Source of the DNA: Desulfobacterium sp.
GTDB taxonomy: Bacteria > Desulfobacterota > Desulfobacteria > Desulfobacterales > Desulfobacteraceae
Assembly (NCBI GenBank): GCA_016342325.1
Contig: JAEINR010000020.1
Span: 1-64,000, forward strand
DNA: 64,000 nt
Direction: 5' to 3'
Shown here in pieces: positions 1 through 64,000 of the stretch. Within the stretch, counting starts at the first letter, position 1, and every line of letters begins with the position of its first letter. The position numbers were made by a program, and so were the translations under genes. Under the pieces are notes generated by a model. It was not told where the DNA came from. It ran no database searches and saw nothing but the letters and a program-made list of their open reading frames with translations.

Positions 1-96
1 ACCTGGGCCGATGCCTTTACTTTTACTCTTTTGATCGCCATCCTTGTTGTGAGACCCACCGGTATCATGGGTGAACGCGTAGCGGAGAAGGTATGA
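1..96 (+). CDS. livH: Branched-chain amino acid-type ABC permease, C-terminal fragment
   Basis: The window opens inside this gene. The visible 31 residues form a hydrophobic helix followed by VVRPTGIMGERVAEKV, the usual C-terminus of LivH-type permeases (RPTGIMG is typical of the family). Its TGA stop overlaps the ATG of the next permease by four bases (ATGA), which indicates translational coupling. LivH pairs with LivM to form the inner-membrane channel of HAAT-family amino acid importers. The assignment rests on a short tail plus the livMGF context. Confidence 0.75.
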   Translation, partial: TWADAFTFTLLIAILVVRPTGIMGERVAEKV

Positions 97-1040
97 TAAA
101 ATCACCAAACAAAAAAATCGGATATTCAGTGTTCATCCTGGGCCTGGTGCTCTTCCCCGCCCTTGCCGACCCCAAGTGGCTGGCCATCGGGTCCACCTTC
201 CTGATCTTCTCCGTGGTGGGATTGAGCGAGGACATCATCCTGGGTAAGGGCGGCATGTTCAACATGGGACATGCCCTGTTCTTCGGCATCGGGGCCTATA
301 CGGCGGCCATTGCCAACCACACCTTCGGCATCCCCATCCTCTACGCCATTCCCCTGGCCATCCTGATTCCGGCACTGTGCGGCATCATCCTGGCAGGACC
401 GATCATCCACCTTCGCGGGGACTATCTTTTGGTGGCCACCATTGGGTTCAACATCGTGTTTCTGCAACTGGTGGAGAACGACATCTTCGGTGTCACCGGC
501 GGCCCCAACGGCATCTTCGGCCTGGACACGCCCACGTTTCTCGGCATTGATCTTGCCTCGCCAACGGCCATCTACTACCTGGGGGTTGCCGTCCTGCTCC
601 TCACCTTTTTTATCATGGCAAACCTTGATAAAAGCAAGGCAGGCCGCGCCCTTCATTATCTTCGCCTGGACGAGCTGGCCGCCAGCTCCATCGGCATCAA
701 CACCCGGGGATACAAGATCTTCGCCTTTGGACTCGGGGCCGGCATTGCAGGCCTTGCCGGGGTGCTGCTGGCCATCCAGTATTCGGCCGTGAGCCCGGAA
801 GCCTTCAACTTCATGCAGTCGGTGCTCTTCTTCTCCATCGTTCTTGTGGGCGGCTCTTCCCTGCCCGGGATCCTCATGGGCACCTTTGTCATGTTTGTTC
901 TGCCGGAGATCTTCCGGGACTTTGCCACCTGGAGATACTTCATCTTCGGCTTTGCCATGATCCTTGCGATGATCCTGAGACCCGAGGGCATCTTTCCCGC
1001 CCGGTTTGGCAAGATACCTGATTACTTCAAAAAAGGATAA
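93..1040 (+). CDS. livM: Branched-chain amino acid-type ABC transporter permease LivM
   Basis: A 315-residue inner-membrane permease with about eight to nine hydrophobic segments. It contains the family stretch GPIIHLRGDYLLVATIGFN near residues 103-121 and GGPNGIFG near 137. Length and motifs fit LivM (BPD_transp_2). It overlaps the livH stop by four bases and is followed three bases later by livG. With LivH it forms the channel of an importer for hydrophobic or modified amino acids. No periplasmic binding protein gene is visible, so the substrate cannot be read from this window. The downstream dehydrogenase genes suggest the imported compound is then oxidised. Confidence 0.93.
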   Translation: MIKSPNKKIGYSVFILGLVLFPALADPKWLAIGSTFLIFSVVGLSEDIILGKGGMFNMGHALFFGIGAYTAAIANHTFGIPILYAIPLAILIPALCGIILAGPIIHLRGDYLLVATIGFNIVFLQLVENDIFGVTGGPNGIFGLDTPTFLGIDLASPTAIYYLGVAVLLLTFFIMANLDKSKAGRALHYLRLDELAASSIGINTRGYKIFAFGLGAGIAGLAGVLLAIQYSAVSPEAFNFMQSVLFFSIVLVGGSSLPGILMGTFVMFVLPEIFRDFATWRYFIFGFAMILAMILRPEGIFPARFGKIPDYFKKG

Positions 1041-1043
1041 GCA

Positions 1044-1817
1044 ATGGCGCTTCTTGAACTTAAAAACATGACCAAACGGTTCGGAGGACTCACTGCAGTA
1101 GACAGCCTCAACCTCAAGGTCGAAAAAAACCAGATATACGGCATCATCGGGCCCAACGGCGCCGGCAAGACCACCGCATTCAACTGCATCACCGGCATCC
1201 ATCCCCCGGAAGAAGGAGCAGTGCTCTGGAAGGGTAAAGAGATCACCGGCGCTCCGCCCCACAAGGTCGCCGCCATGGGCATTGTCAGAACCTTCCAGAC
1301 CATCCGGCTCTTCAGCGAGATGAGCGTGGCTGAGAACGTCATGTCCGGCCGCCATTTTCAAAGCAGCCAGCGCTGGTGGCACGGCATCTGCCATACCCCC
1401 GGCTCCCTGCGGGACGAGAAGGAAAACTGGCTCAAGGTAAAGGAAGCCCTGGCGTTCTTCAAGATCGACGACCTTGCGGCGGAACCCGTGGGCAGCCTTG
1501 CCTACGGCATCCAGAGAAAGGTGGAGATGGCCCGGGCCCTTGTGAGCGAGCCCGAACTCCTCATCCTTGACGAGCCTGCGGCGGGCCTCAACGACAGCGA
1601 GACCATGGAGCTTGTGGAAACCATCTACAGCATCAGGGACCAGGGCGTCACCATCCTTCTCATCGAGCACAACATGGACCTTGTCATGACATTGACCGAC
1701 TACATTACCGTGATCAACTTTGGCAAGCCCATTGCCGAAGGCATACCCGAGGCCATGCAGTCAGACCCCATGGTGATCGAAGCCTACCTGGGCAGCGAGG
1801 ATGACGACGATGAATAA
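1044..1817 (+). CDS. livG: ABC transporter ATP-binding protein LivG
   Basis: A 257-residue ATPase. The Walker A motif is GPNGAGKTT (about residues 37-45), the LivG-typical IVRTFQ motif follows, and Walker B is LLILDEPAAGL (about 171-181) with a later H in IEHNMD. The signature region reads LAYGIQRKVEMARAL instead of the usual LSGGQQ; LSYG variants are normal in LivG. The C-terminus is acidic (EDDDDE). It lies three bases after livM, and its end overlaps the start of livF by 17 bases. It energises the LivHM channel from the cytoplasmic face. Confidence 0.93.
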   Translation: MALLELKNMTKRFGGLTAVDSLNLKVEKNQIYGIIGPNGAGKTTAFNCITGIHPPEEGAVLWKGKEITGAPPHKVAAMGIVRTFQTIRLFSEMSVAENVMSGRHFQSSQRWWHGICHTPGSLRDEKENWLKVKEALAFFKIDDLAAEPVGSLAYGIQRKVEMARALVSEPELLILDEPAAGLNDSETMELVETIYSIRDQGVTILLIEHNMDLVMTLTDYITVINFGKPIAEGIPEAMQSDPMVIEAYLGSEDDDDE

Positions 1818-2544
1818 AAAAAAGAATATCATGTTTGAAGTAAAGGACCTGGAGGTCTCCTACGGCAGCATCAAAGCCATCAAGGGCATCTCCATCCAGG
1901 TGGCCAAGGGTGAGATCGTAACCATCCTCGGCGCCAACGGCGCGGGCAAGACCACCACCTTGAGAACCATCAGCCGGCTCCACGATTCCAACGCCGGAAC
2001 GATCCTGTTCAAGGGCGAGGATATCACCAAAACGCCGGCCCACAAGATTGTCTCCATGGGCATCAGCCATTCCCCGGAAGGCCGCCGGATCTTCGGCATC
2101 CTCACCGTGGAGGAGAACCTGATCCTCGGCAGCTACTCCCAGAAATCAACAGACAAGAAGATCCTCAACTGGGTATACGATCTCTTTCCCAGGCTATCCG
2201 AGCGAAAACGCCAGCTGGCCGGCACCCTGTCCGGCGGAGAGCAGCAGATGCTCGCCATTGGAAGGGCCCTCATGTCACGGCCCGAGATGCTCCTTCTCGA
2301 CGAACCCAGCCTGGGCCTTGCCCCCATCCTGGTCAAAGCAATCTTCAAGACCGTCAAGGAGATCTCCCAAAGCGGGGTGACTGTCCTCCTGGTCGAGCAG
2401 AACGCCAAGGCAGCGCTTAAGCTTGCCGACCGGGCCTATGTGCTTGAAGTCGGCAAACTTGTCCTGAGCGGCACCTCCAAGGAGCTTCTCGCTTCGGAAA
2501 AGATCCAGGAAGCCTATCTCGGCAAAAAAAGGAGAGAGGCATAA
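1801..2544 (+). CDS. livF: ABC transporter ATP-binding protein LivF
   Basis: A 247-residue ATPase. Walker A is GANGAGKTT, the signature is TLSGGEQQMLAIGRAL, and Walker B is MLLLDEPSLGLAP. The SPEGRRIF motif around residue 97 is characteristic of LivF. The start at 1801 overlaps livG. In-frame ATGs at 1810 and 1831 are alternatives, since no clear Shine-Dalgarno sequence separates them. This is the last ABC subunit gene. It is followed by a 79-bp dispersed repeat and a strong hairpin before the dehydrogenase genes. Confidence 0.92.
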   Translation: MTTMNKKKNIMFEVKDLEVSYGSIKAIKGISIQVAKGEIVTILGANGAGKTTTLRTISRLHDSNAGTILFKGEDITKTPAHKIVSMGISHSPEGRRIFGILTVEENLILGSYSQKSTDKKILNWVYDLFPRLSERKRQLAGTLSGGEQQMLAIGRALMSRPEMLLLDEPSLGLAPILVKAIFKTVKEISQSGVTVLLVEQNAKAALKLADRAYVLEVGKLVLSGTSKELLASEKIQEAYLGKKRREA

Positions 2545-2549
2545 CCCGT

Positions 2550-2628
2550 AACCTGGACAAGCCAGCCCTAAAAAATCTTCTGATTTTCTTGCCAAAACAA
2601 CACGAAACTCAGAGATAAGAAGCTAAAA
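2550..2628 (+). repeat. Dispersed 79-bp intergenic repeat, copy 1
   Basis: First of five related 79-bp sequences in the window. Shared blocks are CAAGCC near the left end, TCTGATTTTCTTGCCAAAA in the middle, AACACGAAA, TCAGAG, and AAGCTAA at the right end. The middle blocks TCTGATTTTC and GAAACTCAGA can pair imperfectly (9 of 10) into a hairpin. The copy begins six bases after the livF stop codon and has the same orientation as livF. Confidence 0.85.
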
Positions 2629-2649
2629 ATAATTGAGCGCAACAATGAG

Positions 2650-2677
2650 ACCGGGGAGGCAACTCCCCGGTATTTTA
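2650..2677 (+). terminator. Intrinsic terminator after livF
   Basis: Perfect 9-bp stem ACCGGGGAG / CTCCCCGGT (2650-2658 with 2663-2671), GCAA tetraloop, then ATTTTAT. It lies between livF and the downstream dehydrogenase. It may terminate the liv transcript fully or partly. Confidence 0.75.
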
Positions 2678-2796
2678 TCCCCTTTTGCAAAAGGTCCAAC
2701 CATTGACCTTTACCCAGAAAAAGAGAAGGGACCCAAAGCACTGCCAACGATCCCATCTCCTTTTAACAACATTCAGACGGTTTCACAGGTAGACAT

Positions 2797-4875
2797 ATGA
2801 CACAAAAAAGAGTTACCCAACACCCTGTTCTGGAAGTTCCCAAAGGCGAAGAGGTCCCGTTCACCTGGAACGGCAAAGAACTAACCGGCAGAACCGGAGA
2901 GATGATCTCCTCTGCCCTCTTTGCCAACGACATCCAGATATTTGGCCACCACCACAAGGACGAAAGCCCCCAGGGCATGTACTGCGCAAACGGCCAGTGC
3001 TCCCAGTGCCTTGTCATTGTGGACGGCCTTCCCGTAAAATCCTGCATGACCCCCCTCAGCCGGGCCATGAACATCCAAAGCGTGGAAGGACTCCCCAAAG
3101 TTCCCCCTGAAGACACTCCCCAGGCCTTTGACCCTCCCGAAGAGATCCAAACAGAAGTCCTGATCATCGGCGGAGGCCCTGCCGGCCTGTCCGCCGCCAT
3201 CGAGCTTGGGCGTCTCGGCATTGACACCCTTCTATTAGACGACAAGGACCGTCTCGGCGGCAAACTCGTCCTCCAGACCCACAAGTTCTTCGGCTCGGTA
3301 AAAGACTCCTGGGCCGGCACCCGGGGATTTGAGATCGGCCGCATCCTCGAAGACCAGCTAAAAGAACTCGACTCGGTCAAAGTTAAGCTCAACACCACGG
3401 CCGTGGGCGTGTTTTCCGACGGCATCATCGGCGCCGTACAGGACAACCGCTACGTGAAGATCCGACCCAATAAACTCCTGGTGGCCACCGGCGCAAGGGA
3501 GAAAATGCTCGCCTTTCCCGGCAACACCCTGCCCGGGGTCTTCGGGGCAGGCGCCTTCCAGACCCTGGTCAACCGGGATCTCATCAAGGCCTCGGACCGG
3601 GTCCTCATCGTAGGCGGCGGCAACGTGGGCATCATCGCCGGCTACCACGCCATCCAGGCGGGCATTGAAGTGGCCTGTGTCATTGAAGGCCTCTCGGAAG
3701 TCGGCGGCTACAAGGTCCACGCAGACAAACTCGAACGTCTCGGGGTGCCCATCCTCACCAACCACACGGTTGTATCGGCCAACGGTACCGACCGGGTGGA
3801 AAGCGTCACCATTGCCATGCGCGACGAAAACTGGAAGGCGGTTCCGGGAACGGAGCAGACCTTCAAAGTCGACACCGTCCTCATCGCCGTAGGCCTCTCC
3901 AAGGTGGACGAGTTCTTCCTTAAGGCCAAAGAGTGGGGCATGGACGTGTATGCGGCAGGGGACGCCCAGGAGATTGCCGAGGCCTCCGCTGCCATGTTCT
4001 CCGGCAAAATCGAAGGGGTTAAGATCGCCAAAGCCCTTGGCAAATACGACAACGAGATCCCCCAGGAGTGGACCGAAAAAGCGGCCATCCTCAAGTCCAG
4101 GCCAGGCAAAGCCGCCCAGCGCCCCGCCCCACCCCAGGAAACAGGCGTCATGCCCGTGTTCCACTGCTTCCAGGAGATCCCCTGCAACCCCTGCACCTCG
4201 GTGTGCAAGGAAGGCATCATCCACACGGAAAACGACGCCATCACAGGGCTGCCCCATGTCACCGACCCGAGCCTGTGCAAGGGCTGCATGAACTGCGTGG
4301 CCATCTGCCCCGGCCTTGCCGTCACCCTGGTGGACTTTAGAAAGGACCCGGAACTCCCCATTGTCACCCTGCCCTACGAGATAGACCGGGGGCGGGTCGA
4401 AAAAGGCAACACCATCATTCTCACCGATGTGGACGGTAAAGAAATTGCCCAGGCCCCAGTAAAGAGCCTCATCACCAAGAAAAAATACCCCGGCACCCTC
4501 CTCGTCCAGGTCAAGCTGCCCAAAGAGATCGCCAAAAAAGCCGTGGGCATCAGGGTCCAGGAACAACCCTTCCCTGCCGAGGAGGTGCCCGACACCTCAG
4601 CCCTTCCCGACAATGCCATGATCTGCCGGTGCGAGCGGGTGACCGCCGGCAAGATCCGCCAAGCCATCAAAAACGGCGTCCGGGACATGAACCAGCTCAA
4701 GGCCATCTCCCGATCGGGCATGGGCGCCTGCGGATCAAAGACCTGCCGTCCCCTGGTATGGGGCATCTTCAGGGAAGAAGGCGTGGATCTCAAAGAAACC
4801 ACGGACAGAATCGACCGGCCCCTGTTTGTGGAAGTGCCCTTTGGCACCCTGGCCGGAACCAAAGGAGATAAATGA
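2797..4875 (+). CDS. Multidomain iron-sulfur/FAD dehydrogenase, alpha-type subunit
   Basis: A 692-residue fusion. Residues about 10-95 form a [2Fe-2S] ferredoxin-like domain (CANGQCSQC plus a later SCMT). About 110-420 is an FAD/NAD(P)-binding disulfide-reductase fold (IIGGGPAGLSAAIE; second Rossmann IVGGGNVGI). About 460-510 carries CNPCTSVC and CKGCMNCVAICP, which are 4Fe-4S ligands. About 605-660 is a BFD-like [2Fe-2S] domain (CRCERVTAG ... CGSKTC). The layout resembles the fused HcnA/HcnB or opine/proline dehydrogenase alpha subunit with extra clusters. Its stop overlaps the next FAD gene by four bases. Together they probably oxidise an imported amino acid or amine and pass electrons through the Fe-S chain. 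The substrate is unknown. Confidence 0.85.
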   Translation: MTQKRVTQHPVLEVPKGEEVPFTWNGKELTGRTGEMISSALFANDIQIFGHHHKDESPQGMYCANGQCSQCLVIVDGLPVKSCMTPLSRAMNIQSVEGLPKVPPEDTPQAFDPPEEIQTEVLIIGGGPAGLSAAIELGRLGIDTLLLDDKDRLGGKLVLQTHKFFGSVKDSWAGTRGFEIGRILEDQLKELDSVKVKLNTTAVGVFSDGIIGAVQDNRYVKIRPNKLLVATGAREKMLAFPGNTLPGVFGAGAFQTLVNRDLIKASDRVLIVGGGNVGIIAGYHAIQAGIEVACVIEGLSEVGGYKVHADKLERLGVPILTNHTVVSANGTDRVESVTIAMRDENWKAVPGTEQTFKVDTVLIAVGLSKVDEFFLKAKEWGMDVYAAGDAQEIAEASAAMFSGKIEGVKIAKALGKYDNEIPQEWTEKAAILKSRPGKAAQRPAPPQETGVMPVFHCFQEIPCNPCTSVCKEGIIHTENDAITGLPHVTDPSLCKGCMNCVAICPGLAVTLVDFRKDPELPIVTLPYEIDRGRVEKGNTIILTDVDGKEIAQAPVKSLITKKKYPGTLLVQVKLPKEIAKKAVGIRVQEQPFPAEEVPDTSALPDNAMICRCERVTAGKIRQAIKNGVRDMNQLKAISRSGMGACGSKTCRPLVWGIFREEGVDLKETTDRIDRPLFVEVPFGTLAGTKGDK

Positions 4876-6032
4876 TGACGAAAAAGTATGACGCAATCAT
4901 AGTAGGCGCCGGCTCCACAGGCGTTCCCACGGCCATGGCCCTTGGAGAACTGGGAGTCAAAACCCTTGTCATCGACAGCCACCCCTCCCCGGGCCAGGGG
5001 GAGAACAAGCATGCCATCGGCGGCATCCGGGCCACCCACTCCGATCCCGGCAAAATCATCCTGGGCATGCGTTCCCTTGCGATCTTCTCCACCTGGCAGG
5101 AGACCCACGGGGACGACATTGAGTGGTTAAAAGGGGGGTATCTCTTCCCGGTTTACAGGCAGGAAGAAGAGGCGATCCTCAAAGGATTCCTGCCCACCCA
5201 GAAGGAGTTCGGGCTAAACATTGATTACGTGGCCCCCCAACGAATAATGGAGATCGCCCCGGGCATCACAAAGGAAGGCCTCATGGGCGGCACCTTCTCC
5301 CCTGAGGACGGCTCCGCATCCCCCCTGCTTGCCATCAACGCCTTTTACCGTAAAGCCCTTGCCACCAACAACGTGACATTCCGGTTCAAGGAAAAAGTCA
5401 CAGCCATTGCCCAGGCAAAAGGAAGAGTCACCGGCGTCATCACCGACCAGGGAGCGTATTCCGCCCCTGTTGTGGTAGACGCCGCCGGCCCCTTTTCCAG
5501 GGAGCTTGGCAAGCTTGCCAATATAGACGTGCCTGTATTCCCGGATTGCCACGAAGGCGCCATTACCGAACCGGTCAAGCCCTTTTTCGAGGCCATGGTG
5601 GTGGACCTGAGATCCGCCCCCGGCTCCAAGAATTACTACTTCTACCAGAGCCGCCACGGACAGCTCGTCTTCTGCATCACCCCGGATCCGCCCATCCTCG
5701 GCACCGACACAAGGGAAACATCGGTTTTCCTACCCCAGGTAGCAAAAAGAATGGTGGAGCTCATGCCCCGGCTCAAAAACATCCGGGTGCGCAGGGTGTG
5801 GAGGGGCCTCTACCCCATGACCCCGGACGGCTCCCCCATCCTCGGCTGGAACCGCGACCTGCAAGGCCTCATCCACGCCACCGGCATGTGCGGACAAGGG
5901 TTCATGCTCGGCCCGGGCATAGGCGAAATCGTCTCAAGGATGATCACCCACCAGTCCACAACCAACGACAACCGTGTGCTGGATGAATACACCCTGTACC
6001 GGGAATTCGGCGGTAAAGAAGGATTACAATAA
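4872..6032 (+). CDS. FAD-dependent amino acid oxidoreductase (DAO family), beta-type subunit
   Basis: A 386-residue flavoprotein with the N-terminal dinucleotide fold DAIIVGAGSTGVPTAMALGE. The C-terminal DAO-family signature includes RVWRGLYPMTPDGSPILG and GHATGMCGQGFMLGPGIGE-like residues. It resembles sarcosine oxidase beta, HcnC and proline dehydrogenase beta. The start at 4872 is coupled to the upstream gene (ATGA overlap) and preceded by AAAGGAGATA; the ATG at 4875 is also possible. It probably holds the substrate-oxidising site of a heteromeric dehydrogenase with the 2797-4875 product, and it ends at a strong terminator. Confidence 0.88.
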   Translation: MMTKKYDAIIVGAGSTGVPTAMALGELGVKTLVIDSHPSPGQGENKHAIGGIRATHSDPGKIILGMRSLAIFSTWQETHGDDIEWLKGGYLFPVYRQEEEAILKGFLPTQKEFGLNIDYVAPQRIMEIAPGITKEGLMGGTFSPEDGSASPLLAINAFYRKALATNNVTFRFKEKVTAIAQAKGRVTGVITDQGAYSAPVVVDAAGPFSRELGKLANIDVPVFPDCHEGAITEPVKPFFEAMVVDLRSAPGSKNYYFYQSRHGQLVFCITPDPPILGTDTRETSVFLPQVAKRMVELMPRLKNIRVRRVWRGLYPMTPDGSPILGWNRDLQGLIHATGMCGQGFMLGPGIGEIVSRMITHQSTTNDNRVLDEYTLYREFGGKEGLQ

Positions 6033-6055
6033 CAAACAGTCCAACCACATAATTC

Positions 6056-6094
6056 AAAAGCCCGGAGAACACCATTGTTCCCAGGGCTTTTTTT
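6056..6094 (+). terminator. Intrinsic terminator of the liv/dehydrogenase operon
   Basis: Long imperfect stem AAAGCCCGGAGAACA / TGTTCCCAGGGCTTT with a short loop, followed by a run of T. It lies 24 bases after the stop of the FAD subunit gene. Confidence 0.85.
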
Positions 6095-6235
6095 ATGCCC
6101 TTGACGACCAGTTTTTAATATGCACAAATGTGAAAAATCATCAAGACAGCGGAAAAATGACAGCCTCATTCCCATTGTCCAAGCAACCCATAAAGATTCT
6201 AAGGGAACTATGGTACCCGACGGATTGCGGAAGAA

Positions 6236-6527
6236 GTCATAGATCTTTTCTTACGCCAGGTTATCGGTTCGTCCATGAACAAACGGATGACCACAAAGCT
6301 GATCATGGATGCCTTGCAAATGGCAATTTGGCGTCGTTCGCCTGCCCTGGGCCTTGTATTTCATTAAAACAGAGGCAGTCAGCATTGTAGTAACAATTTC
6401 AGAAGATGCTTAAAAGCCCTGGAAGGGTCAGTCGTTTGAGCCAGAAAGGGAACTGCTGGGACAATGCCGTGGCAGAAAGCGTTTCGGTAGCTTGAAGACT
6501 GAAAGAATCTTTTCTGCATACTATCAG
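6236..6527 (+). pseudogene. Decayed IS3-family transposase (OrfB) remnant
   Basis: Reading across frames recovers IS3 OrfB-like stretches in the correct order: VIDLFLRQVIG, then NKRMTTKLIMDALQMAIWRR, then a stop where HSDRGSQ is expected (H-stop-NRGSQHCSNNF). Next, in another frame, come QKMLKSPGRVSRL and GNCWDNAVAES. After a further one-base shift comes FGSLKTERIFSAYY. So it has one nonsense codon and at least two frameshifts, and the 5' part of the gene is missing. It ends exactly at the stop codon of the minus-strand MFS gene, marking an insertion or deletion junction. It is not functional. Confidence 0.85.
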
Positions 6528-7861
6528 GGTTCATCTAAATTTGAATCCCCCTCTTCTCCTGCTGTTTCAAGATCACTCACAAGGTCCTCAAAACTTGAGA
6601 TAATATCTGCTGCATCTTCTTCTACGGCACCTTCAATTTCATCTAATGCAACATCCGGATTCAAAGCGGCGGTCATAGGACTTGCGACCATTACAACAAA
6701 ATCACCCTGTTCCTCTGTATCAACTCCTGATCTTTGGGGGTATCGCCACAGCGCAAAACCACCAATGACGCTGAGCATTCCTCCTATGCTTCCATAAAAA
6801 GCTTCAGGGCCAAAGATGTCCATTACAAAAGCCGTCAACGGGGAACCGATAGCCGCCCCTGTCGCACTGAGCAGAACAAGGGTTCCACTTGCAGCAACCA
6901 TCTGGGTCGGGGTGAGGTAGTTATTGATGTGAACACAACAAAGTGCATACAAAGGCATAGCCAGACCACCAAGAATCGCAGCGATAAGGTACAACAACAG
7001 CCCTTCAGGCGAGTAGTACATTGCAGCAAACGAAACAACCGCCCCCCCCATACTACTGAGAAGTATCACTCTAATAGGATCAAAGGTATCAGACATCCAG
7101 CCCAGAGGATACTGAAAAAGAAAACCTCCTAAGATCAGAGCCCCCATAAACAAAGAAATGTCTTTGACTGATAGGCCTATATCGGCTGAAAAGACTGCTC
7201 CCATCCCGAAAAAAGCTCCATAGGTGAGACCACTTACAAACATGCCCAATACACCCAAGGGCGAAACCCGGTAGAGTTGTAAAATTGAGATATTTTCTGA
7301 TACATCAAATTGCGGTGCCCTTGAGACAGATAACAATATTGGAACAACTGCTAAACTAATAAGAAGGGAAACAAGAACAAAGAGTTCAAAGCTAGAGGGT
7401 GAAAAAAGGTTGAGTAAAAACTGACCTCCGGCTGAACCGCCCAAAGAAACCAACATATAAACACTAAGGAGCTTTCCTCGCGTTCCATTGTCTGCCGCTT
7501 CATTGATCCAGCTTTCTGAAACGATGAAAAGACCTGCATACGAAAAACCGGTAATCAGGCGCATCAACCACCAGATCCAAGGATTGACAAAAATCGCCTG
7601 AACAAGAATTGCTATAGAGGCAAGAGATGCCAGAGCTCCAAAAGTTCGTATATGCCCAACTCGACCTACAATGATTGGAATTATTCGACAACCTGCAATA
7701 AGACCAAGGTAATAGCCAGACATTACGAATCCGGTGACAATCGTCCCAAACCCTTCCATGGATGCACGAAGTCCTATAAGAGTCCCCTGTAATCCATTGC
7801 CAAGCATAATCAAGCTCATGCCAAAAAAAAGCGCCCAACAGTTAAACAGAATACCAAGCAT
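6524..7861 (-). CDS. MFS transporter, 12-TM type, probably acquired
   Basis: A major facilitator with about 12 hydrophobic segments, loosely like the YcaD/UMF2 group. It has an acidic, non-membrane tail of about 65 residues (rich in D and E) at the C-terminus. The ATG at 7861 is chosen because AGAGGAAA precedes it at a good distance; an in-frame ATG at 7933 adds 24 residues but lacks a ribosome site. The gene is visibly AT-richer than its neighbours. Its 3' end abuts the IS3 remnant, which points to horizontal transfer. The substrate is unknown; it is probably inner-membrane efflux or uptake. Confidence 0.8.
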   Translation of the reverse strand: MLGILFNCWALFFGMSLIMLGNGLQGTLIGLRASMEGFGTIVTGFVMSGYYLGLIAGCRIIPIIVGRVGHIRTFGALASLASIAILVQAIFVNPWIWWLMRLITGFSYAGLFIVSESWINEAADNGTRGKLLSVYMLVSLGGSAGGQFLLNLFSPSSFELFVLVSLLISLAVVPILLSVSRAPQFDVSENISILQLYRVSPLGVLGMFVSGLTYGAFFGMGAVFSADIGLSVKDISLFMGALILGGFLFQYPLGWMSDTFDPIRVILLSSMGGAVVSFAAMYYSPEGLLLYLIAAILGGLAMPLYALCCVHINNYLTPTQMVAASGTLVLLSATGAAIGSPLTAFVMDIFGPEAFYGSIGGMLSVIGGFALWRYPQRSGVDTEEQGDFVVMVASPMTAALNPDVALDEIEGAVEEDAADIISSFEDLVSDLETAGEEGDSNLDEP

Positions 7862-8109
7862 AGCAGATTTCCTCTGGCCTAATAACTCTTCGGTTGATAC
7901 AAATCCTCTTAACGATCGTAAGCCACCATTCACATACGCCGATCACCAGAGCAATAGCAAATTAAAAACATAATTAAATGATTTCATCCGCTTGTTGCTT
8001 CATAGCAAACCGCACATTCGAGGTCACCTACAATATGCCGTAACGAGTTTCGGCTCTACGAGGATGTGTGGGAATGATAATCATGGGCCTTGAATAGGAG
8101 CCTCCCCCC

Positions 8110-8137
8110 TTGACAGCCATGGGATCGTGGATATTGT
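8110..8137 (+). promoter_or_regulatory. Candidate promoter of the marR-MFS operon
   Basis: A perfect -35 box TTGACA (8110-8115), 16-base spacer, and a -10-like TATTGT (8132-8137). The -10 is overlapped by the palindrome at 8134-8166, so a bound MarR dimer would occlude RNA polymerase. Confidence 0.5.
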
Positions 8138-8166
8138 TGTTTTGTCAACAGTTGACACATCAACAA
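8134..8166 (+). promoter_or_regulatory. Palindromic operator, probably bound by the MarR regulator
   Basis: A 33-bp near-perfect palindrome centred on base 8150. The core is TGTCAAC-A-GTTGACA (8143-8157), flanked by TTGTTG and CAACAA arms. It lies 15 bases before the marR start codon and overlaps the -10 region, the classic arrangement for MarR autorepression. Confidence 0.7.
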
Positions 8167-8180
8167 TGCAGGAGGCGTAA

Positions 8181-8633
8181 ATGAACGACCGATCAAAATC
8201 CTTTGGCTACCGCTTTGCCCTTTTATACCGGCTCATGTGCACCCTTAACAGTGAAAAGATGGAAAAGCTCGGGATCTCGACAAGCCAGATTCCGTTTCTT
8301 TCGGAACTCTTCCTGGCCGATGGTCCCCTGACCCAGGATCAGCTCTCAAAACGGGTGGTCATCGACAAGGCGGCCACGGCCAGGGGACTCATGCAGCTGG
8401 AGGAACAGGGCCTGGTGACCCGCAAGGTCAATCCTGCGAACCGGCGGCAGAAGCTGGTCAGCCCCACCCCCAAGGCCCGGGAACTGGAGGCCGACTTTTA
8501 TATGGCCCTCAGAAGCAGCAGCAATATCTTTGTCCAGGGATTTTCCAAGGATGAAAAAGAGCAGGCCCTGTCCCTGTTGGACCGCATGATGGAGAACGGC
8601 AAGCAGGCCCGGTACGGAGACCAGGGGGAATGA
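8181..8633 (+). CDS. MarR-family transcriptional regulator
   Basis: A 150-residue winged-helix protein. The HTH lies at about residues 52-75 (LTQDQLSKRVVIDKAATARG) and the wing at about 85-98 (RKVNPANRRQKLV). Length and layout fit MarR. The start is preceded by CAGGAGG. Its stop overlaps the downstream MFS start by four bases, so repressor and pump are co-translated. It probably represses its own operon by binding the palindrome just upstream and is released by a small-molecule ligand that the pump exports. Confidence 0.9.
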   Translation: MNDRSKSFGYRFALLYRLMCTLNSEKMEKLGISTSQIPFLSELFLADGPLTQDQLSKRVVIDKAATARGLMQLEEQGLVTRKVNPANRRQKLVSPTPKARELEADFYMALRSSSNIFVQGFSKDEKEQALSLLDRMMENGKQARYGDQGE

Positions 8634-10033
8634 ATAAGAATACAATACCCCCCCCGTCCCAAGCCTCCGGGCTTGCAACCCTGATTGTGGTGAGTGCGGT
8701 TCAGTTTCTGGCACCGTTTATGATGTCCTCGGTGGGCATTGCCCTGCCCGCCATCGGTCGGGACCTTTCTGCCAATGCCGTGGAACTGGGGCTGGTTGAA
8801 ACGGTCTATATCCTGGCGGTGGCGCTGTTCCTGCTGCCTGCCGGACGGTTGGGGGATATCCTTGGCCGTAAGAAAATCTTTATACGGGGAACGATCCTTT
8901 TTATTATAGCCACCCTTGTGATTCCCTTTTCATCCTCCATTGAAATCTTTATCCTGGTTCGTTTTTTCCAGGGGGCCGGGGCGGCCATGATAGCGGGTAC
9001 GAGCCTTGCCATTCTCTACTCGGCAATGGCGCCGAAACAGCGGGGAAAGGCCATGGGCATTGTGGTGGGCTTCATCTATGGGGGGCTCTCTGCCGGTCCT
9101 GTGCTGGGGGGCTTTCTGGTGACCCATCTGGGATGGCAGTGGATCTTTTACACGGCCCTGCCGTTGGAGATCACGGCGCTGATCCTGACCCTTTGGAAAC
9201 TCAAGGGAGAGTGGGCGGAATCCGAGGGAGAGCCCTTTGATCTCAAGGGAACCTTGATTTACATGGTGACGCTCTCTTTTTTGATTATCGGCACCATCAA
9301 CCGGACCCAGGGCAATGGGTACACGGTCATGTCCCTGGCAGGCGTTTTGGGACTTGGGGGCTTTTTCTGTTTCGAATATTTCAGGCCCTTTCCCATACTC
9401 AATGTGCGGCTGCTCTTTTCCAACCGGGTCTTTGCCTTCAGCAACCTTGCCACCCTGATCAACTATGCCGCTTCTTTTGGGCTGACATTTTTCTTAAGCC
9501 TCTATCTCCAGGCGGTCAAAGGGCTCTCCCCCCAGGCAGCCGGCGGGGTGCTCGTTGTCCAGCCCCTTGTCCAGTCGCTGCTCTCCCCCCTGGCCGGGCG
9601 ATTGAGTGAGCGTGTGCAGCCAGCACGGCTCTCCACCCTGGGGATGACCATCTGCGCCCTTGGGCTGGCTGGGGCGTCCACCCTGGGCCGGACCACACCC
9701 CTGTGGATGGTGATGACCATGCTCTCGTTCATGGGGCTCGGGTTTGCCCTGTTCTCCACCCCCAACATGCTCACGGTGATGGGGAGTGTGGCGGCCAAAC
9801 ACTACGGCACGGCCTCGAGCCTTGTCGGCACCATGCGATCCTTTGGCATGCTGGTGAGCATGACGGCGGTGACGACCATTGTATCCTTTTATATGGGAGC
9901 ACGGGCGGTGGCGCCTGAAACCCTGGATCTTTTTCTTCAGAGTCTCCATGTGGCCTTCATGGGTTTTTCCCTGCTGTGCCTGGTGGGGGTTTTCTTCTCC
10001 ATGGCACGTGTTCCGGGGTCAGACTTAGCCTGA
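8630..10033 (+). CDS. MFS drug/metabolite efflux transporter (DHA2, EmrB/QacA-like)
   Basis: A 467-residue membrane protein with about 13-14 hydrophobic segments. It carries the MFS loop motif GRLGDILGRKK (about residues 65-75) and the antiporter-like GFIYGGLSAGPVLGG region (about 146-161). It is co-translated with the MarR regulator (ATGA overlap), so it is probably an inducible efflux pump for a toxic compound sensed by MarR. A GGGGTCAG / CTGACCCC hairpin spans its stop codon. Confidence 0.87.
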   Translation: MNKNTIPPPSQASGLATLIVVSAVQFLAPFMMSSVGIALPAIGRDLSANAVELGLVETVYILAVALFLLPAGRLGDILGRKKIFIRGTILFIIATLVIPFSSSIEIFILVRFFQGAGAAMIAGTSLAILYSAMAPKQRGKAMGIVVGFIYGGLSAGPVLGGFLVTHLGWQWIFYTALPLEITALILTLWKLKGEWAESEGEPFDLKGTLIYMVTLSFLIIGTINRTQGNGYTVMSLAGVLGLGGFFCFEYFRPFPILNVRLLFSNRVFAFSNLATLINYAASFGLTFFLSLYLQAVKGLSPQAAGGVLVVQPLVQSLLSPLAGRLSERVQPARLSTLGMTICALGLAGASTLGRTTPLWMVMTMLSFMGLGFALFSTPNMLTVMGSVAAKHYGTASSLVGTMRSFGMLVSMTAVTTIVSFYMGARAVAPETLDLFLQSLHVAFMGFSLLCLVGVFFSMARVPGSDLA

Positions 10034-10037
10034 CCCC
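10015..10037 (+). repeat. GGGGTCAG inverted repeat spanning the MFS stop codon
   Basis: Perfect 8-bp stem GGGGTCAG (10015-10022) / CTGACCCC (10030-10037) with a 7-base loop. No T-run follows, so it may be a REP-like or mRNA 3' element rather than a terminator. A related inverted repeat occurs after cheB at 31620-31655. Confidence 0.65.
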
Positions 10038-10142
10038 TTCATGGAAGAGGAAAGTTGAAATCATTTTTTGCCGGGTTTACCTTCCCGGTGAAAATGTGCT
10101 ATGAAAATAGGATACGTATTGCAAACAGGTGGAGACCCACTG

Positions 10143-10739
10143 ATGAATCAAACAGCCACATTCTCTTTTGACGCCCTTTCACGGGCGATGATCAAATCCG
10201 ACCATCCCGGACCACCCCCGGAGGACATGTTCAGGCCCACCAGTGTCATGGCCCTCATGGAGTTTGAGAGTTCCCCCAACCTCATCTTCATCCAAAAGGC
10301 AGACGTGGCGGGTTACCCCTGGCGGAACCAGATGGCCTTTCCAGGAGGGCACTGGGATCCCGGGGATGGGAGTCGCAAGGCAACAGCCCTTCGGGAGCTT
10401 GAGGAGGAGATGGGGATTTCCAAACGCCATGTGGACGTGATCGGATCCCTGGGCCATTTCCAGACCATCAACCAGCGGGACATCGAGGCCTTTGTGGGGG
10501 TGTGGGACCAGGAGCAGGAGATCTGCGCGGATGCGTCCGAGATCCAGCGGGTGTTTCATATTCCCGTGGGCCATCTCCTGGACGTCCATATGGAAAAAGG
10601 GCTGAACGGAAGGACCCCGGGGTTTGATGAACTGACTTACCCCTACGAGGATGTGGTAATCTGGGGAGCCACGGCAAAGATCCTCCACCACTTCATGGAG
10701 ATCATCCGGGCCGAGGTTATGAGTTCCTGTTCCGGGTAA
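10143..10739 (+). CDS. NUDIX hydrolase, CoA pyrophosphatase-like
   Basis: A NUDIX protein of about 198 residues. The Nudix box is AFPGGHWDPGDGSRKATALR followed by ELEEEMGI; the G-x5-E position is replaced, but REL-EE-MG is intact. The spacing GG-x2-DP-x-D and TALRE-EEE match the CoA-pyrophosphatase (NudL) branch more than MutT. The ATG at 10143 is preceded by GGTGGAG; an upstream in-frame ATG at 10101 would add 14 residues. The expected role is hydrolysis of a nucleoside-diphosphate derivative such as CoA. It converges on the small minus-strand membrane gene, with overlapping 3' ends. Confidence 0.82.
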   Translation: MNQTATFSFDALSRAMIKSDHPGPPPEDMFRPTSVMALMEFESSPNLIFIQKADVAGYPWRNQMAFPGGHWDPGDGSRKATALRELEEEMGISKRHVDVIGSLGHFQTINQRDIEAFVGVWDQEQEICADASEIQRVFHIPVGHLLDVHMEKGLNGRTPGFDELTYPYEDVVIWGATAKILHHFMEIIRAEVMSSCSG

Positions 10740-10965
10740 CCAGCCTTAAACAAATCTTAATCATCACAAAGGCCGACATCACGGCCAGCATCACTGGAAA
10801 CCAGAGGTACGTCCCGTAGGCCAACTGGGTAGCCGCAACCCAGATGCCACCCCCGGCAAACAGAAGCACCACACCCAAAAAAAATATAAGTGCGTAACAG
10901 GCGGGATTGGAATCATACCAGGGAGTGATCACTGTTCTGTAAAATGGACTATGGTCGAGTTGCAC
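10717..10965 (-). CDS. Small two-helix membrane protein, unknown function
   Basis: An 82-residue protein with two clear hydrophobic segments (about residues 24-46 and 52-73) and a basic C-terminus. It starts at a GTG (10965) with GGAG seven bases upstream, which supports it as a real gene. Its 3' end overlaps the NUDIX gene by 23 bases. No family was recognised; it is described as a hypothetical inner-membrane protein. Confidence 0.6.
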   Translation of the reverse strand: MQLDHSPFYRTVITPWYDSNPACYALIFFLGVVLLFAGGGIWVAATQLAYGTYLWFPVMLAVMSAFVMIKICLRLVTRNRNS

Positions 10966-11017
10966 GGTTTTTCTCCATTTCTTTTAATTCCCGCCGTTAG
11001 AGGGTCTTCAGGCCAAG

Positions 11018-11070
11018 TACACCATATGTTGAATTTTGTTATTGACAGGCACACCATGTTGTACTAAAAA
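11018..11070 (+). promoter_or_regulatory. nrdDG promoter with candidate NrdR box pair
   Basis: TTGACA at 11042-11047, a 17-base spacer and TAAAAA at 11065-11070 form a plausible promoter. Two NrdR-box-like sequences, ACACCATATGTTGAAT (11019-11034) and GCACACCATGTTGTAC (11049-11064), lie about 30 bp centre to centre, close to three helical turns. This is the usual layout for NrdR repression of ribonucleotide reductase genes. The match to the consensus is partial (about 11-12 of 16 positions each). Confidence 0.5.
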
Positions 11071-11171
11071 GGTCCTCACGCCGTTCAGCGTGAAGTTTTC
11101 AACAAGAAAAACAAAGAAAAAATATACTACAAAATGAGATCCAACTCAAGGGGTTTCTCAAGGGGCTATTC

Positions 11172-13262
11172 ATGTTTGAAAAAATTAAGAAACGAGACGG
11201 AAGGGTTGCGGAGTTTAATTCATCCAAGATCAGCGATGCCATTGCAAAGTCCGGAATAGAGACCGGCGAGTTTGATGAAAGAGAGGCAAAAAAGCTGACA
11301 CTGAAGGTGATCACCCTTGCCCGGGATCTTCGTTTAGGAACATGCCCCGAAGTGGAAGAGATCCAGGACATTGTGGAGCGGGTCCTGCTTGACTCCCCCT
11401 TTTACAAGACAGCCAAGGCCTACATCCTCTATCGGGAGCAGCGCAACCAGATCCGTAAGATCACCATCAAGGAGAACGTGGATCTCATGGACTCCTACAT
11501 CAAGCGCATGGACTGGAAGGTCAAGGAGAACTCCAACATGAGCTACTCCCTCCAGGGCCTCAACAACTTCATCTCCTCGGACATCACTGCGGAATACTGG
11601 CTCAACAGCATCTATCCCGCCAAAATCAGGGACGCCCACAACAACGGTGACATCCACATCCATGACCTGAGCCTGTTGTCGGTATACTGCGTGGGCTGGG
11701 ACCTCCAGGATCTGCTCATGGAAGGGTTCAAGGGGGTTGCCGGCAAGGTGGAAAGCTCACCGCCAAACCACTTCAGGACCGCCCTCGGCCAGATGGTCAA
11801 CTTCTTCTACACCCTCCAGGGTGAGGCGGCCGGGGCCCAGGCCATGAGCAACTTCGACACCCTGCTGGCCCCCTTTGTCAGGAAGGACAAGCTCACTTAC
11901 AAAGAGGTTAAGCAGGCACTCCAGGAGTTTGTATTCAACATCAACATCCCCACCCGGGTCGGGTTCCAGACCCCCTTCACCAACATCACCATGGACCTTG
12001 TGGTACCCGCCATCCTCAAGGACTCCCCGGTGGTGATCGGCGGCACCTACCTGGAAGAGACCTATGCCGACTTCCAGGAGGAGATGGACATCATCAACAA
12101 CGCCTTTGCCGAGGTGATGATGGAAGGGGATGCCAAGGGCCGGGTATTTACCTTTCCCATCCCGACCTACAACATCACCAAGGATTTCAACTGGGACAAC
12201 CCCAACCTTGAGAACGTGTGGAAGATGACCGGTAAATACGGAATTCCCTATTTTTCCAATTTTGTCAACTCGGACATGAGCCCGGACGACGCCCGCTCCA
12301 TGTGCTGCCGCCTGCGGCTGGACAACCGGGAGCTGCGGAAACGGGGCGGTGGCCTGTTCGGCGCCAATCCCTTGACCGGCTCCATCGGGGTGGTGACCCT
12401 CAACCTTCCCCGGATCGGACACACCTCCAAAACCGAGCCTGAGTTCATGGCACAGATCGATGAACTGATCCGGATCGCGGGCCAGTCCCTGACCATCAAG
12501 CGGAAGATCCTTGAGAAATTCACCACCGGCAACCTCTACCCCTACTCAAAGTTCTACCTGAGAAAGATCAAGGAGTCTGCCGGCTGCTACTGGCGCAACC
12601 ACTTCTCCACCATCGGCATCCTCGGCATGCACGAGGCGTGCATCAACTTCATGGGCGAGAGCATTGCAACGGATAAAGGGCAAGCCTTTGCCGTCAGGGT
12701 GATGGATCACATCCGGGGCAAGATCGAGGCCATGCAGGTGGAGACCGGAGAGATCTTCAACCTTGAGGCCACCCCTGCTGAAGGAACCACCTACCGGTTT
12801 GCCATGAAGGACAAAAAGATGTTCCCCGGGATCATCTGCGCCAACGAGGCCGAGTTCGGCCAGGGAAGCGACCCTTTTTACACCAACTCCACCCAGCTGC
12901 CGGTCAACTACACCGACGACCTGTTTGAGGCGCTGGATCTCCAGGACGACCTCCAGACCCGGTACACCGGCGGCACCGTGCTCCACCTCTTCCTCGGAGA
13001 GGAGATGCCGGACATTGAAGTGGTGAAAGCCATGGTAAAAAAGGTGGCCAACAACTACCGGCTTCCCTACTTCACCCTGACCCCCACCTTCAGCGTCTGC
13101 CCCTCCCACGGGTATATTCCGGGCGAGCATCCCGTCTGTCCCAAGTGCGAGGGTGAGACCGAGGTTTACTCCAGGGTGGTCGGTTACCTCAGGCCCGTGA
13201 AACAGTGGAACAACGGCAAGCAGACCGAATTTTGCATGCGTAAGACCTATAAGGTGGCCTAA
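11172..13262 (+). CDS. nrdD: Anaerobic ribonucleoside-triphosphate reductase
   Basis: A 696-residue class III ribonucleotide reductase. It has an N-terminal ATP-cone (about residues 1-95), a catalytic barrel with MCCRLRLD, a C-terminal zinc site (CPSHGY ... CPKC), and the glycyl-radical motif RVVGYLRPV near the end. It converts NTPs to dNTPs without oxygen, using formate or a thiol reductant. The ATG is preceded by AAGGGG. The activase nrdG follows two bases later. Candidate NrdR boxes lie upstream. Confidence 0.95.
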   Translation: MFEKIKKRDGRVAEFNSSKISDAIAKSGIETGEFDEREAKKLTLKVITLARDLRLGTCPEVEEIQDIVERVLLDSPFYKTAKAYILYREQRNQIRKITIKENVDLMDSYIKRMDWKVKENSNMSYSLQGLNNFISSDITAEYWLNSIYPAKIRDAHNNGDIHIHDLSLLSVYCVGWDLQDLLMEGFKGVAGKVESSPPNHFRTALGQMVNFFYTLQGEAAGAQAMSNFDTLLAPFVRKDKLTYKEVKQALQEFVFNINIPTRVGFQTPFTNITMDLVVPAILKDSPVVIGGTYLEETYADFQEEMDIINNAFAEVMMEGDAKGRVFTFPIPTYNITKDFNWDNPNLENVWKMTGKYGIPYFSNFVNSDMSPDDARSMCCRLRLDNRELRKRGGGLFGANPLTGSIGVVTLNLPRIGHTSKTEPEFMAQIDELIRIAGQSLTIKRKILEKFTTGNLYPYSKFYLRKIKESAGCYWRNHFSTIGILGMHEACINFMGESIATDKGQAFAVRVMDHIRGKIEAMQVETGEIFNLEATPAEGTTYRFAMKDKKMFPGIICANEAEFGQGSDPFYTNSTQLPVNYTDDLFEALDLQDDLQTRYTGGTVLHLFLGEEMPDIEVVKAMVKKVANNYRLPYFTLTPTFSVCPSHGYIPGEHPVCPKCEGETEVYSRVVGYLRPVKQWNNGKQTEFCMRKTYKVA

Positions 13263-13264
13263 CC

Positions 13265-13969
13265 ATGAAGATCGGCGGTTTCCAAAAAAATTCCATGATC
13301 GACTTTCCAGGGATTGTCTCATCGGTGATCTTCACCTCGGGATGCAACTTTGTCTGCCCCTATTGCCACAACCCCGACCTTGCCGCAGGCAAGCTCCCGG
13401 AAGGGGTTGAGCCCATTGACGAGGAGGAGATATTTGCCTTTCTCAACAAGCGCCAGGGGCTCATCGACGGGGTGGTGATCACCGGCGGGGAACCCACCCT
13501 CCAGCCCGATCTTGAGCGGGTCATCACGCGGATCAAAGCCCTTGGGTTCAAGGTCAAGCTCGACACCAACGGGAGCCATCCGGAGACCGTGGAAACCCTG
13601 CTTGAAAAAGGGCTTCTGGACTTCGTGGCCATGGATATAAAGAGCGATCTTGACGGATACCGCCTTGCTGCAGGAAAGGGGTTTGACACAAAAACGGTCC
13701 TGGAAAGCATCCGCATCATCATGGACAAGGCCCCAGCCTATGAGTTCAGGACCACCTGTGTCAAACCGCTGTTGACCAAAGAAAAGATGGCTGACATCGG
13801 CGAGTTGATCGAAGGGGCGAAGAATTATATTCTCCAGCCCTGCTCCCAGGGGGTAAGTATGCTCAACCCCCACTTTTTCGAGGAGGAAGACCGGTTTTTC
13901 TCCGACGACGAGATGCTCGCCCTCAAGGCTGAGGTGGAACCCTCGGTGAACCACTGCCATATACGCTGA
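13265..13969 (+). CDS. nrdG: Anaerobic ribonucleotide reductase activating protein (radical SAM)
   Basis: A 234-residue radical-SAM enzyme with the cluster motif CNFVCPYC (CxxxCxxC, about residues 27-34) and GGEPTLQPD (about 76-84). It starts two bases after nrdD and installs the glycyl radical in NrdD. The N-terminal IGGFQKNSMIDFPG matches the longer NrdG/PflA-like group that accompanies this NrdD type in anaerobes. Confidence 0.93.
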   Translation: MKIGGFQKNSMIDFPGIVSSVIFTSGCNFVCPYCHNPDLAAGKLPEGVEPIDEEEIFAFLNKRQGLIDGVVITGGEPTLQPDLERVITRIKALGFKVKLDTNGSHPETVETLLEKGLLDFVAMDIKSDLDGYRLAAGKGFDTKTVLESIRIIMDKAPAYEFRTTCVKPLLTKEKMADIGELIEGAKNYILQPCSQGVSMLNPHFFEEEDRFFSDDEMLALKAEVEPSVNHCHIR

Positions 13970-13981
13970 TACGAGGACTGA

Positions 13982-15172
13982 ATGCAGAACCCAAAGAACC
14001 CCTCCCCCCTGATCTGGAAGCAAATCGATCTTGACGCCATTGGTCACAACCTCAGGGTTCTGAAATCCCTCACCCGGCCAGGAACTGCGGTCATGGCAGT
14101 TGTCAAGGCCGATGGGTACGGCCACGGTGCCGTAAGGGTCGCAAAAACCGCCCTTGAGAACGGGGCGGACCACCTGGCCGTGGCCAGGTTCCATGAAGCC
14201 CTGGAGCTGAGGGAGGCGGGGATAACGGCGCCTATTCTCATCCTGGGATATACCCGGGAAGATGAGATCGACCGGCTCATGGACCATGAATTCACGTTCA
14301 CGGTGTATGACCTTGAAACCGCCCAAATGCTCTCGAAAAAAGCCGTTGCCAGGGGGAACACCATCAAGGCCCACCTCAAGATCGACACCGGCATGGGACG
14401 ACTGGGCATCCTGCCGGATGCAAGGAGAAGCCCCCCCGGGGTCACGGGGGAGGCGGTTGCCGAGGTGGCCACCATTGCCGGGCTTAAAGGCCTCGAACTG
14501 GAAGGGCTCTACACCCACTTTGCCTCGGCAGACAGCAGTGACAAGGCCTATGCCAACTACCAGTACAACGTATTCAAAGGGTTCATTGGGGAATTAAAGG
14601 CCCAGGGCATGGAATTCCCCCTGGTTCACAGTGCAAACAGCGCCGCCTTCCTAGAAATGCCCCAGTCCCATTTCAACATGGTAAGGATCGGCATTACCAT
14701 GTACGGACTTGCCCCCTCAGGAGAGGTGAAAATAGATCACCTGGGTCTGAAACCGGCCATGGAAATCCACAGCATTATCACCTCGGTCAAGAAGGTACCA
14801 AAGGCGTTTAAGGTGGGTTACGGCATGACCTATGTAACCAAGACCGAGACCAAGATCGCCGCCGTGCCCGTGGGCTATGCCGACGGATATTCACGGCAGC
14901 TCTCCTCCAAGGGAAGCATGTTGGTCAGGGGAAAGCGGGCCCCCATTGCAGGAAAGATCTGCATGGATCAGACCCTGATCGACGTGGGCGCCATACCCGG
15001 GGTCAAACCGGGGGACAGGGTGGTGATCCTGGGGATCCAGGCGGAGGAGGCCATCACTGCGGACGAAATCGCAGGCCTGACAAACACCATCAACTACGAG
15101 GTCGTCTCCTCCTTAACGGCCCGGGTGCCGAAATGCTATTCAGATTCCGGTTCAGGGGCGGGTTGGGCGTAG
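13982..15172 (+). CDS. alr: Alanine racemase
   Basis: A 396-residue PLP enzyme. The cofactor lysine is K42 in AVVKADGYGHGA. The catalytic-tyrosine region is KVGYGMTYVT (about residues 279-288), and RIGITMYGL and GKICMDQ are conserved in the family. It interconverts L- and D-alanine for peptidoglycan. It starts 12 bases after nrdG with GAGG nearby and may be cotranscribed. Its 3' end overlaps the convergent regulator gene by 37 bases. Confidence 0.94.
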   Translation: MQNPKNPSPLIWKQIDLDAIGHNLRVLKSLTRPGTAVMAVVKADGYGHGAVRVAKTALENGADHLAVARFHEALELREAGITAPILILGYTREDEIDRLMDHEFTFTVYDLETAQMLSKKAVARGNTIKAHLKIDTGMGRLGILPDARRSPPGVTGEAVAEVATIAGLKGLELEGLYTHFASADSSDKAYANYQYNVFKGFIGELKAQGMEFPLVHSANSAAFLEMPQSHFNMVRIGITMYGLAPSGEVKIDHLGLKPAMEIHSIITSVKKVPKAFKVGYGMTYVTKTETKIAAVPVGYADGYSRQLSSKGSMLVRGKRAPIAGKICMDQTLIDVGAIPGVKPGDRVVILGIQAEEAITADEIAGLTNTINYEVVSSLTARVPKCYSDSGSGAGWA

Positions 15173-16071
15173 ACCATCCTGCCTGACATGGCAAGGTCGT
15201 ACCCCCCCAGATTGGCTGCGGCATCCTTGAAGAAATCCTCCTTAAGGGTACCCAGAAACAGCTGAATTCCCTGGTCAAAAAACCGCTCCTTGGAGATCAA
15301 AAGGTCAAATCGTTCCCAGCAGATGGGCACGAACCCAAGGTCAAGCCGATTGGCCACCGACCGTATGCCGGGGCCGGCATCGGCCTGTCCCTCATGGATG
15401 GCAAGGCCGACGTCCATGTGCTTTGCCCGGACATTCTCGTACCCGTCAATGATCTCCCCCTTGATGCCCGCATTTTTCAACTCCCTGTCAAAGAGCTTCC
15501 GGGTGCCCGTGCCAAGGATCCGGTTAACCATGGTGATCTTCTTCTTGGCCATGTCTGCAACCGATGTGATGTTAAGGGGATTTCCCTTTTTCACAAGAAT
15601 GCCCTGCTCCCGCATGCAAAAGTTAACCACGGCCGGCATCCGCTCCATCTCTTTTAAGATGTAAGGAAAGTTATAATCGTCCCCCTCCCCTGACACCAGG
15701 TGGCTGGATGCGATGTGGCAGAGGTTCTGGCGAAGGGCCCGCAGCCCGCCCATGCTGCCAGCAAAGCCGAACATGGCCATGTGATCCGGGAACCGCGTAT
15801 TAAAGGTGGAGATCGTCCTGTCCAGGAGCAGATCGTTGCTGCCCGCAATGAGCACCAGGCCGTGGTAGGGGGGAAGCTTTGTGGCCGGCTCCGGATAGTT
15901 GACCGTGCCCGCCTCGATCCACTGCTTGACAAGGTCCAGGGGAAAGAGCCACTTTCCCGTCACCTTGGTGGCCGGCAGTCCCTTGTCCGAGATCAGGGTA
16001 TAGACCATCTTCTCGTTGATATTGAGAAATTTGGCCACCTCTTTGGTTGAAAGCAGATCATTCATCATCAC
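15136..16071 (-). CDS. HTH (excisionase/MerR-like) plus periplasmic-binding-like domain regulator
   Basis: A 311-residue protein. Residues about 5-55 form an excisionase-type winged HTH (STKEVAKFLNINEKMVYTLI). The rest is a PBP_like/molybdate-binding-type domain (IAGSNDLLLD, HLVSGEGDDYN, GQADAGPGIRSVA). Such fusions are often regulators responding to molybdate, tungstate or a molybdopterin-related ligand, and the divergently placed mobB fits that. Ligand and role are inferred. It overlaps shikimate kinase by 14 bases, so the two are probably cotranscribed. Confidence 0.8.
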   Translation of the reverse strand: MMMNDLLSTKEVAKFLNINEKMVYTLISDKGLPATKVTGKWLFPLDLVKQWIEAGTVNYPEPATKLPPYHGLVLIAGSNDLLLDRTISTFNTRFPDHMAMFGFAGSMGGLRALRQNLCHIASSHLVSGEGDDYNFPYILKEMERMPAVVNFCMREQGILVKKGNPLNITSVADMAKKKITMVNRILGTGTRKLFDRELKNAGIKGEIIDGYENVRAKHMDVGLAIHEGQADAGPGIRSVANRLDLGFVPICWERFDLLISKERFFDQGIQLFLGTLKEDFFKDAAANLGGYDLAMSGRMVYAQPAPEPESE

Positions 16072-16591
16072 GCTCCTTGAGCCTTGGCAGTTCGTTGAAT
16101 GTCATCATGGCTGACAGCACCTTATCCGGCGTCATGGTACCGCATTGGACGGTCAGGTCGGCATACCGTTCGTAGAGCGGGGTTCGCTCGTGGTAGAGCG
16201 CTGAAATGTCCTGGCCGGGAGAGCGAATCACCCCCCTGGAATCAAGGGACGAAAGCCGTTTTTTAAGATGCTCAAGCCCTGTTTCAAGATAGGCAACCAC
16301 CCCGTTTTTTGAGAGATATTCCATGCCATGGCCGCTGTAGACTGCGCTGCCGCCCGTTGCAATGACGTGATCTGTAACCGTTACGGAACAAAGATACTCC
16401 TGTTCCAGGGCCATGAACCCTTTAGCCCCCCGTTCCTCAATGATCTCGGAAAGCAGTTTCCCCTCTCCTGTCTGGATCAGGATGTCCGTATCAAGGAACG
16501 ATAGCCCTGTTTTTTTTGCCAACAGGATCCCCACGGTACTCTTTCCCACCGCCGGCATCCCGATCAAAACAATGTTTCTTTTCTTGTCCAT
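16058..16591 (-). CDS. aroK: Shikimate kinase family protein
   Basis: A 177-residue P-loop kinase. The P-loop is GMPAVGKST (about residues 12-20), DTD (about 34-36) matches the shikimate-binding Asp, and IATGGSAVY (about 78-86) matches the conserved GG. The length fits AroK, which phosphorylates shikimate in the chorismate pathway. It is cotranscribed with the downstream HTH regulator through a 14-base overlap. Some organisms have a second diverged AroK-like protein, so it may not be the main enzyme. Confidence 0.82.
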   Translation of the reverse strand: MDKKRNIVLIGMPAVGKSTVGILLAKKTGLSFLDTDILIQTGEGKLLSEIIEERGAKGFMALEQEYLCSVTVTDHVIATGGSAVYSGHGMEYLSKNGVVAYLETGLEHLKKRLSSLDSRGVIRSPGQDISALYHERTPLYERYADLTVQCGTMTPDKVLSAMMTFNELPRLKERDDE

Positions 16592-16740
16592 TCACTAATC
16601 CCATTTACAATAAGTCATCATCTGCTTTTTCCATATCACACTTGAACCCAAATCACCATGGTCCGGTGATCCTGCTTGACTTTATCGGCCATGCAAACTA
16701 TTGATAAGGGCTGGAGTAACCAATAACCAATGATGATACT

Positions 16741-17268
16741 ATGAGACCAAAGATAATAGCAATTGCAGGAAAATCGGGATCAGGCAAGACAACCCTTCTT
16801 GAGAAAATCATTCCCATACTGAAAAACCGGGGGCACCGGCTCGGCACGGTCAAGCACGCCCACAAAGAAGTTGAGATCGACAAAAAGGGCAAGGACTCCT
16901 GGCGCCACAGGCAGGCCGGGGCCCATGCCACCCTGGTGGTCTCCCCGGACACCATCGCCCTTGTCAAGGACAGGGAAACCGCCTCCCTCAGGGAACTTAC
17001 GCCCTATCTGTCGGACATGGACCTTGTCATCGTGGAAGGGTTCAAGCAGGAACGCATCCCCAAGATAGAGATTTTCAGAACCGACAGCGGCCACAAAAAA
17101 CCCCTCTGCCTTGACGACCCGGACCTTGCCGCCTTTATGACCGATTCCCATCATACCACGGATGTTCCGACCTTTGGCCTGGACGAGGTTGAAGCCCTGG
17201 CCGATTTTATTGAGGCCACCTTTATCCTGACCGAGGATATCCCTTTGAACCAGGAGAGCACCCACTGA
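16741..17268 (+). CDS. mobB: Molybdopterin-guanine dinucleotide biosynthesis protein MobB
   Basis: A 175-residue GTPase-like protein with the P-loop AGKSGSGKTTLLEKI at about residues 7-21. Further MobB features are GTVKHAHKEVEIDKKGKDS and VEGFKQERIPKIEI. It assists insertion of GMP to make the MGD cofactor of molybdenum or tungsten enzymes such as formate dehydrogenases. It starts a plus-strand run with the HD gene seven bases downstream. No strong ribosome site is seen. Confidence 0.9.
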   Translation: MRPKIIAIAGKSGSGKTTLLEKIIPILKNRGHRLGTVKHAHKEVEIDKKGKDSWRHRQAGAHATLVVSPDTIALVKDRETASLRELTPYLSDMDLVIVEGFKQERIPKIEIFRTDSGHKKPLCLDDPDLAAFMTDSHHTTDVPTFGLDEVEALADFIEATFILTEDIPLNQESTH

Positions 17269-17274
17269 GGCCCC

Positions 17275-18072
17275 ATGGAAACCCGTGAACTTGATCATCT
17301 GAAACAGCTGTTCCATGACTATGCAGACACCTTTATCGATCCTGCCAGGGATGACGGCCCCTATCTGCTGAAAAAAAAGCACACCATCCGGGTATGCCAA
17401 GAGATCCTGGGCCTGGGCCAAGAGCTGGGACTCGGTCAGGAGGAGCTCGTCCTGGCCGAAGCCATGGCGCTTCTCCATGACATCGGACGATTTGAGCAGT
17501 TCAAGACCTACAACACCTTTCTGGATCTTGCCTCGGAAAACCATGCCCACCTAGGACTTAGGGTAATCACGAAGATGAAGATGCTCCAGGGCCTGTCGAC
17601 CCGTGACAAAGCGCTCATCACCGGGGCCATCTGCTTTCACAATGCAGCAACCCTTCCCCCGGACCGGGACGACAAGACCCGCTTCTTCATGAAGCTGTTG
17701 CGGGATGCAGACAAGCTGGACATCTGGCAGGTGGTGATTGACCACTATCTTGCGGGTAGCCCCGGCAACGACAAATTCATCGAGCTCGGCCTTGGGGATG
17801 ACGGCGGGTACTCCCGGGAACCGTTCCAGGCCATTTCCCAGCACGAATTTGTAAAGAGTTCCCATATCAAGCAGCTGAACGATTTCAAGCTGATGCAGAT
17901 TTCCTGGGTCTTTGACCTCAACTTCGCACCCACCATTGCCCGGGTAAAAAAGAGGCGCTACATTGAGCAGCTCGCCTCAACCCTGCCCAGCTGTGCCGAC
18001 CTTGACAAAGCCCTTGACCACGTTTTTAACTACATGGACACCCATATTAATGACACTTACAACCCATGTTAA
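17275..18072 (+). CDS. HD-domain phosphohydrolase
   Basis: A 265-residue protein with an HD-type metal site: H37 in KKHTIRV, LLHDIGRFEQ (the HD pair, about residues 66-67), and later HLGLRV and FHNAATLP, then RDADKLDIWQ. This fits the HD superfamily of nucleotide or phosphate-ester hydrolases. It starts seven bases after mobB. Its end overlaps the preferred start of the exported-protein gene by 23 bases. The substrate is unknown. Confidence 0.82.
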   Translation: METRELDHLKQLFHDYADTFIDPARDDGPYLLKKKHTIRVCQEILGLGQELGLGQEELVLAEAMALLHDIGRFEQFKTYNTFLDLASENHAHLGLRVITKMKMLQGLSTRDKALITGAICFHNAATLPPDRDDKTRFFMKLLRDADKLDIWQVVIDHYLAGSPGNDKFIELGLGDDGGYSREPFQAISQHEFVKSSHIKQLNDFKLMQISWVFDLNFAPTIARVKKRRYIEQLASTLPSCADLDKALDHVFNYMDTHINDTYNPC

Positions 18073-18904
18073 AATAGCACTCTGCCTTTTCGCCATATCA
18101 ACGACACTCCTGGTCCCGTGCCTTCAGGCCGGGGAAGAGAACGAGTGCGTCACCCGATATGAACACGGCCAAGTCAACTGGAGCACGGGCACGGTTCTAG
18201 CCACGGGCAAGGCCTCGCCTTTGGAAAAAGGAATCTCTGAATCCCCGGACGCCATCCTTGAAAAGACCAAACTGGACGCCAGGCGCAACCTGATCGAGAT
18301 CCTCAACAGGATCGCATTCGACCAAGGGAGTGAAACCAGTCCCCCGCCCGGGGATACCCTCATGGCGGGCATCGAGAAACTGGCCATGGACGCGACCATT
18401 GCGGAACAGCACTTCACCTCGGACCGGGCCATGGAAGTGACCCTTGAGGCAAAGATGTTCGGTGGATTTCTCCAGTTGGTGCTGCCGGAAAAGATCGGGG
18501 AGATCCCGCCCCTCAAGATCCTCCCCCCCGGGGACGACCACCCAAAGCCGTCCGACCAAAAGAAATACACCGGACTCATCATCGATGCAAGGGGCCTTGG
18601 CATCCAGCCGGTCATCTATCCTGTGATCGTCAGCGAACAGGGCAACGAGATCTACAGCGCCCGGTTCATCAGCCGTGAATATGCGGTTCAGGGGGGGGTC
18701 TGCCAGTTTGCCTGCACCCCGACCCTTCCCCTGGTAACGGAAAAAACCGGCCCCAACCCCCTGATCATCCGGGGATTGAGAAAAGGGGGCAAGACAAACA
18801 GGTTGATCGTCATTTCCAAATCCGATGCCGAAACCATCGAAAAAACAGCCGAGCGCCACGGGTTCATGAAAGAGTGCCGGGTGGTTATTGTGCTGGATCG
18901 ATAA
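18050..18904 (+). CDS. Exported protein of unknown function
   Basis: From the ATG at 18050 the product is 284 residues with a typical signal peptide (basic start, hydrophobic KIALCLFAISTTLLVP, likely cleavage after LQA). The mature part is polar, with many repeated-acid and helix-forming segments such as DAILEKTKLDARRNLIEILN, and a C-terminal mixed domain. An in-frame ATG at 17963 would bury the signal peptide. It overlaps the end of the HD gene and converges on panC with a 20-base overlap. No family was recognised. Confidence 0.7.
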   Translation: MTLTTHVKIALCLFAISTTLLVPCLQAGEENECVTRYEHGQVNWSTGTVLATGKASPLEKGISESPDAILEKTKLDARRNLIEILNRIAFDQGSETSPPPGDTLMAGIEKLAMDATIAEQHFTSDRAMEVTLEAKMFGGFLQLVLPEKIGEIPPLKILPPGDDHPKPSDQKKYTGLIIDARGLGIQPVIYPVIVSEQGNEIYSARFISREYAVQGGVCQFACTPTLPLVTEKTGPNPLIIRGLRKGGKTNRLIVISKSDAETIEKTAERHGFMKECRVVIVLDR

Positions 18905-19736
18905 CCCGGTTGTCGATGAGCCGTGTGGTGCCGACCTTTACGGCAAGGGCCACCAGCACCGGGCCGGTGACATGGTCCACATCCGCCAGGGTTTCAGGAT
19001 CGCACAGGGTCACGTAATCAATGGCCGTGTGGTCAAATCCCAGGATCAGGTCGGTCACCTTGGCCCTTAGGATTGCGGCATCTTTCTCACCCTCTTTAAT
19101 CAGACCCTCTGCAAGCTCAAGGGAACGGGACAAACTTAAACCCGACGCTCTCTCACCGGGCGAGAGGTAGACGTTTCTCGAGCTCATGGCCAGGCCGTCG
19201 GCCTCCCTCACAATGGGGTTTCCCACGATGCGGATATTAAAGTTGAGATCTTTCACCAGCTGCCGGATCACCTGGAGCTGCTGAAAGTCCTTGGCCCCGA
19301 ACACCGCCACTTCGGGACGTACGATGTTGAACAGCTTGGTCACCACGGTGGCCACCCCACCAAAATGAACGGGCCGATTCAGTCCGCAAAGATGCAGGGG
19401 GAGGGAAGCAAGCGCCACACTTGTCTGGAACCCTGCAGGATAGATCTCCTCCCTTTGGGGGGCAAACACCACCGACGCCCCTTTTTCCTCAGCCAGCTTG
19501 AAATCCCGGTCAAGATCCATGGGATAGGCGTCAAGGTCCTCGTTCTCGCCAAACTGGGTGGGATTGACAAAGAGGCTCACCACCAGATGGTCACACATGG
19601 CCTTGGCTGTCTCCATGAGACCCAGGTGCCCCTGGTGAAAATACCCCATGGTGGGAACAAGTCCCACGGTTTCCCCCCGTAGCTGTACGGTTTCAGACCA
19701 GTTCTGCATCTCTTCTACTGTTTTTATCACCTTCAT
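18885..19736 (-). CDS. panC: Pantothenate synthetase (pantoate--beta-alanine ligase)
   Basis: A 283-residue enzyme. It has the adenylate-forming HIGH-like motif VPTMGYFHQGHL (about residues 27-38), FVNPTQFG (about 56-63), FGAKDFQQL (about 144-152) and MSSRNVYLS (about 184-192). It joins pantoate and beta-alanine with ATP for CoA synthesis. Its start overlaps the end of the histidine kinase gene by 44 bases, so the two are likely cotranscribed. Confidence 0.95.
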   Translation of the reverse strand: MKVIKTVEEMQNWSETVQLRGETVGLVPTMGYFHQGHLGLMETAKAMCDHLVVSLFVNPTQFGENEDLDAYPMDLDRDFKLAEEKGASVVFAPQREEIYPAGFQTSVALASLPLHLCGLNRPVHFGGVATVVTKLFNIVRPEVAVFGAKDFQQLQVIRQLVKDLNFNIRIVGNPIVREADGLAMSSRNVYLSPGERASGLSLSRSLELAEGLIKEGEKDAAILRAKVTDLILGFDHTAIDYVTLCDPETLADVDHVTGPVLVALAVKVGTTRLIDNRVIDPAQ

Positions 19737-21837
19737 TGCTCAACTCTTCCTTTATTGCTTTTCCCATGTCAACAACAGTATAGGGCTTCTGAATAAAGCT
19801 CCCGGCCCCAAGCTTTTGGATCTCGACAACATCACACTTTTTTGCATACCCGCTGGCAACCACCGCCCGTAAGTCCGGCGCAATTTTCTTCATCTCCCTG
19901 TAGGTGGTAAACCCTCCTATGCCAGAATCCATGGTCATGTCAAGCACAACCAGGTCGACCCTGTTTTTTTCCATGAACGCCAGGGCCCCAGGGCCGCTTT
20001 CCACCGCATGGCTCTCATACCCGAGAAGATCGAGGATGCGGCAGGCGATCTCCCGCTGGGCAGGCAAGCCATCCACCACCAGGACCTTCTGGCCCGTTCC
20101 CATGATCTCATCCATGGAGACCTCTTTTGGGTTTTCAGCAACCCCCAGCCCCACCGAGGGAAAAAAAAGATCAAAGCGCGTTCCATTGGCATTGGAAGTG
20201 ATATCCACATACCCGCCATGGTCCTGGACCGTGTTCCACACAATGGTCAGACCCAGGCCGGTGCCGCTTCTTCCCATCACCTTTTTCGAGTAAAAGGGCT
20301 CAAAGATCTTCTTAAGGGCGCTCGCCTCAATACCCCAGCCGTTGTCACAAACAGTGACCACGGTGTACTCACCGCATTTCACGCTCCCATACCCGTGTAC
20401 CGGCGCGTTAAGGATTTGATTGGCCGTGGTGATCGAAACCCGGCCGTCAAGCTTGTCCGCCACCTCTTCCACGGCATTGATCACAAGGTTCATGAGGCTC
20501 TTTTCCATGTGAACGTAGGAGGCCCTGACATTCAACAGCCCAGGGTCCAGGGCCACGACCATCTCCACATGGGGATGCAAGGCCTCAAACCGCTTGTATT
20601 CCCGAGAGTCCATAAAATTTTCCACCACCCGGTTGATGTTGATCACCTCAAGTTCGGCAGAGCTGCCCCTGGAGATGGTGAGAAGATCGCTCACAATGTC
20701 GGCGGCCTTGCGACCCGACTCCTTGATGGTGTTGAGTCCCTTTCTCATCGGTTCATCCAGGGTCTCCCCCATGAGAAGGATCTCGGGATAGGTGGCAATA
20801 CCCGACAGGATATTGTTCAGATCATGGGCCACCCCGCTGGACAAGAGCCCCAGGGCCTCCATCTTCTCAGCCCGGAACAACCGTTCCCGCAAGGCATCCT
20901 GCTTGGCCTCCAGCCGCTTTCGCGGGGTGATGTTACGGATGGATCCCTGGAACAATCTGTTGCCCCCCGGGTCATGGATCCGGGTGCCGGTCACCTCCAC
21001 ATCGATCCGTGTGCCGTCCCTGTGCAGCATCACCGACTCAATACTCAAATGCTCCTTTTTTTCGGGACTCCCCCGGACAAACCGGTCATAGGCCTCAATC
21101 TCGTCCCAGGGAAGATGGTCCTTGACTGAACTGCCGATATACTCCTCCTGACAATACCCGAACATGGACTGAACACAGGGGCTGACATAGATGAACCGCA
21201 TCTCCCGGTCCAGAAGCCAGATCAGATCAACGGTATTGTCCGCAAGCAGCCTGAACTTCTTTCCGGACTCATCAATGGCCCGGACCAGCACGGCAAGGAT
21301 GAGTGTCAGCACAACATTGAGGAAAACGGACGACACTAGAATAACGAACCAATCCGTAAGTCCGAGGGAATGCATATTGGGCAGAACGATATGGCCGCGG
21401 TAGTGGAGAAATCCCGCCCCAAACAGGGTAACGGCATTCATGGCCAGGGTGATCACCCCGCCCTTCACCCCGGTGAAGATCCCGGCAAAGACAGAAAAGC
21501 ATAAGAGGTAGAGCCGTGCATTACCGACCATGCCCGTGGTAAGCAGGGTAAACAGCCCCATGAAATAAAAAAAGAACAGCCCGGCCCTGACCCTGAATTT
21601 AAATGGAATGCGTGGGAACAGGATAAAGGCAATCACATAGAAATAAACACCGGTGAAGACAGAAACCTTGAGCCAATCCTGGAGTTGCACCGCATGGGTC
21701 ACGCCCGTGAGATAGGGCACGAACCCCAGGATCACCAGGGAGAGAAGCAGCAAAAAAAACATCCGCTCTTTCCAGAAGAGGAGGAAATCCCCGGTTTCAT
21801 CGGTGGAGACATTCTGCTTGATCAGTCGAAAAATCAT
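19693..21837 (-). CDS. Membrane hybrid histidine kinase (PAS-HisKA-HATPase-REC)
   Basis: A 714-residue sensor. It has about six N-terminal membrane segments (residues about 25-185), a PAS domain (about 195-315), a HisKA with phospho-acceptor GVAHDLNNI (about 343-351), an HATPase with DNGWGIEAS and GTGLGL, and a C-terminal receiver (about 590-700) with VVLDM as phosphoacceptor and QKPY lysine. The receiver has VVDGLP where two acidic residues are usual, so its metal site may be weakened. It ends inside panC. The start region is duplicated as a 37-bp tandem repeat. The signal is unknown. Confidence 0.9.
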   Translation of the reverse strand: MIFRLIKQNVSTDETGDFLLFWKERMFFLLLLSLVILGFVPYLTGVTHAVQLQDWLKVSVFTGVYFYVIAFILFPRIPFKFRVRAGLFFFYFMGLFTLLTTGMVGNARLYLLCFSVFAGIFTGVKGGVITLAMNAVTLFGAGFLHYRGHIVLPNMHSLGLTDWFVILVSSVFLNVVLTLILAVLVRAIDESGKKFRLLADNTVDLIWLLDREMRFIYVSPCVQSMFGYCQEEYIGSSVKDHLPWDEIEAYDRFVRGSPEKKEHLSIESVMLHRDGTRIDVEVTGTRIHDPGGNRLFQGSIRNITPRKRLEAKQDALRERLFRAEKMEALGLLSSGVAHDLNNILSGIATYPEILLMGETLDEPMRKGLNTIKESGRKAADIVSDLLTISRGSSAELEVININRVVENFMDSREYKRFEALHPHVEMVVALDPGLLNVRASYVHMEKSLMNLVINAVEEVADKLDGRVSITTANQILNAPVHGYGSVKCGEYTVVTVCDNGWGIEASALKKIFEPFYSKKVMGRSGTGLGLTIVWNTVQDHGGYVDITSNANGTRFDLFFPSVGLGVAENPKEVSMDEIMGTGQKVLVVDGLPAQREIACRILDLLGYESHAVESGPGALAFMEKNRVDLVVLDMTMDSGIGGFTTYREMKKIAPDLRAVVASGYAKKCDVVEIQKLGAGSFIQKPYTVVDMGKAIKEELSNEGDKNSRRDAELV

Positions 21838-21889
21838 TCTAACGCTCCCTATGCTTGATCAGCCGAAAAATCATTCTAACGCTCCCTAG
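21816..21889. repeat. 37-bp tandem duplication over the histidine kinase start site
   Basis: Copies 21816-21852 and 21853-21889 differ at two positions. Each contains, on the minus strand, a ribosome site (AGGGAGCG) and an ATG followed by ATTTTTCG. The upstream copy starts an 11-codon mini-ORF (MIFRLIKHRER) whose TAG ends one base before the true kinase ATG. Confidence 0.85.
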
Positions 21890-22010
21890 GTTCCGGATCC
21901 AAGGGCAAGACAAACATCCGCCCCATGGACGAAGGAACGCCCACGACCCACAATTTCAAACAAAGAGATTTGACTAATTCACCAATTGCCGATATTGATT
22001 CCTCATCGCT

Positions 22011-22070
22011 TGACATCCTCCCCTCCCTGAAGAGAAAGGGATTCCTTGGGAGCCCTAAATGGGCTCCAGG
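22011..22070 (-). ncRNA. Candidate omega-RNA / right-end structured region of tnpB
   Basis: The tnpB 3' end and transposon right end contain a perfect 7-bp hairpin GGAGCCC-TAAAT-GGGCTCC (22049-22067) that spans the tnpB stop. A second structured block CCCT/AGGG (22021-22040) runs up to the GATGTCAA end. In characterised IS605 elements this region is transcribed as the guide (omega) RNA. The exact RNA limits are inferred. Confidence 0.55.
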
Positions 22071-23299
22071 ATTGGTACTTGATCGTTCGTTCCCAATGGT
22101 TCCTGCGTCGTCAAGTGACTAATGTCATCTCTCAACAGGCTGTTACGGTGTGCCCCACCGCCATATTTTTTAATTCCCCGGCCCCTGATGTTTATTGCGG
22201 CCACATAATCGGCATTAGCCGTGTATCCGCATTCAGTGCACTGAAACAGGGCCTGGGTCTTTCTATTATCACCAGAGATATGGCTACATTCAGGACAAGT
22301 CCGGGATGTATTCTTTGGGTCTACCTGAAGGAAAATTCCTCCAGACCAGGCCTGTTTATATTCCAACATCCGAAGAAATGCACTCCAACCCTGGTCCAGA
22401 ATACTTTTATTCAAGCCAGCCTTGGCTTTTACATTCTTCCCGGGTTTTTCCATGGTACCTTTAGCCGATGAGGACATATTTTTAATTTTTAAGGCCTCAG
22501 CCACAATCATTGCGTGGTTTTTGCTCATGACCGTGGAAACCTTTTGAAGAAAATCATTCCTGGCATTGGCTATTTTAATGTAAAGTTTGGAGATGACCTG
22601 TTTCTGTTTTTTCCAGTTATTTGAAAATTTCACTTTCCTTGATAGGATCTTTTGTGCTTGGGCAAGTTTATCTTGGAGTCTTTTAAAACTGTTTAAAGGG
22701 TTTGTATATTCTCCATTAGACAAGGTAACAAACCGCTTTACCCCCATATCGATACCAATAGCATCAAGCACTGGCCGTACTGGATCTGTGACCTCCTGTT
22801 CGGTTTGAATTGATACAAACCAATGGGGGCCCTTCCTGGAGACAGTTGCATTTTTCAATGTACCTTCCAGGTCCCGGCTTTTGCAAAAACAAATCCATCC
22901 GATTTTAGGAAGGAAAATCAGGTTCCCTTGAAGTTTAAATCCCTGGGGATACCGGTATGAATCATTCAATCCTTTTTTCTTAAACACTGGGAACCGCTTA
23001 TTAAATTGTTTTGTATCAAATGCATCTTTTAAGGCCCGATCCAGGTGTTTTAAAGTCTGCTGCAAGGATTGGGATGGAGCTATTTTTAAAAATTCGGTTT
23101 TTTCATCCTTTTTCCATTGCACCAGACAGGAGGCCAGGTGTCCATAGGGCAAAATCTTCTTTTCCTGATCAAGGGATTCTTTTTGCAAAGCCAGAGCTCT
23201 GTTCCAGACAAAACGATTGCATCCGGAAAATTGAAATAGCAACCGTTCCATTTCTACATTGGTCTTAAGTCTGAATTTATAAGCTTTGCGAATGATCAT
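22055..23299 (-). CDS. tnpB: TnpB, RNA-guided nuclease of IS605-type element
   Basis: A 414-residue full-length TnpB. The RuvC-like acidic residues are all visible: D184 in IGIDMGVKR, E268 in MIVAEALKI and D364 in ANADYVAAIN. The zinc ribbon cysteines are C335, C338, C354 and C357. No frame disruption is seen, unlike its partner tnpA. It would cut DNA matching the guide carried at the element's right end. The gene is AT-rich compared with its flanks, so it is a recent arrival. Confidence 0.92.
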   Translation of the reverse strand: MIIRKAYKFRLKTNVEMERLLFQFSGCNRFVWNRALALQKESLDQEKKILPYGHLASCLVQWKKDEKTEFLKIAPSQSLQQTLKHLDRALKDAFDTKQFNKRFPVFKKKGLNDSYRYPQGFKLQGNLIFLPKIGWICFCKSRDLEGTLKNATVSRKGPHWFVSIQTEQEVTDPVRPVLDAIGIDMGVKRFVTLSNGEYTNPLNSFKRLQDKLAQAQKILSRKVKFSNNWKKQKQVISKLYIKIANARNDFLQKVSTVMSKNHAMIVAEALKIKNMSSSAKGTMEKPGKNVKAKAGLNKSILDQGWSAFLRMLEYKQAWSGGIFLQVDPKNTSRTCPECSHISGDNRKTQALFQCTECGYTANADYVAAINIRGRGIKKYGGGAHRNSLLRDDISHLTTQEPLGTNDQVPILEPI

Positions 23300-23338
23300 G
23301 CCTTGATGATATAATTGGTCCTATGCTACAGTCAAGGC

Positions 23339-23710
23339 ATGACTAAAAATACTGGTATACGAACCGGCAGGCACTGTGTTTTTAATATGCATGTTCACCT
23401 GGTCTTTGTGCCTAAGTACCGGAAAAAAATTTTTATCCAAGATGCGCTTTCTGCCCTGTAAAAAATATTTTTCCATGTCCTGAACCAATTTGAGGCTGAG
23501 CTGATAGAGTTTAACGGTGAGAGTGATCATGTCCATTTATTGGTGAATTACCCACCTAAGACAACTGTCTCCAAAATGGTAAATAGCCTTAAAGGCGTTT
23601 CTTCCAGGAAATTAAGGCAGCATATGCCGGAACTGGAAAAGAGTTATTGGAAAGGAGGATTTTGGTCCCCATCCTAATTTTGCCGGTTCGTGCAGGGGCG
23701 CCCCCATAGA
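23339..23710 (+). pseudogene. tnpA: Degenerate TnpA (IS200-type Y1 transposase)
   Basis: In frame from the ATG at 23339 it reads as TnpA (HVHLVFVPKYRKKIF). It has a TAA at 23459-23461, then continues in the same frame with EFNGESDHVHLLVNYPPK and SKMVNSLKGVSSRKLRQ. A second stop falls at 23675-23677, where a one-base shift leads into FAGSCRGAPI. The C-terminal segment with the catalytic tyrosine is missing. The HUH-type histidines in DHVHLL remain visible, but the gene cannot make an active transposase. Confidence 0.88.
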
Positions 23711-23744
23711 TCTGATAAACCGATTAAAACTTCAAGGAGTTTCA

Positions 23745-24323
23745 ATGGAAACCATTCTACCGACCCGCCAAGAAGCGTTTCATCTTTTAAAGGAATTCAA
23801 CACATCCGACAGCCTGATCCGCCACGGCCTCTCCGTGGAAGGGGTCATGGGGCATTTTGCTGAAAAATTCGGGGAAGACAAGGAGAAGTGGCAGGTGATC
23901 GGCCTTGTCCATGACCTGGATTACGAACAATACCCGGACCAGCACTGCAAAAAATCAAGGGAAATCCTCATGGAGCGGAACTGGCCGGAGAGCTATATCA
24001 GGGCGGTGGAAAGCCACGGCTGGGGACTCTGCTCAGATGTCAAACCCGAATCCCTCCTTGAAAAGACCCTCTATGCCGTGGACGAGCTCACAGGCCTCAT
24101 TACCAGCGCATGCCTGGTGCGGCCCACACGGAGCGTCCTGGACATCAAGGTCAAGTCCGTTAACAAGAAATGGAAGGATAAAAGCTTTGCCGCCGGCGTC
24201 GACCGGACAGTGATCGACCGGGGGGCGGAAATGCTGGGTATGGAGCGCACCGACCTGATCACCGAGACCATCCTTGGCATGAGAACGGTGGCCGAGGCCA
24301 TCGGCCTCAAGGGCACCCTGTAA
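23745..24323 (+). CDS. HDIG-domain hydrolase
   Basis: A 192-residue HD/HDIG protein with LIRHGLSVEGVMGHFAE, then GLVHDLDYEQYPDQHCKKS (the HD pair) and AVESHGWG. The latter part DELTGLITSACLVRP is typical of the small HDIG family of possible tRNA- or nucleotide-related phosphohydrolases. The ATG is preceded by AAGGAG. It starts right beside the truncated tnpA, so its original promoter may have been lost or replaced. The substrate is unknown. Confidence 0.85.
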   Translation: METILPTRQEAFHLLKEFNTSDSLIRHGLSVEGVMGHFAEKFGEDKEKWQVIGLVHDLDYEQYPDQHCKKSREILMERNWPESYIRAVESHGWGLCSDVKPESLLEKTLYAVDELTGLITSACLVRPTRSVLDIKVKSVNKKWKDKSFAAGVDRTVIDRGAEMLGMERTDLITETILGMRTVAEAIGLKGTL

Positions 24324-24344
24324 CCGCGTCAGAAAACCGTCACG

Positions 24345-24376
24345 GGCCCGGCAGGTTTTACCCACTCTGCCGGGCC
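24345..24376 (+). terminator. GC-rich hairpin after the HDIG gene
   Basis: Perfect 10-bp stem GGCCCGGCAG / CTGCCGGGCC with a 12-base loop, 21 bases after the stop. No clear T-run follows, so terminator function is uncertain. Confidence 0.5.
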
Positions 24377-24498
24377 TGCCCCGTACAAAAAAGAAAATAG
24401 CCTTGAAATCATTGACATTTTAACATCTCTCAAAATGTTTGGCACCATAGTTGCAAAGTTCCAGATTCAAACGATCTTCTACTTTGAAAGGATTTGCT

Positions 24499-25584
24499 AT
24501 GAAGGGTGCACTCAACAAACTATCCAGCTCGGTTTCAACTCTGTTATCCGCTTTCTTTGGAACGGCTGCCAGACAATCGGACCACCGTCGGTTGACCCAG
24601 TACATCGTGACGCTCAACCAGAAAGAAAATCCCGAAGAGATCATCTCCGAAGCCTCCCTCTGCCTCAAGGATATCCTTGACTACAGGCTCTTTGCCTTTG
24701 TCATTAAAACAGAAAACGGCATCGATGTGTGGCTCGACCCCCGAATGTACAAGAAATCCCTTGAGTCGGTGATCATCAAAGACTTTTCCATCACTGCCAC
24801 CGCCGACATCAACTATATGAACCACCAGTTTCACTCGGATGAAGCAGAGTGGGAGTACAGTCTGGAGAACCTGACCTCCTACGATCTCATGGAAAAGAAC
24901 TACCAGGCAAAGATCTACATGCTGCCCAACCGCACCTTGCTCAATTACCACGACGAGATTGTCAACATCATCCTCAAGAGCACGGGGAACTCCATTTCAA
25001 GGCAGATGAACATCGCCCGGCTTACCGACGCCGCAGCCATAGATCCCCTCACCGGATGCTATAACCGACGGGAGTTTGAAAGCCAGATCCAACGAAGCGT
25101 GGCCGATGCCACCCGGCACAAAAAGCCCCTCAGCGTCTTCATGTTTGACATCGACCATTTCAAGGCGGTGAACGACACCTATGGCCATCCCGCAGGAGAC
25201 AAGGTGTTGAAGGAGATCGCCGCACTGGTGAACCATAACATGAGACGGGGAGACACCCTTTCACGCTACGGCGGGGAAGAGTTCATCGCGATCCTGCCGG
25301 AAACCAACAAGCAGAAGGCAATGGAGCTGGCAGACCGGCTCAGGTATAAAATCGAAACCCGGGAAATTGAAACAAACAAGGGGTTGGTCCGGGTAACAGC
25401 CAGTTTCGGGGTGGCCCAGCTCAATCACCATTCAGAGGGATCACGGCTGATCCAGGATGCGGACTGCATGCTCTACAAGGCAAAACGCAACGGCAGGAAC
25501 ACAGTCATGCCCGGCCTGATCAAGATCTGCCCCCCCAAAGCGTCAAGTACGCCAAGTGCAAAGATAGTGTGCACCAACGGTTGA
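24499..25584 (+). CDS. GGDEF diguanylate cyclase
   Basis: From the ATG at 24499 (GAAAGGA upstream) the product is 361 residues; an in-frame ATG at 24451 adds 16. Residues about 30-180 are a non-membrane domain resembling a GAF-like sensor fold. The GGDEF domain starts at DPLTGCYNRREFE. The active site reads GGEEF (SRYGGEEFIAILPE), with an RxxD inhibitory site five residues upstream (RRGD). It probably makes cyclic-di-GMP and is feedback-inhibited. A PilZ protein lies 7 kb downstream. The sensed signal is unknown. Confidence 0.9.
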   Translation: MKGALNKLSSSVSTLLSAFFGTAARQSDHRRLTQYIVTLNQKENPEEIISEASLCLKDILDYRLFAFVIKTENGIDVWLDPRMYKKSLESVIIKDFSITATADINYMNHQFHSDEAEWEYSLENLTSYDLMEKNYQAKIYMLPNRTLLNYHDEIVNIILKSTGNSISRQMNIARLTDAAAIDPLTGCYNRREFESQIQRSVADATRHKKPLSVFMFDIDHFKAVNDTYGHPAGDKVLKEIAALVNHNMRRGDTLSRYGGEEFIAILPETNKQKAMELADRLRYKIETREIETNKGLVRVTASFGVAQLNHHSEGSRLIQDADCMLYKAKRNGRNTVMPGLIKICPPKASSTPSAKIVCTNG

Positions 25585-25609
25585 TCAAATCAAATTATTT
25601 TTTACGTTC

Positions 25610-25639
25610 TTGACATCCCAGGTCGCCATGGTTTAGTTT
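25610..25639 (+). promoter_or_regulatory. Weak candidate promoter upstream of cheA
   Basis: TTGACA at 25610-25615 with, 18 bases on, TAGTTT (25634-25639) as a poor -10 match. It lies about 130 bases before cheA and is the only obvious sigma-70-like -35 in this 182-base gap. Confidence 0.3.
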
Positions 25640-25766
25640 AGGAAGAACGGAATGCCCTATCGCATTCCATCTTTCGTCACCACCGAACTTTTCGCAAAAA
25701 AAGCACCATCACTGGAATCAAAAAGCATATTCCTGCACCATTCAACCTGAACCTGGGGTAAGGATT

Positions 25767-28010
25767 ATGGAACGATTAAAAAAAGCACACACCGATCTTC
25801 TCGGGCAGATCAACTCCCTTTGCATGGACACCGATCCCGACTTCAACACCATGCTCACCACCCTGGAGGAGATGGAAACCCTCTCCTCCCAATTGGATGC
25901 CGCCACCCTCCTCCAGGTGACCCGGGCCTACATTGGCCATGTCAAGCGGATGATATCCGGAGAAACCCGATCAACCATCCCACTGGAGCAGGGGCTTCCC
26001 CTCCTCAAAGCCCTGTATCGCCACATAGAACGCGGCACAGCATTCAGCTTTGACATCTCCGATGTAATGGAGGTCCTGGACGATTCGATCCATGACGATT
26101 TCTTCCATGACGCGCCCGGCGTCACGGATTTGACACCGGAGGACACCCAGGTGACAGAGGAGCCCCAAGGGACCAAAACGCCTGAAACGACCCCGGCAGC
26201 CCAGGCGGTGGAAGCGCCCACCACTGCACCGGCAGTAGCCGCAGCCCCCTTGAACGATGAGGACATAGAGATCCTGACAGATTTCATTGCTGAGTCCGAG
26301 GAAAACCTTGACGCCATTGAAATCGACCTGGTGGAGCTGGAGCAGGCGCCCAGCGACATGGAGATCATCAACAACATATTCCGCCCCTTTCACACCATCA
26401 AGGGGGTCTCGGGCTTTCTGGACCTGAAAAAGATAAACAGCCTTGCCCACAGCACCGAAACCCTCCTCGACCATGCGCGAAGCGGTGATTTTTTGATGAA
26501 CGACGTCGCCACCGATGCCATCCTGGAATCCATCGACACCCTGAAACGGCTGATTGCCCGGATCCGGACAGGGCTGGAAACCCAACAAAAGGGAATGGAT
26601 GACGACATCGACATCGACCCCTTGAGAAAAAAGCTCCAGAAGCTTCCCAAACTGCTGATCTCTGGAGACCGGGATCCCCTCGGAGAAATCCTAGTCAAAC
26701 GGGGGGCCATCGACAGGGATACACTGAAGGAAACCCTTGAGGAACAGGAACAAACCTCGGACAAGAAGCTTGGCGAAATGCTGGTCGACGAAAAAAAAGT
26801 GGCTTCCAAGGAGGTTGCCGCAGCCCTCATGGAACAACGGCCCGGCAAAAGAAGTGTGGCAACCGCCCAGGTCAAGGTCAACACAAACAAGCTGGACGAC
26901 CTGGTGGATTTTGCAGGGGAGCTTGTGATTGCCCAGTCCATGCTCAAACAGCGCTCATCCGATGACCCCGGCCTGACCCAGAACATCGGCCAGCTGGGCC
27001 AGATCGTCTCGAACATCCAGAACATTGCCATGTCCATGCGAATGATCCCCATCAAGGCGACCTTTATGAAGATGATCCGCCTGGTCCGGGACCTGTCCCG
27101 AAAATCAAACAAGGATGTGACCCTTGAAATGTTCGGGGAGGAGACCGAAATCGACAGAAATGTGGTGGATGCCCTTTACGAGCCCATGGTGCACATGATC
27201 AGAAACTCGGTGGACCACGGCATTGAAGCGTCAGAGGCGCGCATTGCCAAGGGCAAACCGGCCACTGGAACCATCTTTCTTCGCGCGTTTCACAAGGGCG
27301 GCAACATCGTCATCGAGATCGAGGATGACGGCAAGGGCCTTGACCGGGAGAGCATCCTTGAAAAGGCGACCTCAACCGGCCTTGTCACCCAGGGAGCAAA
27401 GCTTACCGACCAGCAGATCTTCGACCTCATCCTCCAGCCGGGCTTTTCCACGGCCAAGGCCATCACCGACGTTTCCGGAAGGGGCGTGGGCATGGATGTG
27501 GTCAAGGACGGCATCGAAAAATTCCGGGGCCACCTCTCCATTGACTCACCCCAGGGAAAAGGAACCAAATTCACCATCAGCCTGCCCCTGACCCTGGCCA
27601 TCATCGACGGCATGCTCGTCAAAATCGGACCGGAAAAATTTGTGATTCCCACCATCGCCATCCAGCGATCTTTCCGCCCGGGGCAGGAGGAATGCTACAC
27701 CGTGGAGGCAAAGGGTGAAATGATCAAGGATCGCAACAGCCTCATCCCCCTAATCCGGATGAAGACGGTATGCGGCATCACGGAGGATTCCAAACCGCCA
27801 TGGGAGAGTCTTGTGGTGGTGGTCGAATCAAAGGGAGAGGCCAGGGGCTTGCTCATCGACGAGCTCCTTGGCAAGGATGAATACGTTATCAAGAGCCTTG
27901 GCGCCAACCTGGAGGAGATCCCGGGTTTTTCAGGCGGGGCGATCCTTGCCGACGGCAGGGTGGGGTTGATTCTCGACATGTACGGATTGTTCGAGATCGC
28001 CTCCGGCTGA
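25767..28010 (+). CDS. cheA: Chemotaxis histidine kinase CheA, atypical N-terminal layout
   Basis: A 747-residue kinase. Residues 1-160 have no recognised domain (helical then Pro/Thr-rich). The Hpt domain lies at about 165-265 with phospho-site H209 in RPFHTIKGVSGF. A segment at about 303-360 (LGEILVKRGAI ... KLGEMLVDEKKV) resembles the N-terminal domain of type II secretion ATPases. Then come the dimerisation region (LDDLVDFAGELVIAQ), HATPase (IRNSVDHGIE, DDGKGLD, GRGVGMDVV) and a CheW-like domain (from about 600). It heads a cluster with cheD, HDOD, cheY, cheX and cheB. No cheW, cheR or receptor gene is in the window. Confidence 0.92.
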   Translation: MERLKKAHTDLLGQINSLCMDTDPDFNTMLTTLEEMETLSSQLDAATLLQVTRAYIGHVKRMISGETRSTIPLEQGLPLLKALYRHIERGTAFSFDISDVMEVLDDSIHDDFFHDAPGVTDLTPEDTQVTEEPQGTKTPETTPAAQAVEAPTTAPAVAAAPLNDEDIEILTDFIAESEENLDAIEIDLVELEQAPSDMEIINNIFRPFHTIKGVSGFLDLKKINSLAHSTETLLDHARSGDFLMNDVATDAILESIDTLKRLIARIRTGLETQQKGMDDDIDIDPLRKKLQKLPKLLISGDRDPLGEILVKRGAIDRDTLKETLEEQEQTSDKKLGEMLVDEKKVASKEVAAALMEQRPGKRSVATAQVKVNTNKLDDLVDFAGELVIAQSMLKQRSSDDPGLTQNIGQLGQIVSNIQNIAMSMRMIPIKATFMKMIRLVRDLSRKSNKDVTLEMFGEETEIDRNVVDALYEPMVHMIRNSVDHGIEASEARIAKGKPATGTIFLRAFHKGGNIVIEIEDDGKGLDRESILEKATSTGLVTQGAKLTDQQIFDLILQPGFSTAKAITDVSGRGVGMDVVKDGIEKFRGHLSIDSPQGKGTKFTISLPLTLAIIDGMLVKIGPEKFVIPTIAIQRSFRPGQEECYTVEAKGEMIKDRNSLIPLIRMKTVCGITEDSKPPWESLVVVVESKGEARGLLIDELLGKDEYVIKSLGANLEEIPGFSGGAILADGRVGLILDMYGLFEIASG

Positions 28011-28027
28011 CCCCGGGAATATAACTT

Positions 28028-28106
28028 AACCTGGGCAAGTCAAACCCAAAGAAGAATTTTGATTGTTTTGCCAAAAGCACACGAAAATCAGAGAGAAGAA
28101 ACCAAA
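28028..28106 (+). repeat. Dispersed 79-bp intergenic repeat, copy 2
   Basis: Between cheA and cheD in the direction of transcription. It shares TTTTGCCAAAA, ACACGAAAATCAGAG and the left GGGCAAG block with the other copies. Its right end abuts the cheD ribosome site AAAGGAG. Confidence 0.85.
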
Positions 28107-28115
28107 GGAGTTCCT

Positions 28116-28595
28116 GTGAAAATCATCGTGGGTGTCTCTGACATGAAGGTAAGCAACACCCCCGGGGACGAGGTCGTCACCTACTCCCTTGGATCCTGCA
28201 TCGGCCTTGTGCTGTTTGATCCCGTTGCCAGGGTCGGAGGCATTCTCCACTACATGCTTCCGGAATCCGCCCTTGACAAGGAAAAGGCGGCCAACAAACC
28301 CTTCATGTTTGCGGACACGGGCATTCCAAGACTCTTCAAGCAGGCATACAAGTTTGACGCAATAAAAAAACGCATGCGGGTATCTGTGTTTGGCGGCGCC
28401 CAGATACTGGACCAGAAAGGATTCTTTAACATCGGCAAACGCAATCATATGGCCTTGAAAAAGATCTTTTTCAAAAACAACGTCCTGGTAGACCATGAGG
28501 AAGTCGGAGGAAACGTCAACAGGACGGTGAGGCTGCAAATCAAAACAGGGGATATCTATGTCAAGACCTCCGGGGCAAAGGAGGTGAAAATTTGA
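28116..28595 (+). CDS. cheD: Chemoreceptor glutamine deamidase CheD
   Basis: A 159-residue protein. The GTG at 28116 is preceded by AAAGGAG and yields the usual CheD start; a longer frame from 28059 would read through a dispersed repeat. It shows the family motif YSLGSCIGLVLFD (catalytic Cys in GSC, about residue 27) and ILHYMLPES (catalytic His, about 45). CheD deamidates receptor glutamines and works with CheC/CheX phosphatases. It precedes the HDOD gene with a four-base overlap. Confidence 0.93.
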   Translation: MKIIVGVSDMKVSNTPGDEVVTYSLGSCIGLVLFDPVARVGGILHYMLPESALDKEKAANKPFMFADTGIPRLFKQAYKFDAIKKRMRVSVFGGAQILDQKGFFNIGKRNHMALKKIFFKNNVLVDHEEVGGNVNRTVRLQIKTGDIYVKTSGAKEVKI

Positions 28596-29440
28596 CCGCT
28601 ATCCAGGAACTGATAAAAGAGATCCGGCAGCTCACGCCCATGTCGCCGGTGGTGAATCAGCTCATGGAGGTGATGGACACCCCCGGCTGCGCCATGGAGG
28701 ATATCGCAGCCATCGTCCAGTACGACCCTGCCATGACGGCCAACATTCTTCGCACCTGCAACTCCGCCTATTTCGGCCTTTCCAATCCAATCGAGTCGGT
28801 CAGGGACGCCGTCTCCCTCCTCGGTATGGACCAGATTCTGGAACTTGTGATGATGAAGGCCGGCACCCGGACCCTTGAAAAACCCCAGAAGGGATATGAC
28901 CTGGAGCAAGAGGCGGTGTGGAAAAGCGCTGTCGCAGCTGCCCTGATCGCCAAGGAACTGGCAAAGAAGCTCTGCCCGGAACATCGAAACACCATCTTCA
29001 CAGCAGCCCTGTTAAAGGATATCGGCAAAACCGTGCTCGATCGGTTCATCGCCTCCTCCCATGAAAAGATCAACACCCTTGTCAGGGAAGAAGGGTACAG
29101 CTTCATGGAGGCGGAAAAAAAGGTGATCGGCATCGACCATGCAGAGCTGGGTGCCATGATCATAAAAACGTGGAATTTCAGCCCGAGGATGGTCAAGATC
29201 GTCCGCCACCATCATCTCTCGGACCCGTCAATGCAGCTGGACACCGATATCGCCATCGTCTACTTAAGCGATTGCATCTGCATGATGACGGGCATGGGAG
29301 TGGGGGCAGACGGCCTTGCCTATCGTTTCCACGACCAGGTGATCAAAAATATGGGGCTCACTTCCGACGATATCATGAAAATCCTAGCAGAGTTCACCCA
29401 GACCATGGAACAGGTCGAAGAGCTTCTGCAGATTGTATAA
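28592..29440 (+). CDS. HDOD-domain signalling protein
   Basis: A 282-residue protein starting at a TTG (28592) preceded by a strong GGAGGTG and overlapping the cheD stop. The HDOD domain begins SPVVNQLMEVMDTPGCAMED (about residues 18-37) and includes VQYDPAMTANILRTCNSAYF and ALLKDIGKTVLD. HDOD proteins are non-catalytic HD relatives often located in che or c-di-GMP clusters. Its position in the che operon suggests a role in taxis or surface signalling, but the exact partner is unknown. Confidence 0.88.
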   Translation: MTAIQELIKEIRQLTPMSPVVNQLMEVMDTPGCAMEDIAAIVQYDPAMTANILRTCNSAYFGLSNPIESVRDAVSLLGMDQILELVMMKAGTRTLEKPQKGYDLEQEAVWKSAVAAALIAKELAKKLCPEHRNTIFTAALLKDIGKTVLDRFIASSHEKINTLVREEGYSFMEAEKKVIGIDHAELGAMIIKTWNFSPRMVKIVRHHHLSDPSMQLDTDIAIVYLSDCICMMTGMGVGADGLAYRFHDQVIKNMGLTSDDIMKILAEFTQTMEQVEELLQIV

Positions 29441-29551
29441 CCTTCTTACAACGGACACTTATGGATGTTCGCACTTGGGCTGATACTTGCTTTACCTCTA
29501 TAATGAAAAAATGATATCAATTCATATGCGAAAACCTATAAATCCCCCTGG

Positions 29552-29980
29552 GTGATGATTATGACCTTTTCAATATTGATAGTGGATGATTCCAAGCCCA
29601 TGCGCTCCGTGATAAAAAAGACGTTCAGGGCTGCGGGTTACGGCAGTTCCGATTTCCTTGAGGCGGGCAACGGCCTTGAAGCCCTGGAACGGCTTCAGGA
29701 AAGCTGGGTCGACATCGTGATCAGCGACTATACCATGCCGGAGATGAATGGACTAGCCCTCCTCCAGGCAATGAAACAGGACGATCTTTTCCGGGCCATC
29801 CCCGTGGTGGTGATCACCACCGAAGGAAGCAAGCAACGCATCGACCAGTTCATGGCGTCCGGGGCGGCCGGTTACATCAAAAAGCCCTTTACCCCGGAGC
29901 AGGTCAGGGACATGATAACCACAATCCTTGGAGAGAGCAATGAAGACGTTGACACCGACGATGATGACTTCGATTTCTGA
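29552..29980 (+). CDS. cheY: CheY-type single-domain response regulator
   Basis: A 142-residue receiver. The acidic pair is VDDSKP (about residues 10-15), the phospho-Asp is DIVISDYTMPEMNG (about 57-62), the conserved Thr is VVITTEGS, and the Lys is IKKPFTPEQ. The C-terminal DVDTDDDDFDF tail is unusually acidic. An in-frame ATG two codons later is also possible. The downstream cheX start overlaps its end, so they are coupled. Its phosphorylated form probably acts on the flagellar motor or another output. Confidence 0.92.
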   Translation: MMIMTFSILIVDDSKPMRSVIKKTFRAAGYGSSDFLEAGNGLEALERLQESWVDIVISDYTMPEMNGLALLQAMKQDDLFRAIPVVVITTEGSKQRIDQFMASGAAGYIKKPFTPEQVRDMITTILGESNEDVDTDDDDFDF

Positions 29981-30373
29981 AGTGATGGAGACCATGTTCT
30001 TTCTCCCGTTGGAGGAGAAGGAGGGATCGAATGTGGAAGAGGTACTCGGGTCAGGGTCCCTCCATGCCTGCACCATCAGCTTTACCGGCGCATTCACCGG
30101 CACCATGGCACTTGTCGCCCAGGAGCCCCTTCTCCTTGCCATGACCGAGAACTTCATGGGAGAAACAAGGGAATCCCTTGGCCAAACAGACCTTGAGGAG
30201 ACGCTCCAGGAGGCGCTGAACATGATCGCCGGCAACTGCTTCAGCAAGGTCGATCCCGACTCCGTGGTGGACCTGGGTGTGCCACAGATAGAGAACACCT
30301 TAGATCACACGCTTTTCCAGGGCCATCTGGTGGTTGTAACCACGGAGGGCATGCTGGCCGCCCTTTCAACCCT

Positions 30374-31523
<1,150 letters not shown>

Positions 31524-31536
31524 TTGTCGTATGATT

Positions 31537-31632
31537 GTCGTGTTAAGGGGGTCATTGGCTGTCGTGTTAAGGGGGGCATTGGCTGTCGTGTTAAGGGGGG
31601 CATTGGCTGTCGCGTTAAGGGGGTCAGGCAGA
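31537..31632 (+). repeat. 24-bp tandem repeat after cheB
   Basis: About four units of GTCGTGTTAAGGGGGGCATT plus GGCT (period 24, copies starting at 31537, 31561, 31585 and 31609), the last diverged. It begins 14 bases after the cheB stop. It encodes an open 8-residue repeat in one frame, but there is no evidence of a gene. Confidence 0.85.
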
Positions 31633-31655
31633 GACAATAAGCTAAGCCTGACCCC
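31620..31655 (+). repeat. GGGGTCAGGC inverted repeat after cheB
   Basis: Perfect 10-bp arms GGGGTCAGGC (31620-31629) and GCCTGACCCC (31646-31655), 16-base loop. It is similar to the hairpin at 10015-10037 and may be a REP-type element or transcript end. Confidence 0.75.
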
Positions 31656-31699
31656 GGTTGTCCGCCCCCGAAATCCTGCCCCGGTTGTCGTAACCTTGT

Positions 31700-32359
31700 T
31701 TATCCGTTGCAAATCCCGGCCATATCCTGTAACAGCGGCCCCACCTGCTCCCTGTGCTCCGGGGGCACCATGAGCACCGGTACCGCCTGGTTACTGATGG
31801 TGACGATACCGGTGGACAACGAAGGGGACGATCCGGTTAGAATCATGTCCGACAGATTTCCTGAAATCCCGTTACAATCCATCTGTTCGATATACTGCAT
31901 GAAAAGGTTGTTGACGGTCAACACAAGGGGGGAGAGGGTTGCCACCCCCGACCGGCTGCAATCCTCCTGGGAGACAAGGCTTCTGCACCCGAACGGCCTT
32001 GCAGGATAGATGGTGCAGGTGTTGTTCAAAAGTAAGGGGCACTCTCCCCAGGCCGGATCGTTCTCCTCCTCGGGAATCTCGCTGCCCTCCATGCAGAGTC
32101 TGGCAAACCCGTTGATGGTGGTCTTTGGCTGGAACCGTTTCCCTGCAAGGCGCTTTTCGACCCGCTCCCTGGGTGACTCGGCCGTTCCAGACCCAAGGGT
32201 CGCCTTGATATAGTCAAGTTCCAGGGAGGTGATGGTAACGTTGCAGGTGCAGCAGGTCGCGCACCCCTTGTGACAGACAAGATCTGTCTTTGCCATGAAA
32301 GTGTCATAAAGGTCGTAGAGTTGCCTGAGTTTATCAAGCCTTAAATCCTGTTGTGGCAT
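31700..32359 (-). CDS. YkgJ-type cysteine-cluster protein
   Basis: A 219-residue protein with VCHKGCATCCTCNVTIT (about residues 28-44) and a second set of ligands CPLLLNNTCTIYPARPFGCR (about 114-133), the pattern of the YkgJ/CxxCxxCC iron-sulfur or zinc-binding family. The biochemical role of this family is not established. It is convergent with cheB. It is the first of three such proteins in the window (others at 60446 and 61989). Confidence 0.8.
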   Translation of the reverse strand: MPQQDLRLDKLRQLYDLYDTFMAKTDLVCHKGCATCCTCNVTITSLELDYIKATLGSGTAESPRERVEKRLAGKRFQPKTTINGFARLCMEGSEIPEEENDPAWGECPLLLNNTCTIYPARPFGCRSLVSQEDCSRSGVATLSPLVLTVNNLFMQYIEQMDCNGISGNLSDMILTGSSPSLSTGIVTISNQAVPVLMVPPEHREQVGPLLQDMAGICNG

Positions 32360-32600
32360 TCTCCCTCCTGGAGGTTAAACCGGTGTCTGGTGGTTTGAAA
32401 ATTTACGCCTCTTTTTACCATAATCCATGGAGAATAAACAGGGACCCCGGCCAATCAATATGCCTGGCAAGGGTTTTGCGATTGACACAGCCCATTTTTT
32501 TATATAGGTAAAAGATAGTAAAGAATATTGATACGGCTGTTAATTCCTGGAAAAAGGACTTCAGGCGATTGATTCGAACCCGTTGCATGGCAGAACCGTT

Positions 32601-32954
32601 ATGAAAGAAAAATCAAACCATAAGAGCGGTCGCGACCAGAGGCTCTCATATAGACATTACATTAACATGTTCCACAGTGTTGAGCTTTCAATCGGCGGCA
32701 TGCCCTATTGTTACCAATTCAAACTCAGGGACCGATCGGAATCCGGCATGTGCGTGCTGGTACAGGAAGATTCCAAGATCATGACCCACCTGAACATCGG
32801 GGATGTCCTGGATGTCAAGTACTGGCCCAGCGACAAGGCCGTGCCCCCGGAAAAGCTCAGGACCCAGATCCGTCACATCACGAGAACACCGGCCAACCAT
32901 TCGGCCGGGCACTACTATGTGGGGCTCATGGTGGTGGACGCGAACAAACAATAG
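32601..32954 (+). CDS. PilZ-like domain protein
   Basis: From the ATG at 32601 it has 117 residues, almost all one PilZ-like beta-barrel: RDQRLSYRHYINMF, then LRDRSESGMCVLVQ (DxSxxG-like, about residues 42-55), and a C-terminal YYVGLMVVD. The RxxxR part of the c-di-GMP motif is only partly met (RLSYRHY). A TTG at 32583 is an alternative start. The ribosome site is weak. It may bind c-di-GMP made by the GGDEF protein upstream. Confidence 0.72.
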   Translation: MKEKSNHKSGRDQRLSYRHYINMFHSVELSIGGMPYCYQFKLRDRSESGMCVLVQEDSKIMTHLNIGDVLDVKYWPSDKAVPPEKLRTQIRHITRTPANHSAGHYYVGLMVVDANKQ

Positions 32955-32977
32955 CCAATATTTTCCATCCCCCCTAT

Positions 32978-33056
32978 CCCTAGGCAAGCCAGAACCAAGA
33001 ACGGTTTCTGATTCTCTTGCCCAAATAACGCGAAAATCAGAGCTACGAAGATAAAA
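32978..33056 (+). repeat. Dispersed 79-bp intergenic repeat, copy 4
   Basis: Follows the PilZ gene by 23 bases in the same orientation. It has perfect internal arms TCTGATT / AATCAGA and GGCAAG / CTTGCC, so it can fold as a compact structure. It shares CAAGCCAGAACC and AACGCGAAAATCAGAGC with the other copies. Confidence 0.85.
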
Positions 33057-33171
33057 TCCCCAATTCCTTATCCTGTTCTGCCTTTTCCAGCTTGACAAGA
33101 TCATGGCCGGTGCGATATGAGCCAGGTACGATCTGGACAACGAGCGTGTTCAGTATCCTAAACAAAGAGAA

Positions 33172-33372
33172 GCTTTTTGGTACCTTCCCCTGGGAAGGTC
33201 GGGGATCTGACAAACCGTCGGACGCCCCAGGGAACCCGGTGTGAATCCGGGACGGACCCGCCGCTGTAAGTGAGGACGACCGCCGCAACGGTCACTGTGC
33301 TGAAGGTTACAATAACGAAACAGCATGGGAAGACGCGGCCATTAGGATGATCCACGAGTCAGAATACCTGCC
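33172..33372 (+). ncRNA. Cobalamin (adenosylcobalamin-type) riboswitch
   Basis: Conserved core elements occur in order: GGTGTGAATCCGGGACGG, CCCGCCGCTGTAAGTGAGGA, GGTCACTG, CATGGGAAGACGCGG, and the B12 box ending GATGATCCACGAGTCAG and AATACCTGCC. A terminator hairpin follows at 33407-33446, so control is probably premature termination when B12 is abundant. It lies upstream of a symporter, methyltransferase and radical-SAM operon. Confidence 0.95.
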
Positions 33373-33406
33373 GGAAAAGCGTAAGCAATGTTCTCGGAGA
33401 GATGGT

Positions 33407-33446
33407 AAATCCCCGGGCTGATCGTGTGTCGGCTGGGGATTTTTTA
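33407..33446 (+). terminator. Riboswitch expression-platform terminator
   Basis: AAATCCCC (33407-33414) pairs with GGGGATTTT (33435 onward), with further pairs inside (CGGGCTGAT / GTCGGCTG region), followed by a run of T. It ends about 70 bases before the start codon of the symporter gene, as expected for an intrinsic-terminator riboswitch. Confidence 0.85.
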
Positions 33447-33519
33447 TGCCGGCACCCCTGGATCGTTCGGAGGATTTCCCAGGCACGTGCCAAAGGGGTT
33501 CCCTCCGACAGGAGAAGAT

Positions 33520-35397
33520 ATGAACCCATATCAACTGTTTCTGTGCCTGCTTCTTGCCTACATCACCCTGCTCATCAGTGTGGGGTGGTACTTCAATAAA
33601 CGACAGAAAACCCAGACCGACTTCTGGCTTGCAGGCAAAAAAGCCGGGGTGCTTTCCATCGGTTGTTCGGCTGCGGCATCCTGGCTCACCGCCGGAGGCA
33701 TCCTGGCCGTTATCGGTTTTTTCATGCTCCTGGGCATGGGCTCAGTCTGGGGATTTGTGGCCCCGAACATCATCGCCCTGTTCGTTATCGGCCTGTTTGT
33801 CAAGAAAATAAAAAGCCTGCCGGCCATCACCCAGCCCGAACTCCTGGAGCTTCGCTACGGAAGCTATCTGCGGCTGCCCGTGGCCATCATCATCACCGTG
33901 GTGATGATCCTCTTTGCCGTGGCAGACATCAAGGGCTTTGCCATGGTGCTTTCGACCTTCTATAACGTCTCCCCCCTGGTATCGGCCCTGATCGTGGCCC
34001 TTGCCGTATCCATCTACGTCACCATGGGCGGGCTTTCCGCCGTCATTGCAACGGACATCATCCAGTTTTTCTGCCTGGGCCTCTTTGTCCTCATCATGGC
34101 CGCCCTGGTGATGACCAGTGCCGGAACCCTCTCTGCCATGCCTGTTTCAGACCTATTGACAGCCATGCCCGACACCTGGTGGAACCCGTGTTCCATCGGC
34201 ATCCCCATGGTGCTGATCTTCACCTTTGCCATCATTCCCGGCTGGATCACGGAACAGGACCAGTGGCAGAAGGTGTGGGCGGCAAAGGATGAAACGTCCG
34301 CCAGGAACGGCATGTTCCTGGGCGCTTTCCTCGTTGCCGTGGTGTTTGCCGGCTGCGCCCTCCTGGCCCTAGGCCTCAACATCATCTATCCGGAAATTGC
34401 CGGAGCAGGATTTCCCATGGGAATGGCCAAGGCTGAACCCGCCCTGCTCACCTTTATCATGGAACACAACTTCTCCGGGTTCACCCTTGCCCTCTGCGCA
34501 GTGGGCCTTGCCACGGCCGCCATGTCCTGCACAGACACCTTTGCCACCTCAGGGGCCTCCTGCATCTCCAGGGACATATTCCAGCGCTACCTTCATCCCG
34601 GAGCCACCATGAAGCAGATGCTTTTCGTCAACCGGATCAGCGTGCTGATCATCATCGCCTTTGCCACCCTGGGCTCCTTCTTCATCGACTCCATCATCGA
34701 CGCCATCCACATCGCCACCTTTATTGCCAGCGCCTCCTACTTCTTTGCCCTCATGGGCGGGTTGTACTGGAAACGGGCCACCGGGCAAGGTGCCGTGGCC
34801 TCCCTCGTGACCGGTTTCACCATCCAGTCCGCCCTGGTGATCTTCGATCTTGCAAAGACGCCGCCCATGGCTCCCCCGTTCCTTGAATCCATCCACCCGG
34901 TGCTCATGGGACACGGGGTGATCCCGGCCATGGCGGTAAGCGGTCTTGTGTTTGTGGGCGTCTCCCTTGCAACAGCCCCCACCGCCTGGGTCCGGCTGGC
35001 CATGTTCTTCAGAAAGGACGCTGAACGATTGAGCCAGGCCATAGCAACACCGGCCAGGACCATGGCAGCACCGGGCATCATTGACGCCATCCAGGAACGG
35101 CCCCGGGGCAACCGAACCATCCTCCACCTGAGCTGCGACATCCTGGGCACCATGGAATGGAAAACCTTTTTAAAACGCCTGCAAAAATCAGGAGAACAAT
35201 GGGTATCGGTATCGGGATTCGAATCGATCCAACGGATCTCCCACCCTGACATTCGCTCCTGGGTGTCGGTCACCCGGGGAGAAAATGCCTCCACCCTGTG
35301 GCTGGAGGCGGAAGCCCGAACAGACAGCCTTGGGGGGGTCAAGCAGGAACTTTCCCATGCCTACACCGAAATTCTCACACTGGTCAAGGGAGAATAG
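33520..35397 (+). CDS. Sodium:solute symporter (SSS family) under B12 control
   Basis: From the ATG at 33520 (CAGGAGAAG upstream) the product has 625 residues: about 13 membrane helices and then a soluble C-terminal tail of about 110 residues. Family features are KKAGVLSIGCSAAASWLTAGG (about residues 44-64) and VTMGGLSAVIATDIIQF (about 166-183). The ligand is unknown. Because it is the first gene after a cobalamin riboswitch and precedes B12-type genes, it may import a cobamide precursor such as a benzimidazole base or a related organic anion. This is inference. The next gene follows three bases later. Confidence 0.85.
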   Translation: MNPYQLFLCLLLAYITLLISVGWYFNKRQKTQTDFWLAGKKAGVLSIGCSAAASWLTAGGILAVIGFFMLLGMGSVWGFVAPNIIALFVIGLFVKKIKSLPAITQPELLELRYGSYLRLPVAIIITVVMILFAVADIKGFAMVLSTFYNVSPLVSALIVALAVSIYVTMGGLSAVIATDIIQFFCLGLFVLIMAALVMTSAGTLSAMPVSDLLTAMPDTWWNPCSIGIPMVLIFTFAIIPGWITEQDQWQKVWAAKDETSARNGMFLGAFLVAVVFAGCALLALGLNIIYPEIAGAGFPMGMAKAEPALLTFIMEHNFSGFTLALCAVGLATAAMSCTDTFATSGASCISRDIFQRYLHPGATMKQMLFVNRISVLIIIAFATLGSFFIDSIIDAIHIATFIASASYFFALMGGLYWKRATGQGAVASLVTGFTIQSALVIFDLAKTPPMAPPFLESIHPVLMGHGVIPAMAVSGLVFVGVSLATAPTAWVRLAMFFRKDAERLSQAIATPARTMAAPGIIDAIQERPRGNRTILHLSCDILGTMEWKTFLKRLQKSGEQWVSVSGFESIQRISHPDIRSWVSVTRGENASTLWLEAEARTDSLGGVKQELSHAYTEILTLVKGE

Positions 35398-35400
35398 GCC

Positions 35401-36945
35401 ATGGACAACGGTTTCAAAAAAGCTGACCCGGCCCACCACGATTTCCAGTACCTGGAAGATCTGTCCACGGCCTACTGGTATTCCCAGGTGCTGTTCACCG
35501 CCCTGGAACTTGAGGTGTTCAAGTGCCTTGACCAAGGGATTTCCACACTCCCTGACCTTGCAAAGGCCATGGATTGCCGTGAACCCGAACTGTTCCGGCT
35601 CCTCAGGGCCATGGAAACCATGGCCCTTGTCTGCCACGACAGAAATGTCTGCCACGACAGGGACCACTGGTACAACGCCCAGGTCTCCTCCCTGTTTCTC
35701 GTGCCTGGCAAGGACGGATACATGGGAGCATTTTTCCTCTACCGAAAATACATGGCACCCAACTGGGAAAAACTGTTAGACAAGGTCTCCCCCAGGGAGC
35801 AACCAAAGGCCGAGGATCTCGACTACAAGGAACGCAACCGCCGCTATGTGAAATCCATGGACACCCTGGTGAAACAAAAGGCGCCGGAGATTGCCGACCT
35901 TATGGCAAGGGAAAATGCCATGGGACCGATCCTGGATGTGGGCGGCGGATCGGGCAGTCTTGCCCGGGCGATCCTGGCAAAGTGTCCGGGCACCAAAGCC
36001 GTGCTCTTCGACCTTGAAGAAGTCATTGAAGCGGCCCGGGAGATCTATCCTGGCAAGAGTGCCTGGAAGGGCATCACCCCCATGTCCGGGGACTTCAGGA
36101 CCCATGAATTCGACCAAAAATTCGGCCTGATCCTGTTGAGCAACTTTCTCCATGCCTATGGCCCGGACGAGGCAAAGGAACTCCTCCAACGGGCCGTGTC
36201 CCTGCTCAAACCCGACGGCATGGTCGTGATCCACGACTATTTTCCGGACCGTTCCGGCAGATCCCCCCAGAAAGGGGCACTCTACGATCTCTCCATGATG
36301 CTCAACACCTTTAACGGCGCCTGCCACTCCGTCGCCACCATTGGGGCCTGGCTGGAAGCGCTGGGGGTGACGCCGGTGGAGACCATTGATCTTGCCACCG
36401 ACACCGCCATCATGGTGGGAAGGGGCAGCGGCACCCTCAAGGGCCCCCAGGCAACCCTTTGTGACATGGCCCTGTCACTAGGGTTTGACAGGGCCGTTCC
36501 CCTCCGGCCGGACCAGGTGGCCACGGCCCCCTGGGTGCGGATGAAATGCCGGTTTGGCTGTGCCGGATTCGGCAACAATCTCCAATGCCCCCCCCAAACC
36601 GTGGACCACGACAAAACCCGGATCCTGCTGGACGACTACACAACTGCCGTCCTGGTCCAGGGGGAACCCCCGGGCAACGACTTCCATCAGCGGCTGCTCA
36701 AACTTGAAAAAACAGCGTTTCTGGCAGGGTTTCACAAGGCGTTCGTGTTCGGGGCAGGCCCGTGTCCTGTCTGCCCCTCCTGCCCGGAAACCGGCATCTG
36801 CCGCCACCCGGACCAGGCACGGCCAGCCATGGAAGCCTCGGGCATCGATGTCTACACCACGGCCCGGAACGCAGGATTGAGTCTCACCCCTGTTAAAGAG
36901 AAACATAACTATGTCAAATATATCGGGCTTCTGGTCCTGGAGTAA
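35401..36945 (+). CDS. O-methyltransferase fused to DUF2284 cysteine-rich domain (BzaC-like)
   Basis: A 514-residue fusion. Residues about 12-110 form a winged-helix dimerisation part. About 160-330 is a SAM-dependent O-methyltransferase (motif I GPILDVGGGSGSLARAI, then VVIHDYFPD). Residues about 345-514 match DUF2284 (predicted metal-binding), with KCRFGCAGFGNNLQCPP and PCPVCPSCPETGICRHP giving many Cys ligands. It sits second in a B12-riboswitch operon just before two radical-SAM genes. Known anaerobic DMB pathways use BzaC to O-methylate 5-hydroxybenzimidazole; this fits by context and fold only. The fused Cys domain is the unusual part. Confidence 0.72.
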   Translation: MDNGFKKADPAHHDFQYLEDLSTAYWYSQVLFTALELEVFKCLDQGISTLPDLAKAMDCREPELFRLLRAMETMALVCHDRNVCHDRDHWYNAQVSSLFLVPGKDGYMGAFFLYRKYMAPNWEKLLDKVSPREQPKAEDLDYKERNRRYVKSMDTLVKQKAPEIADLMARENAMGPILDVGGGSGSLARAILAKCPGTKAVLFDLEEVIEAAREIYPGKSAWKGITPMSGDFRTHEFDQKFGLILLSNFLHAYGPDEAKELLQRAVSLLKPDGMVVIHDYFPDRSGRSPQKGALYDLSMMLNTFNGACHSVATIGAWLEALGVTPVETIDLATDTAIMVGRGSGTLKGPQATLCDMALSLGFDRAVPLRPDQVATAPWVRMKCRFGCAGFGNNLQCPPQTVDHDKTRILLDDYTTAVLVQGEPPGNDFHQRLLKLEKTAFLAGFHKAFVFGAGPCPVCPSCPETGICRHPDQARPAMEASGIDVYTTARNAGLSLTPVKEKHNYVKYIGLLVLE

Positions 36946-36951
36946 TCATAG

Positions 36952-38283
36952 ATGAAAATATTGCTGGTACAACTTCCCACCTCCCACCTGGGTGCCGGGG
37001 AAAGGGTCTATCCGTTAGGCCTCTCCAGGCTGTCAAGCACCCTGCCCCCCCACCACGACAAACAGGTGCTGGACATGAACATCGCCATGGATCCCTGGCC
37101 CGAGCTCAAGCAGAAGATCCAAGCGTTCCAACCCCAGGCCATTGCCCTCTCGTTTCGGAACCTCGACCCCCTGGCTGGCCACCAGGCCTCCTATCTCTCC
37201 TCCCTCAAAACAGGGGCGAGCCTTGCAAGAACCCTGGCGCCCCAGGCAAAGATCCTGGCAGGGGGACCTGGGTTTTCCCTGTTCGCCAAACGGCTAATGG
37301 AAGAGGTGCCGGAACTGGACATGGGCCTCAAGGGGGAAGGAGAACTCATCTTCCCCAGCCTGTTTGAGCCGGATGTGGATCCGGCCGACATCCCCGGCAT
37401 CATCTGGCGAAACAAAGCCGGTCTTGTGGAAAACCCCATGGGACCGAAGATATCCATGGACGAATTACCCCCCATGGATGTTGACGCCTTCCCGCCCCTC
37501 TCCTACACCGAAGGCAACGCCTATATCGCCGCGGTGGGCATCGAGGGCAAACGGGGCTGCGACCTCTGGTGCGGCTACTGCCTCTACCCCTTTCTCGGGG
37601 GCTGCACCATGCGCCTGCGCCATCCTTCCAAGATCGTGGACGAGATGGCGTTCCTGAACCGGGAATTCGGGATCAAGCTCTTTCATTTTACCGATTCCGT
37701 GGTAAACCGTCCCCAGGAACACTTTGAAGCCCTCTGCCGGGAGCTGGTCAACCGAAATCTGGACCTTTCCTGGACCGGATTCTTCCGGGAGGATTCCATC
37801 ACCCGGGAAAACCTTGACCTTGCCCAAAAGGCAGGATGCGTGGCCATCTACTTTTCAGGGGACAGCCTCACGGACCACGGCCTAAAACTGCTGAACAAGC
37901 AAATGACCAAACAGGATATCTTTAATGCCGCAAAACTCACAGCGGACAACGGCATTCTCACCATGTGCCATTTTCTGCTCAACCTTCCCGGAGAAGGAGA
38001 CAAGGAGAGAATAGAAACCAGACAGACCCTGGACCAGCTTCTGGAGATCCACGCCAACGCCGGGAACCTGGGGGCGGTGATATTCAACCATGTGAGGCTC
38101 TACCCCGGAGCGCCTTTGACAAAACGGCTGATAAACTCCGGGGCCCTGGCCACGGATACGGATTTTCTCTATCCCGTGTACCACAACCCGGAAGCCCACG
38201 CCCACCTTCTCCACGAACTCGATGCCCGCTGCCACAGGGCCGGGGTTTATTCCCGGCTGAAACTTCCCATGGAGGCCCAATGA
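36952..38283 (+). CDS. Radical-SAM protein with B12-binding-type N-terminal fold (BzaD-like)
   Basis: A 443-residue enzyme. Residues 1-140 resemble a B12-binding Rossmann domain without the DxHxxG motif (LLVQLPTSHLGAGERVYPLG, AGGPGFS, GEGE). The radical-SAM cluster motif is KRGCDLWCGYC (about residues 201-208, CxxxCxxC), followed by a TIM-barrel part with HFTDSVVNRP. It is the third gene of the B12-riboswitch operon, six bases after the methyltransferase. BzaD of the benzimidazole pathway is a comparable methylating radical-SAM enzyme. The match is by context and architecture. Confidence 0.7.
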   Translation: MKILLVQLPTSHLGAGERVYPLGLSRLSSTLPPHHDKQVLDMNIAMDPWPELKQKIQAFQPQAIALSFRNLDPLAGHQASYLSSLKTGASLARTLAPQAKILAGGPGFSLFAKRLMEEVPELDMGLKGEGELIFPSLFEPDVDPADIPGIIWRNKAGLVENPMGPKISMDELPPMDVDAFPPLSYTEGNAYIAAVGIEGKRGCDLWCGYCLYPFLGGCTMRLRHPSKIVDEMAFLNREFGIKLFHFTDSVVNRPQEHFEALCRELVNRNLDLSWTGFFREDSITRENLDLAQKAGCVAIYFSGDSLTDHGLKLLNKQMTKQDIFNAAKLTADNGILTMCHFLLNLPGEGDKERIETRQTLDQLLEIHANAGNLGAVIFNHVRLYPGAPLTKRLINSGALATDTDFLYPVYHNPEAHAHLLHELDARCHRAGVYSRLKLPMEAQ

Positions 38284-39773
38284 AGATCCTAATCCTCGAA
38301 CACCCGAGAATGATCTCGGAAAAGCGGTTCAACGACATCGCCAACACCCCCCTCTGGTCCTGCCTCATGGGGGGTTACGCCGCAGCCATGCTTGAAAGCG
38401 CAGGGTTTGACACCTGCTTCATGGACGCTGCCGGTAAGCGGTGGCCCTTTGAACGGGCCGAAAAGGAGATCCTGGACCTTGATCCCGATCTATTGTGCGT
38501 CAATGCCGTCTACTTTTGGGAGCACACCCCCCGGCTGTTCGACCTCTTTACCCGGCTCCGGGCCAAGGGATTTTCAGGCCACATCAACCTGTTCGGCTTC
38601 TTTCCCAGTCTGGTGTTCCAGGAGATCCTTGCCACGGCAAGGGAGGTGGACTCCATTGCCGTGGGAGAATTTGAGCACACCCTTGTGGCCCTTGCCTCAA
38701 CCCTTGATAACGCCGGGAAGATCACCGGCATTCCCGGGCTGGCCGTTAACAGTGCCCTTGATCCCAACACCTTTCAATCGAGACCCCCTGAAAAAGATCC
38801 GGACATCTTCCCTGTTCCCCTGCGGCCCTCCCTTGAAGGCACGGTTTCCCTCCTTTCAAGCCGGGGCTGCTACAACCATTGCAGCTTTTGTCCCGTGCCC
38901 TCGTATTACAACCAGGGTCCCCTGTGGCGGGGCCGCACCCCGGAAGAGATCGCATTGGAGATGCAACCCCTTGTGGAAAGGGGCGCAAAGGAATTTTATT
39001 TTGTGGATCCCAATTTCATCGGTCCCGGTAAAAAGGGAAAACAACGGATACTCAAACTCATGGCCCTGATCAAGCCCATGAAGATCCGCTTTGGCATGGA
39101 GACCCGGCCCTCGGACCTGGACGACGAAATCCTCCACCACCTTGTGGAAGCAGGCTTCACCTCCCTTCTCATGGGCATTGAGAGCGGATCGGAACAGGTG
39201 CTGGGAAAGATCAACAAGAGCGCCGGGCCCTCCCAGGGAACCGAGGCCATTGAGTTGTGCCGGCGCCACGGCATCGAGCCGGAGGTGGGGTTTCTCATGT
39301 TTGTCCAGGACGCAACCCTTCAGGATCTGAGGAACAACATCGACTTTTTAATGGCCAACACCCTCCTGGATCGCCTGGAACGAACAGCCAACCTGTTGTG
39401 CCACTGCCAGATCGTGCTAAAAGGCACCGCAGCCTACACCGAGTTTGAACGGGAAGGCCGCCTGGTCAAGAGCGGCCTCTTCGGATTCGAAGGAGAGGTG
39501 ACCTTTGTCGATGACGGGGTAAGGTGGATGTCGAAATTGGTGGTGGCGGCCTGCCACACCATTCTCAGAAGTATGGGGGATCCCGACTCCCCCGTGTACT
39601 TTGCCAAGGCGGAGTCAGGGGTATCCAAACGGGCCAACGCCTATCTGGTCGCTCTTTTTTTCAGGCTCCTGGACCAGGCGGAGACCGGCAACATGGGCGG
39701 CGATATCAGGGCGCTGACAGACGGCATCAACCAGGAGATCAGGACCATTTTAGACGCCGAGATGATCCGATAG
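38280..39773 (+). CDS. Radical-SAM protein with B12-binding-type N-terminal fold (BzaE-like)
   Basis: A 497-residue enzyme starting at the ATG overlapping the previous stop (ATGA). Residues 1-170 are a B12-binding-type fold (MKILILEHPRMISEKRFND; also VGEFEHTL). The radical-SAM motif SSRGCYNHCSFCPVPS (cysteines about residues 199, 203 and 206) is followed by VERGAKEFYFVDPNF. It is last in the operon. A second radical-SAM methylase in the same cluster would fit BzaE, which completes dimethylbenzimidazole, but no bzaA/B/F gene making the ring is in the window. Confidence 0.7.
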   Translation: MKILILEHPRMISEKRFNDIANTPLWSCLMGGYAAAMLESAGFDTCFMDAAGKRWPFERAEKEILDLDPDLLCVNAVYFWEHTPRLFDLFTRLRAKGFSGHINLFGFFPSLVFQEILATAREVDSIAVGEFEHTLVALASTLDNAGKITGIPGLAVNSALDPNTFQSRPPEKDPDIFPVPLRPSLEGTVSLLSSRGCYNHCSFCPVPSYYNQGPLWRGRTPEEIALEMQPLVERGAKEFYFVDPNFIGPGKKGKQRILKLMALIKPMKIRFGMETRPSDLDDEILHHLVEAGFTSLLMGIESGSEQVLGKINKSAGPSQGTEAIELCRRHGIEPEVGFLMFVQDATLQDLRNNIDFLMANTLLDRLERTANLLCHCQIVLKGTAAYTEFEREGRLVKSGLFGFEGEVTFVDDGVRWMSKLVVAACHTILRSMGDPDSPVYFAKAESGVSKRANAYLVALFFRLLDQAETGNMGGDIRALTDGINQEIRTILDAEMIR

Positions 39774-39852
39774 ACGATCCTAGGGACTTAGCCGAGGGGG
39801 GGCTTCCCAGGAACTATCCCGGGGACTATCCTAGTGGGAATCCAAGGCAAAA

Positions 39853-40761
39853 CTATCCCAGGGCGACGCAGACGAGCCCAAGGGAGATGACGGAAATGCC
39901 CACAAGCTTGGGCAGGGCCCGTTGCTCCTTCAACACCAGCACCCCGAGTGCGGTGCCAAGGGGAATGCTCAGCTGGCGAAAGGCCACCACATAGGTGACA
40001 TTGTCGGCAAGGGTCATTGCCATCAACACGAGACTGTAGGTGGCGGTGACACCGATGCCGGCAATGACCGTATTCCTGAGCCGGTGGCGCCAGATCTCCC
40101 TGACCCTTTTACGTCCCCTTTTCTTGGGAAGGGTCATGACCATGAGAAAAAAAATGGCAAACCCATTCTGAAAAAAAAGATAAAGCAGGGAGATATTACA
40201 GAACCGAAGATCCCCCTCCAGGGCGGGAACCAAGATGGACAGGGCAACATCGTCCACCACAGAGTAGCCAGCCGTGGTGCAGGCCACCACCAGGGCCATC
40301 AGGGAGGAGGCGTTGGCGTAAGACTTTAACCGGACATCCCGGAACCGCGCCATGGGCAAAACAACGCTTCCCGCAACAATGGCAGCCACCCCCATGAGAC
40401 AGAGCCCGGAGATCTCCGCTCCCTTGCCAAGGGCCAGGGATGCCAGGACCACCAGGACCAGGGGAAACGAACGGGAAATGGGATAGGCCACGGACATCTC
40501 ACCATGGCGGTAGGTAAAGGCCAGGGTCACGTAATAAAGGGCCTGGAACAACCCCCCCAGGGCGGTGAGCAGCCAGGCATGAAGGGAAATCTTGGGGGCA
40601 AGGGGTAACCAGAAGATCACCACGGGTACCATCATGACGCTGCCAAAGGCGGTGGCAACAAGGAAAAATGCGGCATCCGGGTTCTCATGCTTGCCAAGGA
40701 GATTCCAGCCGGCATGCATCACAGCGGAAACGGTGATCAGGATCAGAGCAACAAGGTTCAA
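39853..40761 (-). CDS. EamA/DMT-family transporter
   Basis: A membrane protein with about ten helices in two EamA repeats, for example VSAVMHAGWNLLGK (first helix) and VTYVVAFRQLSIPLGTALGV near the C-terminus. The TTG at 40761 preceded by GGGAGAG is preferred (302 residues); an ATG at 40827 is in frame but lacks a ribosome site and adds an atypical N-terminus. It is convergent with the riboswitch operon, so it is not co-controlled by it. The exported metabolite is unknown. Confidence 0.82.
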   Translation of the reverse strand: MNLVALILITVSAVMHAGWNLLGKHENPDAAFFLVATAFGSVMMVPVVIFWLPLAPKISLHAWLLTALGGLFQALYYVTLAFTYRHGEMSVAYPISRSFPLVLVVLASLALGKGAEISGLCLMGVAAIVAGSVVLPMARFRDVRLKSYANASSLMALVVACTTAGYSVVDDVALSILVPALEGDLRFCNISLLYLFFQNGFAIFFLMVMTLPKKRGRKRVREIWRHRLRNTVIAGIGVTATYSLVLMAMTLADNVTYVVAFRQLSIPLGTALGVLVLKEQRALPKLVGISVISLGLVCVALG

Positions 40762-40969
40762 AACGACTCTCCCGGATGGGGTTAAATTAACACTCGCTCC
40801 CCAGGCAAGGGTACTGCCAGGGATCAACAGAATAGACTTCTATACAACCCAAGCCAGGGTGTCAAGCAAACGATAGCTGTTTGCACTCACAATTGATACC
40901 TATTCCCTATTTTAACAAGAAATGGGGTCGATTTAAATGCCCAGCGCTATAAGTTATTTAAGTTCTTCC

Positions 40970-40999
40970 TTGACTTTAAAATGACAATTTGGCTATAGT
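40970..40999 (+). promoter_or_regulatory. Candidate promoter for the DUF3141 gene
   Basis: TTGACT (40970-40975), 18-base spacer, TATAGT (40994-40999): one of the better sigma-70-like matches in the window. It is 200 bases before the start codon, so it gives a long leader. Confidence 0.6.
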
Positions 41000-41066
41000 T
41001 TTTAGGATCAAAGCACCCGATCAATTCCGTAGATTAACAATTAAATTCGCACACACCACCATCGAA

Positions 41067-41107
41067 CCGGTTCCATGGCATCCCCATGAACCGGGGATTT
41101 TCTTTTT
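41067..41107 (+). promoter_or_regulatory. Terminator-like hairpin in the DUF3141 leader
   Basis: ATCCCC (41080-41085) pairs with GGGGAT (41093-41098), followed by TTTCTTTTTG. An alternative hairpin uses CCGGTTCCATGG with CCATGAACCGG (about 41067-41094) and is mutually exclusive with it. It could be an attenuator or the end of a short transcript from the promoter at 40970. Confidence 0.5.
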
Positions 41108-41199
41108 GTTATTGTCAACCGCCGGGCACAGCGTCAGCCCCCCGTGGCTATGAATGGCGTTTCACGTTTCGGCCAACAACGAGATCACAGGAGGAAGAC

Positions 41200-43428
41200 A
41201 TGGAACAACAGCAACCGACCACAGCGGTTTCAGGACCCCCCCTTTTTAACGACGCATGGGAATACGTTGACGATGCATGGCAGCGATCAATTCTGTTCAT
41301 GGACGTCTTGCGAAAACGGGGAGACATATACCATGAGCACATGGCCCAGGGCAACCCACCGGTTCTCACCTTTGACTACAAGATCGTCATGGATGGAAGA
41401 GAATTTGACAAGCCGGTGAACTTTGCCCTGGTCAAGATCATCGACCGTCGTAACCAGCCCGTGTTCAAGAAAGAGGACGATGAAGAACGAAGGGCCGTTC
41501 AGGTGGACGAGACCACCCGGACCACCAAATCCATACGGCGCCCCATCGTGATCATCGATCCCAGGGCGGGCCACGGACCGGGCATCGGCGGTTCCAAGCG
41601 GGACTCGGAGATCGGCGTCGCCCTTGTCCTAGGCCATCCCGTCTATTTCATACTTTTTTTCCCCAACCCGGAACCGGGTCAGACCCTGGCCGATGTCCAG
41701 CGCAGCCAGGTGAAATTCATCGAAGAGATCGGCCGCCTTCACCCGGATGCAGACAAACCCGCCCTCATCGGCAATTGCCAGGGGGGATGGGCTTCGGCCC
41801 TGATAGGGGCCGACCGGCCCGACATCACCGGCCCCCTGGTGTTCAACGGCTCCCCCCTCTCCTACTGGGCCGGGGTGGACGGTAAAAACCCCATGCGATA
41901 CAAGGGCGGACTCACCGGCGGCACCTGGATGGCCTCCTTGTGGAGCGATCTTGGCGGGGGAAAATTTGACGGGGCAAACCTTGTGTCGGGATTTGAAGAC
42001 CTGAACCCGTCAAACACCTTCTGGACAAAGCAGTATAACGTCTACGCCAAGGTAGATACAGAGGAGAAACGCTACCTGGAGTTTGAGCGATGGTGGAACG
42101 GTTACTACTACATGACAGCGGAGGAGATCCGCTTTATCGTGGCCAACCTCTTTGTGGGTAACCGGCTGGAGCAGGGACTCCTTGAACTGGATGAGGAGAC
42201 CCGAATAGACCTGAAAAATATAAATGACCCGATTCTTGTATTTGCATCAAGCGGAGACAATATCACCCCTCCCCAGCAGGCCCTCAACTGGATCGTCAGG
42301 GTCTGGGAATCGGTGGAAGGGCTCAAGAACCAGGGCCAGGTGGTGGTCTACCTTGTCCACAAGACCATTGGCCACCTGGGTATCTTTGTATCAACCAAGG
42401 TCTCTAAAAAGGAGCACACAGAGATCATCGGCAGTATTGACCTTATGGAATATCTGAGCCCGGGCCTCTACGAGATGGTCATTGATGAAGGTGAAGACTT
42501 CAGTGAAACAGGCGACTACAAGGTCAAGTTTGAAGAGCGCGTCATGGATGACATCCTTGCCCTGGATGACGGGAATCTGGACGAAGAGGATTTCCGCGCG
42601 GTATCGGCCGTGTCGGACTTTAACGACGAATTCTACCAGACCTTTTTAAGCCCCTGGGTCAAGTGGTTTACAACGGAATCTTCCGCGGAAATGCTGAGAC
42701 AGGCCAATCCACTTCGCTGGTCCCGGTCTGCGTTTTCAGAGAAGAACCCCTGGATGGCCCCGTTCAAGGCCTGGGCCCCCCTGGTGAAGGAGAACCGGCG
42801 CCAGGTATCCCAGGACAACCTGTTTCTCTCCCTGGAAAAGAGCAACGCCAAGGCAGTGGCAGGAATTTGGGACGCCTTTCGGGATATCCGGGACGACGCC
42901 CAGGAGTTCTGCTTCAAGACCATCTACGGCAACGCCTTTGTCCGGGATTCGTTTGAAGGGCGCATCAACGAGATCTCGGCAAAAGAGGATAAACTGAAAA
43001 AAGAGATGGAGAAGCAGGGCAATAAAAAGAAACGACAAGAACAGAAAAAAATGCGCGCCGACATGGAGAAAGGGGGATTTGTCAAGGGGCTGTTTCGGCT
43101 GATGGCGGGGTTGATTGGTGTGGACCACACCTTTGAACAGGAGGAGCTCAAATACATCCGCAAGCTTGTCACCATCCACAATATCATGAGCAACAGCAGC
43201 GAAGCCGACCTGAAACAGCAGATGCTCGAACAGGTGAAGCTGCTTCAGTTTGACGAGGAGCGGGCCATCGCAGTCATTCCCAAGCTTATACGGGGAGCGG
43301 AGAACCGGTTGACAGCCATTCAGATGCTTGAAGCCCTGAATGAGACAGACACAATTGACACAAAGGATGCAACCCAGTTTATGAATAAGGTAAGAGCCAT
43401 GCTGGACGACAAAAAAACGTTGTCCTAG
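41200..43428 (+). CDS. DUF3141-type alpha/beta hydrolase (PHA synthase-like)
   Basis: A 742-residue soluble protein; the ATG at 41200 is preceded by AGGAGGAAG. The alpha/beta-hydrolase part carries a PHA-synthase-like lipase box GNCQGG with nucleophile C193, a likely Asp in ASSGDNITPP and His in TIGHLGIF. The last 200 residues are helical and charged (KKEMEKQGNKKKRQEQKK region). This is the DUF3141 family, whose activity is not well established; polyhydroxyalkanoate handling is the usual suggestion. It is a monocistronic-looking gene with its own promoter and convergent to the metallo-hydrolase. Confidence 0.85.
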   Translation: MEQQQPTTAVSGPPLFNDAWEYVDDAWQRSILFMDVLRKRGDIYHEHMAQGNPPVLTFDYKIVMDGREFDKPVNFALVKIIDRRNQPVFKKEDDEERRAVQVDETTRTTKSIRRPIVIIDPRAGHGPGIGGSKRDSEIGVALVLGHPVYFILFFPNPEPGQTLADVQRSQVKFIEEIGRLHPDADKPALIGNCQGGWASALIGADRPDITGPLVFNGSPLSYWAGVDGKNPMRYKGGLTGGTWMASLWSDLGGGKFDGANLVSGFEDLNPSNTFWTKQYNVYAKVDTEEKRYLEFERWWNGYYYMTAEEIRFIVANLFVGNRLEQGLLELDEETRIDLKNINDPILVFASSGDNITPPQQALNWIVRVWESVEGLKNQGQVVVYLVHKTIGHLGIFVSTKVSKKEHTEIIGSIDLMEYLSPGLYEMVIDEGEDFSETGDYKVKFEERVMDDILALDDGNLDEEDFRAVSAVSDFNDEFYQTFLSPWVKWFTTESSAEMLRQANPLRWSRSAFSEKNPWMAPFKAWAPLVKENRRQVSQDNLFLSLEKSNAKAVAGIWDAFRDIRDDAQEFCFKTIYGNAFVRDSFEGRINEISAKEDKLKKEMEKQGNKKKRQEQKKMRADMEKGGFVKGLFRLMAGLIGVDHTFEQEELKYIRKLVTIHNIMSNSSEADLKQQMLEQVKLLQFDEERAIAVIPKLIRGAENRLTAIQMLEALNETDTIDTKDATQFMNKVRAMLDDKKTLS

Positions 43429-43441
43429 GGGATGAAGCGGC

Positions 43442-44221
43442 TCACAGATCGATAAGGGCGCCAGGCAGATCGGGCCTTGCGACTTCAACCCCGATATGGG
43501 GGGAGTCCAGGGCTTCGGTCATCACCTGGAGGGCCTTTTCAGGGCAATTGTTCTGTTCGCTTAAATGGGCCAGGATCACATGGGCAAGGGCCGGGGTTCT
43601 CACATCACAGACAAGGGCTGCCGCTTCCTGGTTGGAGAGGTGGCCCCTTCGACTCTTGACCCGCTGTTTCAGATACCAGGGATAGGGACCGATATTGAGC
43701 AGGTGGGGATCGTGGTTCGCTTCCACATAGAGAAGATTGCATCCGCGAAGGTGCTGGCGCACAAGATTCGTGGCAATGCCGAGATCCGTTGCAATACCAA
43801 GCTTTGCGCTACCGTGCTCAACCGTCATCCCCAAGGGGTCAGCGGCATCATGGGAGATGGAAAAGGGATTGATGGTCAACTCCCCGATCTCAAACCGGGT
43901 GCCACAGGCGAAAAGATTGACCTGATCAACCTTCCCCAGCTTGGCTTCAGCCGCCAGGTGGGTCTTTAAATTGAGGTAAAGGGGGATGTTGTAACGCCGG
44001 CTCAATATGCCTGCGGCCTGGATGTGGTCCGTGTGCTCATGGGTCACCACCACGGCGGAGAGGTTATCGGGCGAAAGCGCTTTGGCACGCATCCTCCGCT
44101 CAAGTTCCACACCGGAAAACCCGGCGTCAACAAGAATGGAGGTGGTTCCGCCCGACACAAACACAGAATTGCCCCTGCTGCCACTTGCCAGGGGGCAGAT
44201 GGATAAGCAGGGGCTTTTCAC
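43442..44221 (-). CDS. Metallo-beta-lactamase-fold hydrolase (YycJ/WalJ-like)
   Basis: A 259-residue protein with the metal motif VTHEHTDHIQAAG (HxHxDH, about residues 59-71), plus SISHDAADPLG and HLSEQNN histidines. The N-terminal CPLASGSRGNSVFV is typical of the YycJ-type MBL group. It starts at a GTG (44221) whose first base is the last base of the pnp stop codon, so it is translated right after pnp. The substrate is unknown, possibly nucleic acid related. Confidence 0.85.
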   Translation of the reverse strand: MKSPCLSICPLASGSRGNSVFVSGGTTSILVDAGFSGVELERRMRAKALSPDNLSAVVVTHEHTDHIQAAGILSRRYNIPLYLNLKTHLAAEAKLGKVDQVNLFACGTRFEIGELTINPFSISHDAADPLGMTVEHGSAKLGIATDLGIATNLVRQHLRGCNLLYVEANHDPHLLNIGPYPWYLKQRVKSRRGHLSNQEAAALVCDVRTPALAHVILAHLSEQNNCPEKALQVMTEALDSPHIGVEVARPDLPGALIDL

Positions 44222-46308
44222 TATTTCTCGTCGTTCTCTACAGCCTTGAGGCTAAGGCGGATCTTTCCGTCCCGGGTGATCTCAAGTACCTTGACCCGGA
44301 TGACCTCACCCTCTTTGACCACATCGGTGACCTTCTTCACTCGCTGGTTGGCAAGCTCGGAGATATGAACCAGGCCGTCCGTGCCGGTCTTGATTCTTAC
44401 AAAGGCACCGAAATCGGTGATCTTCACCACCTCTCCCTCGTAAATAGCGCCAATCTCAGGATCGAGTCCGATGTCGGTGACGATCTTTGCTGCGGCCTCA
44501 CCATCTTCCTGGTTTTCCGCTGCGATCTTCACAAGACCGGAGTCGTCCACCTCGATGTTGGTGTTGGTGTCCGCCTGGATGGAGCGGATCATCTTACCTC
44601 CAGGGCCGATGATCTCCCGGATCTTGTCGGGATTGATCTTGACGCTGATGATCTTGGGTGCATAGGGCGACATGTTGTCCCTGGCGTTGTCCAGGGTATC
44701 AAGCATGCGCTTTAGGATGTGAAGCCGTCCTTCCCGAGCCTGGTTAAGGGCCTTGATCAGGACATCCTTGGAGAGTTCCCGAATCTTGATGTCCATCTGA
44801 AGCGCTGTAATACCCTCTTCAGTGCCGGCCACCTTGAAGTCCATGTCTCCGAAATGATCCTCATCTCCGAGGATATCGCTGAGAACAACGGTGTTCTCCT
44901 CGTCGGAAACAAGTCCCATGGCAATACCGGATACAGGGGATTTGATGGGCACGCCACCGTCCATGAGGGCCAGGGTGCCAGCGCATACAGTGCCCATGGA
45001 AGAGCTACCGTTGGACTCCATCACCTCGCCCACAAGGCGGATGGTGTATTCGAAATCCTCAGAATTGGGCAGAACCCGCGCAAGGGCTCGGTGGGCAAGA
45101 TTGCCGTGACCGATATCCCTACGGCTCGGTCCACCCGCCCGCCGGCACTCGCCAACGGAAAAGGGAGGAAAGTTGTAGTGGAGCATGAAGTTCCGGGTCT
45201 CGTTTCCGTTCAGGGTCTCGACCCGCTGCTCGTCCGGTCCCGATCCCAGGGTCAGAATGCCCAGTACCTGGGTCTCGCCCCGGGTAAACAGCGCACTGCC
45301 GTGGGGCCGTGGCAGGGTACCCACCTCGCAGGTGATCTCCCTGACCTTGTCAAAGGCCCGGCCGTCGATTCGCTTGTTCTCAGTCAGGACAATCTTCCGG
45401 GAGACCTTTTTGATGAGATCTCCGAAAATGGATTTCACTTCACCCACCCGGTCAGAGAAATCCTCACCAAGGGACGCGATCATCTCAGCTCGAACAACAT
45501 CAAGGGCCTTGGTCCGTTCCATCTTTCCCTGGGTCTGGACAGCGGTATGAATGTTCCCTTCACAAAGTTCAGTAACCTTAGTAAGAAGCTCCTGGTCCAC
45601 CTCGGGGGGGGTATAGGCCCGCTTTTCTTTACCAAGGGCTGCCTTAAGCTCTTCCTGGAGTTCGATGATGGGCTGCATGCTCTCATGGCCAAAAAAGATC
45701 GCATCGAGCATCTCAGCTTCGGAAACGATGTTGGCACCGCCCTCCACCATGACCACACCGGTCTTGGACCCTGCAACCACAAGCTCAATATCACTGTCTT
45801 CCATCTGCTCAATGGTGGGGTTGGCAACAAATTCGCCGTCGATGCGACCGACCCTCACCCCTGCGATGGGACCTGCAAAGGGAATGTCAGACATCTGGAG
45901 TGCAGCGGAGGCGCCAACCAAGGCAAGGACATCCGGCTCGTTTTTCTTGTCGGTGGAGATGACGGTGGCAATCACCTGGATCTCACAGGCCCATCCCTTC
46001 TCAAACAGAGGGCGGATGGGACGATCGATGAGGCGAGCTGTCAGGGTCTCCCTTTCACTGGGCCGGCCGATCTCCCGCCTGAAATAGTTGCCCGGGATTC
46101 TACCGGCAGCATAGATCTTCTCCTGGTACTCCACAGTAAGGGGAAGAAAAGAGACGTTATCCCTAGGGGTTTTTGCCGCAACGGCGGTCACGAGCACAAT
46201 GGTCTCGCCGTGCTGTACGATGACCGACCCTGAAGCCTGTTTTGCGATTTTTCCGGCAGTGATGGTGAAATCCTTGCCGTTAAGCTGGGTTTTGAATATT
46301 TGTTCCAT
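44221..46308 (-). CDS. pnp: Polyribonucleotide nucleotidyltransferase (PNPase)
   Basis: A 695-residue enzyme with two RNase PH-type domains ([15 protein letters not shown]; later [14 protein letters not shown]), a KH domain ([12 protein letters not shown], about residues 565-576) and an S1 domain ([18 protein letters not shown]). It degrades RNA by phosphorolysis. It follows rpsO with a strongly folded spacer, the classical arrangement for PNPase autoregulation. The ATG is preceded by AGGAG. Confidence 0.97.
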
Positions 46309-46325
46309 AATTTGCTCCTGTAAAG

Positions 46326-46442
46326 AGGCGGCTCAAAAGCATCTTCATACAGAATAAACCCGCACCTCCAGCATAAAAATCACGACGGTTTTTATGCTGC
46401 ATATGCGAACTTATTCAGGTATCTGCCAAAGAGGCGCCGCCT
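46326..46442 (-). promoter_or_regulatory. Large folded spacer between rpsO and pnp
   Basis: Nested arms: AGGCGGC / GCCGCCT (outer, 46326-46332 with 46436-46442), GAATAA / TTATTC (middle), and an 11-bp perfect CAGCATAAAAA / TTTTTATGCTG (46369-46379 with 46389-46399). In E. coli a long hairpin ahead of pnp is cut by RNase III for autoregulation; this one looks analogous. Confidence 0.65.
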
Positions 46443-46454
46443 GTTTGTTAAGTC

Positions 46455-46482
46455 GAACCGGCACCAGGGATGGTGCCGGTTC
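46455..46482 (-). terminator. Perfect 12-bp hairpin after rpsO
   Basis: GAACCGGCACCA / TGGTGCCGGTTC with a four-base loop, nine bases after the rpsO stop. On the minus strand no T-run follows, so it may protect or process the mRNA or act as a partial terminator. Confidence 0.6.
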
Positions 46483-46490
46483 CGTTCATG

Positions 46491-46760
46491 CTATCGTCTC
46501 AGACCGAGTCTTTCGATCAACGAACGATATCTTGAGATGTCCTTTTTCTTGAGATAATCAAGAAGGCTGCGACGCCTTCCAACAAGGATAAGAAGACCCC
46601 TTCTTGAATGGTGATCTTTTTTGTGGATTTTGACATGATCAGTAAGGTAGCTGATTCGGTGGGTCAGAAGAGCCACCTGCACTTCAGGTGATCCTGTGTC
46701 ACCCTCATGGAGCTTGAAATTCTCGATCATTTCTTCTTTGTTTTCTGCCAGTAAAACCAC
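46491..46760 (-). CDS. rpsO: 30S ribosomal protein S15
   Basis: An 89-residue S15. It has the typical [19 protein letters not shown] (about residues 18-36) and the C-terminal [16 protein letters not shown]. The start is a GTG (46760) preceded by AAGGAG seven bases upstream. It lies directly upstream of pnp. Its promoter is not clear in the 150-base gap to truB. Confidence 0.97.
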
Positions 46761-46909
46761 TTTTGTACTCCTTATTCTTTGGAATAAATAAATATAAGGA
46801 AGCCCTATGATAGGGATTCAATAAAGCGGTCATCCAATATTCCATTCAGACGACCAAAAACGGATCGGAAAACCCATTACCTGTTTTTCCAAACGCTATA
46901 TGCTAAATG

Positions 46910-47818
46910 TTAATCGACAAAAACGCAACAATAATTATATTTGTCACCGTCAGGATCGTACTCGACCACGGCCGCAAGACCGCCATCCGGATTAACGATT
47001 TTCACAAAGGGTTTGCCCATATCCACCGGGGGAGCGATCTTCTTATCAAGGGAGAGATCCTGGCCAAAGCCAATTTTTCTCAACAGCTCGCCGTCCGCTT
47101 CAAACCCGGGCATGAACGAGAGCACCTCGGCCATGGGCACAATTCTCTGTATCGCCCCATCAAGGTCCATGGATTCGAAGTCGGAAAGGGAAACCGCCCT
47201 GTCCACGGAAAATCCGCAGGAATGGGTCCTCCGAAGGGCAGTCAGGTGGGCGCCGCAGCCAAGCTTGGTTCCGATGTCCTGGGCAAGACTACGGATATAG
47301 GTCCCGGCAGAGGAGTGCACATCAATGGTCACATGGGGCATCTCAACCTTAACCATGGCGATGGAGTAGATCTCTATCGCCCTGGGCGGCTTTTGCACGG
47401 CCTTACCTTGGCGGGCCAGTTTGTAGAGGGGCTGGCCATTGTGCTTCAGGGCAGAGTAAATGGGAGGATGCTGGAGCTGGGGGCCGAGAAAGGCGTTGAC
47501 CACCTCCTGGACCTGTTGTTCCGTAATTTGGGTTAGGACCGATGGGTCGGCCCTGTTTTCCACCTGGCCTGTGCAGTCCAGGGTGTCTGTCGTAACCCCA
47601 AGGCAAAGGGTGGCCCGATATTGTTTGGGGCCGCCCAGTAAAAACCTTGAGATCCGAGTCCCCTTGTTGATGCCGCAGAGCATAAGCCCTGTGGCAAAGG
47701 GGTCCAGGGTGCCGGTATGCCCGACTTTCTTGACGTTGAGGTGCCTCTTTACCCGGGCAACGACCTTGGCCGATGAAATGCCCTCGGGTTTGTCTACGGC
47801 AACGATTCCGTGGTTCAT
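46910..47818 (-). CDS. truB: tRNA pseudouridine-55 synthase
   Basis: A 302-residue enzyme. The catalytic-Asp motif region is [16 protein letters not shown] (about residues 34-49), and [13 protein letters not shown] and [12 protein letters not shown] are TruB hallmarks. It makes Psi55 in tRNA T-loops. The start overlaps the rbfA stop by four bases, as in the standard nusA-infB-rbfA-truB-rpsO order. Confidence 0.96.
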
Positions 47819-48177
47819 TCTTCCGGGTCGCTCTCCTTTGAAACAGATCGAAGCAGCGCATCGATCTTAGAGCCATGGTCAAAGGATTTATCATGGAGGA
47901 ACTTCAGTTCCGGCATGTATCGAAGCTGAAGTTTTGATGCCACATGGCGCTTGATAAACCCATGGCAACTCCTGAACCCTTCGGCGGCCTCCTTGATCCG
48001 ATCCTCGCCGCCGAAAACCGAAAAGTAGACGTAGGCGAGTTTCAAATCCGAGGTGACCTGTACGCTGCTGATGGTGGCCAGCTCGACCCGTGGGTCCTGG
48101 ATCTTCTTATGGATCAGCTCCGAAAGAACCGCCTGGATTTTTATACCGACTCTTTCGGATCTTGGATATGGCTTCAT
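47815..48177 (-). CDS. rbfA: Ribosome-binding factor A
   Basis: A 120-residue RbfA, one KH-like domain: [20 protein letters not shown] at about residues 6-25 and AYVYFSVFG at about 49-57. It helps 30S maturation. Its start is overlapped by infB's stop (four bases), so translation is coupled. Confidence 0.95.
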
Positions 48178-51100
48178 TCCTTTATCTGCTCCATTTGGGC
48201 CTTTCTCTCTTCGATCTCATAGCTCTCGAAGATATCGCCTATCTTGATGTCGTTGTAGCGCTCGATGCCGATGCCGCACTCATACCCCTGGGCAACTTCC
48301 TTGACATCGTCCTTGAATCGCCTGAGGGAGGATACGGTGGAATCGCACTTGACCACGCCGTCCCTGAGAAGTCGAATCTTCTGACCCCTGGTGATCTTAC
48401 CATCCAAGACAAAGGATCCGGCAATGGTAAGGCCCTTGTGGGGAATGACAAACGTGTCTCTCACCTCGGCACTTCCAAGGATTTTCTCGTGGAAGGTGGA
48501 TGGCATGAGTCCTGTGATGGCAGCCTTGATATCGTTGATAACATTGTAAATGATATCATAGAAGCGCATGTCCACGTTCTCGTCCTTGGCCATGGTGCGG
48601 ACCTTTGGCGTGGGCCGAACGTTGAATCCGATGATGATGGCGTCGGAAACAGCGGCAAGGGAAACATCAGACTCGTTGATGGCGCCGGTGCCGGTATGGA
48701 CGATGGAGATGTTGACCTCATCCTGTTCAAGCTTCATGATGGACTCGTTCAGGGCTTCGATACTACCGTGAACATCGGCCTTAACAATGAGCTTCAACTC
48801 CTTCACCTCGTCGCCACCCATGCTGTCGAAAAGCCTTTCAAGGTTTGCACGGCTCCGCTTTGCAAGAATCTTCGCCCGCTGCTTGTGCATCCTTGAATCA
48901 CTCACGTGCTTGGCATCCTTTTCCGAATCAAGGGCAACAAACTCATCGCCTGCTTCGGGAACACCGCTCAGCCCGACGATCTCAACCGGTGTGCTGGGTC
49001 CTGCTTCCTTCACGTCCTGACCGGTGTCACCGATCATCACGCGGATTTTACCTGCATGGAGTCCGCAGACAACGGGCTGACCTGCCCTAAGGGTACCCTG
49101 ATTCACCAGGATAGTGGCAACAGGTCCCCGACCGGCGTCAAGCCGTGCCTCAATGACATTACCGGTGGCAAGCCTATCTGGGTTGGCCTTCAGCTCGAGC
49201 ACCTCCGCCTGGAGTAAAATCATCTCAAGCAACGCGTCGATGCCATCGCCTGTCTTTGCAGACACCTTGCCAAAGATGACGTCGCCGCCCCACTCCTCTG
49301 ACAAAAGACCCTGTTCCGAAAGTTCCCGGGTTACCCTGTCCGGATCAGCGCCCGGCTTATCCATCTTATTGACAGCCACCACCACGGGAACACCCGCAGC
49401 CTTTGAATGGTTGATGGCCTCAATGGTCTGGGGCATGACACCGTCGTCCGCAGCAACCACCAGGACAACCAAGTCAGTCACCTGGGCCCCCCTGGATCGC
49501 ATGGATGTAAAGGCAGCATGGCCCGGGGTATCGAGAAAGGTGATGGTCCCGCTGGGGGTATCCACACTATAGGCACCGATGTGCTGGGTGATTCCACCGG
49601 CCTCACCTGTGGCGATCTTAGACTTCCTAATCATGTCCAGAAGCGAGGTCTTACCATGGTCAACATGACCCATGATGGTGACAACAGGCGGTCTTGAAAC
49701 CTGCTTCTCAAGATCAACCTCAGCCTCCTGTACCTGGAGGACGATATCCTCCTCCATGGAAGCCTTTTCCACTTCATAGTCGAATTCTGCAGCCACAAGG
49801 GTAGCCGTATCAAAATCAATGGTCTGATTAACCGTTGCCATAACGCCCAGGCCCATGAGCTTCACGATCATCTCGTTGGCCTTGATTCCCATTCGTTTTG
49901 CAAGCTCTGCAAGCTCGATGGTCTCATCGATCTTGACACGCCTCTTGATGGCCTTTGGAACGGTAATCTGGGTCTTCAGGGTCTTTGCCTTCTTATACCT
50001 TGTATCTTTTCTTCGGCCCTTTTTGCCCCCTGGCCGTCTCTCGTAGAGATCCTTGCCCTCGACAACGGATTTTCTCTTCCTGGGAGCGCCCTTTGAAAAG
50101 GCATCTCCTACGGGAGCGCCTTCTTTTTTAGTCTTCCACTCTTTTTTCTTGCTTCGCTTTGCATCGGCCTCACTGGCAGGTGGGATGGTATCAGGACGTC
50201 CACCGGGAGCGGGACGGCCAGCAGCAGGACGACCGCCGGGAGCGGGACGAGCACCGGGAGCAGGACGAGCACCGGGAGCAGGACGAGCACCAGCAGCGGG
50301 ACGTTGAGTCTGCTGACCAGGACCGGCCCCGGCCGGTTTTGGCCTACCGTTGGTTCGTTGCGCCGCCTCTCTGGTCTTGGTCCTAGGGGAGACCGGGATG
50401 GGCACAGCCATCTTGATTATCTTTGCAGGCGTTGAGCGTTTCTGAACCTTTTTCTTTTTTCGTTTCTTATCGTTTTCTTCAGCTGTATCCATGCTTTTTC
50501 CGGGAACCTCGGTCTCAGACTCTGGGGCATCCTTGGATGTTTCCTTGGCCTCTATAGCGGTATCCTCTTGTTCGGGTTGAGGCTCTTTTTCTGAAGCCTT
50601 TTCCTCTGTTTTTTGGTTCTCGTCGGTCGCCTTGACCGGCTCGGACTCGTTCGCTGCCGTCTCCGGCACCTGCTCTTTCTGAGCAGCCTCAACCGGTTTC
50701 GTTTCAACGATCGGCTCGGGCTCTTTTTCCAGCTGTTCAGGCGCCTGCTCTGTTGAGACAGCCGCAACCTGTTCTGTTTCAGCTACAGGCGAGGGCTCGT
50801 CTTTGACCTCGATCGGCTCTTCAACCGCCTCTGGAGCCTGTTCTGGCGCCTCGACCGGCCTTTGGATAATTTTAGCCGACTTGGACTTGGCTTTAACCGG
50901 CTTCTCCGGGACAGCAGCCTTTGGTTCAGGCGTTTCCTCCGGCTCTATCTCGGGGGGCTCTACAACATTGGACTCTTTGAGCTCAAGTGCGGCCTCTTCT
51001 TTTTTGGGATCTTCAGGGACATTCTCGAATACGATGGGTTCTTCCTCCTTGGCAACAGGAGTTGCCGTGTCCTGGACAGGTTCTTCTTGCTCTTCCGCTT

Positions 51101-51338
51101 CTTCCGGCGCTTTGATCGTATCCGGCTTACGTCTTCGAATCACAGAAGGTTTCACCCGGGTGTCCGCCTGTTGCTTTTTCTGGCCAAACAGGCTTTTTCG
51201 GACCTGACTCTCCGTTTCACCCTCCAGAGAGCTCATATGGCTTTTCACTTCTATGTTCATAGCCTTAAGCTTTGTAAGGAGCGCTTTATTCGTCATATTC
51301 AGCTTTTTGGCCAGCTCATATACCCTGATTTTTGCCAT
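48174..51338 (-). CDS. infB: Translation initiation factor IF-2
   Basis: The ATG at 51338 ([13 protein letters not shown]) is the expected IF-2 start, giving 1054 residues; a TTG at 51350 adds four. The N-terminal domain is followed by a long acidic Glu/Pro region (about residues 70-300) and a Gly-Ala-Arg-Pro region with five or more GARPAP-type hexapeptides, coded by 18-bp repeats around 50207-50310. The GTPase has [20 protein letters not shown] and NKMDKPG. It places initiator tRNA on the ribosome. Confidence 0.97.
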
Positions 51339-51465
51339 TGGTCCCCCCAAATATTGATCTCATATTCTGTTTGTTAGAAGCCTGATTTCCACGAAACAGC
51401 TACTGCCAGGCTTCGTGCTCTGCAGTAAATTCCGTCCATGCCAACCTATTGTTGCATCGGCACAC

Positions 51466-52959
51466 CTACTCGCCCGGTTCTGGTTCTTTGTCAGGCGCTT
51501 CGTTCGGCTCATCAAGCACATCGTCCGGCTCTTCAGATGCTTCATCCAACTCTTCAGATGCTTCATCCAACTCTTCAGATGCTTCATCCAGATCCTCAGA
51601 TGCTTCATCCAGCTCTTCAGATGTTTCATCCAGCTCCTCAGATGCTTCATCCAGTTCTTCAGGGGAATCCCCTTCCGAAAGAGAGGTTTCCTCAACAGGC
51701 TCGGATGCGGCAATTTCCGGGTTCACCCCAGCCATTGTTTTTGCACTCTTAATCAGCTTATCTGCGTCTACCTCTTCAAGATCCGTCACCGATGACAGGT
51801 CACCGGGATTGGCCGCAGAAACATCCTTGAACGAGTTGAACCCGCCCTTGAACAATTTTTCGGCCATGGCAAGGGAAACGCCGGGGATCGACATCAAAGA
51901 GTCGTACCCCTGCTTGAGTTCACTACTGTACTCATCCTCGCTCATCACCTCCAGGTGCCAACCGGTGAGCCTGCAGGCCAAACGAACGTTTTGCCCGTTC
52001 TTTCCGATGGCAATGGAGAGGAAGTCGTCTGGAACGATCACCTCCATACTCCGGTTGTCCTCGTCTATGATAACCCTTGCAATTTCCGCCGGAGCCAAGG
52101 CGTTACAGACAAATTTTGCCACGTCCGGGTTCCAGGGAACGATATCGATCTTCTCGCCCCGGAGCTCCTGAACGATGCTCTGAACCCGGTTACCCCTCAT
52201 GCCGACACAGGCACCTACGGGATCCACATCGGAATCGGTGGAGCTCACGGCGATCTTGGATCGAACGCCAGACTCCCGGGCCGTTCCTCGGATACTCACG
52301 ATTCCCTCGGCAATTTCCGGAACCTCTGTTGCAAACAACTTTGCAATGAATTCGGGATGGGTTCGGGAAAGAATGACCTGTGCACCCCTGGCCTCTTCAA
52401 GCACATCGAGGATATAAGCCCGGATACGATCCCCACGGCGGTAGTTTTCCCGAGGCATCTGCTCCCTGGAGGTAAGTACGGCCTCGGCCTGCCCCAGGTT
52501 GACAATGATGTTGCCCCGGTCTATCCGCTGGACGATTCCATTGATGATCTCGCCCTTTTTATGGATGAAGTTCTCGTACACGGCATTCCGTTCGGCTTCC
52601 TTCATCTTCTGGATGATCACCTGTTTGGCGCTCTGGGCAGCGATCCTGCCGAACTCGGCTGTGTCAATCTTAATGCCAAGGCTGTCGCCCACTTCACACG
52701 CCGGATCATATTTCTGCCCCTCTTTAAGGGTCAGTTCGATGTTGGGATCGTCGACATCGGCCACAATCTCCTTGAACTGAAAGACTTCGACCTCACCACT
52801 CTTCTCATCATAGTGAACTTCTACATCGGCTCTGGTCCCAAGCTTTTTTTTGGCAGCCGATTCAACAGCCTCCTTAAGAGTGGTTATGAGCACCTCAATG
52901 TTTATGCCCTTTTCCCGGCTTACCTGCTCAATAACCCGTTTAATATCTGTAATAAGCAT
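51466..52959 (-). CDS. nusA: Transcription termination/antitermination protein NusA
   Basis: A 497-residue NusA with an N-terminal domain (ITDIKRVIEQVSREKGINIE), S1 (GEIINGIVQRIDRGNIIV), two KH domains (GACVGMRGNRVQSIV; IGKNGQNVRLA) and a C-terminal helical region. It ends in a strongly acidic repeat tail of seven-residue units (SEELDEA-type, about residues 435-480). The ATG at 52959 follows GGAGAG. There is no ylxR-type gene between it and infB, only a 127-base spacer. Confidence 0.96.
   Translation of the reverse strand: MLITDIKRVIEQVSREKGINIEVLITTLKEAVESAAKKKLGTRADVEVHYDEKSGEVEVFQFKEIVADVDDPNIELTLKEGQKYDPACEVGDSLGIKIDTAEFGRIAAQSAKQVIIQKMKEAERNAVYENFIHKKGEIINGIVQRIDRGNIIVNLGQAEAVLTSREQMPRENYRRGDRIRAYILDVLEEARGAQVILSRTHPEFIAKLFATEVPEIAEGIVSIRGTARESGVRSKIAVSSTDSDVDPVGACVGMRGNRVQSIVQELRGEKIDIVPWNPDVAKFVCNALAPAEIARVIIDEDNRSMEVIVPDDFLSIAIGKNGQNVRLACRLTGWHLEVMSEDEYSSELKQGYDSLMSIPGVSLAMAEKLFKGGFNSFKDVSAANPGDLSSVTDLEEVDADKLIKSAKTMAGVNPEIAASEPVEETSLSEGDSPEELDEASEELDETSEELDEASEDLDEASEELDEASEELDEASEEPDDVLDEPNEAPDKEPEPGE
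51529..51661 (-). repeat. 21-bp tandem repeats coding the NusA acidic tail
   Basis: Six near-identical 21-bp units plus a partial seventh, starting at 51529 and every 21 bases, translated as EELDEAS-type heptads in nusA. Length variation between strains would be expected. Confidence 0.9.
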
Positions 52960-52976
52960 CACTACTCTCCATGTGG

Positions 52977-53444
52977 CTAAGCAAGTCTTGATTTGCTGAT
53001 CTGTTCAAATTGAAAAGCAATCGTCTTTTTATTAACAACAACTTCAACGCACCCGTCTTGAATCCCGTTCAGGATTCCAGTAAACTTTTGACGGTCTTCA
53101 ATGGGTTCAAAGGTCTCGATCTTCACCTTCCTTCCCTTGAACCGTTCAAAGTCGGCCGCTTTTTTCAAAGGCCGTTTCGAACCAGGGGAGGAGACTTCGA
53201 GTCGATAGGACTCAATATCCTCCAAATGGACATCGATCAGGTCACCCAGTTGCCTTGCCATGTGGACGCAGTCGTCAATTGTAATGCCGCTTGGCTTGTC
53301 AAGGTAGACCCGAACAAGCATTCCGCCCTGGTCCGAGAGGCGTTCCACGTGCACAAGTTCAAACCCCTCTGCAAGACACAGGGGCTCTGCCACCTCTTCT
53401 ATCCCGACAATAATGGGATCTTGATTTTTCTGTTGTATCTTCAT
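52977..53444 (-). CDS. rimP: Ribosome maturation factor RimP
   Basis: A 155-residue RimP. GFELVHVERLSDQGGMLVRV at about residues 28-47 and IDDCVHMARQLGDLIDV at about 56-72 are conserved, and SPGSKRPLKKAADFERF at about 89-105 is the family hallmark (SPGxxRPL). It is the first gene of the rimP-nusA-infB-rbfA-truB-rpsO-pnp block and is followed by nusA after 17 bases. Confidence 0.95.
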   Translation of the reverse strand: MKIQQKNQDPIIVGIEEVAEPLCLAEGFELVHVERLSDQGGMLVRVYLDKPSGITIDDCVHMARQLGDLIDVHLEDIESYRLEVSSPGSKRPLKKAADFERFKGRKVKIETFEPIEDRQKFTGILNGIQDGCVEVVVNKKTIAFQFEQISKSRLA

Positions 53445-53494
53445 GACGCTCTCACCGGCGACCCCCTGTCCAAGCTCGTGTTAACAGATCTCCA

Positions 53495-53523
53495 AAAAAT
53501 AGAAAAACGGGCAGATGCCCGTT
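53495..53523 (-). terminator. Intrinsic terminator of the tRNA-Gly transcript
   Basis: On the minus strand: AACGGGCA-TC-TGCCCGTT (53506-53523), then TTTCTATTTTTT. It is downstream of the tRNA gene and upstream of rimP, separating the two. Confidence 0.8.
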
Positions 53524-53639
53524 CCCTGATGCAAAAAACAACTATTAAGTCCTCATAAAAAAACGCTGCTGAAGGCTTAGATCGAATATCACTCAAACAC
53601 TATGGAACAAATACCTGCCGCTACCTAATGTATTAATGG

Positions 53640-53712
53640 AGCGGGCAACGAGGTTCGAACTCGCGACCCCAAGCTTGGGAAGCTTGTACTCTACCAACTG
53701 AGCTATACCCGC
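53640..53712 (-). tRNA. tRNA-Gly (anticodon CCC)
   Basis: A full cloverleaf can be drawn on the minus strand: acceptor GCGGGTA / TGCCCGC, D-arm TAGCTCAGTTGGTAGAGTA, anticodon stem CAAGC with loop TTCCCAA (anticodon CCC, glycine), variable GGGGTC, and T-arm GCGAG-TTCGAAC-CTCG. The 3' CCA is not encoded. A strong promoter lies just upstream and a terminator downstream. Confidence 0.93.
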
Positions 53713-53725
53713 ACCTTAATTCAAA

Positions 53726-53754
53726 AGAGTACCACAAATAGTTTCCAGTGTCAA
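53726..53754 (-). promoter_or_regulatory. Promoter of tRNA-Gly
   Basis: On the minus strand: TTGACA (53754-53749), 17-base spacer, TACTCT (53731-53726). The tRNA 5' end is 14 bases beyond the -10 box. Confidence 0.75.
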
Positions 53755-53816
53755 CAGCAAGTTTCCCAATATTCGTATTAGCGACACCGAAAGCAACATC
53801 CCAGCCTCCCCAAGGA

Positions 53817-56249
53817 TCAGGAAGGAAGACCCGCCCCAAACCCCTCGATCAGGGTCTTTGAGATCCGATCGTGCAGCCCTTTGACTTTTTTCTCTTTCAA
53901 GGTCTTTTCCCAGGATCGGTAAATAATCCGCAAGGAGATCGACCGCTTTCCCTCGGCAAGAGGCTCTCCTTCATAGACATCAAAAAGAAAGGCATCCTCC
54001 ACCAGTTTCTCTTTTTTTACAAAGGACGCGACCTCTGCCATGATGTCTCCGGACACCACATCCCGATCCACCACCAGGGTGATATCCCGGGATATTGCCG
54101 GGAACTTGGGAAGCGGTGCCGCAACCACGGCCTCGGGAGCCGAAGCCAGAAGTGCAGCCATGTCCAGTTCAAAAACAAAGGCGTCCTGTTTGAGACCAAA
54201 ATTTTTCAACACCGTGGCATCCACCTGCCCCAAAACCCCCAAGAAGTTTCCACCGACCGCAATAGAAGCTGCAACCCCTTGTTTGAAATAGGGATGGTCT
54301 TCCTTGGACGCCCGGGCAAAAACAGCATCGGTAACTCCGAAGTGTCCTAAAAGTCCCTCGATGACCCCCTTTAGGTCGAAGAAATCACAGCCCTCCGCCT
54401 TGGCATGCCAGGAAGGAGAAACCCGTGAGCCTGTCCAGAGGCCGGAAAGCTTCTCCCGCTCATTTGGCTGAACTCCTTTTTGAGTTGCAATAAAGGCGTT
54501 CCCCACCTCAAACAACTTTAAGGTATCCACCTGCTGGGCGTTGTTGCGCTTCATGGTCTCCAAAAGTCCGAAAAGAAGAGAACTGCGCATCACCGACATA
54601 TCCTCGGAGATGGGATTGAGAAGTGTCTCCACCGAACGCCGTGGATCGTTGACCTCCAGGTTTAGGCGGTCACAGGAATCGGCACTGGTAAAACTGTAGT
54701 TGACCGCTTCGCTGAACCCAAATCCGGTCATGCACTCCCGCACCGTTTGCCTGAAAGCAAGTATTGGGGAAAGGCTCGTCCGTGAGGGAGATACCGCAGG
54801 AAAGCTTGTCTGGATATTGTTGTATCCCCAGAGCCGGGCCACTTCTTCGGAAAGATCCTCGGGCCGGGTCACGTCAACCCTGAAGGACGGCACAGACACC
54901 TTGAGAAAATTTTCCGATTCCCGGGCAACCCCGAAAGCGACAGACTCCAGCAGGGTCTTAATTTTGTCCGACCCAAGGTCCGTCCCAAGTCGACGGTTGA
55001 GATGGTCGGTGTTCAGGCGAATCTCAACAGCGGTACACGGCATTGGGTGTTCATCAATGATCCCCTCTGCAATGGACGCTCCGGAAAGATCGGCCATGAT
55101 GACAGTCGCTCGCTCCAGCACCTGCCGGGTGGCCGCTGGATCCACGCCCCGCTCGAAACGATGGGAGGCGTCGGTGCCAATACCGGTGCGCTTGGCCGTC
55201 TTACGAACGGAAACGGGATTAAAGTAAGCACTCTCTATAAGCACCCGGGTGGTACCCTCAGAAATTTCGGAATTTTCTCCCCCCATCACCCCGGCAATGG
55301 CAACAGGTTTCTCTCCGTCGCAGATCATCAGCATATCAGACTCAAGGCGATGGGCCTTGCCGTCCAGGGTGGTAAATTCCGTTCCGGTTCCTGCAGTTTT
55401 CACCACGATCCTGTTCTGGGACAATAGATCATAGTCAAATGCATGGAGGGGTTGCCCGGTCTCCATCATCACATAGTTGGTCACATCGACAACGTTGTTG
55501 ATGGGGGTCAGTCCCACAGACTCCAGCCGCTGCTGAAGCCAGAAGGGAGAGGGCCCTACGGTCACGTCAACCAAAAGGGAGGCGCAGTACCGGGGGCAAA
55601 GTTCGGGGTTTTGAATGTCAACCTTGGCAAGGTCGTTGATGGAGACAGCAGCCCGCTCAAAAGGCATTACCGTCCCCGGGAGGTTCAATTCAACGGGCGG
55701 ATCCTGGAAAACCGCAGCTTCCCTAGCCACACCAATCATGCTGAGACAATCGGGCCTGTTTGGCGTAAGATCAATCTCAAACACAGTGTCGGAGAGATTG
55801 AGCGCCTCAACCAGAGGGGTACCGGGCACAAGGGATGAATCAAGGGGCATCAGACCGGAAGTATCGGCGTCGAGTTTGAGCTCGGATGCACTGCAGAGCA
55901 TGCCCTCGGAGACTTCACCCCTGAGCTTGCCCTTCTTGATTTTAAAATCCCCGGGCAGAACGGCTCCGATCCGGGCACAGGGGACAAGCATCCCCTCCTT
56001 GACATTGGGGGCACCACAGACGATGCTGAGCACCTCTTCACCCACATTAACCCTGCAACAATTCAACCGATCCGCTTTGGGATGCCTTACAACCGCTTCG
56101 ACCCTGGCAACGACCACCTTGTCAAGATAATCGAACCGACTGTTATAGGCCTCGACCTCAAGACCGGCCATGGTAAGCTTTGCCGCCATCTCTTCGGGGT
56201 CGGAGTTGATTGACGCATATTCATTTAACCAGCTTAAACTGACTTTCAT
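53817..56249 (-). CDS. pheT: Phenylalanyl-tRNA synthetase beta subunit
   Basis: An 810-residue subunit. It has the EMAP/tRNA-binding-like domain (VVRHPKADRLNCCRVNVG, about residues 55-72), B5-like parts and the C-terminal ferredoxin-like anticodon-binding domain (LPKFPAISRDITLVV). Length and order are normal. It begins two bases after the pheS stop, in one operon with infC-rpmI-rplT-pheS. Confidence 0.96.
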   Translation of the reverse strand: MKVSLSWLNEYASINSDPEEMAAKLTMAGLEVEAYNSRFDYLDKVVVARVEAVVRHPKADRLNCCRVNVGEEVLSIVCGAPNVKEGMLVPCARIGAVLPGDFKIKKGKLRGEVSEGMLCSASELKLDADTSGLMPLDSSLVPGTPLVEALNLSDTVFEIDLTPNRPDCLSMIGVAREAAVFQDPPVELNLPGTVMPFERAAVSINDLAKVDIQNPELCPRYCASLLVDVTVGPSPFWLQQRLESVGLTPINNVVDVTNYVMMETGQPLHAFDYDLLSQNRIVVKTAGTGTEFTTLDGKAHRLESDMLMICDGEKPVAIAGVMGGENSEISEGTTRVLIESAYFNPVSVRKTAKRTGIGTDASHRFERGVDPAATRQVLERATVIMADLSGASIAEGIIDEHPMPCTAVEIRLNTDHLNRRLGTDLGSDKIKTLLESVAFGVARESENFLKVSVPSFRVDVTRPEDLSEEVARLWGYNNIQTSFPAVSPSRTSLSPILAFRQTVRECMTGFGFSEAVNYSFTSADSCDRLNLEVNDPRRSVETLLNPISEDMSVMRSSLLFGLLETMKRNNAQQVDTLKLFEVGNAFIATQKGVQPNEREKLSGLWTGSRVSPSWHAKAEGCDFFDLKGVIEGLLGHFGVTDAVFARASKEDHPYFKQGVAASIAVGGNFLGVLGQVDATVLKNFGLKQDAFVFELDMAALLASAPEAVVAAPLPKFPAISRDITLVVDRDVVSGDIMAEVASFVKKEKLVEDAFLFDVYEGEPLAEGKRSISLRIIYRSWEKTLKEKKVKGLHDRISKTLIEGFGAGLPS

Positions 56250-56250
56250 A

Positions 56251-57267
56251 TCAAAACTGCCCTAAAAAGCGCATATCGTTTTCGAAAAATTTCCGGAGAT
56301 CATCGATCCCGTATTTGAGCATTGCTATACGCTCAATTCCCATGCCAAAAGCGAATCCTGTGTAAACGTCGGTATCATACCCCACGTTTTCAAAGACCGC
56401 AGGGTGAACCATGCCGGCCCCAAGTACCTCGAGCCATCCGGTCTTAGAACAGATACGGCAACCCTTGCCCTTGCACATCACGCAGCGAATATCGACTTCG
56501 GCGCTGGGTTCGGTAAAAGGGAAGAAGCTGGGCCTGAACCGAAGGGAGGTGTCGGCATCAAAAATCTCATGGATAAAAGTGGTGAGGGTTCCCTTAAGAT
56601 CTCCAAAGGAGATGTTCTTATCCACCATCAACCCCTCTACCTGATGAAACATGGGCGTGTGGGTGAGATCGGAATCACACCGGTAAACCTTACCAGGCGC
56701 GATCATTCGAACCGGCGGCTCAACCCGCTCCATCACCCTGGGCTGATTCGGAGAGGTGTGGGTCCGAAGAAGGATGGAGTCGGACACATAAAAGGTGTCC
56801 TGCATATCCCGCGCTGGATGATACTTTGGAATGTTGAGGGCCTCGAAATTGTAGTACTCGGTTTCGACCTCCGGCCCTTCCACGATATCAAACCCCAGCC
56901 GCAAAAAGACATCTGAGATTTCTTGGGTGACCTGGGTAACAGGGTGAAGGGTTCCCCGCGTCACAGGCCTTCCCGGCAGGGTCACATCGATGAACGCCCC
57001 ATCACCGTCCGCGTCGGACAAGCGATCCATTGCAGCCTTGAACGCGCCATCAAGCTTTACCTTCAGCAGATTTGCATTCTTTCCGGCCGCCGGTCGTTCA
57101 TCTATGTCCATTTTTGAGATATTTCTCAAAAATGTGGTTAGCTCGCCCTTTCGACCTAGATAGCGGGTGGAGAGGGCCTCCACCTCCGCTAGCCCAGAAG
57201 CCTTTGCAAGATCCCCTAAGGCGTTCTCTTCAATTTCTTGTATCGTTTTTCCCACAACAATCTCCAC
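56251..57267 (-). CDS. pheS: Phenylalanyl-tRNA synthetase alpha subunit
   Basis: A 338-residue class II synthetase catalytic subunit. Motif 2 is the [13 protein letters not shown] region (about residues 211-223), motif 3 is [14 protein letters not shown] (about 305-318), and GVLHPVTQV-like GTLHPVTQV occurs at about 104. A GTG at 57267 opens the frame; a second GTG at 57255 has a better spaced GTGGAG and may be the true start. Confidence 0.95.
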
Positions 57268-57284
57268 CCTTTTTCTTCAACAGA

Positions 57285-57635
57285 CTAGAGCTGAGCCGCT
57301 GCCTTTGAGGCGATCTGAGAGAAGCCCGCAGGATCAGAAACAGCCAGCTCGGCCAAAACCTTTCTATCAAGCTCAATCTTGGCCAATTTCAGACCATGGA
57401 TAAACTTGCCGTAGGAGAGATCGTTCATCTTGGTTGCCGCATTGATCCTTGTGATCCAGAGCTTGCGGAATTCCCGTTTGCGAACCCTGCGGTCACGATA
57501 TGCGTAACCAAGGGCCTTGTCAACCGCATCTGCTGCAGTACGATAAAGCTTACTACGACCACCCCTGAAACCCTTGGCCAGCTTCAAGACCTTGTTTCTG
57601 CGCCTTCTTGCCTTGTATCCTCTTTTTATTCTCAT
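57285..57635 (-). CDS. rplT: 50S ribosomal protein L20
   Basis: A 116-residue L20 with the typical basic N-terminus ([20 protein letters not shown]) and [10 protein letters not shown] (about residues 63-72). It lies between rpmI and pheS in the conserved infC operon. Confidence 0.97.
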
Positions 57636-57662
57636 GTTCTATACGCTCCTTGAATCCTTAGT

Positions 57663-57860
57663 CTATCCGTTGGGCAACAGACGTTTAACTGATTTCGTAT
57701 CGCTGGCAGAAACAATCTGATCCAGCCTGAGAGACCGTTTTCTCTTTGTGGTTTTTTTAGTCAGGATGTGGCTTGAGTTCGCCTTTCTGAATTTGAACTT
57801 TCCAGATCCCGTCTTTTTGAAACGCTTTGCAGCGGCTCTATTTGTCTTTATCTTCGGCAT
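57663..57860 (-). CDS. rpmI: 50S ribosomal protein L35
   Basis: A 65-residue, highly basic L35: [20 protein letters not shown] at the N-terminus and the expected short length. It follows infC by about 150 bases and precedes rplT by 27. Confidence 0.96.
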
Positions 57861-58008
57861 TTTTCCTCTCCTGGGTTCGTATTACTCCAAAAAAACACAA
57901 TGGTACATCCATCCCCTTAAGGGGGGCAAATGCACCACCTGTCCATCTTTATAGCAGCACTTCACAGAGACATCACAAGATCTAAATCATGGCCGTTAAC
58001 AGCCCGAC

Positions 58009-58530
58009 CTATTTGGGTGACAGCACCATGGTCATGGTCCGACCTTCAAACTTGGGATACTGCTCGACCTGGGCAAACTCGTCTGTCATCTCAGCCACCC
58101 GCTCAAGAACTTCCCGGGCCTGCTGGGAAAGCGTGATCTCCCTACCCCTGAAAACCAATGTCACCTTGACCTTATCCCTATTGCCGATAAACTTCTGAAT
58201 ATGCTTGACCTTTGTCTGAAGATCATGAATATCCGTAGCGGGTCTGACCTTGATCTCTTTCACCTGAAAGCCCTTTTGTTTCTTTCTGGCCTCCTGATGT
58301 TTCTTGGTCTCTTCGTACTTATATCGACCATAGTCCATTATTTTGCAGACAGGCGGTTGTGCATTGGGTGATACTTCCACAAGGTCCATATGCAACCCAG
58401 AGGCCTTCTGGAGAGCCTCCTCTATGGGCATGACACCTATCTGTTCGCCATCAGCACCCACAACCCTGACCTCGGGGGCCCTGATATCCCTGTTCACACT
58501 TGTCCTGTCTTGTTTTCTCTGTCTAGCTAT
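58009..58530 (-). CDS. infC: Translation initiation factor IF-3, probable AUA start
   Basis: IF-3 with N-domain NRDIRAPEVRVVGADGEQIG, SPNAQPPVCKIMDYG, and C-domain GFQVKEIKVRPATDIHD. A GTG at 58497 would begin at N-R-D, cutting the usual short basic leader. Eleven codons upstream in frame there is an ATA (58530-58528) with a strong GGAGGTG six bases before it, adding ARQRKQDRTS, which resembles normal IF-3 N-termini. IF-3 genes are known to use rare AUU/AUA-type starts for autoregulation. So 173 residues from ATA is the preferred model. Confidence 0.88.
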   Translation of the reverse strand: MARQRKQDRTSVNRDIRAPEVRVVGADGEQIGVMPIEEALQKASGLHMDLVEVSPNAQPPVCKIMDYGRYKYEETKKHQEARKKQKGFQVKEIKVRPATDIHDLQTKVKHIQKFIGNRDKVKVTLVFRGREITLSQQAREVLERVAEMTDEFAQVEQYPKFEGRTMTMVLSPK

Positions 58531-58642
58531 CCCGCACCTCCTGCGATTTAATTGCCTTTTTGCTCAGTCCTGCTAAAACCATATAGCAACTTATTATTAT
58601 ATTCACACTTTTTCAAAATTGCAAGCTTTATTTGCAGAACAC

Positions 58643-59134
58643 TTATAGCTGCCCAATGGTGTATCTCTCGAGCAGACTGTCCTTCCAGTAAACGTTGTCT
58701 TCTTTTTCAAAAAACCGCTTAAAAAGATCAAGACTTTTTTTCCGGGTCACCCCGGCAACAACCTTGACCCCCGACGACTTGTAAAGGGGAGCCAACGTAT
58801 CCAGATCACAGCCGGTTCCGCCCCCCATGGGATCCTCATAGGCGTAAACCACCTGTTTTATCCCGGAAAGAATGATGGCGGAAAAACACATGAGACAGGG
58901 TTCCATGGTGGAAAAGATCACCGCTTCCGCCGGATCAAACTCCTGCCCCAGCCGTTCCAGCTGCCTCAACGCCCGAATCTCAGCATGGTCGATCTCACTG
59001 GGCCGCGCCAACTCCCGGGTCGTACCCACCCTGGACCCTTCGGCCACAACCCGCCCCCCACAAACAATAACAGCCCCCACGGGAAATTCCCCTTGGGAAA
59101 ACGCTTTTTCCGCATACCCCAGAGCCAGGGCCAT
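58643..59134 (-). CDS. TadA-like nucleoside deaminase
   Basis: A cytidine/adenosine deaminase-fold protein of about 163 residues. The zinc site is DHAEIRAL (HAE) and MEPCLMCFSAI (PCxxC). It could be tRNA adenosine deaminase TadA or a guanine/cytosine deaminase relative; the RPSEIDHAEI region is less typical of TadA. The ATG at 59134 lacks a ribosome site. The frame stays open upstream, reading IKSSEYEHYM, with GAGGTG ahead of an ATC at 59161, so the true start may lie upstream. Confidence 0.78.
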   Translation of the reverse strand: MALALGYAEKAFSQGEFPVGAVIVCGGRVVAEGSRVGTTRELARPSEIDHAEIRALRQLERLGQEFDPAEAVIFSTMEPCLMCFSAIILSGIKQVVYAYEDPMGGGTGCDLDTLAPLYKSSGVKVVAGVTRKKSLDLFKRFFEKEDNVYWKDSLLERYTIGQL

Positions 59135-59292
59135 ATAGTGTTCATACTCTGACGACTTGATGGTTTCACCTCTGCTTGTAACAATGGATTTCGATGACTG
59201 TCATAGAAAAATATCTTTACAAAATTTTGACAATATGCACAATTGTTTTCTTAACAAGAAGCTATTTTATATTAATTATTTGCGACGGATAC

Positions 59293-60417
59293 ATGACATT
59301 TGCACGAACCACTCTGACAGAAGAACTGGAGACAGAGGGCGTTTCAACCAAAAACAAGCCCCCTTCCATACGAGAATTATTCCAGAAAAGGGAACAGGGA
59401 TTTCTTTCGGAATTTGCCTGCCCAAGCTCAAAATCAGCCGGCCGCCTGCGGCAGGAAGACCCCTGCAGCATCAGAACCCCGTTTCAGCTCGACCGGGACA
59501 GGATCGTCTACTCAAACGCCTTCCGAAGACTGAAACACAAGACCCAGGTTTTCCTATCACCCATGGGCGACCACTACAGAACCCGGCTCACCCACACCCT
59601 TGAGGTGTCGGAAATCGCCCGAAACATCGCCCGGGCCATGAGTCTCAACGAGGACCTTACCGAAGCCATTGCCCTGGGCCACGACCTGGGCCACACCCCC
59701 TTTGGCCATGGCGGGGAAACAGCACTCAAGGAGATCTTCTCCCCGGACTTTTCCCACCAGGAGCAGAGCCTCCGGGTGGTGGACACCCTGGACAACAAAG
59801 GGCTAGGCCTAAACCTGACCCACGAGGTGAGGGACGGCATCCTGAAGCATTCCAAAGGATTTGGAGACATCATGCCCACCACCCCGGGAGAGGCAGCCTC
59901 CACCGTGGAGGGCAAAATCGTCAGAATTGCCGATATCATCGCCTACCTCAACCACGACCTGGATGACGCCCTCAGAAGCCGTGTCATCACCCGGAACGAG
60001 GTCCCCGCCGTCTGCGTGGATAAACTTGGCACCAGCCACTCAAAGCGGGCAAAGACCATGATCGAAGAACTTGTCTACAACAGCGGCCCGGAGGATGGTA
60101 ATTTCAAGCTGTCCATGGGCGGGGAGATCTTTTCAGCCATGACCGTGCTGCGCCAGTTTCTATACGATCAGGTCTACCGCTCCCCCTCAGTCCACAAGGA
60201 ATTCATCAAAGCGAAAAAGGTGCTCATAGAGCTCTACCATTATTTCATGGACAACACGGAAAAGCTGCAACAGGAGCTCGCAAAGATGGAAATGGCACAC
60301 TGGGACCCCCAGGAAACATCCCTGGAACGATCGGTGTGCGACCTGATTGCAAGCATGACAGACAGGTACGCCCTGAACCTCTATGCAAAACTGTTTTTTC
60401 CCAGATCCCATTTTTAA
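59293..60417 (+). CDS. dGTP triphosphohydrolase-like protein (HD domain)
   Basis: About 374 residues from the ATG at 59293 (MTFARTTLTEEL); an earlier ATG at 59194 would add a hydrophobic, unlikely N-terminus. The motifs are family-typical: FRRLKHKTQVF, then HYRTRLTHTLEVSEIARNI and LGHDLGHTPFGHGGE (HD pair). This fits Dgt-type dNTP triphosphohydrolases that balance dNTP pools. It is followed by a YkgJ-type protein and may be cotranscribed with it. Confidence 0.87.
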   Translation: MTFARTTLTEELETEGVSTKNKPPSIRELFQKREQGFLSEFACPSSKSAGRLRQEDPCSIRTPFQLDRDRIVYSNAFRRLKHKTQVFLSPMGDHYRTRLTHTLEVSEIARNIARAMSLNEDLTEAIALGHDLGHTPFGHGGETALKEIFSPDFSHQEQSLRVVDTLDNKGLGLNLTHEVRDGILKHSKGFGDIMPTTPGEAASTVEGKIVRIADIIAYLNHDLDDALRSRVITRNEVPAVCVDKLGTSHSKRAKTMIEELVYNSGPEDGNFKLSMGGEIFSAMTVLRQFLYDQVYRSPSVHKEFIKAKKVLIELYHYFMDNTEKLQQELAKMEMAHWDPQETSLERSVCDLIASMTDRYALNLYAKLFFPRSHF

Positions 60418-60445
60418 CCAAAAAAAACAGACCACAGGACACCCA

Positions 60446-61015
60446 ATGACCGACACCATTCATGCCCCGTCTTTCAAGCAACTTTCAACCCTCTACGCCG
60501 ATATGGACAGGGCCTGGACAGCTGCGGCAGCCCACTACGGATTCCACTGCCAAGGCTGTGTCGACAGCTGCTGTGAAACCGAATTCTACCACCACACCCA
60601 CATGGAAAAGCACTACCTTCTCGCAGGCATGAAGACCCTGGATCCCGGGACGGTCAAAGAGATCCAAACCCGGGCGGCAACGGTCTGCGAACAAAGGAAC
60701 CACGCAAGAATGGCCGGAGAGACCATCCGGGTAATGTGCCCCCTTAATACCAAAGGCCTCTGCCGGCTCTACGACTTCAGACCCATGATATGCCGACTCC
60801 ACGGTGTCCCCCACGAGCTTCAGCGCCCAGGCGCATCCGCCCTACAGGGGCCGGGATGCGAGACCGGAGGTCCTCTTTTTTCGGCAACAGACTATTTCAA
60901 GTTCGACAGAACGCCGTTCTACTCCGACATGGCCCGCCTTGAAATAGAATATCGAACCACCCTGGAAACCCCGGGAAAAATCAGAGAGACAATCGCGGAG
61001 ATGCTGATCAACTAA
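60446..61015 (+). CDS. YkgJ-type cysteine-cluster protein
   Basis: From the ATG at 60446, 189 residues: CQGCVDSCCETEFYHHTH (about residues 33-50) and MCPLNTKGLCRLYDFRPMIC (about 99-118), the two-part metal-ligand pattern of the YkgJ family. It follows the dGTPase gene by 28 bases. The second of three family members in the window. Function not established. Confidence 0.78.
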   Translation: MTDTIHAPSFKQLSTLYADMDRAWTAAAAHYGFHCQGCVDSCCETEFYHHTHMEKHYLLAGMKTLDPGTVKEIQTRAATVCEQRNHARMAGETIRVMCPLNTKGLCRLYDFRPMICRLHGVPHELQRPGASALQGPGCETGGPLFSATDYFKFDRTPFYSDMARLEIEYRTTLETPGKIRETIAEMLIN

Positions 61016-61091
61016 CCTGAAAGAATTTTACAACAGGTAACCTGGGGGACAAAGGGGCAGAACATGGCGTCCTGCTCCCTTTTTTTTACAC

Positions 61092-61170
61092 AACCCGGAC
61101 AAGCCGGAACCCAAAAGGGTTTCTGATTCCCTCGCCAAAAGAACACGAACATCAAAGCCAAGAAGCTAAA
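61092..61170 (+). repeat. Dispersed 79-bp intergenic repeat, copy 5
   Basis: Follows the plus-strand YkgJ gene. Its right end provides the TAG stop (61166-61168, minus strand) of the SDR gene. It shares CAAGCCGGAACCCAAAAG and AAGAAGCTAAA with copies 1 and 3. Confidence 0.85.
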
Positions 61171-61984
61171 CAATGCCCGGGGGCATGGGCGGCACTTCGA
61201 CCCCTCCCAGGAGAAACCCGCCGTCCAGACGAATCACGGAGCCCGTCATGTACGGGGCGTCCCGGACGACAAAGAGGAGGGCCTTGACAACATCGGAAAG
61301 ACTCCCGGTCCTGCCCACCAGGGTGTGGTCGACAATGGCCTGCTTCTCTTCATCGGTCAACACCTCCTCCCATCCCCGGGTTCCCTGGGCGTGCCGGGTC
61401 TCAAAAATCCCCAGCATGATCTCGTTAACCCGAACATGGGGAGCCCCCATGCGGGCCCAGGTCTCGGTCAAAAGGGAAACCCCCCGATTGGCGGCCGCAT
61501 ACCCGTCATTGAACACCAGGGCTGCCGGTCCGGTGCGACCGACCACACCGGCAATGGAGGAAAAATTAACCACAACTCCTTCCCGGGATTGTTTCAGCAG
61601 GGGAAACATGGCGTCAAACACCCAGCGCTTGGCCCTGAGGGTGGTGGCCATCTCAAGATCCCACTGCTCCTGAACATAGGCGCCGTGCACAACGGGCCAC
61701 CCGCCCCGCTCAATGTTGTTCACAAGAATATCCAGACGCCCGTAGCGTTCGTCAATGGCCAGGGCGAGGTCCGCAATCTGTGCCGGATCCAGGAGATCAA
61801 CATTTTTGATCATGTGATCCACCCCGGACGCCTGGAAATCCTGCGCCATGGATTCAAAGCTGTCTTCCCAGTCGTTGCGGGTCAACACAAGGGACACCCC
61901 CTGGGCTGCCAGGGCAAGCCCCAGGGCCTTACCAATGCCTTTTACCGCCCCGAGCACAAGCGCCACTTTTCCCTTCATCTCCAT
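61166..61984 (-). CDS. Short-chain dehydrogenase/reductase-like protein without the catalytic Lys
   Basis: From the ATG at 61984 (GGGAGAG upstream) it has 272 residues. The Rossmann nucleotide motif is LGAVKGIGKAL (TGxxxGIG-like), NNIERGG is the usual NNAG position, Ser is in NFSSIAG, and GYAAANRG stands where YxxxK is expected, so the catalytic Lys is Asn. It may bind NAD(P) but lack normal SDR activity, or be specialised. It starts four bases after the YkgJ gene, so the two are cotranscribed. Confidence 0.83.
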   Translation of the reverse strand: MEMKGKVALVLGAVKGIGKALGLALAAQGVSLVLTRNDWEDSFESMAQDFQASGVDHMIKNVDLLDPAQIADLALAIDERYGRLDILVNNIERGGWPVVHGAYVQEQWDLEMATTLRAKRWVFDAMFPLLKQSREGVVVNFSSIAGVVGRTGPAALVFNDGYAAANRGVSLLTETWARMGAPHVRVNEIMLGIFETRHAQGTRGWEEVLTDEEKQAIVDHTLVGRTGSLSDVVKALLFVVRDAPYMTGSVIRLDGGFLLGGVEVPPMPPGIV

Positions 61985-61988
61985 GGCA

Positions 61989-62732
61989 TTACTCTCCCAA
62001 CGCCATATCAATACCGAACAGGGCATATTTAACCCAGGCAAGACCGAAATCAAGGAGGGCAAGGTCATCCGCCTTAATCCTTGCAAGAACGGCCGGGGGA
62101 ACGTCAAGACCGTCCAGCAGATCCCCTTCAAAGATCCGCTTCCGAAACGTGTCCATATCATAACAAGCGAGATAGAACTTGTCGGAATCCACCGGATCGA
62201 GCCTGCCCGGCAGGATCTGGTTCTTGAGACTGATCAACTCCATGAGCTTGTCGTTCATGGCATTGTGAAGGGTCACATCCTGACCGTCGAGCCATTCACG
62301 GATGGTCTGACCGCTGTTGCGGCCAAATCCCTTACAGTGGGGCTCCTCGATCAGGGCAAAGTACTCCTGAATCTCGCCGGTGTCCCGTGCCCTTGAGATG
62401 GCCCGTGCAAGGGGATAGATCCGGCAGGAGGTGGGCCTGTCGACATACACGGAACAGCCCGTTTCCCTCACAAAGGGACAGGCATGCCGGGTGGCCGGAT
62501 CGAGCTTGAACGAGATCACGGGAAGGCCGGATTCAGGCCCCACATGAACCGAGGTATACTTTTTCAAAAAGAGATCCGAGGTAATACCGAGGTTTTCTTT
62601 CAACCGAAGGATATCATAGGGAGTCAAAAACTGATTAAGATCCCGGCAGCACTCGTTAAAACACGAGACCCCGGGGGAGCACTCAAAGGTCATTTTGTCA
62701 TCCAGGGTAACTGGAATCATTTCTTCGCTCAT
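61989..62732 (-). CDS. YkgJ-type cysteine-cluster protein
   Basis: A 247-residue protein: SPGVSCFNECCRDLNQFLTP (about residues 19-38) and ACPFVRETGCSVYVDRPTSC (about 83-102), then a long C-terminal part with DGLDVPPAVLARIKADD. It is upstream of the SDR gene in one transcript. Third YkgJ-type member in the window. Role unknown. Confidence 0.8.
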   Translation of the reverse strand: MSEEMIPVTLDDKMTFECSPGVSCFNECCRDLNQFLTPYDILRLKENLGITSDLFLKKYTSVHVGPESGLPVISFKLDPATRHACPFVRETGCSVYVDRPTSCRIYPLARAISRARDTGEIQEYFALIEEPHCKGFGRNSGQTIREWLDGQDVTLHNAMNDKLMELISLKNQILPGRLDPVDSDKFYLACYDMDTFRKRIFEGDLLDGLDVPPAVLARIKADDLALLDFGLAWVKYALFGIDMALGE

Positions 62733-62917
62733 TATTCGTCGTCCTTAAAAATTATATTTCGTTTTCCATGCCGAATACCGGCAGACAGCCATTTTCAACA
62801 AAATCAACAACATTACTATATATTGTAGAGAACTGCAATCGTCCATGGCACATCTTGACAATTTCACCCCGTTTATAAACAGCAAATCAACCGACAAAAA
62901 ACCCGTGGCAAAAACTC

Positions 62918-62947
62918 TTGACAAGGTACATTAACGGGTGCTACGTT
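62918..62947 (+). promoter_or_regulatory. aprBA promoter
   Basis: TTGACA (62918-62923), 18-base spacer, TACGTT (62942-62947). It is about 220 bases before aprB and gives a long leader for a highly expressed operon. Confidence 0.55.
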
Positions 62948-63042
62948 CCAAACGTTTACTCAAGGCTTGGGTCACGCATTCATCATTATCCTGTACATCA
63001 CAGAAGATTGTACATTTCCAAGCACTGTTTTTCGGATGAACG

Positions 63043-63071
63043 AGGTCGAAGTATAGCGACCTATTTTTTAT
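63043..63071 (+). promoter_or_regulatory. Terminator-like hairpin in the aprBA leader
   Basis: AGGTCG (63043-63048) pairs with CGACCT (63057-63062), then ATTTTTTAT. A second inverted repeat GCGACA / TGTCGC follows at 63079-63100. Their place between promoter and aprB suggests attenuation or RNA stability control. Confidence 0.5.
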
Positions 63072-63167
63072 ATTAAGGGCGACACAGTAAACGATGTCGC
63101 AGTATCTATAACACCAGTTGCTGAAATTAATGATGATTTCAGCACAAATGTAGGGAGGTATTTTTAA

Positions 63168-63605
63168 ATGCCATCTTTTGTAATCGCAGAAAAGTGCGAC
63201 GGCTGCAAGGGTGGGGACAAGACTGCATGTATGTATATCTGTCCCAACGACCTGATGGTCCTTGATCCCAACGCAATGAAAGCATACAACCAGGAGCCCG
63301 ATCAGTGCTGGGAATGCTATTCCTGTGTAAAAATTTGTCCTTCCCAGGCTATTGAAGTCAGGGGTTACAATGACTTCGTACCCATGGGCGCAAGCGTAGT
63401 TCCCATGATGGGCACCGAGGACATCATGTGGACCTGTAAGTTCAGAAACGGCGTCGTCAAACGTTTCAAGTTCCCCATCAGAACTACTGCTGAAGGTCAG
63501 GCAAATGCCTACGTGGACCTTAAGGGTAAAGAACTTGGATCTGAGCTTCTCAGCACAGAAGAAGCAGACGGCACAACACTTCCCACTCCCCAGGAGCTGG
63601 CATAG
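63168..63605 (+). CDS. aprB: Adenylylsulfate reductase beta subunit
   Basis: A 145-residue iron-sulfur protein with two [4Fe-4S] clusters: CDGCKGGDKTACMYICPNDL (about residues 10-29) and CWECYSCVKICPSQAIEV (about 47-64). It passes electrons to the FAD subunit AprA for reduction of adenylylsulfate to sulfite. It is preceded by AGGGAGGT. This marks the organism as a sulfate reducer. aprA follows. Confidence 0.97.
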   Translation: MPSFVIAEKCDGCKGGDKTACMYICPNDLMVLDPNAMKAYNQEPDQCWECYSCVKICPSQAIEVRGYNDFVPMGASVVPMMGTEDIMWTCKFRNGVVKRFKFPIRTTAEGQANAYVDLKGKELGSELLSTEEADGTTLPTPQELA

Positions 63606-63663
63606 TTAACGTTGTTATTTATTTTTGAAATAGCTAAAATTACAATTTCTTTGGAGGTATATA

Positions 63664-64000
63664 ATGGCATTACCTAACAAGCCTGTCGGAGAGCTCAAGG
63701 CAGTAAGGGAACCCGAAGTTGACAAAAGGGACGTTGACGTCCTGATCATTGGTGGCGGTATGGCTGCCTGTGGTACGGCATTCGAGATCAAAAAGTGGGC
63801 AGATGATGATACAAAGATTCTTCTTTGTGACAAGGCAGCCCTTGAGAGATCAGGCGCTGTAGCCCAGGGTCTTTCCGCAATCAATACATATATCGGCGAC
63901 AACAAGATCGAAGACTATGTCCGCATGGTCAGAAACGACCTCATGGGCATCGTCCGTGAGGATCTTATCTACGATCTCGGTCGCCACGTTGATGATTCCG
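63664..64000 (+). CDS. aprA: Adenylylsulfate reductase alpha subunit, start only
   Basis: The first 112 residues, with the FAD fold VDVLIIGGGMAACGTAFEI and SGAVAQGLSAINTYIGD. The start ATG at 63664 follows GGAGGTATATA. The gene runs off the window. It is the FAD-containing catalytic subunit of dissimilatory sulfate reduction, working with aprB. Confidence 0.96.
   Translation, partial: MALPNKPVGELKAVREPEVDKRDVDVLIIGGGMAACGTAFEIKKWADDDTKILLCDKAALERSGAVAQGLSAINTYIGDNKIEDYVRMVRNDLMGIVREDLIYDLGRHVDDS

Follow-up and report, generated by a model that had tools for sequence, protein, structure and literature searches.

The window analysed here, a stretch of 64,000 nucleotides from contig JAEINR010000020.1 of Desulfobacterium sp., contains a cobalamin riboswitch followed by four genes on the same strand. 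The features are summarized in Table 1. The host is a sulfate reducer closely related to Desulfobacterium autotrophicum HRM2.

Table 1. Regulatory elements, genes and domains of the riboswitch-controlled operon in the window
Feature	Position	Strand	Evidence
Cobalamin riboswitch aptamer (RF00174)	33162..33389	+	cmscan 101.8 bits, E 2.6e-24
Terminator-like hairpin and T run following the aptamer	33407..33445	+	sequence and fold; putative function
SSS-family (PF00474) symporter, 625 aa, with C-terminal extension past the SSF domain	33520..35397	+	SSF 99.7 bits
BzaC-like SAM O-methyltransferase (Methyltransf_2) fused to DUF2284	35401..36945	+	domain profiles
DUF2284 domain (residues 368-512)	about 36502-36936	+	121.7 bits
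BzaD-like B12-binding radical SAM protein	36952..38283	+	TIGR04385 420.8 bits, E 7.8e-126
Second radical SAM protein, B12-binding-like N-terminus, at the place of BzaE	38280..39773	+	Radical_SAM 76.4 bits

The aptamer scores well above the RF00174 gathering score of 31.5 bits. The region behind it (33390-33450) folds at -22.6 kcal/mol (z -2.44), with 3 of 200 shuffled sequences folding as well or better; a simple terminator scan, which alone is no proof, lists the hairpin among 11 sites in this region, where 8.1 +/- 3.1 would be expected. Together, the aptamer and the hairpin probably form a transcription-attenuation platform, in agreement with the preliminary description, which had recognized a B12 riboswitch with a terminator. 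The four genes are as tightly packed as described there: 3 nt separate the symporter from the methyltransferase, 6 nt separate the latter from the first radical SAM gene, and the second radical SAM gene, which starts with the ATG at 38280, overlaps the preceding stop by 4 nt. The gene families named in that description also stand with respect to the SSF, Methyltransf_2 and, in both radical SAM proteins, Radical_SAM domains; the C-terminal DUF2284 domain of the methyltransferase had been overlooked, and the B12-binding domain of the second radical SAM protein is under the cut-off. No bzaA/B/F-like gene is present among the open reading frames read in 29000-45000.

The symporter exceeds the gathering score of PF00474 (22.8 bits) and falls below the cut-off of TIGR00813 (116.8 of 184 bits), and it does not reach the substrate-specific NCBIfam equivalogs PutP (67.5 of 515.5 bits) and PanF (54.3 of 328 bits). 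Its relatives in the PDB are sugar, sialic-acid-type and choline SSS transporters (best E 5.6e-16). By sequence, it shares the fold family of vSGLT, the sialic-acid-type symporter, the choline transporter and SGLT1, but it has no close relative among SSS transporters of known structure, and the match does not reveal the substrate.

All three domains of the methyltransferase score above their cut-offs (Methyltransf_2 75.6, Dimerisation 47.5 and DUF2284 121.7 bits), and H278-D279 as well as the seven cysteines of DUF2284 are invariant in a 21-row alignment. With its Methyltransf_2 fold, this BzaC-like protein is a candidate 5-hydroxybenzimidazole (ribotide) O-methyltransferase. ArsM-DUF2284 (NF041536) and MbdU (NF045648) share with this protein DUF2284, or a methyltransferase-type domain joined to DUF2284, but the match to them is limited to the DUF2284 part (93.1 of 575 and 89.2 of 600 bits, respectively), and the methyltransferase domain in the window is of the Methyltransf_2 type. 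No sequence relative of DUF2284 was found in the PDB. The structure model of this domain (pLDDT 90.4) has QueG as its best Foldseek match, at a borderline E of 0.014 and with none at E <= 0.001, and a further fold comparison is also borderline, with the nitroreductase-like B12 proteins RdhA (best Z, 7.2), QueG (6.7) and CblC (5.2); the absence of other folds from these lists does not exclude them.

The first radical SAM protein aligns over residues 2-425 with positions 1-426 of the 438 in the BzaD profile, TIGR04385, and the next-best family (215.9 bits) lies 205 bits lower. The comparison with BzaD that the preliminary description had proposed thus yields a highly significant, full-length match, although the score is under the curated equivalog cut-off of 450 bits, which is why we name the protein BzaD-like rather than BzaD. 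No cassette protein is at or above this cut-off in the 86 surveyed genomes of the host's family or in the 395 genomes of a wider BzaD-profile survey. The B12-binding domain (PF02310, 37.4 bits) is above its cut-off of 32.1 bits, the CxxxCxxC motif (CDLWCGYC, 203-210) is invariant in 24 rows, and no DxHxxG motif was found in the protein. The second radical SAM protein matches the B12-binding domain weakly (23.5 bits against the same cut-off). Its best NCBIfam model is BchE (81.4 bits), BzaD reaches merely 20.8 bits, and none of its NCBIfam profile matches is a BzaE-named model. The CxxxCxxC motif (197-204) is invariant in 23 rows, and the gene directly follows the BzaD-like gene in all 17 complete cassettes of the family. 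By operon position and the Radical_SAM match, this protein is a candidate BzaE.

The cassette of the methyltransferase-DUF2284 and the two radical SAM genes is represented in 20 of the 86 family genomes, in one case divided between two contigs. Of the 20 cassette regions (L068-L087), 17 contain the three genes together, whereas 3 lie on contigs that begin within the first radical SAM gene, followed by the second. The riboswitch is missing at two cassette loci (L071 and L085), both with ample upstream sequence. Both congeners possess an operon that is 84-88% identical to that in the window, and also bzaF. In two loci from other, distant families (L003 and L152), the riboswitch, bzaF, the methyltransferase-DUF2284 gene and the two radical SAM genes comprise a single unit, so that ring-making and tailoring genes share an operon there but not in the window; in another locus (L005), the cassette is followed by cobT and cobS. 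Whole cassettes score 374-424 bits with the BzaD profile and always have the same methyltransferase alongside. Genes of the bzaF class are present in 17 of the 20 cassette genomes and in 23 of the 66 others (Fisher p 9e-5, uncorrected for kinship); in two further cassette genomes, 90% (G038) and 88% (G072) complete, bzaF was likewise not found. Weaker BzaD-profile matches elsewhere in the phylum, of 270-300 bits (L153-L159; 7 of the 9 genomes listed), were rejected as further bza loci, given that their neighbours appear by eye to be of the exopolysaccharide/acyltransferase type. Because the first radical SAM protein fits BzaD best and the cassette elsewhere adjoins a bzaF-type gene or cobT-cobS, a predicted role of the three enzymes in cobamide lower-ligand biosynthesis, as BzaC/BzaD/BzaE-like tailoring enzymes, is supported at the sequence level, as is the parallel drawn in the preliminary description.

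The ring-making bzaF is readily confused with thiC. The bzaF-class proteins of the family exceed NCBI's cut-offs for ThiC and would receive that name, whereas a tree of 17 bzaF and 4 thiC rows separates the two classes fully (100/100), with 42-45% identity between them. Each of the 19 loci scanned has a cobalamin riboswitch in front of bzaF, whereas the thi operons are under TPP riboswitches, and cobT comes next after bzaF in 15 of 17 family loci. Given the tree, the riboswitch type and the cobT neighbours, we rejected the ThiC-family genes of 550-580 bits as second copies of thiC. With bzaF misnamed as ThiC, both the cobamide and the thiamine predictions for genomes of this family would go wrong.

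In the assembly that contains the window, the single ThiC-family match is a thiC that has a TPP riboswitch and lies beside thiE, thiF, thiH and thiG; of CobT, the half within an ADH-CobT protein is present. In both congeners, bzaF and cobT belong to one block with mnmE, yidC, rnpA and asnS, and the gene order in this block is the same in HRM2. The assembly contains no collinear match to the congener block of ~21 kb; rnpA has 0 matches, while 10 of 14 control genes are matched, and yidC and mnmE were not found in a search at the DNA level only. One contig (C36) terminates at the block edge, 87 bp past the last homology. The contig with the other flank (C16) continues for 9.8 kb with other sequence, so this side reflects a rearrangement rather than the end of a contig; a gap is directly shown at the C36 edge only. 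Thus, bzaF appears absent because the bzaF-cobT block of the congeners is missing from the assembly, most likely an assembly artefact. The statement that the ring-making gene is absent is accordingly supported for the window and the assembly, but not for the organism, and a completeness estimate near 100% can still hide a missing block that carries essential genes.

Close orthologues of the symporter number 11 in the 86 family genomes. Nine of these are immediately 5' of the cassette; the other two, without a cassette, each have a cobalamin riboswitch of their own, and one lies ~1.4 kb behind bzaF-cobT. The symporter is missing from nine of the L068-L087 cassette loci (e.g., in G057, G050, G085 and G079), for which either the stretch ahead of the methyltransferase start was covered or the whole genome was searched. 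Given that bzaF is present in 9 of the 11 genomes with an orthologue, the earlier suggestion that a precursor imported by the symporter takes the place of endogenous ring synthesis is weakened. We read the symporter as one more member of the cobamide regulon, not as a substitute for bzaF. A literature search for SSS symporters under cobalamin riboswitches did not find the phrase 'sodium solute symporter' in any of the papers listed, from which we make no claim that the arrangement is unpublished.

Taken as a whole, we put at about four in five the probability that the operon provides the tailoring steps in the anaerobic synthesis of a benzimidazole lower ligand, with bzaF in an assembly gap and the symporter not replacing it. 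In the scheme that we propose for the reactions, the product and the transported substrate, the riboswitch would let transcription enter the operon when cobamide is low, and bound cobamide would stop transcription at the hairpin. BzaF, encoded elsewhere with CobT under its own cobalamin riboswitch, would produce 5-hydroxybenzimidazole. By analogy with the order of the published bza pathway, the methyltransferase-DUF2284 protein would O-methylate this compound, the two B12-dependent radical SAM proteins would add or exchange ring methyls to give DMB or 5-methylbenzimidazole, and CobT would activate the resulting base. The symporter may import a precursor, such as a base or a nucleoside.

The known bza pathway consists of bzaAB or bzaF, cobT, bzaC, bzaD and bzaE (Eubacterium limosum, Acetobacterium woodii, Moorella thermoacetica, Geobacter sulfurreducens). 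The operon resembles it in the cobalamin riboswitch, in bzaF lying directly before the cassette in L003 and L152, and in the succession of a methyltransferase, a BzaD-like protein and a second B12-type radical SAM protein, which is the published order (PMC8123684). It differs in that the family has a bzaF-cobT operon separate from the tailoring operon, the methyltransferase is fused to DUF2284, the symporter is the first gene, and the BzaD-like protein scores below the curated cut-off.

The enzymes could instead modify another target, such as a lipid or another cofactor, with the BzaD match reflecting mere kinship of B12-binding radical SAM proteins. The exopolysaccharide-like neighbourhoods of the 270-300-bit matches and the generic B12-radical SAM families that alone match the second protein would fit, but the higher scores of whole cassettes, their constant methyltransferase partner, and the cobalamin riboswitches, bzaF, cobT and cobS adjoining them in unrelated genomes make such a target very improbable. 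As to the product, 5-methylbenzimidazole in place of DMB, with one radical SAM protein not adding the 6-methyl or performing another step, seems unlikely but deserves consideration: it is consistent with the BzaD-like scores under the equivalog cut-off and with the lack of a close named family for the second radical SAM protein, and D. autotrophicum is presumably among the bacteria cited in its favour. Against it, BzaC-BzaD-BzaE together, the complete order, denote DMB in the published code (PMC6461909 and PMC8123684). The portions of the literature at hand assign no genes to 5-methylbenzimidazole, a natural lower ligand. We would give rather little credence to the combined proposal of a 5-methylbenzimidazole gene set, DUF2284 as a new Fe-S/corrinoid-handling nitroreductase-like module, and a symporter feeding free benzimidazoles into the cobamide of sulfate reducers.

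A strain truly devoid of bzaF, supplied by neighbours with 5-hydroxybenzimidazole or another base that the symporter takes in and the cassette only tailors, would agree with the thiC identity of the sole ThiC-family match and with CobT activity retained as the C-terminal half of the ADH-CobT protein. Two papers point the same way: the survey in PMC6461909, with any bza gene in 96 genomes and the first step in 88, includes bza genomes without bzaF or bzaAB, and PMC4230183 describes free benzimidazoles in the environment. However, the block is gone together with rnpA and, at the DNA level, yidC and mnmE, a contig ends at its edge, nine bzaF-bearing genomes encode the same symporter, and the 84-88% identical operon of both congeners occurs alongside bzaF. 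True loss is therefore highly unlikely; once synteny had been compared, we no longer regarded it as the better reading. Less likely than not, albeit with appreciable weight, is a symporter that serves as a general nutrient carrier, came under B12 control by chance and has no part in lower-ligand work; the nine cassette loci that lack it and the breadth of the transporter family favour this view, whereas nine of the 11 close orthologues directly precede the cassette and each of the remaining two has a cobalamin riboswitch to itself. Lower ligands determine which cobamides a bacterium can use and share, and the SSS symporter, which occurs in the cobamide regulon both with and without the tailoring genes, offers a testable candidate for the uptake of precursors.

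Judging from its genes, the operon in the window most likely is a variant of the known bza pathway. Its architecture is as the preliminary description had it: a cobalamin riboswitch, with a terminator-like hairpin on its 3' side, is followed by tightly packed genes for an SSS symporter, a methyltransferase and two B12-type radical-SAM proteins (rSAM1 and rSAM2); the first two gaps measure 3 nt and 6 nt, and the last two genes overlap by 4 nt. The last three genes form the tailoring cassette. The proposed likeness of rSAM1 to BzaD stands in that TIGR04385 is by far its best family (420.8 bits vs 215.9 bits for the next), but the match falls below the curated cut-off of 450. The protein in the place of BzaE, rSAM2, matches only broad B12-rSAM families, with just 20.8 bits to BzaD itself. 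In the cassette alignments, the CxxxCxxC motif is invariant in both radical-SAM proteins, and DxHxxG occurs in neither. BzaD-profile matches of 270-300 bits were also obtained in regions L153-L159, amid exopolysaccharide-like genes and other radical-SAM genes; a loose BzaD threshold would mislabel these matches.

Coordinates of features in the window and in other regions
Location	Strand	Feature	Remarks
Window 33162-33389		Cobalamin riboswitch of the operon	101.8 bits
Window 39853-40827	-	Downstream neighbour, EamA-type transporter	Near phosphonate-linked TIGR03340, 179.9 bits (cut-off 288)
Window 41086-43428	+	Downstream neighbour, DUF3141 protein	Weak PHA-synthase similarity
L088:9222-10538		bzaF-class gene of congener G058	
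C53 of congener G059, about 96,982-118,028		Block with bzaF-cobT	About 21 kb
L115:7456-11364 (contig C131 of the window's genome)		Cobalamin riboswitch, TrpD-type phosphoribosyltransferase, 715-aa protein	Riboswitch 62.2 bits; TrpD-type 247.5 bits, over cut-off
L075:690-1316		Stand-alone second DUF2284 protein near the cassette	
L078:12703-13323		Stand-alone second DUF2284 protein near the cassette	
L086:2-418		Stand-alone second DUF2284 protein near the cassette	

The methyltransferase, similar to class-2 O-methyltransferases, is a fusion in which Methyltransf_2 and its own dimerisation domain precede DUF2284. Seven cysteines of the DUF2284 part are invariant in the 21 cassette rows and equally across a broader sample of 36 DUF2284 sequences. 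A PDB sequence search detected no relative of this domain, and Foldseek with its predicted model (pLDDT 90.4) gave no match at E <= 0.001, the nearest being epoxyqueuosine reductase (E 0.014). In a second structure comparison, a reductive dehalogenase was nearest (Z 7.2), followed by epoxyqueuosine reductase, nitroreductases and CblC (Z 5.2), where Z values under 8 may reflect just a common arrangement. Several proteins among these nearest matches bind B12. We would guess that DUF2284 acts with a corrinoid or an Fe-S cluster, a role that fits its cysteines. In three genomes, a second, stand-alone DUF2284 protein is encoded near the cassette (see table).

The BzaD-like gene is present in 20 of the 86 genomes of the window's family (374-424 bits; in one, G044, as two contig-edge pieces). 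Seventeen of the 20 family cassette regions (L068-L087, a count that leaves out the window as query source and includes G079 twice) show the whole trio of tailoring genes side by side; in the remaining three, the contig starts inside rSAM1, followed by rSAM2. Each of the two BzaD-like loci of G079 (L071, L079) is cut by a contig end, possibly indicating a strain mixture or a duplicate. The cassette is also found in L003, L004 and L005, with L002 not counted separately from the G059 contig. Riboswitch scans covered 15 of the 20 regions and three more (L069, L072, again L074), and placed a cobalamin riboswitch upstream of 9 family cassette loci. Where the sequence reaches 1 kb or further upstream of the methyltransferase, 9 of 11 loci have one; L071 and L085 have none, even at E <= 0.1. 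In L004, the riboswitch (123 bits) is directly upstream of the cassette.

The cassette is linked to the ring-making step in several ways. In two loci from other families, L003 and L152, one riboswitch precedes a bzaF-type gene, the methyltransferase-DUF2284 fusion, rSAM1 and rSAM2, and in L005, CobT (421.5 bits) and then CobS (163.7 bits) follow the cassette. The ThiC-family genes of the window's family fall into two score classes, and in a tree, 17 bzaF rows separate from 4 thiC rows with support 100/100. A cobalamin riboswitch lies upstream of bzaF in all 19 scanned loci (17 family loci, L003 and L152), with cobT behind bzaF in 15 of these 17 family loci (all except L096 and L097); TPP riboswitches were found at the thi operons of L093, L094, L098, L160, L162 and L163. 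Genes of the bzaF class occur in 17/20 cassette genomes vs 23/66 others, one of the 23 being a partial match (Fisher p 9e-5, uncorrected for kinship). The bzaF proteins exceed the ThiC cut-off of NCBIfam's models and are thus called ThiC. Because the sole ThiC-family gene in the complete genome of G058 belongs to the bzaF class, annotating it as ThiC would be an error, and the strain should depend on an outside supply of the thiamine pyrimidine.

The preliminary description considered bzaA/B/F absent, and the single ThiC-family match in the window's genome is indeed the thiC inside the thi operon. Yet in both congeners (G058, G059), bzaF-cobT belongs to a block, opposite asnS, that also contains a radical-SAM gene, an RNase E/G gene, rnpA, yidC and mnmE, and this block is missing whole. 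The window's genome contains no collinear DNA match to it, only short matches (a 285 bp thiC-bzaF similarity, riboswitches and small repeats), and at the protein level, asnS and the block's radical-SAM gene have only distant paralogues there. The RnpA family has 0 matches in this genome vs a match in 10/14 control genomes. On one flank, contig C36 (last base 23,815) retains homology as far as position 23,728; on the other, homology ends inside contig C16, which continues with other sequence for a further 9.8 kb. The C16-side edge is a rearrangement, and D. autotrophicum HRM2 also differs there. Since a bacterium is not expected to live without rnpA and yidC, loss of the block from the assembly (6.67 Mb, 205 contigs, completeness 99.99) is the simplest reading, and the apparent lack of the ring gene is probably an artefact of assembly. 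The search for CobT likewise recovered only a fused copy, 40% identical. The C131 locus, in which the riboswitch lies ahead of the TrpD-type gene and of a 715-aa protein that joins an alcohol-dehydrogenase domain to CobT, is an unusual set for lower-ligand activation.

The gene set may be read as a route to DMB. Low cobamide would open the riboswitch; BzaF, encoded elsewhere, would produce 5-hydroxybenzimidazole, which the methyltransferase would convert to its methoxy derivative; ring methyls would come from the two B12-dependent radical-SAM enzymes, and CobT would join the base on. This reaction order follows passages of PMC6461909 and PMC8123684. A 1988 title, cited in the references of PMC4303638, reports 5'-methylbenzimidazolyl cobamides in some sulfate reducers. 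The system is of interest because its operon is split and its methyltransferase fused to DUF2284, and also for its symporter and a possible connection with 5-methylbenzimidazole.

The symporter resembles solved SSS carriers only in general terms, by sequence. Close orthologues (73-93% protein identity) occur in 11 of the 86 genomes and lie directly upstream of the cassette in nine: the window's own, G038, G041, G058, G059, G060, G080, G081 and G082. In G019, the symporter follows cobT of a bzaF-cobT operon by ~1.4 kb, separated from it by one unassigned gene and with a cobalamin riboswitch match of its own, and in G017, a riboswitch of 86.8 bits serves the symporter gene alone; cassette matches in these two genomes never rise above ~198 bits. 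Other genomes, such as G057, G050, G079 and G085, have the cassette without the symporter, which is therefore optional within the cobamide regulon. Nine of the 11 symporter genomes encode bzaF, the exceptions being the window's own and G038, which is 90% complete and has no ThiC-family match. With 150 of the 443 first-look candidates scored, the window's genome contains no fewer than 11 cobalamin riboswitches.
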